From an uncultured bacterium (GTDB lineage Bacteria; Verrucomicrobiota; Kiritimatiellia; UBA8416; CAMZLY01), in the NCBI GenBank assembly GCA_947311825.1, contig CAMZLY010000179.1, positions 1-32,345 on the forward strand: a stretch of 32,345 bases of DNA, read 5' to 3'. Below the pieces are notes generated by a model. It was given only the letters and a program-made list of their open reading frames with translations, had not been told where the DNA came from and made no database searches. A program made the position numbers and the translations under genes. Numbering within the stretch: position 1 is the first letter of the stretch; each line of letters starts with the position of its first letter. Shown here in pieces: positions 1 through 32,345 of the stretch.

Positions 1-3000
1 AAATTGTTAGTTGTTGCTTGGTTGTTGGCGGGGCAGTCTATTTTTGCTGCGGTGGATTATTCGCATGGGATAGCGGATAAGTCTATGGTTGTTGGCGTTG
101 CGGCATCTGTAACTTCGGTGAAGTATCCTGATGCGGATACTGTTGTTATTGATCAGTCGGAAGTGACCAGTTACGCAACCAATGGTACATCAATTAAATG
201 GGCGGAAATGTATTTAAAAGTTCTTACGGAAAAGGGGCGGCGAGCAAATACAACTGTTGCGAGTTATTTTACTATTCCTTATCAGCGTGGTACGAATGAT
301 TGTAATATTCCACTTGTTGAGATGATTAAACCTGATGGAAGGATTGTTTCTATTGATGTTGCCGCACAAAGTAAGGTGATGATTAATCCTGGTTCAATGT
401 CGGCAAATATTTATAATCCTAATGATAAGTTGATACGGGTAAATATTGCCGGTCTTGAAGTAGGTGATGTTCTGCATTTTGTTATGTTTGATCGAACGGT
501 ACAGGCACGTATGGAAAACACATGGAGCGATTGGCTGACCTTTGAAGGTACGCAACCTATTATACATAGAGTTGTTGAAGTGTCGGCACCGAGGGATATG
601 CCGTTGCGAAATATTGCATTGAAGGCTGAAGTAAAAGGAACTGTTAAGGCTTCAAAAGAAGAACATAATGGGAGGATTGTTTATAGATGGGATGTACAAA
701 ATGTGCCACGAATGTTTCCTGAGCCACGAATGCCTTCTATGTCAACAGTTGTTCAGCGGTTATTGATAAGTACTATTCCTGACTGGGAAACGGTTTCTAA
801 GTGGTATTGGAAAATATCTGAACCTCATTATGAGGCATCGCCGGAAATGCGGATAAAAGTTAAGGAGCTGACTGTTGATGCAAATACTCGAAAAGAAAAA
901 ATAGATAAGCTTTTTAAGTTTGTTTCGCAGGAAGTTCGTTATATGGGAATTACTGTTGAGGATACGGCACCTGGGTATGAACCGCATGATGTTAAAGATA
1001 CTTTTAAGGATCGTAGTGGGGTTTGTCGAGATAAGGCCGCATTACTTGTTGTTATGTTGCGGCTTGCTGAGATTAAGGCATTTCCCACTTTGATTATGGT
1101 AGGACCACGTAAGGATGAAGAGGTTCCTCAACCTTATTTTAATCATGCTATTGTTGCTGCTTTGGGTGAAGACGGTCGGTATATTCTGATGGATCCTACA
1201 AGTGAGGTTACTTCCAAATTGTTGCCCGCCTATTTAAATTATAAGAGCTATCTGGTTGCTAGACCAGAGGGGGAAAAGTTACTTACTTCACCTATTGATC
1301 CGGCAGAGAATAATATGTTGAATATTAAGACTGTTGGAAGTGTTACTGTAGATGGTGATTTGAAATGTAAAACAGAATTAGAGTTTTATGGTATTAATGA
1401 TAATGCTTACCGTGGTTATTTTGCACGTGCAAAGCAGGAAGATCGGGTGCGTCTTATTGAGGGAATGATTCGCAATAATATTCCGGGGGCACATATTTCT
1501 TCAATCAAGATTGAACCGGAAGAAATTATGAATACAACTATACCGTTGAGAATAAGTGTTTCTTATGAGGCTTCTGATGTTTTGATTAGTGGCGATGATA
1601 AGAAGATGTTGCCACTACCGATATTTGGAAACTCGATAGGTATTGCAGGGAATGTTATGGGTTCTGCCGGTCTCGAAAAAAGAAAATATCCTCTCAAGAC
1701 TGATATCGCTTGTGGAATTTCGGAACAAATAAAGTTGGGTTTTGCACCTGAATTAGGTAAAGTTATTTCGTTGCCGGTTAATGAGCCGATAGAAAATAAA
1801 TCATTTGATTGGAAGATGAAAATTTCAGAGGAAGATAACGAAATAGTGTTTAATGGTATCTTTAAATTAAAAACTGTGGAGTTTTCCCCTTCTGAATATT
1901 TAATACTTAAAGATGCCTTAAAAAGAATTCAAGTTGCTTTACGTAAGAAAATTATTCTGGCAAAAGATAATAGAGCAACGGATGCAGATGTATTGATATT
2001 AAAAGATAATGTAACTTATGAGTTGTTTGATAATAAGCATTGGAAGAAAACGGTTGACGTAACAAAAAAAGTTTTAACTTATTCCGGTAAAAAGAAGAGT
2101 GGTGAGATAAAGATTGCATATAATCCAGAGCTGGAAACCGTGCTGGTTACGAATGCCGTTGTGCTTGGTAAAAATGGTGTTGAGCATCCGTTAAAAACAA
2201 AAGAGATTAATGAAATGGACGCCGCATGGGTGGGGGCTGCTCCACGTTACCCTGCTGGTAAAATATTGGTTGTTAGTTTACCTGCTGTGGAGGTTGGAGC
2301 AATCATCAAATATCGCATTGTAAAAGAGAGAAAACAAGGGCCTTTTTTCTCTGTTAGAGAGTCATTCTCGGGAATGAATCCGATAGAAAAGGTGATGCTC
2401 AAGATTATTGTGCCAAAAGATTTAAAGGTAAAGGTCAATCAAGATGGATTTAGCGGTGCATTTACGACAGTAACCGATTCTATGCAACGTGTTGTTATGA
2501 GTTGGAGTAAGGAGAATATTCCTGCAGTTAAGAGAGAGGATATGTTGCCGCCATGGTGGACTTTTAATGAAACTGTATTTATTTCAACTGGCAGTTGGGC
2601 TGAGTATTCCAGAGAAATCAATAAACTGCTTGTTAAGGCGGCGAAGAAGGAGCATCCGGTTGTTGTGCTAACCAAAAAGATGTTGCGAAAAGAAAAAGAT
2701 CCATGGAAAAGGGTTGAGTTGATTAGGAATTATGTTGCAACGCATGTTAGAAGTGCAGGCCCAGGCTTAACCAGGTTGCCCTTGAATGCAATATCGCCGG
2801 CGACTACGACTTTAAATGATGGATATGGTAATACTACTGATAAAGCGATTTTGTTATACTCTATGTTAAAGAGTGCGGGCTATAATCCTGAATTTATATT
2901 GGCATCTTCAATTCCTAATATAAAAAGTATGATTGATAACGTACAAGAAAATCCTGATGCAAGAAAGTTTAACACTGTTTTAGTGCGATTGTCGGATGAA

Positions 3001-3783
3001 GTGTTTGGTTTGCCGGTAGGAAAATATATTTATCTTAATGATACTGATCAATATGCCGTCCTTGGAGCAGCGACACATGAAGAAGGTCTTAGCTTGACGT
3101 TGAATAGCGGAAAACTAGAAAAGATTAATCCGGTTAAGAAATCAAAAATAAAAACTAATTATGCAATATCAATATCAGCAACCGGAGAGGCCGTTATTAC
3201 CAGAAGGATGTTGCTTTACGGGCTTTATTATGGAGTTAAGAATCGTCAATATGTTGAGATGACACCAGAGAAGCTGGAGCGTTATTTCCAAGGACTTATT
3301 TCTGGTGTGTCGCAGGGAGCCACAAGGGTTGGAAAGCTTATGCATGACTTCTCTGTTTATCCTGGAGAGGTTGTATTTAGTGTGCGAGTGTCTGATTATG
3401 CAATTGTAACGAAGAAAGAGTTATATTTTAGTCTTCAGGAATCAATGTCCGGATTATACTCATTACGTTCTGATAAGCGTATTAACCCAATGTATCAGCC
3501 TGGAGATCAGAACGAAGAACTGAATATAAAGGTAGAGTTACCTAAAGGTTATAAGGTTGCTATTGAGCCGCAGTCTTGGGGTTGTTCGGATGTTGGTGGC
3601 TTGGATTTAGATATTAAGGTTTCTGATAATTATAAGAAGAATGGAGAATTAGAGTTGATATACAATGCTAGTGCGGTTATGTCTCCTTCAATTATCTCTC
3701 CTTCTCATTATAAGGCATTGTTGGATGTCGATAAACGATTGTCCCATAGGCGTGCTAGGACTATTTTATTGATGAAAGAATAA
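1..3783 (+). CDS. Exported tandem DUF3857/transglutaminase-like protein, 5' truncated
   Basis: The reading frame is open from base 1, and the first residues form a hydrophobic signal peptide ending near QSIFAA, so the true start probably lies just outside the window. Numbering from the TTG at base 4, the first half has a DUF3857-like beta domain (about 40-230) and a transglutaminase-like core (about 285-400) with a plausible triad: Cys341 in GVCRDKA, His381 in YFNHAIV, Asp397 in LMDPT. The second half (about 670-1020) repeats this plan, but the Cys and His positions are Thr944 (GNTTDKA) and Thr991 (KFNTVLV); only Asp1013 remains. The protein is thus a fusion of one potentially active and one dead module. 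It probably acts in the periplasm or on the surface; the substrate is unknown. The family assignment is firm, the role is not. Confidence 0.85.
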   Translation, partial: KLLVVAWLLAGQSIFAAVDYSHGIADKSMVVGVAASVTSVKYPDADTVVIDQSEVTSYATNGTSIKWAEMYLKVLTEKGRRANTTVASYFTIPYQRGTNDCNIPLVEMIKPDGRIVSIDVAAQSKVMINPGSMSANIYNPNDKLIRVNIAGLEVGDVLHFVMFDRTVQARMENTWSDWLTFEGTQPIIHRVVEVSAPRDMPLRNIALKAEVKGTVKASKEEHNGRIVYRWDVQNVPRMFPEPRMPSMSTVVQRLLISTIPDWETVSKWYWKISEPHYEASPEMRIKVKELTVDANTRKEKIDKLFKFVSQEVRYMGITVEDTAPGYEPHDVKDTFKDRSGVCRDKAALLVVMLRLAEIKAFPTLIMVGPRKDEEVPQPYFNHAIVAALGEDGRYILMDPTSEVTSKLLPAYLNYKSYLVARPEGEKLLTSPIDPAENNMLNIKTVGSVTVDGDLKCKTELEFYGINDNAYRGYFARAKQEDRVRLIEGMIRNNIPGAHISSIKIEPEEIMNTTIPLRISVSYEASDVLISGDDKKMLPLPIFGNSIGIAGNVMGSAGLEKRKYPLKTDIACGISEQIKLGFAPELGKVISLPVNEPIENKSFDWKMKISEEDNEIVFNGIFKLKTVEFSPSEYLILKDALKRIQVALRKKIILAKDNRATDADVLILKDNVTYELFDNKHWKKTVDVTKKVLTYSGKKKSGEIKIAYNPELETVLVTNAVVLGKNGVEHPLKTKEINEMDAAWVGAAPRYPAGKILVVSLPAVEVGAIIKYRIVKERKQGPFFSVRESFSGMNPIEKVMLKIIVPKDLKVKVNQDGFSGAFTTVTDSMQRVVMSWSKENIPAVKREDMLPPWWTFNETVFISTGSWAEYSREINKLLVKAAKKEHPVVVLTKKMLRKEKDPWKRVELIRNYVATHVRSAGPGLTRLPLNAISPATTTLNDGYGNTTDKAILLYSMLKSAGYNPEFILASSIPNIKSMIDNVQENPDARKFNTVLVRLSDEVFGLPVGKYIYLNDTDQYAVLGAATHEEGLSLTLNSGKLEKINPVKKSKIKTNYAISISATGEAVITRRMLLYGLYYGVKNRQYVEMTPEKLERYFQGLISGVSQGATRVGKLMHDFSVYPGEVVFSVRVSDYAIVTKKELYFSLQESMSGLYSLRSDKRINPMYQPGDQNEELNIKVELPKGYKVAIEPQSWGCSDVGGLDLDIKVSDNYKKNGELELIYNASAVMSPSIISPSHYKALLDVDKRLSHRRARTILLMKE

Positions 3784-3798
3784 GTTGCTAATGTGCGA

Positions 3799-3884
3799 TG
3801 TAGTGTCGGCTCTATGAGCCGATAGATGTGCTAGTTGCGTGCATTGCAGATTAAGCGTTTTTGGCTCATAGAGCCAACGCTACA
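3799..3884. repeat. Inverted repeat with two self-complementary arms (extragenic hairpin element)
   Basis: Two 22-base arms, 3799-3820 and 3863-3884, are reverse complements with 20 of 22 matches. Each arm also folds alone: CGGCTC-TAT-GAGCCG in the left arm and TTGGCTC-ATA-GAGCCAA around the right. The pair fills the gap between the transglutaminase-like gene and mrp. It could fold as one long stem or two short ones. No T-tract follows, so it is called a repeat element rather than a terminator, although it may still attenuate transcription or protect RNA ends. Confidence 0.75.
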
Positions 3885-3921
3885 AGTTTTGTGCTGGAAT
3901 GAAATATTAAAGGAAAATAAT

Positions 3922-4803
3922 ATGAGTGAATGTGATAGTTGCAGTAGTACGACGTGTTCGGCAAAGAACAAAAAGCCTGAGGAGCAAAATAAGGATTATG
4001 TTGAACGCCAGCAGTTGGCTCAACGTATGTGTAAAATAAAACATAAGATTATGGTTTTTTCGGGCAAGGGCGGCGTGGGTAAAAGTACGGTTGCGGTTAA
4101 TTTGGCTGCTTCGTTGGCTCTTAAAGGAAAAAAGGTCGGATTATTGGATGTTGATTTGCATGGACCAAGTATTCCGCGACTACTTAATATGGAAGATCGT
4201 CAGATTGAGGCTCAGGGTGGGGCTTTGCTGCCAATTGAATATAGTGATAATCTTAAGGTTATATCTATCGGGTTTATGTTGAGAAGTAGAAATGATGCGG
4301 TTGTATGGCGTGGTCCCATGAAGTATGGTCTCATTAAGCAGTTCTTGAAGGATGTCGAGTGGGGGGAGTTGGATTATCTTATTATTGATTTTCCTCCGGG
4401 AACGGGCGATGAGCCGCTAACTATTGGTCAGCTGTTGGGGGATAGTGCGGAGGGTGCTATTATTGTTACTACACCGCAGGAAATTGCACTGCTAGATGTG
4501 CGTAAATCAATTAATTTCTGTAAACAACTTGGCATATCTGTTTTGGGTGTAATAGAAAATATGAGTGGATTTGTATGTCCTGGTTGTGGGGTGAAGACTG
4601 ATATCTTTAGTAGTGGTGGTGCAGAAACTATGGCTGGTGAGATGGATGTCCCGTTTCTTGGACGAATTCCCATTGAGCCTGGTATTGGTATTGCTGGAGA
4701 AGATGGAACACCGTTTGTTGGTAGATATGCGGAATCTGAAACTGCAAAGGCTTTTGAGTCTGCAATTGAATCTATTGTGGAAGTTGAAGAATCAATGGAA
4801 TAG
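3922..4803 (+). CDS. mrp: Mrp/NBP35-family iron-sulfur cluster carrier ATPase
   Basis: This is a P-loop ATPase of the Mrp/ApbC/NBP35 group, which carries [4Fe-4S] clusters to apoproteins in the cytoplasm. The 293-residue protein has the deviant Walker A motif GKGGVGKST, the switch segment DVDLHGPSIPR, the DFPPGTGDEP motif, and a C-terminal CxxC (FVCPGCG) expected to bind the bridging cluster. Its N-terminus is cysteine-rich (Cys4, Cys7, Cys12), as in NBP35-type members rather than the MIP18-fused bacterial Mrp. The start at 3922 is chosen because AAGGA lies about eight bases upstream; an upstream in-frame TTG at 3835 would run through the intergenic inverted repeat. Neighbours do not suggest a specific client. 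Confidence 0.93.
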   Translation: MSECDSCSSTTCSAKNKKPEEQNKDYVERQQLAQRMCKIKHKIMVFSGKGGVGKSTVAVNLAASLALKGKKVGLLDVDLHGPSIPRLLNMEDRQIEAQGGALLPIEYSDNLKVISIGFMLRSRNDAVVWRGPMKYGLIKQFLKDVEWGELDYLIIDFPPGTGDEPLTIGQLLGDSAEGAIIVTTPQEIALLDVRKSINFCKQLGISVLGVIENMSGFVCPGCGVKTDIFSSGGAETMAGEMDVPFLGRIPIEPGIGIAGEDGTPFVGRYAESETAKAFESAIESIVEVEESME

Positions 4804-4863
4804 AAGTTTATTGATATAAAAATTGCCTCGCAAAGTAGTTTTGCAAAGCACTCCAATTCAGTT

Positions 4864-7035
4864 ATGAATAAGTTAAAAAGTTTTTTAAGATGTCTGCCCG
4901 CTTTGTTGGTTTCTTTTTGTATGTTTATATGTGTACAAACGGAGTCTTCATGGATTAATAAGCATTTGGTCTTTTGGTTTGTACTACTGTTGCCTTTGGC
5001 GGTTATGCTTTATCTGTTATGGCGTAAGTCTGAATCTCCACGACCGTATAAACTTGAAAAATATGCACCTATATTGATTGTGTTTTCTTTTTTAGTGGTG
5101 GCTTTGGCTTCCAGTTTTCCTCAGCATAGCTGGTTCTATTTTTTGCGTTGGAAACCGAGTGATACGGTTTCTGCGGAAAAGACGGAGCTTGTAAGAATGA
5201 TATTGATGATATCATTGTTGCTCCCTCTGTTTGTCTCTCGCTTGCGTAAGCCGCAGAATATATTGGTTGTTATTTTTATTATTTTACAGTTGTTGTGTTT
5301 TCAACGACTATTGGCAACATCTGGCGGGAGTGCTATTTATCGCACTGATCATCCTTCTTTTATGTTTCGTTTGTTCGAGTTCACGCATTGTTTTCCGCAA
5401 TTGATAAATTATAACCCGTATTGGAATGGAGGGACGGAGCATTTTGTTAGTGTAACATCCGGTACGGCTGGACCTGGACTGTTGGCATATCCGATATTGC
5501 GTTTTTTGCCAGTGCATGTGGCTTATACTTATGTTTTTGGGTTGATTTTTATAATTTTTGTACCGTGGGTGGGGTTTGGGTCTATTCGAGCTATTGGTGG
5601 AGATAAAGTGTCGGCAGCGGCTGCCGGGTTGATGTCACTTGGAGTAAGCCAGCAGTTTTTTTTGTGGGCGTTGCATTATGGGACAATTGGAGCATCATTA
5701 TCCAGTGCGATGATTCTTCCTGTATCGGCTCTTGCTTTTAGGGTTATTAAGTTAGATAAACGAGATATTTGGACGGGGGTAGCTCTTGTTTTATCTGCTT
5801 TCTTTTTGTTGTTATGGCCGCCTGGTGCGATTATGGGGCTGGCGGTTGCAATTGCATTTATTTTTAATTTTAGTGATTGGAGTTGGGATAAGTGGAAGTT
5901 TTTGATTGTTTGTGCGGTTGTGGTATTTATTCTTTATAGTCAGTGGCTTTGGGTACAGCTGTTTGAAGGTAATAGTGTTGTTGAATATGTGTTAAAATCA
6001 GGGAAGCGGGCTGATTCTACCGAGTTTTGGTTAAATGCGGAAAGTTTTAAACGGGGATGTTTGTTGTTGGCCTCTTATATTAAGGGAGGGCATCCGGCAC
6101 TTGTGTTTTTTGGATTAGTTGGGATATTTGTTGCTAGTAAACGCAGTATCCGTAGTTGGTTTGCTCCGATTATAATAGTTTTAGCTTTGGTTACCGGTTT
6201 GGGGGAGGAGTGGAAGCATAATTCTCAACTTGCGAGAATATCAATACCTATGTTTTTTGTGGCAGTTATTCCGGCATCCATGTTGATAGGAAAACTGTTA
6301 CGTATGAATGATATGCGGCTGGCGTTAGTGCGTGCATTTATTGTTTCACTGTTGGCTGTTGGTGCATATAATGTTGCTCGTCTATATTCAAATGAAGGCA
6401 ATGCAAAATATGTAGTGATGGATGAACATGTAGGTGAACTTATTGATTGGGTGAAGAGCAGTGTGCCTGTTGGTGGTCGGGTTTTGTTTGCCGGAAAATG
6501 TGTGCATGCGTATGGCAGCGGAAATGTTGCGTATTTGCCGGCAATTACCGGTCGTGAAATGATGGCTGATGATTATTATGGGTTTCCTGTGGGAACTATT
6601 GAGTATGAATATCCGCCACGTCGTTATCGGAAATCTTGGGAACTGATGCAGTTATTTTTTGATGTATATAATGTGACTGATATTGTTACTTATCATGATA
6701 AATGGAAGAGATATTTTGCATCACATCCAGAATATTTTAAGCTTGAGAAAACGTATAGATCATACGATCTGGGAGTTAATTGTTATTCGATAAATAGAAT
6801 GCCTAATATGCTGTTAAAGGGAGTGGGAACGGCAGTGGCTAGATTTAATCATATTAACGTTAAGCTTGATAAGGCAAGTGATGAAGTTGTTCTTAAATAC
6901 AATTGGATGGGACATCTAAAAGGTACCGCTGGGGTTGAGCTATTTCCGTATGAGGCGGATGAAGGAATTATGCTTATTGGGGTGCGAACTCATGGCATGA
7001 AAGATTTTAGTGTTGTTTATAGGAATATATATTAA
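4864..7035 (+). CDS. Large multi-pass membrane protein, GT-C glycosyltransferase-like
   Basis: The 723-residue protein has many hydrophobic segments across roughly residues 8-500, then a polar C-terminal part (about 510-723) that probably lies outside the cytoplasmic membrane. The first large loop (NPYWNGGTEHF followed by SGTAGPGLLAYP) resembles the substrate-side loop of GT-C-fold membrane glycosyltransferases and related YfhO/PMT-like proteins. No clear DxD or DE catalytic pair was identified, so the enzymatic role is inferred. It lies 60 bases after mrp and is followed at once by a second large membrane protein of similar plan, which suggests joint work on surface glycan or glycolipid modification. 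There is no strong Shine-Dalgarno before the ATG at 4864. A generic polytopic membrane protein is the fallback call. Confidence 0.6.
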   Translation: MNKLKSFLRCLPALLVSFCMFICVQTESSWINKHLVFWFVLLLPLAVMLYLLWRKSESPRPYKLEKYAPILIVFSFLVVALASSFPQHSWFYFLRWKPSDTVSAEKTELVRMILMISLLLPLFVSRLRKPQNILVVIFIILQLLCFQRLLATSGGSAIYRTDHPSFMFRLFEFTHCFPQLINYNPYWNGGTEHFVSVTSGTAGPGLLAYPILRFLPVHVAYTYVFGLIFIIFVPWVGFGSIRAIGGDKVSAAAAGLMSLGVSQQFFLWALHYGTIGASLSSAMILPVSALAFRVIKLDKRDIWTGVALVLSAFFLLLWPPGAIMGLAVAIAFIFNFSDWSWDKWKFLIVCAVVVFILYSQWLWVQLFEGNSVVEYVLKSGKRADSTEFWLNAESFKRGCLLLASYIKGGHPALVFFGLVGIFVASKRSIRSWFAPIIIVLALVTGLGEEWKHNSQLARISIPMFFVAVIPASMLIGKLLRMNDMRLALVRAFIVSLLAVGAYNVARLYSNEGNAKYVVMDEHVGELIDWVKSSVPVGGRVLFAGKCVHAYGSGNVAYLPAITGREMMADDYYGFPVGTIEYEYPPRRYRKSWELMQLFFDVYNVTDIVTYHDKWKRYFASHPEYFKLEKTYRSYDLGVNCYSINRMPNMLLKGVGTAVARFNHINVKLDKASDEVVLKYNWMGHLKGTAGVELFPYEADEGIMLIGVRTHGMKDFSVVYRNIY

Positions 7036-7042
7036 CAGTGAA

Positions 7043-7063
7043 CAATGAGCAATGAGCAATGAG
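7043..7063. repeat. Three tandem copies of the heptamer CAATGAG at a gene start
   Basis: CAATGAG occurs three times without interruption directly before the membrane glycosyltransferase-like gene. Each copy contains an ATG, and because the unit is seven bases the three ATGs fall in three different frames (7045, 7052, 7059). The last copy merges with GAGGAAAAG, a good ribosome binding site for the ATG at 7070. The coding sequence just after it (around 7077-7100) has related AACAGT/AACTATGAAC runs, as though a degenerate dispersed repeat spans the gene start. Confidence 0.8.
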
Positions 7064-7069
7064 GAAAAG

Positions 7070-9865
7070 ATGAACGTCCAACAGTCAACAGTTAACTATG
7101 AACGCCCACCAAGGATCTGGGGTTACTGGATATTGGTAGGGATCTGTTTTGCTGTTGGTGTTGTTGGCAGGATTTATGGAGCATGGGCGGGGCGTTATAT
7201 TAGTAATCCTGATTGTGGAGTTGTGGCGTTGATGGCAAAACATGTGGCAGAGGGTGGACAGTGGCCTGTTTTTTTCTATGGTCAGTCTTACATGGGTAGT
7301 TTGGAACCGTTACTTAGTGCGTTGTTGTGTAAGGTTTTTGGTGTTTCTGGCTTTATGGTGTGTTTGGGGACGGCGATTGCGGCGATTGCTACTTTGCCGA
7401 TTATATATTTTTGGGGGCGTGATATAGGTGGAAAGAGTGGGGGACTGACCGCGTTAGCGTTATCTGTTGTTGGTCCATATTTCTATTTTATGTTTCAATT
7501 TGCTCCGCGTGGTGGATATATGGTGATGATGGTGTTGGGGCTTTTGTGTATGTGGTTAAGTTCAAGAACTGCATTTGAATTGCAGAATGGTATTCCTGTA
7601 AAGTTGCGACGCTATTTTATTATTGGTTTATTTGCCGGATTAGGGTGGTGGACTAATCCGCTAATTATTTCTGCACTGTTGGCTTCGGCGGTTATATTGG
7701 CGTTCGGTCTACGAAAAAAGATTGTATCAGTGATGCCGCTGTTGGGGCTGGCTGGTTTTATGCTTGGTAGCTTACCTTTTTGGTTGTGGAATATTTATAA
7801 TCATTGGCAGTCCTTTGATATGTTTTTTGCTGCGGGAGGTGTTGCACTAAAAGAAGGTTTCGGCTATTTAGTTATGCGTTATGATAGGCTTATGGGGATG
7901 GATGATTGGCAGTCGTGGTTAAAAAAAGTTTATATGTGGGGCTACTTGTTATTGGCGGCATCCGGCATGTTTCTTGGGGTAAAGAGTGTTAGGCACAATC
8001 GTTTGTCACTGCGTGGTGCAGGAACTCTTACTGCCGGATTCTTTCTGTTTTTTTCTGTAATGTTTTTTGTTCGCTCATCATTTGCGACAATGAATACAGC
8101 CAGATACCTTGTGCCGTTAGCTCCTGTATTGGCGGTATTGATAGGTAGTCTAGTATGTTCTTTAAATCGAAAGTTCTGGGTATATGTTGCGGCGTTGCTT
8201 GTTCTTTTTTTGCTGGCATCGTATTGGCCTGTATTTCCAGATTTACATGGACAGTCTTCGGTTGCCGTGGCACGTGCTAAGAGTGCTGATGAATTGCGGA
8301 ATTTCTTGGTGAAACATAATATTAAGAATTTATATAGCAGCTTTATGTTTCATTCTCTTAATTTTAATATGGATGAAGATGCAGTGGTGGCGACAATGCG
8401 TGGTGAGCGTTATTATCCGTATGCGAAAAGTGTGGAGCTGTGCGATGATATTGGCTTTTTTCAACATTATGGATATATAAACAGGTTTATAAATAATAGT
8501 GGCGGTAAGGATATTAATGGCGGTACGGAGAGATATGGTGTTTCCTATGGTTGTAAACCGCCAGTTGGAGGCCTTAAGGAAGTTGACCTTGTGGGGCATT
8601 GTGAAATCAGTGATCATGCCGGACGGGACTGCACAGATAAGTTATTAGATAGAAATGTTAATACGGTATGGCTAGGAACACGGGAAAAGAATAAATCAGA
8701 ATGGCTTCAGATAACTTTTGATAGCCCGAAAGTGTTGCGAATGTTACGGATGATAGGTGGTGCGGCAGAAAATTATCCAAGGCGTATGCGAGTTGAAGTG
8801 CTTGAGAAGGGAAAAGAGGATTGGACTGTTCTTTATGATAATGGCATAACTGGTTACTTTTGGTCGGGACCAAGACCTTATTGGTGGGGACGACGCCACC
8901 GACAAGAGTATTCGTTAAAAGATCTTGAGGTGTCGGCAGTTAGGCTGGTATCTGTTCCGACTGGTAAATCACCGTTGCTTTGGCTGATTAAAGAGTTACA
9001 GTTTTTTGCTCCGGCAACAGGTAAAGACTTTGATCCGATAAAAAGTTTGCCGTTGTTAATTGAGACGTTACAAGAGCGCGGCGTTAAGCATCTTTTTGCT
9101 GATAGATGGGAATCTAATAAAGTTTTTGAACAATTTAAGGGGACGATTAGGGTTGAATTAAATCCACGTGTGTTTGGTGATTATAAGTGGGATGTCGATA
9201 AAATTACCGATAGTAATAGTTCTGCTATTTTGGTTCGTGATTATGATGCATCACTCGTTGAAAAAAAACTTAATGAATCGGGGGTTACATATCATAAAGA
9301 GGTGATTAATGATTGGGTGTTGTTTGACCAGTTTAGTCTTAATGTGAATACGATGGCAAAGACGACGGGCTTAATTTGGACAGGATTTACATTGTTATCT
9401 GGTGTGGAAAGAAGATTTGATATTACTACAAAGGCAAAGTTTAGTTGTAATATTATTTTGGATGGTCTTAGTGTTGAGCCTAGTGTTGTTAGACCTGGTG
9501 GTAGCGTTACTGTTAGTTTTCGGTGGCACAAGCCAATAGGTAGTGCAATTGATAATAATTTAGCAGTATTTACGCATTTTATAGATGAGGATAATATGTT
9601 TCAAGATGATTATCCGTTGCGTGGATTTATGCCGGAACTATTTGGTGGAGGTTTTGCTGGTGAAGATGTTTGCTATGTTAGTCGTACTGTGCAGGTTCCA
9701 AAAGATACTATGTTGGGGGTTAAAACACTTCGGATTGGCTTGTACAATACTATTTATGGTGTACGGTATGACATTAAGACAAGTTTAGGTACGCATAAAC
9801 AGGCAATCGTAATACCTAATATAATGACTGTTATTGAGCCCGCTATTGGGTTTGATAAAATATGA
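7070..9865 (+). CDS. Membrane glycosyltransferase-like protein (GT39/GT83-type) with C-terminal discoidin-like domain
   Basis: The 931-residue protein starts with a membrane helix, then a periplasmic loop with NPDCGVVALMAKHV and FFYGQSYMGSLEPLLSA, the pattern seen in the first extracytoplasmic loop of ArnT/PMT-like GT-C glycosyltransferases. About ten further membrane segments follow to about residue 390. The remainder is soluble: about 500-640 looks like an F5/8 type C (discoidin, galactose-binding-like) domain (DKLLDRNVNTVWLG, SEWLQITFDSP, YSLKDLEVSAVRLVS), and the last third is beta-rich. It probably transfers sugar from a lipid carrier to an exported acceptor. The in-frame ATG at 7052 lies in a heptamer repeat; the ATG at 7070 is preferred because GAGGAAAAG directly precedes it. 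Acceptor and donor are unknown. Confidence 0.72.
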   Translation: MNVQQSTVNYERPPRIWGYWILVGICFAVGVVGRIYGAWAGRYISNPDCGVVALMAKHVAEGGQWPVFFYGQSYMGSLEPLLSALLCKVFGVSGFMVCLGTAIAAIATLPIIYFWGRDIGGKSGGLTALALSVVGPYFYFMFQFAPRGGYMVMMVLGLLCMWLSSRTAFELQNGIPVKLRRYFIIGLFAGLGWWTNPLIISALLASAVILAFGLRKKIVSVMPLLGLAGFMLGSLPFWLWNIYNHWQSFDMFFAAGGVALKEGFGYLVMRYDRLMGMDDWQSWLKKVYMWGYLLLAASGMFLGVKSVRHNRLSLRGAGTLTAGFFLFFSVMFFVRSSFATMNTARYLVPLAPVLAVLIGSLVCSLNRKFWVYVAALLVLFLLASYWPVFPDLHGQSSVAVARAKSADELRNFLVKHNIKNLYSSFMFHSLNFNMDEDAVVATMRGERYYPYAKSVELCDDIGFFQHYGYINRFINNSGGKDINGGTERYGVSYGCKPPVGGLKEVDLVGHCEISDHAGRDCTDKLLDRNVNTVWLGTREKNKSEWLQITFDSPKVLRMLRMIGGAAENYPRRMRVEVLEKGKEDWTVLYDNGITGYFWSGPRPYWWGRRHRQEYSLKDLEVSAVRLVSVPTGKSPLLWLIKELQFFAPATGKDFDPIKSLPLLIETLQERGVKHLFADRWESNKVFEQFKGTIRVELNPRVFGDYKWDVDKITDSNSSAILVRDYDASLVEKKLNESGVTYHKEVINDWVLFDQFSLNVNTMAKTTGLIWTGFTLLSGVERRFDITTKAKFSCNIILDGLSVEPSVVRPGGSVTVSFRWHKPIGSAIDNNLAVFTHFIDEDNMFQDDYPLRGFMPELFGGGFAGEDVCYVSRTVQVPKDTMLGVKTLRIGLYNTIYGVRYDIKTSLGTHKQAIVIPNIMTVIEPAIGFDKI

Positions 9866-10016
9866 CGGTACTGGTTCTGTATTGCTTGTTTTAAATAAAA
9901 TTAATTTTAAAACGAAAGCTGTTTTATGTTGACGTTATAATCAAAAGTTGTTTTACTTATACAAACGATTGTGTTGGGGTCTTTAAAATAAATAAGTTAT
10001 GAAAAGGAAAATAAAA

Positions 10017-11183
10017 ATGAGTGTTCCTATTATTTCTGATGCGGAATTTATCGCACGTAAATTGCGGGCTGCTGAGTTAACAGCAGAAGCGGGGTATGAT
10101 GTGCTATTGGTTAATTCAACTGAAGCGGATTATGCTAATGTGCGTTATTTTTGTGATTATTGGTCAGTTTTTGAGATTGCTGGCGTTGCAATTGCTCCGT
10201 CTGGTGAGGCGTGTACATTAATTGGTCTGGAGAGCGAGAACTATGCAAAAGACCGTAGTAAAATTTCTAATATTCACATGTTGGTGGAGTATAGGGAGTC
10301 GGCTGATCCTCAGTATCCTGATATGGAGGCTTCGACTTTTAAGAAGGCGTTTGAATCTATTGGTGTGACTGACCCAAAACGAATAGGTATCGGTGGTTAT
10401 TTGGTAACGACGGCACCGGTATTGGATAGTTTGCGTGCTGAGTTTCCTGATGCGGAGATTGTGCGTGCTGATGATATTATGGTAACCATGCGTAGTATTA
10501 AATCTGAGGCTGAAGTTGCTTGCCAGAAAAAAGCATTTGAGATTAGCGAACAGGCTGTACAGGCTGTTTTGAATCAGATTAAGCCCGGCATGACTGAGTT
10601 ACAGGTATGTGGGATTGTGCAGCATGCAATATATATGAATGGTGCGGAATATGAGGGGATGCCACAGTATGTGCTTTCGGGGACTAATTCTCGCCATGCA
10701 ATATCGCGACCGACGCATCGCGTGATTGAAAAGGGTGATATTGTGCAGCTTAATTTATCTGCATTGGTAAGCGGTTATTCTTCCGGTGTAGGGGTTCCTA
10801 TATGTATGGGAAAGATGACAGATAAGATGCGTGATTTAGTTGAATTCGGGCTTGAAGTGCATAATGCTACAATTGAAAAGCTTAAGGCTGGTGTGATTGC
10901 CGGTGATATTGCTAAGTGGCACTATGAGTATTTTGTAAAGAATGGTAGGGAAGAAAACTTTTTATACGGACCGTGTCATGGTCTTGGTATGATTGAAGTT
11001 GAGCCGCCTTGGATGGAAACAAATAGTGAATATGCACTTGAAGAGAATATGACCTTTCAGGTAGATTCGTTTTTCTACTGTGATGAGTTTGGGTTACGCT
11101 GGGAAAATGGTGGGCGTGTAACTGCTGATGGATTTGATTTATACAGCGGTGCATTTAGGAAAATTATAGAATTAGAAGGCTAA
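10017..11183 (+). CDS. Creatinase-like M24-family protein with degraded metal site
   Basis: The 388-residue protein has the two-domain plan of the M24 pita-bread family: an N-terminal creatinase/prolidase domain (1-160) and a C-terminal catalytic domain. Most dinuclear-metal ligands are changed: the first Asp is Asn246 (GDIVQLNLS), the second is Gly257, and the first Glu is Asp350 (MTFQVD); His321 (GPCHGLG) and Glu363 remain, as does the substrate-side His227. The N-for-D swap in GDIxxLN also occurs in metal-free creatinase, so a creatinase-like C-N hydrolase is likelier than a metallo-aminopeptidase. The start at 10017 has AAGGA eight bases upstream; ATG 9999 has no comparable site. The alcohol dehydrogenase gene begins two bases after the stop, indicating an operon. 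The true substrate is unknown. Confidence 0.78.
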   Translation: MSVPIISDAEFIARKLRAAELTAEAGYDVLLVNSTEADYANVRYFCDYWSVFEIAGVAIAPSGEACTLIGLESENYAKDRSKISNIHMLVEYRESADPQYPDMEASTFKKAFESIGVTDPKRIGIGGYLVTTAPVLDSLRAEFPDAEIVRADDIMVTMRSIKSEAEVACQKKAFEISEQAVQAVLNQIKPGMTELQVCGIVQHAIYMNGAEYEGMPQYVLSGTNSRHAISRPTHRVIEKGDIVQLNLSALVSGYSSGVGVPICMGKMTDKMRDLVEFGLEVHNATIEKLKAGVIAGDIAKWHYEYFVKNGREENFLYGPCHGLGMIEVEPPWMETNSEYALEENMTFQVDSFFYCDEFGLRWENGGRVTADGFDLYSGAFRKIIELEG

Positions 11184-11185
11184 AA

Positions 11186-12193
11186 ATGAAAGCTGCAATT
11201 GTAAAAGAAATTGGTAGTGTTGAAATCGTAGATGTGCCTCCACTTGAAGCGATATCTGATTATCAATGCTTGTGTAAAAATATTTTTGCGTCAACTTGTT
11301 CAGGTACTGACCGAAAATTGATTAATAATACTACGCCTTGGAAAAATAGTTATCCTGGAGTATTGGGTCATGAAAATATCGCCGAAGTAATTGAGATTGG
11401 GGCAAAGGTAAAAAACTTTCAGGTCGGTGATACTGTTCTTCGTCCAGTATATGTTTATGCTGATGAAGAGAAGAATGGATATCATGGACTTTTTGGAGGT
11501 TTTTCAGAACAAGGCATTATTACTGATTATGTTGCAATGGAAGCAGATGGTAAAACAGAATATAACCCTTATTCAAAATATCAAATGAAAGTGCCAACTG
11601 ATTGGAAAAATGATCCATCATCTGTAATGTTTATAACTTTAAAAGAAACTTTTAGTTGGATAGAAAAACTAGGGCCGTTTTATGGAAAAGATGTTGGTAT
11701 TATTGGTGCTGGCACTGTGGGGTCATTTTATACAAATATAGCTGCTATTTTCTGTGCAAAATCTTTGACTGTTATGGATATTGACAGCTCTAAATTTGAA
11801 AAGGCGAAAAAAATTGGTGCTGATGCTTGTATAGACTTGTTGAAAGAGGATAAACCAGTGGCGGCTTTTGATATTTTAATAGATGCTGCAGGCATTATGA
11901 CAAGAATTGCTGAATTTGTTCCGATGGTGAAGTCAGGCGGTACTTTTGCCATCTATGGTATTGATTCATCTCCGGTTTTTCAATTTGAGGCTTTTGGTTC
12001 CGGACTGCACTTTGCTTTTCATAATAGCGATGAATCAAATCCATTGGTTCATGAAACATGTATAAGACTTGTGAATCGCGGATTAGTTGATTTAAGTAAT
12101 TTTCATTCATCTATTATGCCGTTTGAGGAGATTCCGCAAGCTTTTAAATTGCTAGATGAAAAAAAAGAGACTAAAGTGGTGTTTAAATTGTAG
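11186..12193 (+). CDS. Zinc-type medium-chain alcohol dehydrogenase-like oxidoreductase
   Basis: This 335-residue member of the MDR superfamily oxidises or reduces an alcohol/ketone pair. Visible features are the catalytic zinc-site residues Cys38 (STCSGTD) and His62-Glu63 (LGHEN), and a Rossmann fold with GAGTVG at 174-179. Asp198 and Asp200 at the end of the second strand favour NAD+ over NADP+. The four-cysteine structural-zinc lobe is not evident, replaced by a segment around 90-130. It is coupled to the preceding M24-like gene (two-base gap). With the downstream creatininase-like hydrolase, Gfo/Idh dehydrogenase and symporter, it fits a pathway oxidising a polyol or cyclitol; scyllo-inosose 3-dehydrogenase (IolM-like) is one candidate. 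The family is secure, the substrate is inferred. Confidence 0.85.
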   Translation: MKAAIVKEIGSVEIVDVPPLEAISDYQCLCKNIFASTCSGTDRKLINNTTPWKNSYPGVLGHENIAEVIEIGAKVKNFQVGDTVLRPVYVYADEEKNGYHGLFGGFSEQGIITDYVAMEADGKTEYNPYSKYQMKVPTDWKNDPSSVMFITLKETFSWIEKLGPFYGKDVGIIGAGTVGSFYTNIAAIFCAKSLTVMDIDSSKFEKAKKIGADACIDLLKEDKPVAAFDILIDAAGIMTRIAEFVPMVKSGGTFAIYGIDSSPVFQFEAFGSGLHFAFHNSDESNPLVHETCIRLVNRGLVDLSNFHSSIMPFEEIPQAFKLLDEKKETKVVFKL

Positions 12194-12204
12194 TTAGCAT
12201 GACT

Positions 12205-12275
12205 GGCGGTTGACGATACCGCCTGACGGCGGCACTACGAACGTGGGGACGCAGCTGACGCTGTGACTACGAATG
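12205..12275. repeat. Two tandem REP-like hairpin units of about 32 bp
   Basis: Two units offset by exactly 32 bases share a TGAC loop and a trailing ACTACGAA. The stems differ but stay paired: CCGCC-TGAC-GGCGG at 12219-12232 and CAGC-TGAC-GCTG at 12252-12263. An alternative stem, GGCGGT (12205-12210) with ACCGCC (12218-12223), overlaps the first. Conserved loop and flank with changed but complementary stems is the pattern of extragenic palindromic elements under structural constraint. The block fills the gap between the alcohol dehydrogenase and the creatininase-like gene and is visibly more GC-rich than its surroundings. Confidence 0.75.
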
Positions 12276-12325
12276 AGGTGGAATGTATCGTTAGTTTATA
12301 AGAGAGTATTAATAAGGAGATTTTT

Positions 12326-13066
12326 ATGCGGTATGAAATGATGTTACCTCATCAAATACGGAAAGCGATTGATGAGAATTGGCCGGTGGTTCTTCCGCTG
12401 GGGGTTTTGGAATATCATGGAGAACATCTTGCCGTTGGAATGGATACATTTGCCGTTACGCGCACTGTGGCACAGCTTGAGCAGGAGATGGATTTGGTGA
12501 TTCTGCCGGCATTCTATTATGGGGCGGGTAGTTATGTGGTTGAGCCGCCGGAGCGTAAAGGGACGGTTCATGTTAAGGGCGAGAATCTTATCTCTTTTGC
12601 ACGTGATCTGTTTCATAGTTTTTTACGCATCGGATTTCGTAATATCTATTTCTTTATTCATCATCAGTCGGAAAACTTTTTTCAGGGGATGCCGACTGAT
12701 TTGGCATTTAGAACAGCTGCTAGGCAAGCTATTTTTGAATTTCTGGAGAAAGAACGTGGCGAAGGCTGGTGGGGCGATAACAGTATGGCTAATTATTATG
12801 AAGAGCATGATAGTGGTACAGATCCATTTAGTTGGATTCGGGGTTATCCGTTGATGAATGCAGAAATTATTAAGCAGTATCCGTTTGACCATGCGGCAGA
12901 GGGTGAAACATCGTTGATGATGTCGCTTTGTCCTGAGGGCGTTGATATGAACCATTTATCAACAGAAAAATGGTATCTTGAGTCTGCGAAGAAAGCTAAT
13001 AAAGAGCTAGGGGATAGAGGCGCAAAACTGGTTCTTGACCGGATGCGTTCTATCTTAACATCGTAG
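12326..13066 (+). CDS. Creatininase-family amidohydrolase/hydrolase
   Basis: The 246-residue protein matches the creatininase fold, a family of metal-dependent hydrolases that includes creatinine amidohydrolase, FAPy deformylase and the 3-dehydro-scyllo-inosose hydrolase of Thermotoga. Metal-ligand candidates are Glu29 and His31 (GVLEYHGEHL), Asp40 (GMDTF) and His113 (FIHHQ). The second-metal Glu that follows the latter His in creatininase appears to be Ser115. The C-terminal signature HAAEGETSLMMSL at 189-201 corresponds to the HxGxxETSLM segment of the family. AAGGAG seven bases upstream supports the start. It lies in a run with two dehydrogenases and a symporter, favouring a ring-opening or amide-cleaving step in catabolism. 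Family confidence is high; substrate is open. Confidence 0.88.
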   Translation: MRYEMMLPHQIRKAIDENWPVVLPLGVLEYHGEHLAVGMDTFAVTRTVAQLEQEMDLVILPAFYYGAGSYVVEPPERKGTVHVKGENLISFARDLFHSFLRIGFRNIYFFIHHQSENFFQGMPTDLAFRTAARQAIFEFLEKERGEGWWGDNSMANYYEEHDSGTDPFSWIRGYPLMNAEIIKQYPFDHAAEGETSLMMSLCPEGVDMNHLSTEKWYLESAKKANKELGDRGAKLVLDRMRSILTS

Positions 13067-13126
13067 TCCCTGCTGTATTAGTTGAATTGCAAATTCTCAA
13101 AAAAGAGCGTTGTTGTCTCTGCTGTG

Positions 13127-13160
13127 CCCTCCGTAGCTCGAAGAGCGGAAGGATGGGGCC
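13127..13160. repeat. Extragenic hairpin element
   Basis: The segment holds TCCGTAGCTC-GAA-GAGCGGA, an imperfect stem (GCTC with GAGC, and TCC with GGA, with a GTA bulge), flanked by CCC and GGGG. It lies between the creatininase-like stop and the Gfo/Idh gene's ribosome binding site. It differs in sequence from the 12205-12275 units but has the same position and scale. No T-tract follows. Confidence 0.5.
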
Positions 13161-13185
13161 AGTGTAATAGAAAAAGGGTAAATTT

Positions 13186-14265
13186 ATGAGCGAAAAAATA
13201 AATGTCGCAGTATTAGGGTTGGGAAATATGGGAAAAACCCATGTTAAGGCTGCTGTTGCGTCGCCTTGGGTTGACAAAATTATAGGCTTTGATCCTGATA
13301 AAGATTTATCGGCAGGTTGTGCGGAAGAATTTAAAATTAACACTGTTGATAATCTTGATGAAATATTAAACGATTCAACCGTTGCTCTGGTTTATATTGC
13401 CACACCAAATGATACTCATGTTGATCTTACAGAGCGGGTTATGCGAGCGGGCAAGGCGGTAATGTGTGAAAAGCCGATGGGTGAGAATCTGGCAGATGCG
13501 AAGCGAATGGTTGATGTTCAGAAAGAAACGGGCGGGTTTTTGCAGCTTGGATTTGAGTTGCGTTATTCAAAAATGTACGCAAAAGCAAAAGAGTGGATTG
13601 ATAACGGAATGATTGGCGATGTGGTCAATACACATTGCCGATATTATGCCAGTGAATTTCATGGAAAAGATACGTGGCGCAGTAATAGTCCGGGTTCTCT
13701 GATAGGAGAAAAGCTTTCACATTATCTTGATTGTCAGAGATGGTTCGTTAATGACGAAGTAGAGAATGTATATTCAATACATGCACCGAAGGTTGTTGAA
13801 TATTTTAATCATCCAGATAATCATCAAATTAATTTACGTTTTTTCAATGGGGCAATTTCAACGTTGGTCTTTAATATGTTTTTACCGGAAAGTGATGGCA
13901 GTGATCCTTTGCTTGATGTTATGGAAAAGCAGTCTGATGATGGGCATTATCTGCAGCATCATATTTTCGGAACAAAAGGCGGAATAGAAACAGATGTATT
14001 TCGCCGGCGTTTGCGTCGTTGGGAATTTACTGATGGTGTAAAAGGATTAGAAAGCAAGATTGCAGAAATTATAACGTTTCCGAAGGAAGAGGATTTATTA
14101 TGGTTTCATAATGTGCATGATCAGAATATAAGGATTTCTGAGCTTGTTGCAAAAGGATTGCCGCCAGAGAATACTATTACAGATTCTTATGAAACAATGA
14201 AAGTCTGCTTTGCCGCAGAAGTTTCCGAGAACGAAAACCGAATTGTTAAGTTGAACGAATTATAA
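13186..14265 (+). CDS. Gfo/Idh/MocA-family NAD(P)-dependent oxidoreductase
   Basis: The 359-residue protein has the Gfo/Idh/MocA layout: an N-terminal Rossmann domain with GLGNMG at 11-16, the family EKP motif at 95-97 (MCEKPMG), and an alpha/beta C-terminal domain with a catalytic segment EKLSHYLDCQRWF in which Lys176, His179 and Asp182 are plausible catalytic residues. Members oxidise sugars, cyclitols or their derivatives. AAGGG precedes the ATG. It follows the creatininase-like gene on the same strand and precedes the Na+:solute symporter, so it probably acts on the imported compound. Myo-inositol 2-dehydrogenase (IolG) activity fits one pathway model but cannot be read from the sequence alone. 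Confidence 0.9.
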   Translation: MSEKINVAVLGLGNMGKTHVKAAVASPWVDKIIGFDPDKDLSAGCAEEFKINTVDNLDEILNDSTVALVYIATPNDTHVDLTERVMRAGKAVMCEKPMGENLADAKRMVDVQKETGGFLQLGFELRYSKMYAKAKEWIDNGMIGDVVNTHCRYYASEFHGKDTWRSNSPGSLIGEKLSHYLDCQRWFVNDEVENVYSIHAPKVVEYFNHPDNHQINLRFFNGAISTLVFNMFLPESDGSDPLLDVMEKQSDDGHYLQHHIFGTKGGIETDVFRRRLRRWEFTDGVKGLESKIAEIITFPKEEDLLWFHNVHDQNIRISELVAKGLPPENTITDSYETMKVCFAAEVSENENRIVKLNEL

Positions 14266-14365
14266 TTTTTCAACTAAATTTAGAGTTGACGTTTATATTG
14301 GGTAGTGATACACATTGGAGAGTGTGAAGTTTTAGTTTGATAGTTGTTTTAGCAAAGGATTAAGT

Positions 14366-16759
14366 ATGCATTGGATTGATTGGTTAATTGTTGCAGTTCC
14401 GTTGGTTATTGTGTTTTTTGTTGCCTTAAGAGCACAAAGTTATATTAAAGGTGTTTCTGATTTTCTGGCGGGAGGACGTGTTGCTGGGCGATATGTTCTT
14501 ACTGTTGCCGGTGGTGAGGCTGGTATGGGGCTAATCAGTCTTGTTGCAATGTTTGAGGCTTATTATAATTCTGGGTTTGCATATAGTTTCTGGAGCGGAA
14601 TAGCTATGCCGCTTGGAGTTATTATGTTGTTAAGTGGATATTGTATTTACCGATTTCGTGAGAGTCGGGCATTTACGATGGGGCAATTCTTCGAAATGAG
14701 GTATAACCGTAAATTCCGGGTTTTTGCTGCGATTTTACAGTCTTTTTCAGGGGTACTCAATTATGCTATTTTTCCGGCAGTAGGTGCAAGATTCCTTATA
14801 TATTTTTGTGGTTTGCCACTAAATGTCGAAATCTTAGGTATGACGTTCCCTACTTTTGGTCTAGTAATGGTTGTATTTTTATCTGTGGCTGTCGCAATTG
14901 TGTCTCTTGGCGGTCAAATAACAATTATGGTAACTGACTGTATTCAGGGTATTTTAAGTTATCCGTTATATGCAATTATTGTGATTTATATTCTTTTACG
15001 AATTTCATGGTTTGACCAAATGGCACCGACACTGCTTGACCGTCCTGCCGGTATGAGTATGGTTAATCCGTTTGATATTGATAAACTGCGTACCTTTAAT
15101 TTGTTTTATATATTTGTTGGTATTTTTAGCAGTGTGTTTAATCGTATGGCATGGTCAGGTACGCAAGGGTATAACGCTGCGGCCTTAAATGCTCATGAGC
15201 AGAAAATGGGAGCAGTATTAGGAACATGGCGATCTGGTTTTGCACTTATGATGTATATATTATTAGCAATCGCTGGTTATACATTTTTAAATAATATTGA
15301 TTTTGCAAAAGATGCAAAAATATGCCGTCAGGAATTGGCAACCAAAGTTGTGTCAGATGTCGTCGCTAATAGTGCGGCGGACATAGAGATAAAGAATGCA
15401 TTACATGGGTATATAGAAACGGGAGTATTATCTGATGAATTAAAGAGTAAGTTAGTGGAGCCAGTTGCTAAAGATTCAAAAGAGCCTTTGCGCGACACTG
15501 TTAATCATATTTTGGCATCCACTGATAAGAAATCAGCACAAAGTTTTAACACTATATTCAATCAGATGCGTGTTCCTTATGCATTAAAACATCTTTTCCC
15601 TGTAGGCGTTATGGGTGTATTTTGTGCTTTGTGTATTTTTCTTTTGATAAGCACTGATACCACTTACATGCATTCTTGGGGTAGTATTATAGTGCAAGAT
15701 GTTATACTTCCTATAAGGGGTAAACCATTTACCCCTAAACAACAGTTGAGATTATTAAGGCTTATTATAGCAGGTGTTGCAGTATTTGCTTTTTTGTTTT
15801 CATTTTATTTTGCTCAGATAGATTTTATATTAATGTTTTTTGCTATTACTGGAGCTATATGGCTGGGGGGGGCTGGTCCATGTATTGTTGGGGGGTTATA
15901 TTGGAAGAAAGGAACGTCTGCCGGAGCATTTTCTGCTCTTATATCAGGCTCAACAATAGCAACAACGGGCGTGATTATGCAGAAAATATGGGCTCCGCAT
16001 ATATATCCTTGGTTAGAAACTAGTGGACATTTAGAAATTGTTAGAAAAGTTTTGGAAGGTATTTCTCATCCATTCGAACCGTATATTATGTGGCGTGTAA
16101 CGCCAGATGCGTTTCCGATAAATTCGCAGGAAATATATTTTATAGCAATGGTTATAGGAATCTTTCTTTATATTACCGTTTCATTAATTACATGTAAGGA
16201 GCCTTTTAATATGGATCGGTTATTGCATCGTGGTGCATATCAGCGTGAAGGTGATAACATAGTACGTGAGAAACTTGGATTTAATAATATATTAATAAAG
16301 TTATTGGGGATTGATTCGCAATATACTAAGGGTGATAAGGCAATTGCAATATCAGTATTTATATGGTCTTTTGGTTGGGGCTTCGGTAGTTTTGCCGTTT
16401 TATGTATCTGGAATGCCATATCACGTTGGCCCGATTCTTGGTGGATAAATTGGTTTTTGGTCGCAAATATAATCATCCCTGGTATAATAGCTGTTGTTTC
16501 CACTGTATGGTTTACTATTGGTGGTGTTGTTGATTTGTGCAGATTATTTAAAAGGTTATCGGAAGAACAGTCTAGTGTTCTGGATGATGGACGCGTGATT
16601 GGTAACGTTAGTGCTGATGATGTTGCTTTAGTTGAAGAAGTTGAGAAGATCACAATAGAAGAAGCTCATGTTGAAGAACAAGAGTTGGAAGAAGCTCTTG
16701 CAAAAGAGGGTGATGATGACGACCTTGATAAATTAAAACATCAACTTGGTGATGATTAA
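14366..16759 (+). CDS. Sodium:solute symporter (SSS family) with soluble insert and acidic tail
   Basis: The protein is a polytopic SSS-family (SGLT-like) importer expected to take up a sugar, polyol or similar solute with Na+. Typical early features are DFLAGGRVAGRY and AGGEAGMGLISLV, then many membrane helices. At 797 residues it is far longer than the roughly 500-600 typical of the family. Two additions explain this: a hydrophilic insert at about 311-407, rich in Lys, Glu and Ala, and extra C-terminal helices followed by a strongly acidic cytoplasmic tail (about 750-797, with EEVEK, EEQELEEALAKE and DDDD). It sits directly after the Gfo/Idh gene and before a CBM9-like lipoprotein, which makes it the likely importer for the cluster. 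Which solute is unknown. Confidence 0.88.
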   Translation: MHWIDWLIVAVPLVIVFFVALRAQSYIKGVSDFLAGGRVAGRYVLTVAGGEAGMGLISLVAMFEAYYNSGFAYSFWSGIAMPLGVIMLLSGYCIYRFRESRAFTMGQFFEMRYNRKFRVFAAILQSFSGVLNYAIFPAVGARFLIYFCGLPLNVEILGMTFPTFGLVMVVFLSVAVAIVSLGGQITIMVTDCIQGILSYPLYAIIVIYILLRISWFDQMAPTLLDRPAGMSMVNPFDIDKLRTFNLFYIFVGIFSSVFNRMAWSGTQGYNAAALNAHEQKMGAVLGTWRSGFALMMYILLAIAGYTFLNNIDFAKDAKICRQELATKVVSDVVANSAADIEIKNALHGYIETGVLSDELKSKLVEPVAKDSKEPLRDTVNHILASTDKKSAQSFNTIFNQMRVPYALKHLFPVGVMGVFCALCIFLLISTDTTYMHSWGSIIVQDVILPIRGKPFTPKQQLRLLRLIIAGVAVFAFLFSFYFAQIDFILMFFAITGAIWLGGAGPCIVGGLYWKKGTSAGAFSALISGSTIATTGVIMQKIWAPHIYPWLETSGHLEIVRKVLEGISHPFEPYIMWRVTPDAFPINSQEIYFIAMVIGIFLYITVSLITCKEPFNMDRLLHRGAYQREGDNIVREKLGFNNILIKLLGIDSQYTKGDKAIAISVFIWSFGWGFGSFAVLCIWNAISRWPDSWWINWFLVANIIIPGIIAVVSTVWFTIGGVVDLCRLFKRLSEEQSSVLDDGRVIGNVSADDVALVEEVEKITIEEAHVEEQELEEALAKEGDDDDLDKLKHQLGDD

Positions 16760-16794
16760 AGGCAGTTAATAGTGAATAGTAACAGGAAAAAATA

Positions 16795-17568
16795 ATGATT
16801 AGAAATGGATTACAAATATTTGGGATGATGGCGTTGGTTATAATGGCAGGATGTGCAACACAGCAGCCGGATAATGCTGTTTTAGTGCCGGATGTAATTC
16901 AAAAAGGAACTGCTTATACTTGTAAGAAAGCAACGGACAAGATAGTTGTTGATGGGATACTTAACGAGAAAGCGTGGAAGAATGCAGTTATTATTGATAA
17001 GTTTTATCCCTTTAGCCCTAAAGATGCCACTATGCTGTCTGGCACAAGGGCAAGGTTGACATGGGATGATAAAAATCTTTATGTTGCAATTGAATGTGTA
17101 GATGATGACATCTGGTCATATTCTAACAAAGCAGATGATCAGTTATGGCGCGGTGATGTTGCTGAGTTCTTTTTGAAACCAAGTGCATCTAATCTTGCAT
17201 ATTGTGAGTTTGTTGTCTCTCCGTCGGGCAGTCTTTATGATGCCCGTTATCCTTCTCGTGGGGCAGGTGGTTTTCATCGATTTAAGGGGTGGTCATCGAA
17301 TGCAAAGGTTGTTACTAAAATTAATGGTACCGATGGCAATTGGAAAGATACTGACACCGGTTATATTGTAGAAATGTCGATACCATTTACGGCAGTTAAA
17401 GAGTTTGCAAAAATCCCAACTGCCGGTGATGTCTGGAATTTCGGTGTATGCCGTTATGACTACACTAAATCTTATGAAAGCCCATTGTTATTAATGACTA
17501 TGCCTGAGTCCAGAAAGAATGGGTATCATTGTTACGAAGCATATTCTCCGTTAATTTTTAGTGAGTAA
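16795..17568 (+). CDS. Lipoprotein with CBM9-like carbohydrate-binding domain
   Basis: The 257-residue protein begins with a lipoprotein signal peptide ending in a lipobox, VIMAGC, so it should be anchored in a membrane through Cys20. The rest matches a family 9-like carbohydrate-binding module: the opening DKIVVDGILNEKAWKNA, the strand pair ARLTWDDKNLYVAIECVDDD, the GDVAEFFLKPS segment, a YCEFVVSPSGSLYDAR strand, and a closing GYIVEMSIPF and WNFGVCRYD. Such single-domain lipoproteins in Lentisphaerota and Verrucomicrobiota probably bind glycans at the cell surface; some are called sugar-binding lipoproteins without proof. It is 35 bases after the symporter with AGGA upstream of its ATG, and ends at a strong hairpin, so it is likely the last gene of the block. 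Confidence 0.82.
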   Translation: MIRNGLQIFGMMALVIMAGCATQQPDNAVLVPDVIQKGTAYTCKKATDKIVVDGILNEKAWKNAVIIDKFYPFSPKDATMLSGTRARLTWDDKNLYVAIECVDDDIWSYSNKADDQLWRGDVAEFFLKPSASNLAYCEFVVSPSGSLYDARYPSRGAGGFHRFKGWSSNAKVVTKINGTDGNWKDTDTGYIVEMSIPFTAVKEFAKIPTAGDVWNFGVCRYDYTKSYESPLLLMTMPESRKNGYHCYEAYSPLIFSE

Positions 17569-17577
17569 AAGTGTGAT

Positions 17578-17613
17578 TTCTCAAATTATGTTGAGCACAA
17601 CATAATTAGAGAA
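17578..17613. terminator. Strong stem-loop between convergent genes, probable bidirectional terminator
   Basis: TTCTC-A-AATTATGTTG-AGCA-CAACATAATT-A-GAGAA forms a 16-base stem with a single A:A mismatch and a four-base loop. It lies ten bases after the CBM9-like lipoprotein stop and twenty bases from the stop of the convergent amidohydrolase, the expected place for a shared terminator. No long T-run follows on either strand, so classical intrinsic termination is not certain; an RNA-stabilising role is possible. Confidence 0.6.
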
Positions 17614-17632
17614 GTTACGTAAAAGTGTATGT

Positions 17633-18523
17633 TTACTTAAATACACGTTCAAAGTTTTTGTGCATTATGTTTTCGTAAACTGTTTTTGATATTTTCTTTT
17701 CTTTTAGAGCATTTTGCATCATGGGGAGATGTTCCGGTGGATTTTTCTTTTTCATAAACATATCGGTGCCAAAAAAGATTTTCTTATTAAATTTCTTTAG
17801 AAATTCAATACCTTTTTCAGGGTCGCGAGTAAGTGCATTATGTCCGCTACCAGCGGAAAAGTCACCGTATAGATTGGGGTATGTTTCCATTAATGTCCAA
17901 AGTCGTCCTTTGTTTTTTATCGGACCTTTAGGGTAGCCGTTTCGATCTTTTGGGGTGATTACATCAGCATCATTTGAATTCCAGAATGATGGGGCATGAC
18001 CAATAAAAATGGTTTTCGGGAATTCTTTTAATACTTCTTCAAGTCCGGGTAGTCCAGGCTTATCTATCATTCCGTACAGTCCGCCTTTTTTTGGTGACAG
18101 ATGAAACAGTATCGGCATTTTCTGTTCACCCGCATGATAAAAAAGATTTTTATATAGTGGATTGGTTACCGGCATATTAGCACATACTTCTCCAATACCT
18201 TTACACCCGAGATCCTTGAATAATTTCATTAGTCCGGAAAAATCTGCTTTAGGATTATTCATAATTGATCTTGGATCGATATTGCAAAATGGAATCAGTC
18301 GGTCTGAATGTTTTTGACATTCAGTAATGGTTTCCTGATTGCCTGTTACACCGAAGTAATCAATATTATCCGGGTTTGTCAATGGCAGTATAACGGATTT
18401 GTCAATTCCCCATTTGTCCATGTCTTTTAGCAGATCTTTGGCAGTAAACGAACCGTGTGCAACTAGTTTGCTGAATTGCGGATATTTTGCGTAAGTTATA
18501 TGTTGATGAATATCTATTATCAT
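17633..18523 (-). CDS. Amidohydrolase-family (Amidohydrolase_2) metal-dependent hydrolase
   Basis: The 296-residue TIM-barrel protein belongs to the amidohydrolase_2 group. It shows the N-terminal metal motif HxH (His6 and His8 in DIHQHI), Glu112 (GIGEVCA), His141 (ILFHLSP), His176 (FIGHAPS) and the final Asp254 (FFGTDMF), a complete-looking metal set. Relatives hydrolyse lactones, amides or decarboxylate aromatic acids; the substrate is not evident. Its ATG overlaps the Gfo/Idh stop by four bases (ATGA), implying translational coupling, with GGGAG eight bases upstream. The partner dehydrogenase suggests oxidation of a sugar to a lactone followed by hydrolysis here. Confidence 0.88.
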   Translation of the reverse strand: MIIDIHQHITYAKYPQFSKLVAHGSFTAKDLLKDMDKWGIDKSVILPLTNPDNIDYFGVTGNQETITECQKHSDRLIPFCNIDPRSIMNNPKADFSGLMKLFKDLGCKGIGEVCANMPVTNPLYKNLFYHAGEQKMPILFHLSPKKGGLYGMIDKPGLPGLEEVLKEFPKTIFIGHAPSFWNSNDADVITPKDRNGYPKGPIKNKGRLWTLMETYPNLYGDFSAGSGHNALTRDPEKGIEFLKKFNKKIFFGTDMFMKKKNPPEHLPMMQNALKEKKISKTVYENIMHKNFERVFK

Positions 18524-19557
18524 AATATTATCTCCCTCTTTTCTTTTGCTGATTGATATATGGCAGAAATTATTTCTACCGATTTGCGTCCTTCGTAACC
18601 GTTTACTTCCGGCTCAGTATCTGTCTTTATTGCATTGATCATATCTTCAAGTTGAAGCTGATGTCCTTTTGAGTCAATAAATGCGGTTGGGTCTTTTGCT
18701 CCGCTTGAATTTGTGCTGGAGAATTTATTTTTAATTTCAACATCTTCATCAGTGGACTTTTGGAAAGCCCATACTTTTAATGCTTCACCTTCAAGAACAA
18801 TACTTCCGTCTGAGCCATGTATGCCAAGCCTTGTATCCAGTCCGGGATATGCAGTAGTTGTTCCTTGGATAGTGCCTAAAGCACCATTTTTAAATTTAAG
18901 AACAGCCACGGCGGTATCTTCAACTTCAATATTGCGAGCTAAAGTCTCGCAATAAGCATAAACGGACTCAACAGGCCCCATGAAGTTTTGTAATTGGTCT
19001 ATGTAGTGGATGGATTGGTTCATTAATGCTCCGCCGCCATCAAACTGCCACGTGCCGCGCCAACCTCCTGCATCATAGTATGCCTGATCACGAAACCATT
19101 TTACCTGAACATCAGCCATAGTTATTTTTCCAAAACGTCCTGCATCTATAGTCTTTTTAATGGCTAATGATGATTCTTTAAAACGGGTGGGAAATATTAC
19201 TGCCAGCTTTACATTGTTCGTTTCGCAGGCTGAAATTATAGCATCACATTTTTCCAGTGTTATATCTAATGGTTTTTCAACGATAATATGTTTTCCCGCT
19301 TCTGCTGCTTGAATAGCAAATTCTTCATGCATGCTACTAGGCAAGCATATATTGACAACATCAATATCATCTTGTTTAAGCATTTCAGCATAATCGGTAT
19401 ATGCGGTTGCTCCCGATGTCGCAGCTAAGGCTTTTGCGTTAGTTTCAAATTTATCGCAGACAGCAACCAGTTTTGCGTCATTAATGTTGTTTAGTGCATC
19501 GGCATGGAATGGGGCAATATTACCGCATCCCACTATTGCAAATCTAAAAGTATTCAT
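18520..19557 (-). CDS. Gfo/Idh/MocA-family NAD(P)-dependent oxidoreductase
   Basis: The 345-residue protein has GCGNIA at 10-15 in the Rossmann domain, EKP at 94-96, and the catalytic GGGALMNQSIHYID with His184 and Asp187, all standard for Gfo/Idh/MocA sugar dehydrogenases. The GGG-N-H-ID form is closer to classical sugar or UDP-sugar oxidoreductases than the family member at 13186, so the two are not recent duplicates. It lies six bases after a DegT-type aminotransferase and overlaps the following amidohydrolase, forming a tight three-gene unit. A dehydrogenase next to a DegT aminotransferase can make amino sugars (oxidation then transamination) or act in their breakdown; the sequence does not decide which. 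Confidence 0.92.
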   Translation of the reverse strand: MNTFRFAIVGCGNIAPFHADALNNINDAKLVAVCDKFETNAKALAATSGATAYTDYAEMLKQDDIDVVNICLPSSMHEEFAIQAAEAGKHIIVEKPLDITLEKCDAIISACETNNVKLAVIFPTRFKESSLAIKKTIDAGRFGKITMADVQVKWFRDQAYYDAGGWRGTWQFDGGGALMNQSIHYIDQLQNFMGPVESVYAYCETLARNIEVEDTAVAVLKFKNGALGTIQGTTTAYPGLDTRLGIHGSDGSIVLEGEALKVWAFQKSTDEDVEIKNKFSSTNSSGAKDPTAFIDSKGHQLQLEDMINAIKTDTEPEVNGYEGRKSVEIISAIYQSAKEKREIIL

Positions 19558-19563
19558 TTTATG

Positions 19564-20895
19564 TTATCCCTTTCGTTTTGTTAAATTCCAAGAATCTTTT
19601 ACTTCATTAGAGTTATTATCACCTGGCAGTAAGTCTGAATAGTTTTCGCAAACTTTTTTGATGGCGTTAATATATTGATTAATAATGTTTTTGTCAAAAT
19701 GTTTCATGTATGGTAGGCGTAGTATTCGCTGACTAAGAGTTGCCGCTATCGGTAGGTTTTGTTGATCTCCTTTGTTTACTATCCCATCCGGTAAGTTTGC
19801 TGAATTAGTTGGTTTGCCATGATTATAAACATCAATTGTGCTAAATAGCGGATGTTTGTGTAGTGGTGCATTTACACCAGGGCTAGTGTTTATTCCTTCG
19901 GCAACTAGTGCGTCGCTAAATCTCTGTATAGATAATCCTCCGAGTTCTTCTTTTTTATAAAGAGCGACAGGGATATACCAACCGCCTTTGGTTGAGCCTG
20001 AGTCCTTTGCCGGACGATGTGCCTTTATTCCTGGTGTGCCTTCTAACTTGTCCCAGAAATAGGTGTAGATTTTGTCAATCTCTGCACTCTCTGCCGGATA
20101 TTTCTTGAGCTGTTCAAGTCCGACGGCGGCGGACATCTGGTGCATTCTGTACTTGAAGCCTCCGTTTGGTAGGTGAATTCGATGTTTCAATTCTTCATCT
20201 TCTATTTCGCTATGTCGTGCATATATACCGAATAGAATTGCTCTTTCATAAACTTCACGGTTATTTGTTAGTAACATTCCTCCTTCGCCAATAGCAAAAG
20301 ATTTACCTGTCATGCAGGAAAATCCAGCGACATCGCCGAATGTTCCGGTAAGTTTGCCTTTATATAATGTTCCATGGGAGTGTGAGCAATCTTCAATAAC
20401 TTTGATATTATGCTTTTTGGCTATTCCCATTATGCGGTCCATATCGGCAGGATGGGATAGGTAGTGTACAACAACAACTGCTTTTGTACGCTCGGTAATT
20501 TTGCGTTCAAAATCATCGGGATCTAGGCAGAGAGAGTCTGGTTCGATATCGGCAAAGACTACGGATGCACCAAGGTTTTGGGCTTGAATACATGATGCCC
20601 AATATGTTATGGATGGGCAAATTAATTCGTCTCCAACGCCAAGTCCTACACCGTACATCGCCGTATGTAGTGCTGCAGTGCCAGAGCTGTGGGCAAGTCC
20701 GTATTTTACATTATGCCATTCAGCAAACCCCGCTTCAAATTTCTTTGAAATATCTAGACCGGACATATTCCCGTCTCTCAGTACCTCGATAATTGCATCT
20801 TCCATTGCCTGGTTTACAATAGGCCAGTGAAACATCTCTTTTGATGCTTTAATTGTTACTTCTTTTTCGCCGCCTAATAGTGCTAATTTACTCAT
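19564..20895 (-). CDS. DegT/DnrJ/EryC1-family PLP-dependent aminotransferase
   Basis: The 443-residue protein has the fold type I pattern of DegT/DnrJ/EryC1 sugar aminotransferases: SSGTAALHTA near 70-79 for the PLP phosphate, Glu168-Asp169 in VIEDCSHSHG for the pyridine nitrogen, and Lys198 in CMTGKSFAIGEGG as the Schiff-base lysine. It should act on a keto-sugar or similar ketone. The start is supported by AAGGAG six bases upstream. A fifteen-copy 16-mer array begins about fifteen bases upstream of the ATG, so its leader consists largely of repeats. The gene is separated from the other DegT gene only by the GxxExxY gene and the two arrays. Confidence 0.92.
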   Translation of the reverse strand: MSKLALLGGEKEVTIKASKEMFHWPIVNQAMEDAIIEVLRDGNMSGLDISKKFEAGFAEWHNVKYGLAHSSGTAALHTAMYGVGLGVGDELICPSITYWASCIQAQNLGASVVFADIEPDSLCLDPDDFERKITERTKAVVVVHYLSHPADMDRIMGIAKKHNIKVIEDCSHSHGTLYKGKLTGTFGDVAGFSCMTGKSFAIGEGGMLLTNNREVYERAILFGIYARHSEIEDEELKHRIHLPNGGFKYRMHQMSAAVGLEQLKKYPAESAEIDKIYTYFWDKLEGTPGIKAHRPAKDSGSTKGGWYIPVALYKKEELGGLSIQRFSDALVAEGINTSPGVNAPLHKHPLFSTIDVYNHGKPTNSANLPDGIVNKGDQQNLPIAATLSQRILRLPYMKHFDKNIINQYINAIKKVCENYSDLLPGDNNSNEVKDSWNLTKRKG

Positions 20896-20910
20896 CTTTA
20901 CTCCTTGTTT

Positions 20911-21150
20911 TATGACAGAATTATGTTATGACAGAATCATATTATGACAGAATCATGTTATGACAAAATCATATTATGACAGAATTATGTTATGACAGAA
21001 TCATATTATGACAGAATCATATTATGACAGAATCATGTTATGACAGAATCATATTATGACAGAATCATGTTATGACAAAATCATGTTATGACAGAATCAT
21101 ATTATGACAGAATCATGTTATGACAAAATCATATTATGACAGAATTATTC
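20911..21150. repeat. Fifteen-copy tandem array of a 16-bp imperfect palindrome
   Basis: Fifteen units of exactly 16 bases, consensus TATGACARAATCATRT, run without interruption; the last ends TTATTC instead of TCATRT. Each unit contains TATGA-CARAA-TCATA-like arms, and neighbouring units can also pair across the junction (TCATA-T-TATGA). Variation is limited to three positions (R in CARAA, C/T in TCAT/TTAT, and the final R). The array overlaps the stop codon of the GxxExxY gene (21145-21147) and ends fifteen bases from the start of the DegT gene at 20895. The same 16-mers appear in opposite orientation inside the 49-bp array on the other side of the GxxExxY gene. Confidence 0.97.
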
Positions 21151-21945
21151 CTTATTTATTGTTTTTAATATTATTTTATGATGTTCGAAGTTTATCCAAT
21201 GTATTTTATTTAATAATGTATGGTTTAATAGTCTGTGAAGATGTGTTTCGTAAAAGTTTTTGTTATCCCGGACAGCAGATAAGTGCCATGCGGTTGTTGA
21301 ATCAATCATGTTCATTTTCTGGACACCGACAATATGATTATTAATTTTCACATCAACAGGTATAATTCCTGCCTCTGGGCCATCAATGAAATATGTGAGA
21401 GCTTCTTTATATAAGATTATATCTAGAAAAGCACCCCAGTCTTCCAGTAAGGATATGAGAATATCGTGAAGTTGTTTGTCTCCTTTATCGTTGCCATGCC
21501 ATTCATTATCTATTAGTTCAAAATTGTGTCTTGTTTCATGATTCAGGGTAGTGGAAACAAAGCGTGATTCAACAGAACTATTATGGAAATTTATTATTTT
21601 CCCGTGTTGTATTCCTGTTAACAAGAGGTAGTTTATTAACTGTTTCTGATGATTACTATGGATATTATGTGTAGTTTTTAGCTCATAAATGATACTGTTA
21701 TCTATGAGCATATCAATGAAGTATGGTCGTGTGAATCCATTATGTAGTACATGAATAATAACTTCTGAATGAACTTCAAAGTTATCTTTACAGCGTTTAC
21801 AAAGCTCTTTTTGATAAATTTGTTCGTTACAAAATTTACCTATTGTATTATGAATATCAAATGCATGCCGCATAACAATCTTATCCATCGCATGGAATTG
21901 ATCTTGTGTAGCAGGTTTAATATCTATGTTACATTTTATAGGCAT
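21145..21945 (-). CDS. GxxExxY family protein, PD-(D/E)xK nuclease-like, with C-terminal extension
   Basis: The 266-residue protein has the GxxExxY domain at about 20-120: GKFCNEQIYQKEL carries the name motif (Glu41, Tyr44). Residues compatible with a RecB/Cas4-like PD-(D/E)xK nuclease fold are present: Asp78 (YFIDML), Glu88-x-Lys90 (IYELK) and Gln102-LIN-Tyr106 (QxxxY). Typical GxxExxY proteins are about 125-130 residues; this one adds about 130 more, including LLEDWGAFLDIILYKEAL and HTLLNKIHWINFEHH, a conserved-looking second domain of unknown function. AGGA nine bases upstream supports the start. The gene sits between two tandem arrays holding inverted copies of one 16-mer and interrupts an otherwise metabolic gene block. 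Nuclease activity is not demonstrated in the family, as far as I know. Confidence 0.88.
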   Translation of the reverse strand: MPIKCNIDIKPATQDQFHAMDKIVMRHAFDIHNTIGKFCNEQIYQKELCKRCKDNFEVHSEVIIHVLHNGFTRPYFIDMLIDNSIIYELKTTHNIHSNHQKQLINYLLLTGIQHGKIINFHNSSVESRFVSTTLNHETRHNFELIDNEWHGNDKGDKQLHDILISLLEDWGAFLDIILYKEALTYFIDGPEAGIIPVDVKINNHIVGVQKMNMIDSTTAWHLSAVRDNKNFYETHLHRLLNHTLLNKIHWINFEHHKIILKTINKE

Positions 21946-21980
21946 TTGTATTTTTCCTATTATCTGTTGATCGTCATATA

Positions 21981-22189
21981 TTCTGTCAAAAATTTCCGTC
22001 GAGCGTCACATGATTTTGTCATAAAATTACTCTGTCAAAAATTCCCGTCGAGCGTCATATGATTTTGTCATAAAATTATTCTGTCAAAAATTCCCGTCGA
22101 GCATCATATGATTCTGTCATAAAATTATTCTGTCAAAAATTTCCGTCGAGCGTCACATGATTTTGTCATAAAATTACTCTGTCAAAAAT
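21981..22189. repeat. 49-bp tandem array (four full copies plus a partial) containing the inverted 16-mer
   Basis: Units start at 21981, 22030, 22079, 22128 and 22177, a fixed period of 49; the fifth stops after 13 bases, where it enters the DegT coding sequence. On the minus strand each unit reads the 3' end of that gene (TTTTTGACAGARTAA, including its stop), then TATGACARAATCATRT, then GACGCTCGACGGRAA (GATGCTCG in the third unit). The array therefore seems to have grown by duplicating the last codons of the DegT gene with adjoining sequence. A degenerate, internally deleted copy lies at about 21968-21980. The embedded 16-mers match variants of the 20911-21150 array exactly but on the opposite strand. 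Confidence 0.95.
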
Positions 22190-23424
22190 GCATTTTCAAT
22201 CTTTTTAAATGCTCCAACAATTTCTTTCACTTCCTTTTCTCCCCAACTTTCCCAAATGACCAGATTAAAATAGTTATCCATTACAGTCATTGCGTTAGGA
22301 ATAGGGAATTCTATATTTGAATTGCCTTTATATAATGGGTTGTTCCAAGGGTGCTTGTCGGCACGATTTTGGAACCAATCACAAGTAGTAGGAAGTGCAG
22401 CTCGATAACTTGGGTTCATTAGCACGCCTTCTGCCATAACTGCGGCACAGAATTCATCTTTAGTGCAGGTCAGATTTTTGCTATTTACTTTTAGTCTCCA
22501 CCACCAGTAAGAGTGTTCGTTGCCTTGCTGGATTTCCGGAATGGTTATTGATTGCAAGTCTGCGAAACCGTTATCTTTTAATAGTTGTACTACTTTTTGC
22601 CGGCGGGCAACGATGTCTGGAAGTTTTTTTAATTGCTGGCGACCGATTGCGGCATGTAGTTCGTCCATATTGCAGTTAAGTGAAGATGAGACATTTCCAT
22701 TTGAGTCGTCGATACCAAAAGGTTTGCCACGGTCTGCGGCACGGCGTATAGACCAGTATAAATCCTCATTTTTGGTAAAAACCATTCCACCTTGTCCACC
22801 ACAACAAAAATGTTTACCGAACATAATAGAGAAGGCACTTACATCGCCAAATGTGCCTACATATTGTCCGTTGATTTTAGCTGCATGAGATTGCGAACAA
22901 TCTTCGACCACGGGTAGATTATGTTTTTTGGCAACAGCCATGATGCCCGGCATATCGGCCGGTTCACCGCCAATGTGAGGAATAACAATCGCAGAGGTGC
23001 GTGGTGTGATGGCTGCTTCTACTTGTTCCGGTCCCGTATTATAAGAATCAGGTCGAGAGTCAATAATAATAGGGATGCAAGAGTTCATAGTGATTGGCAT
23101 GATGCCGCCCGGATCATTGACAGCTGCGACTATAACTTCAGAAAAAGGTTCAAGGTTAAGTGAGCGGATTGCGACAAAGACTGAGTTAGTGCCAGAATTA
23201 ACACCATCGGCATAGCCACCGCCAAGAAACTCAGCAAATTCCTTGCAGAACAGTTCTTCCTGTTCGCCGTTATATCCAAAAGCATTGCCACTGGCAATAG
23301 AGGCATCAAACAATGCCATTGCCGCCATTTTTTCCTCTTCGCCAAGATGTCCGCGAGAAGGGAATGTTGCTGTTATTGCAAGTGAGCCTCCGTTAATGGC
23401 AAGATTTTCTTTTGATGCAGTCAT
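22174..23424 (-). CDS. DegT/DnrJ/EryC1-family PLP-dependent aminotransferase
   Basis: The 416-residue protein has the DegT hallmarks: VNSGTNSVFVAI near 75-86, Glu174-Asp175 in VVEDCSQSHA, and Lys204 in IMFGKHFCCGGQGG as the PLP lysine. It is only distantly similar to the DegT protein at 19564. The ATG at 23424 is chosen because AAAGG lies about eight bases upstream and the protein then begins MTASKENLAINGG, a typical family start; an in-frame ATG at 23520 would add 32 unmatched residues and cover the candidate operator. Its last codons and stop are the seed of the 49-bp array. It is divergent from a GntR-LacI-type regulator that probably controls it. Confidence 0.9.
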   Translation of the reverse strand: MTASKENLAINGGSLAITATFPSRGHLGEEEKMAAMALFDASIASGNAFGYNGEQEELFCKEFAEFLGGGYADGVNSGTNSVFVAIRSLNLEPFSEVIVAAVNDPGGIMPITMNSCIPIIIDSRPDSYNTGPEQVEAAITPRTSAIVIPHIGGEPADMPGIMAVAKKHNLPVVEDCSQSHAAKINGQYVGTFGDVSAFSIMFGKHFCCGGQGGMVFTKNEDLYWSIRRAADRGKPFGIDDSNGNVSSSLNCNMDELHAAIGRQQLKKLPDIVARRQKVVQLLKDNGFADLQSITIPEIQQGNEHSYWWWRLKVNSKNLTCTKDEFCAAVMAEGVLMNPSYRAALPTTCDWFQNRADKHPWNNPLYKGNSNIEFPIPNAMTVMDNYFNLVIWESWGEKEVKEIVGAFKKIENAFLTE

Positions 23425-23458
23425 AATGATACCTTTTATGTTATAGTTTACTTTCTCT

Positions 23459-23471
23459 AACCCAATGGGTT
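23459..23471. promoter_or_regulatory. Perfect 13-bp palindrome in divergent intergenic region, candidate operator
   Basis: AACCCA-A-TGGGTT is a perfect inverted repeat about 35 bases upstream of the DegT start and about 138 bases upstream of the divergent regulator gene. Regulators with LacI-like effector domains bind as dimers to such sites, so this is the best operator candidate for the adjacent regulator. No well-matched sigma-70 promoter was placed beside it. Confidence 0.35.
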
Positions 23472-23609
23472 TCTTGTTCCAATATGTGGATAATGTTTCA
23501 TAAATATTATTTATTAGCAAGTAATTATTAATATATTGTATTTTTTTCTTGTGTTGTTCGTGTTAATTAGAGATATTGTTGCTTCGTACAGATAAGAGAT
23601 AATATTATT

Positions 23610-24752
23610 ATGAGTAAAAAAAGAATAGAAGATGATGCTTATATGCCTGATAGTTTTGCGGGTGTAGCCCAATGGGTTGAGAGAAAATTACGGGAGGATA
23701 TTGGGCGAGAGTTTTATCCCGAGAATTCATTTTTACCTTCGCAAAGGATTTTATCTGAACAACTTGGTGTGCCGCGCAGTGCAATTAGAGTTGCATTGGA
23801 GAAGCTAATGCAATCAGGTTTAGTTGATGCGTGTCGCGGGCGGGGTACTAGGGTTTTGCCAAAGGGGGAACGTAAAGTTCAGCAGACAATAGCATATATT
23901 CATTCTCCGCTTAGGTCATGGTCAGGTTTAGAACCGCATCACATAAGAGATGGTGTTTTGCGTCGTTCTCAGCAGTTGGGCTGTAATTGCGTTGAAATAA
24001 GTGTTTATGACTCCGACGGAATGCCGTCAATGCATGGTGAGACAGCTCGTCCTGTTAGTATTAAAGAGTTGCCGGAAGTTTTGAAAGAGTATTCCGCTTA
24101 TATATTCCATGAAGCAAGTTCTATAATGACTAGATTTATAGTTGAATTGGTTGATGATAATAAGCCGGTTGTTGTTGCTAACCTTGAAACAGAGCTTAAT
24201 GTTTCGGCAACATGTGTGGATCATTTTGCAATAGGAAAGAAGGCTGTGGAAACAGTAGCATCTTTTGGTCATCGGCATATTGCGTATGTTGGAAAATTTC
24301 CGGAGCAAGTATTTTATGGGAAATATTTAGCTGGATTTCGTGAAGGGATTAAGGTGGCAAATCTTGAAATAGATGAAGCAAATATTGCATTGTGTAAAAA
24401 TATTGATTTACTTGATGCTTATAGAGCTACATTATTATTGCTTAAACGGTCAGATGCACCGACAGCTATTGTTGCCGCTCGTGATTCACTTGCCGCTGGA
24501 GTTTGTGAGGCAATTAGGGAAGTTGGCTTGGAGGTAGGACGTGATATTTCTGTAGTTGGATTTGATGACGTAAGCTGGGGTGGGGCGAATCCATTTTTAA
24601 CTACATTTCATGAGCCCTGTACTGAAATGGGGGCTGTTGCAGTCGATATGTTGATGGCTCGTATTAGTAACTCTAATTTACCAATAGAACAACATTTATT
24701 AGATGTATCTCTTGTTTTACGGCGTAGCGTTGGTCCTCTGTTAGTACTTTGA
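23610..24752 (+). CDS. GntR-LacI-type transcriptional regulator
   Basis: The 380-residue protein combines an N-terminal GntR winged helix (about 17-84: FLPSQRILSEQLGVPRSAIR, then VALEKLMQSGLVDACRGRGTRV) with a C-terminal LacI/periplasmic-binding-like effector domain (about 92-380), seen in IAYIHSP, AVETVASFGHRHIAYVG, AIVAARDSLAAGVCEAIRE and DISVVGFDDVSW. This is the AraR-like arrangement used by sugar-responsive repressors. It is transcribed divergently from the DegT/GxxExxY/DegT/Gfo-Idh/amidohydrolase block and is the obvious local regulator; the secreted-protein block downstream is an alternative target. The ligand is probably a sugar or sugar derivative, by family only. The ribosome binding site is weak. 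Confidence 0.9.
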   Translation: MSKKRIEDDAYMPDSFAGVAQWVERKLREDIGREFYPENSFLPSQRILSEQLGVPRSAIRVALEKLMQSGLVDACRGRGTRVLPKGERKVQQTIAYIHSPLRSWSGLEPHHIRDGVLRRSQQLGCNCVEISVYDSDGMPSMHGETARPVSIKELPEVLKEYSAYIFHEASSIMTRFIVELVDDNKPVVVANLETELNVSATCVDHFAIGKKAVETVASFGHRHIAYVGKFPEQVFYGKYLAGFREGIKVANLEIDEANIALCKNIDLLDAYRATLLLLKRSDAPTAIVAARDSLAAGVCEAIREVGLEVGRDISVVGFDDVSWGGANPFLTTFHEPCTEMGAVAVDMLMARISNSNLPIEQHLLDVSLVLRRSVGPLLVL

Positions 24753-24973
24753 AAATCCCATAGATCTCACAGGTAAATATTCAAATAATGTCAGTGAATT
24801 ATGCTTTATTTTGAATTCTGATCAATGAATTCTATTGTGATTATTTGTCGGAGAAAATATGGTTGTAATTGGAGGTATAGTATGTAATGTATATGTTTTA
24901 TAGTTCTTTTTTTTAGAGGTTGTAAATATTTGAGGTATGATTTGTGTGTTTTGGATTAAATGAAGTTAGATAT

Positions 24974-24981
24974 AAAGGAGG
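24974..24981 (+). promoter_or_regulatory. Strong Shine-Dalgarno AAAGGAGG deciding a GTG start
   Basis: AAAGGAGG lies five bases before GTG at 24987. Starting there gives a clean signal peptide, whereas the in-frame ATG at 24960 adds nine residues ahead of it and would place this ribosome binding site inside the gene. Confidence 0.75.
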
Positions 24982-24986
24982 TAGAT

Positions 24987-26171
24987 GTGAAGAATGATAG
25001 AAGTGTGGTTTTGTTTTGTTTGATAGTTGGTGTTTTTATCAATACAGTAAGTGCTATGAATGTTTATAGAACTCAACCAAATAAAACTATAAAGGTGACG
25101 ACAGGTACTAGGTATGGGCAGGTTAATGTAGGTGATGTAAATACTGACGGTAAAAAAGATATTATCGTTTCTCTTTACCCTAAAAAGAAGATTAATAAAG
25201 CTGGAGATTTTGTGGGGTATGACAAAAAAGGATCTTTGATGATCTTTTTTCAGAAGGCAAGAGGTGGTGGCTTTTCTGTAAAGCCTGATTTAATAATTCC
25301 GGCAGAGAAAGAGCCAAGGGGAGTTGTTGTTAAAGATGTTGATGGTGATTCTAAAAACGATATCATCTACAATGATTACCGAGAAAATCTATATATATGT
25401 TATGCTAAAAATGAATTCAGATCGCAGAAATATTGTGATATAAATATGCGTTCTGGTAGCCTTGTTGATGTAAATCTTAATAATAGTCTTACCAATAAAT
25501 TAGCAGCCTCTTTTCTTTCTCATGCAGTGTGGTGGCGAGTATTGAAAGATGGTACTAGTGTTGAAAAAACATATATTGCTAGACCACCGGATAATAAATC
25601 AGGTAGTCCGGCAGTAGGTGATTTAAATGCTGATGGTGAAACTGATTTAGTGTATGCCGAAAGAAAAACCCTTTATTTATATTACGGGCCGTTTAGACCT
25701 GCAGATATTTTGAATCCAAGTATGTTGAAAAAGCATACTATTATGAATACAACATTAGGTGCCGGATATATTAATGGTGTTTCTTTAAATGACTTTAATG
25801 GCGATAACCTTACCGATGTTGCAATAAACGTAGAAGAAATGGGGATATTATTTCTCAACCAAGATACAGAAGGAGAATTTAAAGAAGATGCTTCAAAAAA
25901 GATTGAAGGTGACTTTTTAAAGATTTTAACGACCGATATTAATAATGACAAGCTAGACGATGTTGTTGCTATAGCCGGTAATTGTAGTATGGTTAAAATC
26001 TTTTTACAGAAAAAAGAAGTTGGTTTTGTAAAAAAAGAAAAAAATGCAGATCAAACTATAAAAATAAATCAAGCATATGATATAATTATCGACGATATTA
26101 ATGATGATAATAAAAATGATTTGCTTGTTTTAAGTTCGAAGGGTAAATTGATGATATATTACGCAAGATAA
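24987..26171 (+). CDS. Secreted VCBS/FG-GAP repeat protein (beta-propeller), paralog 1
   Basis: The 394-residue protein starts at GTG with a signal peptide (VVLFCLIVGVFINTVSA) and then carries at least six repeats built around calcium-binding-like D-x-N/D-x-D-G/x loops: GDVNTDGKKDI, KDVDGDSKNDI, GDLNADGETDL, NDFNGDNLTDV, TDINNDKLDDV and DDINDDNKNDL. This pattern is typical of FG-GAP/VCBS seven-bladed propellers, which bind ligands or act as surface scaffolds. It has no catalytic motif that I can recognise. A closely related gene follows at 26295, with shared segments such as KEPRGVVVKDVDGD and TYIARPP, indicating tandem duplication. It opens the plus-strand block of exported proteins. The exact role is unknown. 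Confidence 0.85.
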   Translation: MKNDRSVVLFCLIVGVFINTVSAMNVYRTQPNKTIKVTTGTRYGQVNVGDVNTDGKKDIIVSLYPKKKINKAGDFVGYDKKGSLMIFFQKARGGGFSVKPDLIIPAEKEPRGVVVKDVDGDSKNDIIYNDYRENLYICYAKNEFRSQKYCDINMRSGSLVDVNLNNSLTNKLAASFLSHAVWWRVLKDGTSVEKTYIARPPDNKSGSPAVGDLNADGETDLVYAERKTLYLYYGPFRPADILNPSMLKKHTIMNTTLGAGYINGVSLNDFNGDNLTDVAINVEEMGILFLNQDTEGEFKEDASKKIEGDFLKILTTDINNDKLDDVVAIAGNCSMVKIFLQKKEVGFVKKEKNADQTIKINQAYDIIIDDINDDNKNDLLVLSSKGKLMIYYAR

Positions 26172-26174
26172 GAT

Positions 26175-26200
26175 GTTATTGATTGAAATAACCTTTTTTT
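26175..26200 (+). terminator. AT-rich hairpin followed by a T-run, possible intrinsic terminator
   Basis: GTTATT-GATTGA-AATAAC forms a six-base stem directly after the first VCBS gene and is followed by C and seven Ts. The stem is short and weak, so this may attenuate rather than stop transcription into the paralog downstream. Confidence 0.45.
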
Positions 26201-26294
26201 GCAAGTACCTCTAGTTTAGGTTAATAAGTTGAGTGCTGGCAGGTAAGTTTAATAGCATGTATGTGCGGTAAGAGGACAGGGAGTATAATAAGTT

Positions 26295-27410
26295 ATGAAG
26301 AGTATTATTTGTTTAGTATGTATTATGGTTTTTATAAATGTATCTTATGCTAAAAACATTTTTCCATTAAAGCCTAGTGAAACAATTTTTATGAGAAGTA
26401 ATATTGAGTATTCGGATGTTAATGTTGGAGATGTCAATAATGATAAGAGGCAAGATATAATTGTATCTGTTTATGAGAATAGTTTAACAAAAGGTTCTGT
26501 TGATGTCTTTTATAAAAAGAAGAAAAAGTTCAGTTCAAAACCTAGTTTTAGTATTCAAATAAAAGAGCCGCGCGGGGTTGTCGTCAAGGATGTAGACGGA
26601 GATAGGAAAAATGATATAATTATAAATGAAAGAAAAGAAAATCTTTATTTGTGCTGTGCGAAGAACGATTTTAAGCCACAAAAATATTCTGATGTAAATA
26701 TGCGGTCGTATGATTTGTTGGATGTTAATTTAAATACCTTTAATAAAGATATGGTATCGGTTCTTTCTGCGGCGACATGGTGGAGAATTGCTAAGGATGG
26801 TACAGTTAAAAAAACATATATTGCACGTCCTCCATCAAATGTTTCCGGACTTCCGGCGGCTGCAGATTTTAATAAAGATAGGATTATTGATTTAGTATTT
26901 CCTACAAAGCTAAAAGTGCTTATTTATTATGGTCCATTTAAGCCGGTTGGTGTACTTACTCCAAAGATGCTAGTTAAGCACTCGATAATTGAACTAAAAA
27001 ATAAGATTTTATCAGTCTATACCGGAGATTTTAATGGCGACAGTAAACAAGATATTGCGGTCTACCAGCCTGGCGTAGGTATTTCATTCTACTGTCAAAA
27101 AGCTAATATGGGGTTTAGTAATAAGGCATCTTGTTGTATTGCCGGTAAGTTTCAAGATATAAAATCGGCTGATATAAATAAGGATAAACGGGATGATATT
27201 GTTGTTATAGATAGTAATTTGGGTTCCATAAGGGTATTTTTACAAAAAACTGACGGAACGTTTGCCAACTCAATACTTGATGCTGATCAGGTTCTTGTTG
27301 GAAAGAAGTATTATAAGCTTAATATAAATGATGTAAATAATGATGGAGTGAAAGATTTGATTGTTGCGGGTTATGGCAATTTTATTGATGTTTATTATGG
27401 TCGAAAATAG
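26295..27410 (+). CDS. Secreted VCBS/FG-GAP repeat protein (beta-propeller), paralog 2
   Basis: The 371-residue protein has a signal peptide (SIICLVCIMVFINVSYA) and the same repeat plan as the gene before it: GDVNNDKRQDI, KDVDGDRKNDI, ADFNKDRIIDL, GDFNGDSKQDI, ADINKDKRDDI and NDVNNDGVKDL. Shared landmarks in the same order (KEPRGVVVKDVDGD, NLYLCCAKN, TYIARPPSN, YYGPFKP) show that the two are duplicates that have since diverged; several glycine positions of the loops are replaced here. AGGGAG lies eleven bases before the ATG. Its 3' end overlaps the next gene's start by fourteen bases, suggesting coupled translation. Function beyond a secreted propeller is not evident. Confidence 0.85.
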   Translation: MKSIICLVCIMVFINVSYAKNIFPLKPSETIFMRSNIEYSDVNVGDVNNDKRQDIIVSVYENSLTKGSVDVFYKKKKKFSSKPSFSIQIKEPRGVVVKDVDGDRKNDIIINERKENLYLCCAKNDFKPQKYSDVNMRSYDLLDVNLNTFNKDMVSVLSAATWWRIAKDGTVKKTYIARPPSNVSGLPAAADFNKDRIIDLVFPTKLKVLIYYGPFKPVGVLTPKMLVKHSIIELKNKILSVYTGDFNGDSKQDIAVYQPGVGISFYCQKANMGFSNKASCCIAGKFQDIKSADINKDKRDDIVVIDSNLGSIRVFLQKTDGTFANSILDADQVLVGKKYYKLNINDVNNDGVKDLIVAGYGNFIDVYYGRK

Positions 27411-28842
27411 AAAAAATCTTATCAGAATCAGCTTATTACTTATTGGAGTGGTGGCTAATTCTTTTGCGACGACTTGGTATGTAGATGCATCTAAGGCTGA
27501 TAATAGTGGGCTCGCAACAAACTGGGCAACTGCAGTGCGGGATATTCAGGCTGCCGTTGATATGGTGAGTGATTATGATAAAATATTAGTAACAAATGGG
27601 CTTTATAATCAAGGTGGGGCGGTTTCTGATCTTGACAGTACGATGACGAATCGTGTAGCTCTTAATAGTAATCAAAAATTTATTGTGATAGAAGCTGTTA
27701 ATAAAGGGCTTGATGATACAATTATTGAGGGGGCTCCTGATTATGGTACAGGGGGGGCTGGTCCAGGGGCAATAAGGTGTTTTCATGGTAATGTTCATAA
27801 TGGTAATTCTGATGATACAGTTGTATTAAATGGCTTTACTTTGCGGAATGGATATACCAAATATTCAGGGGTATTCTGGGCTGATCAAGCAGGTGGTGCC
27901 ATTCATAGTGCTCGAGCTACTAATTGCTGGTTTTATAGCAATCATGGTTATAATGGTGGTGGTGCCTGGGCATATAGTCAACTTAGAGATTGCCATGTTT
28001 TTAATAATTCTGCTTGGCAGGGTGGGGCCGGTTTAATGGGAGAGGTTTGGGGTTCTGTCATTTATAATAATTATGCTAGTCGTCAAGGTGGGGCGGTTTC
28101 TGGCTCAATATTACATAGTTGTACAATAAGTAATAACGCTGCAAATACCAAGGGTGGAGCTATCTATGGTGGAAGTGAGGTTTATTATTGTTTTATAATA
28201 GATAATTATAGTGACCAGAATGCTGGTGTTTTTGAGAATGCTTGTGTTGTAAGCAACTGTATAATTAGTCACAATACGTCAGTGGGAACGGGGGCAGTGG
28301 GGTTTCAATATAGTAGTGATTCTAGGTCGTATATTTATAATTGTTTAATTAAAGATAATATTGCGATAGGCGGACAGGGGAGTGCCATTTGGGGGAATAT
28401 AACTGTTGTTAATAGTACTATAGTGAATAATAAATCTTCTATTCCGGGGCAAACTGCCGGTTTAAACGGTAATGATGGTTCTCTTATCGCTATTAACTCT
28501 ATTGTGTATGGAAATACAAATATCACTGATGAAGTGGAAAATAACTATACCACCAATTTATCAAAAATGGTAAACTGCTTGACGTCACCTACTCCTACGG
28601 GAATGCCGTTTGATGGTGGTGGAAATATAACTGGGGCTCCATTGTTTTTAGATGATGCCTGTCATTTAGCTAATAATTCACCGGCTGTCGACTCGGGAAT
28701 AACTACTAATGTGATTAGCATTGATATTGATAGGGTTGTACGCCCTTTAGACGGCAATAACGATGGTAGTTCTTTGTATGACATTGGGTGCTACGAGCAT
28801 ATTTATGTAAGACCTAATATCAGTTTCCTGGTCATAAAATAA
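27397..28842 (+). CDS. Secreted right-handed beta-helix protein with choice-of-anchor Q-like C-terminus
   Basis: The 481-residue protein begins with a signal peptide (ISLLLIGVVANSFA) followed by TWYVDASKADNSG, NWATAVRDIQAAVDMV and KILVTNGLYNQGG, the usual opening of pectate-lyase-like beta-helix proteins in this group. Repeated coils each carry a GGA-type turn (GGAIHSA, GGGAWAYS, GGAGLMG, GGAVSGSI, GGAIYGG). The end (SPAVDSGITTN, DIDRVVRPLDG, YDIGCYEH) matches the choice-of-anchor Q pattern. It is probably a surface or secreted polysaccharide-binding or lyase-like protein; no catalytic residues can be assigned. The ATG at 27397 lies inside the end of the preceding gene (fourteen-base overlap), chosen because it gives a proper signal peptide. 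Confidence 0.82.
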   Translation: MVENRKNLIRISLLLIGVVANSFATTWYVDASKADNSGLATNWATAVRDIQAAVDMVSDYDKILVTNGLYNQGGAVSDLDSTMTNRVALNSNQKFIVIEAVNKGLDDTIIEGAPDYGTGGAGPGAIRCFHGNVHNGNSDDTVVLNGFTLRNGYTKYSGVFWADQAGGAIHSARATNCWFYSNHGYNGGGAWAYSQLRDCHVFNNSAWQGGAGLMGEVWGSVIYNNYASRQGGAVSGSILHSCTISNNAANTKGGAIYGGSEVYYCFIIDNYSDQNAGVFENACVVSNCIISHNTSVGTGAVGFQYSSDSRSYIYNCLIKDNIAIGGQGSAIWGNITVVNSTIVNNKSSIPGQTAGLNGNDGSLIAINSIVYGNTNITDEVENNYTTNLSKMVNCLTSPTPTGMPFDGGGNITGAPLFLDDACHLANNSPAVDSGITTNVISIDIDRVVRPLDGNNDGSSLYDIGCYEHIYVRPNISFLVIK

Positions 28843-28857
28843 AAAATTCAAGAAAAT

Positions 28858-30582
28858 ATGAAAAAATGTATAAACAACTTTATTTTAATAATAGTATTAT
28901 TTAGTAGCGGTACATTTTTATATGCTATTCCTCCTATTCCTCCCGTAGTGTATGTTGCTGGTGATGGTAGCGGAGATTACAATTGTAATGGAAGTGATGA
29001 TCAGGATAAAATTAATGATGCTATTGATTTTGTATCTAAAAATATAAGATTTACAACGGTTTATTTGAAAGGCAAATATACTTATAGAATAAAAAATTCT
29101 ATTAATATTCCAGAAGGTACAGAAATAACAATTGCAACAAATGCAAAAGTGGAATCACCAAAATCGCCAATAATCTATGTAGCCGGTGATGGTAGTGGTG
29201 ATTATAATTGTGACGGGCAGTCTGATCAGGAAGAGATTAATGCCGCATTGGATTTTGTTGCTGAGAATCCTGAGTTCACAACGGTATATTTAAAAGGGGG
29301 ATATACTTACTGGATAGATGAACCCATTGTCATTTCAAGCAATACAAAATTAGCTGGCGATGAAACAGCGAAAGTTCAGTTAATAGATAATGCCCCATGG
29401 CCTGTTAACAAGCCGATGATAAGGCAGAAAGGTCCTGAGCGTTGGAAAGAGTCATTGGTAAATGCCATTTACGGTACAGAAAATGATTCTATAACTAACT
29501 CTGAAATATGTGGTTTTGAAATATCAGGTGGTGTAAACTATGATAAGCCAATAGGAAGCTGGTATTTGATTCTAATGATATTTTATACTGCTTCTGATCT
29601 TAAGGTTCACGATATGAATCTGCATGATAGTCGTGGTGATATTATTAGAATTATGTCGCAAGCACCCGGCATTATGAAAAATATAAAAATATATAATAAC
29701 TATATGGAAAATTCTGGGCATGAAGGGGTTTATTTTGCATTTGTTACAGATGTTGAAGTGTATAATAATAAAATTCGTATTACTAATACCAATTGCGGGA
29801 TTAGGCTTTCGCAATGTAGCAATATTTCTATTTATGGAAATACAATAGGAAATAACTTAACCACTGTCGCATCAGGGTATGCAGGGGTTTTATTGGAGAA
29901 TGGTGGAATATTAATTGGTACATGTGAAATATATAATAACTTTATCTATGGTAAATGTCCTGGTATAGCTATTGAGTCAACGTATCCAGATAAAAATTTA
30001 AAAGATGTGCATATTCATCACAATAGAATCTACAGAGCATTTAATAATACAGCTTGTTCTGTTCAATATTGTAATGGAGGAATTCATTTGCACGGTACTC
30101 ATAATACAATAATAGAATTTAACACCATAGAAAGTAGTTATAAGGATGGCATTGTATATGAAGTTGATTCGGGTAATGAAACTGGATATCAAACTATAGT
30201 ACGCAATAATATTATTGCTAATTCTTCAGGATACGGAATTAATAATCTTGCAACTTCTCAACATTCTTTTATTTGTGAATATAATGATGTTTATAATTCT
30301 CAACAAGGTAATTACAACAATGCTTCTTCTACCAGTGATATCCATTTGGCTCCATCTTTCCTTATGAGTACCGGAACAGTTTCTGATATTATCAACCTTC
30401 ACCTAAAATCAGAATATGGGAGTTGGAACGGTTTATCTTGGACAAACAGTGCAATAACTAGTCCTTGTATAGATCAAGGGGATCCATTATTAGACTTTTC
30501 AAAAGAACCTTTACCTAACGGAGGAAGAGTTAATTTAGGTGCCTATGGAAATACAATAACTGCAAGCAAGAGTTCGATGTGA
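28858..30582 (+). CDS. Secreted beta-helix protein with duplicated N-terminal module, disaggregatase-like
   Basis: The 574-residue protein has a signal peptide (about 1-23) and then two adjacent 75-residue modules, both starting YVAGDGSGDYNC (32-43 and 107-118) and containing FTTVYLKG. A parallel beta-helix region follows (about 200-480) with short coils such as DLKVHDMNLHDSRGD, NIKIYNNYMENSGHEG, DVEVYNNKIRITNTNCGIRL and NISIYGNTIGNN, and it ends with an SPCIDQGDP/NLGAYGN segment. The module and helix wording closely recall, from memory, Methanosarcina disaggregatase-related proteins, which act on cell-aggregate polysaccharide. A glycan-cleaving or glycan-binding role outside the cell is therefore likely but unproven. 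Its stop overlaps the next gene's GTG start by four bases. Confidence 0.8.
   Translation: MKKCINNFILIIVLFSSGTFLYAIPPIPPVVYVAGDGSGDYNCNGSDDQDKINDAIDFVSKNIRFTTVYLKGKYTYRIKNSINIPEGTEITIATNAKVESPKSPIIYVAGDGSGDYNCDGQSDQEEINAALDFVAENPEFTTVYLKGGYTYWIDEPIVISSNTKLAGDETAKVQLIDNAPWPVNKPMIRQKGPERWKESLVNAIYGTENDSITNSEICGFEISGGVNYDKPIGSWYLILMIFYTASDLKVHDMNLHDSRGDIIRIMSQAPGIMKNIKIYNNYMENSGHEGVYFAFVTDVEVYNNKIRITNTNCGIRLSQCSNISIYGNTIGNNLTTVASGYAGVLLENGGILIGTCEIYNNFIYGKCPGIAIESTYPDKNLKDVHIHHNRIYRAFNNTACSVQYCNGGIHLHGTHNTIIEFNTIESSYKDGIVYEVDSGNETGYQTIVRNNIIANSSGYGINNLATSQHSFICEYNDVYNSQQGNYNNASSTSDIHLAPSFLMSTGTVSDIINLHLKSEYGSWNGLSWTNSAITSPCIDQGDPLLDFSKEPLPNGGRVNLGAYGNTITASKSSM
28951..29385 (+). repeat. In-gene tandem duplication of a 75-codon module
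   Basis: Codons 32-106 and 107-176 align without gaps at protein level (GDGSGDYNC, DQ, IN-A-DFV, FTTVYLKG, YTY). DNA identity is clearly lower because of many synonymous changes, so the duplication is old or both copies are maintained by selection. In remembered relatives only a single copy is usual. Confidence 0.8.
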
Positions 30583-31355
30583 AAAATATAGATTGCAAAC
30601 GTATAGATGTACACTATCACATTTTAGACCGTAGAACGTATGGTTGGGAAAATGATTGGAAACAATCTGTTGAGGATGCAGATAAACTGGAAATAGATCA
30701 GCTTTGTATATCCATTCTTCCTGAAAATAAATGTGCTAATCCGAGTGAATTTCGCCAAGTTAATGATGATGTTTTACAGGCAATGAAAGATTATCCAGGG
30801 CGATATTTAGGATATGCATTTGTTAATCCTGGTTATACAAGAAAGGCCGTAGAAGAAGTGGAACGCTGCATAAGAGCAGGAATGATAGGCGTAAAACTTT
30901 ATTCTGCATATACAATAGATGATCCTGTAACTGAACCCGTAATAGAAAAATGTATTGATCTTGGCGTGCCTATTCTTATGCATGCAGGATATGCACATAT
31001 AGACATGGGGCAACCATCAATATCTACGGCACTTCATTTTACAAATATTGCTAAAAAATATCCTGAAGCAATGTTTATTGAGGCACACATAGGGGGTGGT
31101 GGTGATTGGGAGTGGTCAATTAAAGAGCTAAAGAAATGTCCTACTGTTTTTTTAGATACTGGCGGAAGTGTTATTGATGATGGTATGATAAATATGGCGG
31201 TTAAAGAATTAGGGGTTGAACGACTGTTGTTTGCAACTGACTGCTCTATTTATTCTGGCGTTGGTAAAATTCTTGGAGCAAGATTAACAGAGCAACAGCG
31301 CAGGAAAATATTTTCAGAGAATTTCAAGAATATTTTATCTAAAAGAAAGCTTTAG
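30579..31355 (+). CDS. Amidohydrolase-family (Amidohydrolase_2) metal-dependent hydrolase
   Basis: The 258-residue TIM-barrel protein keeps a full set of amidohydrolase_2 landmarks: His12-x-His14 (VHYHI), Lys106 (GVKLYSA), His135 (ILMHAGY), His170 (FIEAHIG) and Asp221 (FATDCS). It has no signal peptide, so it is cytoplasmic, unlike the four exported proteins before it. It starts with GTG, overlapping the preceding stop by four bases (GTGA), a clear sign of coupled translation; the next gene starts two bases... that is, one base after this stop plus one. The coupling suggests that the secreted beta-helix protein releases something this enzyme helps to degrade, which is inference from position only. 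Confidence 0.88.
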   Translation: MKNIDCKRIDVHYHILDRRTYGWENDWKQSVEDADKLEIDQLCISILPENKCANPSEFRQVNDDVLQAMKDYPGRYLGYAFVNPGYTRKAVEEVERCIRAGMIGVKLYSAYTIDDPVTEPVIEKCIDLGVPILMHAGYAHIDMGQPSISTALHFTNIAKKYPEAMFIEAHIGGGGDWEWSIKELKKCPTVFLDTGGSVIDDGMINMAVKELGVERLLFATDCSIYSGVGKILGARLTEQQRRKIFSENFKNILSKRKL

Positions 31356-31356
31356 A

Positions 31357-32127
31357 ATGAAAAAACTTTTTGATTGTAATGCCCATATAGGGAATTGGCC
31401 ATTTAGAAAATTACATAATAATAACGCAATGGGATTACTGAGAATGATGGATCGTTCTGGTATAACTAATGCAGTTGTCTCTTCCATTGATGCAATTTTT
31501 TATAAAAACTGTCAACCTGGAAATGTTGAAGTTTTTCGTCAGATTAAAAAATATCGTGAACGTTTATTCCCGTTTGCTGTTATTAATCCATATTATGCAG
31601 GTTGGCAAGAGGATTTAGAAGAATGTGTGGGAAAATATAATATAAAAGGGATAACTATTTACCCAAGCATTCATGGATATTCCTTAAAGGATGATTGTGC
31701 AGATGAACTTATGGTAAAGGTGAAAGAGTATAAAATACCGGTTGCCATATCATTAAGAATAGTCGATCCCCGTCAAGGGCATTGGCTTTTTCAAGTACCT
31801 AACATAAATATAGAAGATTTGGTATGTTTTACTAAGAAACATTCTGAAGTCTCATTTATTATTAGGGATGTAGAAACGGAAATAATAGATAAGAAACTCA
31901 TAAAAATTAATAATTGTTATTTTGATATTTCCAGAATAAATTTTTGTGAAAAAGATATTCTCAAAAAGTTAATTACAAAAAGTAGTGTTGATCGATACCT
32001 TTTCGGTAGCCAAATTCCATTTAAAGATCCTACTCCGGCGATACTTAAATTGCAGTTAAGTAATATTACAAAAATAGAACGCAATAAAATAGAGTTTAGA
32101 AATTTAGAAAATCAGATAAAATCTTGA
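31357..32127 (+). CDS. Amidohydrolase-fold protein lacking metal ligands, probable pseudoenzyme
   Basis: The 256-residue protein follows the gene before it at once (one base between TAG and ATG) and shares its layout, with FDCNAHIGNW at the N-terminus, FPFAVINPYY, and a final YLFGSQIPFKDP. The metal residues are mostly gone: the HxH motif is Asn8-x-His10, the region of the strand-5 His reads ISLRIVD, the region of the strand-6 His reads FIIRDVE, and the final Asp is Gln219. It is therefore probably not a metal-dependent hydrolase; it may be a regulatory or structural partner of the intact paralog, or use different chemistry. The frame is intact with no sign of decay, so the protein appears to be maintained. 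Confidence 0.8.
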   Translation: MKKLFDCNAHIGNWPFRKLHNNNAMGLLRMMDRSGITNAVVSSIDAIFYKNCQPGNVEVFRQIKKYRERLFPFAVINPYYAGWQEDLEECVGKYNIKGITIYPSIHGYSLKDDCADELMVKVKEYKIPVAISLRIVDPRQGHWLFQVPNINIEDLVCFTKKHSEVSFIIRDVETEIIDKKLIKINNCYFDISRINFCEKDILKKLITKSSVDRYLFGSQIPFKDPTPAILKLQLSNITKIERNKIEFRNLENQIKS

Positions 32128-32198
32128 GCCACGTATAAATCTATTTATATTGTTCTAACTGCTAGAGTTGATCTAGACCTGCTCAGTATGGTTAGCAG

Positions 32199-32216
32199 AC
32201 CTCTGTTTACAGAGGT
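32199..32216. other. Short strong hairpin before the four-helix-bundle gene
   Basis: ACCTCTG-TTTA-CAGAGGT is a perfect seven-base stem with a four-base loop in the 152-base gap after the amidohydrolase-like gene. A second small palindrome, CTAGA-GTTGA-TCTAG, lies at 32162-32176. No T-run follows, so a terminator call is weak; these could be part of a repeat element linked to the next gene. Confidence 0.5.
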
Positions 32217-32279
32217 AATGGTTGAAATGTTCTGGTTAAAGTCTTGCATTGTTAATCTAATAGGCTTAATTTTTCTCGT

Positions 32280-32345
32280 ATGAAAACAAGATTTGATCAT
32301 GAAAAGTTAGATGTATATCAAAAGGCTGTTCAATTTGTTGTTTGG
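32280..32345 (+). CDS. Four-helix-bundle protein (S23/IVP-like), start only
   Basis: Only the first 22 codons are in the window. They read FDHEKLDVYQKAVQFV after MKTR, the characteristic opening of the S23/IVP four-helix-bundle family, named from intervening sequences in 23S rRNA and related to the Avd accessory protein of diversity-generating retroelements. Most copies, including ones scattered through PVC genomes, have unknown function. Identification rests on this N-terminal signature alone. Confidence 0.75.
   Translation, partial: MKTRFDHEKLDVYQKAVQFVVW

Follow-up and report, generated by a model that had tools for sequence, protein, structure and literature searches.

Amidohydrolase-fold enzymes are usually regarded as single-chain or homo-oligomeric. 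Pseudomonad aspartate transcarbamoylase contains an inactive dihydroorotase-like subunit, an amidohydrolase-fold pseudoenzyme that is an obligate structural partner, but the enzyme it accompanies has an unrelated fold, whereas the degenerate chain described here is paired with a putatively active amidohydrolase. The ACMSD/gamma-resorcylate decarboxylase group (Amidohydro_2, COG2159-like), which is closest in structure to both chains, consists of obligate homo-oligomers with one active chain that act on aromatic or muconate acids. ACMSD depends on an Arg that the neighbouring subunit contributes (PMC11650718). A signal carried by only one member of a folded complex is the pattern of twin-arginine translocation (Tat) hitchhikers (PMC10924467, PMC4273604), as in the Ni-Fe hydrogenases and formate dehydrogenases of E. 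coli and PaoABC.

The locus considered here lies in a 32,345-nt contig of an uncultured Kiritimatiellia bacterium (CAMZLY010000179.1, assembly GCA_947311825.1), the whole of which is referred to as the window. Its six genes are best read as a sugar-polymer catabolic operon ending in an obligate hetero-oligomer of an active enzyme, AH1, and a pseudoenzyme, AH2, a reading to which we assign a probability of about 0.6. The AH1-AH2 pair is the most conserved and the most interesting part of the operon, and in the literature searched, outside which most subscription journals lie, no description of paired amidohydrolases in PVC bacteria was found.

Organization of the gene cluster

The unit comprises the following genes:

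24987..26171, + strand: FG1, exported FG-GAP beta-propeller (Pfam FG-GAP_3, 2.8e-21; signal peptide identified by eye)
26295..27410, + strand: FG2, exported FG-GAP beta-propeller (Pfam FG-GAP_3, 6.9e-26)
27397..28842, + strand: BH1, exported, probable beta-helix with a C-terminal choice-of-anchor Q-like segment (NCBIfam NF041518)
28858..30582, + strand: BH2, exported right-handed beta-helix whose C-terminal region is Disaggregatase-related (Pfam Disaggr_assoc, 7.6e-38; Beta_helix; Pect-lyase_RHGA_epim)
30579..31355, + strand: AH1, cytoplasmic amidohydrolase, GTG start (Pfam Amidohydro_2, 1.7e-25)
31357..32127, + strand: AH2, partner of AH1 with the same fold (Pfam Amidohydro_2, 5.5e-07)

The original prediction of four exported proteins followed by two cytoplasmic proteins of amidohydrolase fold was borne out by the six plus-strand open reading frames, the Pfam matches and the N-termini, with Sec signal peptides (by eye) present on FG1, FG2, BH1 and BH2 and absent from AH1 and AH2. 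FG1 starts with the GTG at 24987, just 3' of AAGGAGG, in a frame that is open from an ATG at 24960. The distance between FG1 and FG2 is 123 nt, followed by a 14-nt overlap of FG2 with BH1, a gap of 15 nt between BH1 and BH2, a 4-nt GTGA overlap of BH2 with AH1 and a gap of 1 nt between AH1 and AH2; the fourteen-base overlap, the GTGA overlap and the one-base gap claimed earlier were thereby all confirmed from the coordinates. These tight junctions and the single orientation support an operon extending from FG1 to AH2. The case rests on junction geometry and orientation because promoter-like and terminator-like sites were, in a scan, no commoner than in shuffled sequence, that is, at chance level.

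The two propellers share 48% identity, and comparison with solved structures returned one weak propeller match for FG2 and no useful match for BH1 or BH2. BH1 had no match in the Pfam scan, its sole domain match being the borderline one to NF041518 (choice-of-anchor Q), barely over the cut-off. The N-terminal 74-aa module of BH2 is tandemly duplicated, with 57% identity between the copies. BH2 shares the Disaggr_assoc region, over the Pfam cut-off, with Methanosarcina disaggregatase-related proteins, but its sequence matched no solved structure; a methanochondroitin-like polymer would be a hypothetical substrate. In line with the earlier statement that no known glycoside hydrolase is present, no glycoside hydrolase (GH) or polysaccharide lyase (PL) family was assigned to the exported proteins of the window in the Pfam results. 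For the beta-helix proteins the matches were generic, those of BH2 to beta-helix, Pect-lyase_RHGA and Disaggr_assoc families. Polysaccharide utilisation loci resemble the locus in bringing together a regulator gene with genes for exported proteins and for intracellular catabolism, a likeness extended by a sister module with a GH84 gene (see below), but they differ in that the window has no assigned GH or PL family and no SusC/SusD pair, none having been found in Pfam scans of its 22 main proteins.

Distribution of the AH1-AH2 pair

A search with AH1 only returned 80 loci in Planctomycetota, Verrucomicrobiota, Acidobacteriota and Hydrogenedentota. An AH2-type gene was present at 73 of them, directly downstream of AH1 in 71 and upstream in two, most commonly with a 4-nt overlap; two of the seven loci without AH2 lie at contig ends. 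In the reverse direction, the AH2 profile matched 157 of 289 phylum genomes at an E-value of 0.001, a count whose weak end includes ordinary amidohydrolases, while among the best 30 AH2-profile loci AH1 stood directly upstream in 28 (the window counted), in one case as a 527-aa fusion. Some pairs are reversed in order (L065, L066 and L067), and fusions occur with either partner first (L064, L191 and L211). Tree distances of AH1 and AH2 over 101 pairs from these four phyla were correlated with r=0.94, compared with a permutation maximum of 0.22, although shared species history contributes to this value. The AH1-AH2 pair is an ancient and widespread two-gene module.

Conserved residues of AH1 and AH2

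Residues were tallied in 102 sequences each of AH1 and AH2, with the window counted twice. The metal site of AH1 (H12-x-H14, K106, H135, H170 and D221) is intact in the window protein; H12, H14, H135, H170 and D221 were found in all 102 sequences and K106 in 101, and the structure model is a TIM barrel (pLDDT 89). By sequence and model, AH1 has the HxH/Lys/His/His/Asp ligands of a catalytically competent member of the amidohydrolase superfamily. In AH2 the predicted fold is retained (model pLDDT 94.6) but the canonical ligand set is lost: the first His position is occupied by Asn in 88 of 102 sequences and the Asp position by Ser or Thr in 99, and no conserved His follows strand 5 or 6. AH2 has instead a conserved set of its own, comprising R139 (102/102), P103 (102), D6 (101), P15 (100), Y108 (99), D137 (98) and H106 (96), represented in the window protein by D6, N8, W14-P15, P103, H106, Y108, D137, R139 and S218. 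In the model, the conserved residues follow strands 1, 4, 5 and 8 and thus lie on the active-site face. Since the ligands are gone while near-invariant residues of its own are kept, AH2 has lost the canonical metal site and yet remains under strong selection, and it may either shape the site of AH1 or have one itself. The claim of two cytoplasmic amidohydrolase-fold proteins therefore stands as regards the fold, but not as two amidohydrolases, and is better reworded as an active/degenerate pair.

A site of its own would make AH2 a second enzyme, with D6, N8, H106, Y108, D137 and R139 forming a non-canonical centre at the barrel mouth and catalysis proceeding in consecutive steps with AH1 in a complex or channel. 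This explanation, which we consider unlikely, would account for the position of the conserved residues on the face where TIM barrels carry their active sites, for the invariance of R139 in 102 sequences and for the fusion of AH1 and AH2 in some genomes, as consecutive enzymes often are fused. However, all canonical ligands are gone with no proven alternative metal set visible, and the matching trees and the one-sided Tat signals described below fit a non-catalytic subunit equally well. It is highly improbable that the two genes are independent, redundant duplicates of which AH2 is merely decaying. The shared fold and the greater divergence of AH2 would suit such a history, but it is contradicted by the conservation pattern, with near-invariant AH2 residues across several phyla. 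Moreover, about 90% of loci retain AH2 next to AH1, unexpected for a decaying copy, and in a FastTree phylogeny the degenerate partners group together, as do most metal-site partners, albeit with weak deep support.

Structural relatives

Foldseek searches with the models of AH1 and AH2 gave the ACMSD/gamma-resorcylate decarboxylase group as the best matches (3s4t, 2dvt, 4ifk and 7pwy; TMq about 0.7-0.77; E 2e-14), and the AH1 profile matched this group in the PDB with an E-value of 1.2e-11. The fold of both proteins and the metal ligands of AH1 are shared with these enzymes, although identity is only about 14-19% and the AH proteins are roughly 70 residues shorter. The group also differs in oligomer composition, as the partner of AH1 is a separate degenerate paralogue rather than another copy of one active chain, and the gene context of the AH pairs points to sugars, unlike the aromatic and muconate acids decarboxylated by the ACMSD group. 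The inter-subunit Arg of ACMSD is a precedent for a contribution across subunits, not a demonstrated equivalent of R139. A direct correspondence of AH2 R139 with ACMSD R239* was considered and rejected, as R139 follows strand 5 while ACMSD R239 is near H228 and the two look non-equivalent.

One-sided Tat signals

Twin-arginine signals, called by a motif rule rather than a trained predictor, were confined to AH1 in 17 of the 101 pairs and to AH2 in 23, and no pair carried them on both partners. The hitchhiker arrangement, with the signal on one subunit only, thus occurs in 40 of 101 pairs, while the window pair carries no signal at all. In 29 of these 40 pairs no more than 10 residues precede the domain of the partner that lacks the signal, which leaves no room for one. 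The hypergeometric P for one-sidedness is 0.008, a value calculated without tree correction over related loci that are not independent, and by parsimony the signal status must have changed 11 times or more on the tree. DegT genes near the Tat-signalled pairs often have a Tat signal of their own, as if the pathway had moved between compartments as a whole.

The AH pairs are like the known hitchhikers in the one-member signal, but differ in that the signal switches between the partners over evolution and in that their export is inferred. The folded AH1-AH2 complex is apparently sometimes exported by hitchhiking in some relatives, and the switching one-sided signal offers a natural experiment on how the complex assembles ahead of export.

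Because of the matching trees, the natural fusions and the one-sided Tat signals, we infer that AH1 and AH2 assemble obligately into a hetero-oligomer. Genomics argues strongly for AH1 as its metal-dependent catalyst and for AH2 as a pseudoenzyme subunit that would be needed for stability, to bind the substrate or to complete the active site. If this is true, AH1 expressed alone may look inactive, and if the pair is real across phyla, many proteins annotated as 'amidohydrolase' would be pseudoenzyme subunits. A bolder version, for which the odds fall somewhat short of even, is an undescribed two-chain enzyme throughout PVC bacteria and Acidobacteriota, in which the invariant Arg/Asp of AH2 would complete or gate the AH1 site, gain of a Tat signal on either chain would move the enzyme between cytoplasm and periplasm, and a new sugar-acid or amino-sugar route would run together with DegT.

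Gene neighbourhoods and the proposed pathway

The genes upstream of FG1 include candidate members of the same pathway:

14366..16759, + strand: sodium:solute symporter-family protein (Pfam SSF)
17633..18523, - strand: AH3, a third Amidohydro_2 protein, whose gene overlaps that of the oxidoreductase (Pfam Amidohydro_2, 1.5e-07)
18520..19557, - strand: GFO/IDH/MocA oxidoreductase, adjoining DegT (Pfam)
19564..20895, - strand: DegT-family PLP enzyme with homologues in AH-pair operons of other genomes
22174..23520, - strand: DegT-family PLP enzyme, divergent from REG (Pfam DegT, 2.8e-65)
23610..24752, + strand: REG, GntR-type HTH with a LacI/periplasmic-binding-type C-terminal domain (Pfam GntR, Peripla_BP_3)

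REG, a probable sugar-responsive regulator, is directly upstream of FG1 on the same strand. The DegT gene at 22174-23520 and the oxidoreductase gene at 18520-19557 are candidate pathway members, and the symporter is a candidate uptake component. The DegT gene at 19564-20895 has a 62-64% identical counterpart in the AH-pair cluster L212 and a 47-48% identical one near the pair in L215, and a 39% homologue of the symporter is found upstream of the beta-helix and AH pair in L216. DegT is also the gene that most often follows AH pairs immediately downstream (13/51).

At least six other genomes have functional stand-ins for the exported proteins of the window (FG-GAP, pectate-lyase-type beta-helix or heparinase-like proteins) next to an AH pair. 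A secreted FG-GAP protein stands beside the pair in L210, Pect-lyase_RHGA beta-helices are near the pairs in L212 (two genes downstream), L216 and L217, and weak Hepar_II_III-like matches occur near those in L214 and L215. The L211 pair is accompanied by genes for a KDPG aldolase, a PfkB kinase, a 2-hydroxyacid dehydrogenase and an SDR protein. The DegT aminotransferase in the neighbourhood and the KDPG aldolase and PfkB kinase of relatives suggest that sugar acids or amino sugars derived from extracellular polymers are catabolised. The wider set, largely from Planctomycetota, has Peptidase C26, nitrilase-type, cytochrome and DUF proteins as neighbours, and the substrate may therefore differ between lineages.

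In the mechanism proposed, the two FG and two BH proteins would bind a polymer outside the cell, cleave it, or both; the polymer perhaps contains amino sugars, uronic acids or both, and its products would probably be imported and processed by AH1-AH2 with the DegT and GFO/IDH enzymes under control of the upstream regulator. As a guess, the substrate of AH1 might be a sugar-acid or lactone-like intermediate, converted by hydrolase, decarboxylase or isomerase chemistry. The idea of a polymer attacked or displayed outside the cell and a product processed inside gains from the secreted polymer-type proteins beside AH pairs elsewhere and from a related cluster with GH84 and NagA-like genes (contig C150), but not from the exact gene order, which was absent from the relatives searched. 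The gene context also offers a testable route into the carbohydrate catabolism of a poorly cultured group.

A sister module in the same genome

The host assembly (2.5 Mb, 214 contigs) carries on one strand of C150 (L009) paralogues of BH1 (53% identity), of the FG-GAP protein FG1 (45%) and of the regulator REG (50%), together with a GH84-type glucosaminidase with a GH20b domain, two GFO/IDH/MocA proteins and a NagA-like Amidohydro_1 protein. Regulator, propeller and beta-helix therefore travel as a module with differing enzymes, and the C150 version resembles a locus for N-acetylhexosamine catabolism.

None of the 56 relatives searched, which with the own genome made up a set of 57, showed the exact six-gene order. 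Homologues of the FG and BH proteins above 40% identity were confined to the own genome, beside the GH84 glucosaminidase and NagA-like genes, and no close FG2 or BH2 homologue was detected elsewhere in the 57 genomes, where the other matches were weak or partial repeats, for BH2 mostly short C-terminal repeats in giant proteins. In this comparison the six-gene unit is lineage-specific and not conserved as a whole; the expectation that the neighbours would be conserved together in relatives thus failed for the six-gene order and held for the AH1-AH2 pair.

Such a distribution, the occurrence of the REG/FG/BH1 module without an AH pair in the same genome and the choice-of-anchor Q-like end of BH1 would also suit FG-GAP and beta-helix proteins that serve surface display or adhesion and are placed upstream of an unrelated AH1-AH2 pair by a chance arrangement in this lineage. 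We hold this for rather doubtful, as the junctions overlap, the paralogous module adjoins GH84 and NagA-like genes, and AH pairs elsewhere stand beside other secreted lyase-like or FG-GAP proteins; the catabolic operon is preferred.

A shared operator upstream of the REG paralogues was sought and discarded: one 15-nt match with one mismatch, around GCAAGNACCTCTA and with no palindrome, was all that the FG1-FG2 gap and the BH1-GH84 gap of C150 had in common. A paralogue of BH2, on contig C109, is 1236 aa long and contains InlB-type repeats.

Related loci in the same genome

The genome that contributed the window also encodes a paralogous locus and a protein resembling BH2, the second exported beta-helix protein of the operon:

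L009, contig C150, 7683-17885: paralogous locus
L012, contig C109, 6805-10515: BH2-like protein, 1236 aa

The former comprises a paralogue of BH1 (the first, probable beta-helix protein), an FG-GAP protein, a GntR/LacI regulator, a GH84 glucosaminidase with GH20b, a NagA-like enzyme and two GFO/IDH/MocA proteins. The 1236-aa protein, which shares 42-45% identity with BH2, contains eight InlB-type B-repeats and has a Disaggr_assoc beta-helix at the C-terminus. BH2 itself features an N-terminal tandem duplication (window 28933-29400) of a 74-aa module, the two copies being 57% identical, and its C-terminal 60 residues gave many repeated matches within giant ORFs of about 5900-6300 aa in other genomes (G044:C5, G042:C31, G052:C11, G040:C155 and G019:C55, genome:contig), which are perhaps repetitive surface beta-helix proteins.

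Just 3' of the operon, a repeat of 37-64 bp (window 32237-32300), which recurs on no fewer than seven further contigs of this genome (83-100% identical), spans the start of a small ORF (MKTRFDHEKLDVYQKAV...) that likely encodes a four-helix bundle.

Amidohydrolase clusters and DegT neighbours

The closest relatives of the amidohydrolase AH1 (48-51%) were found in Planctomycetales clusters (L100-L103), which also hold additional amidohydrolases together with a C26 peptidase and one or two propeller-like proteins of about 650 aa.

At loci L105, L107, L108, L110-L113, L122, L127 and L142, DegT-family PLP enzymes adjoining AH1-AH2 pairs seem to carry twin-arginine signals, an uncommon feature in an aminotransferase. 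Two DegT genes of the window flank a further gene:

21145-21945: GxxExxY/PDDEXK_3 protein, 266 aa, approximately twice the usual domain length
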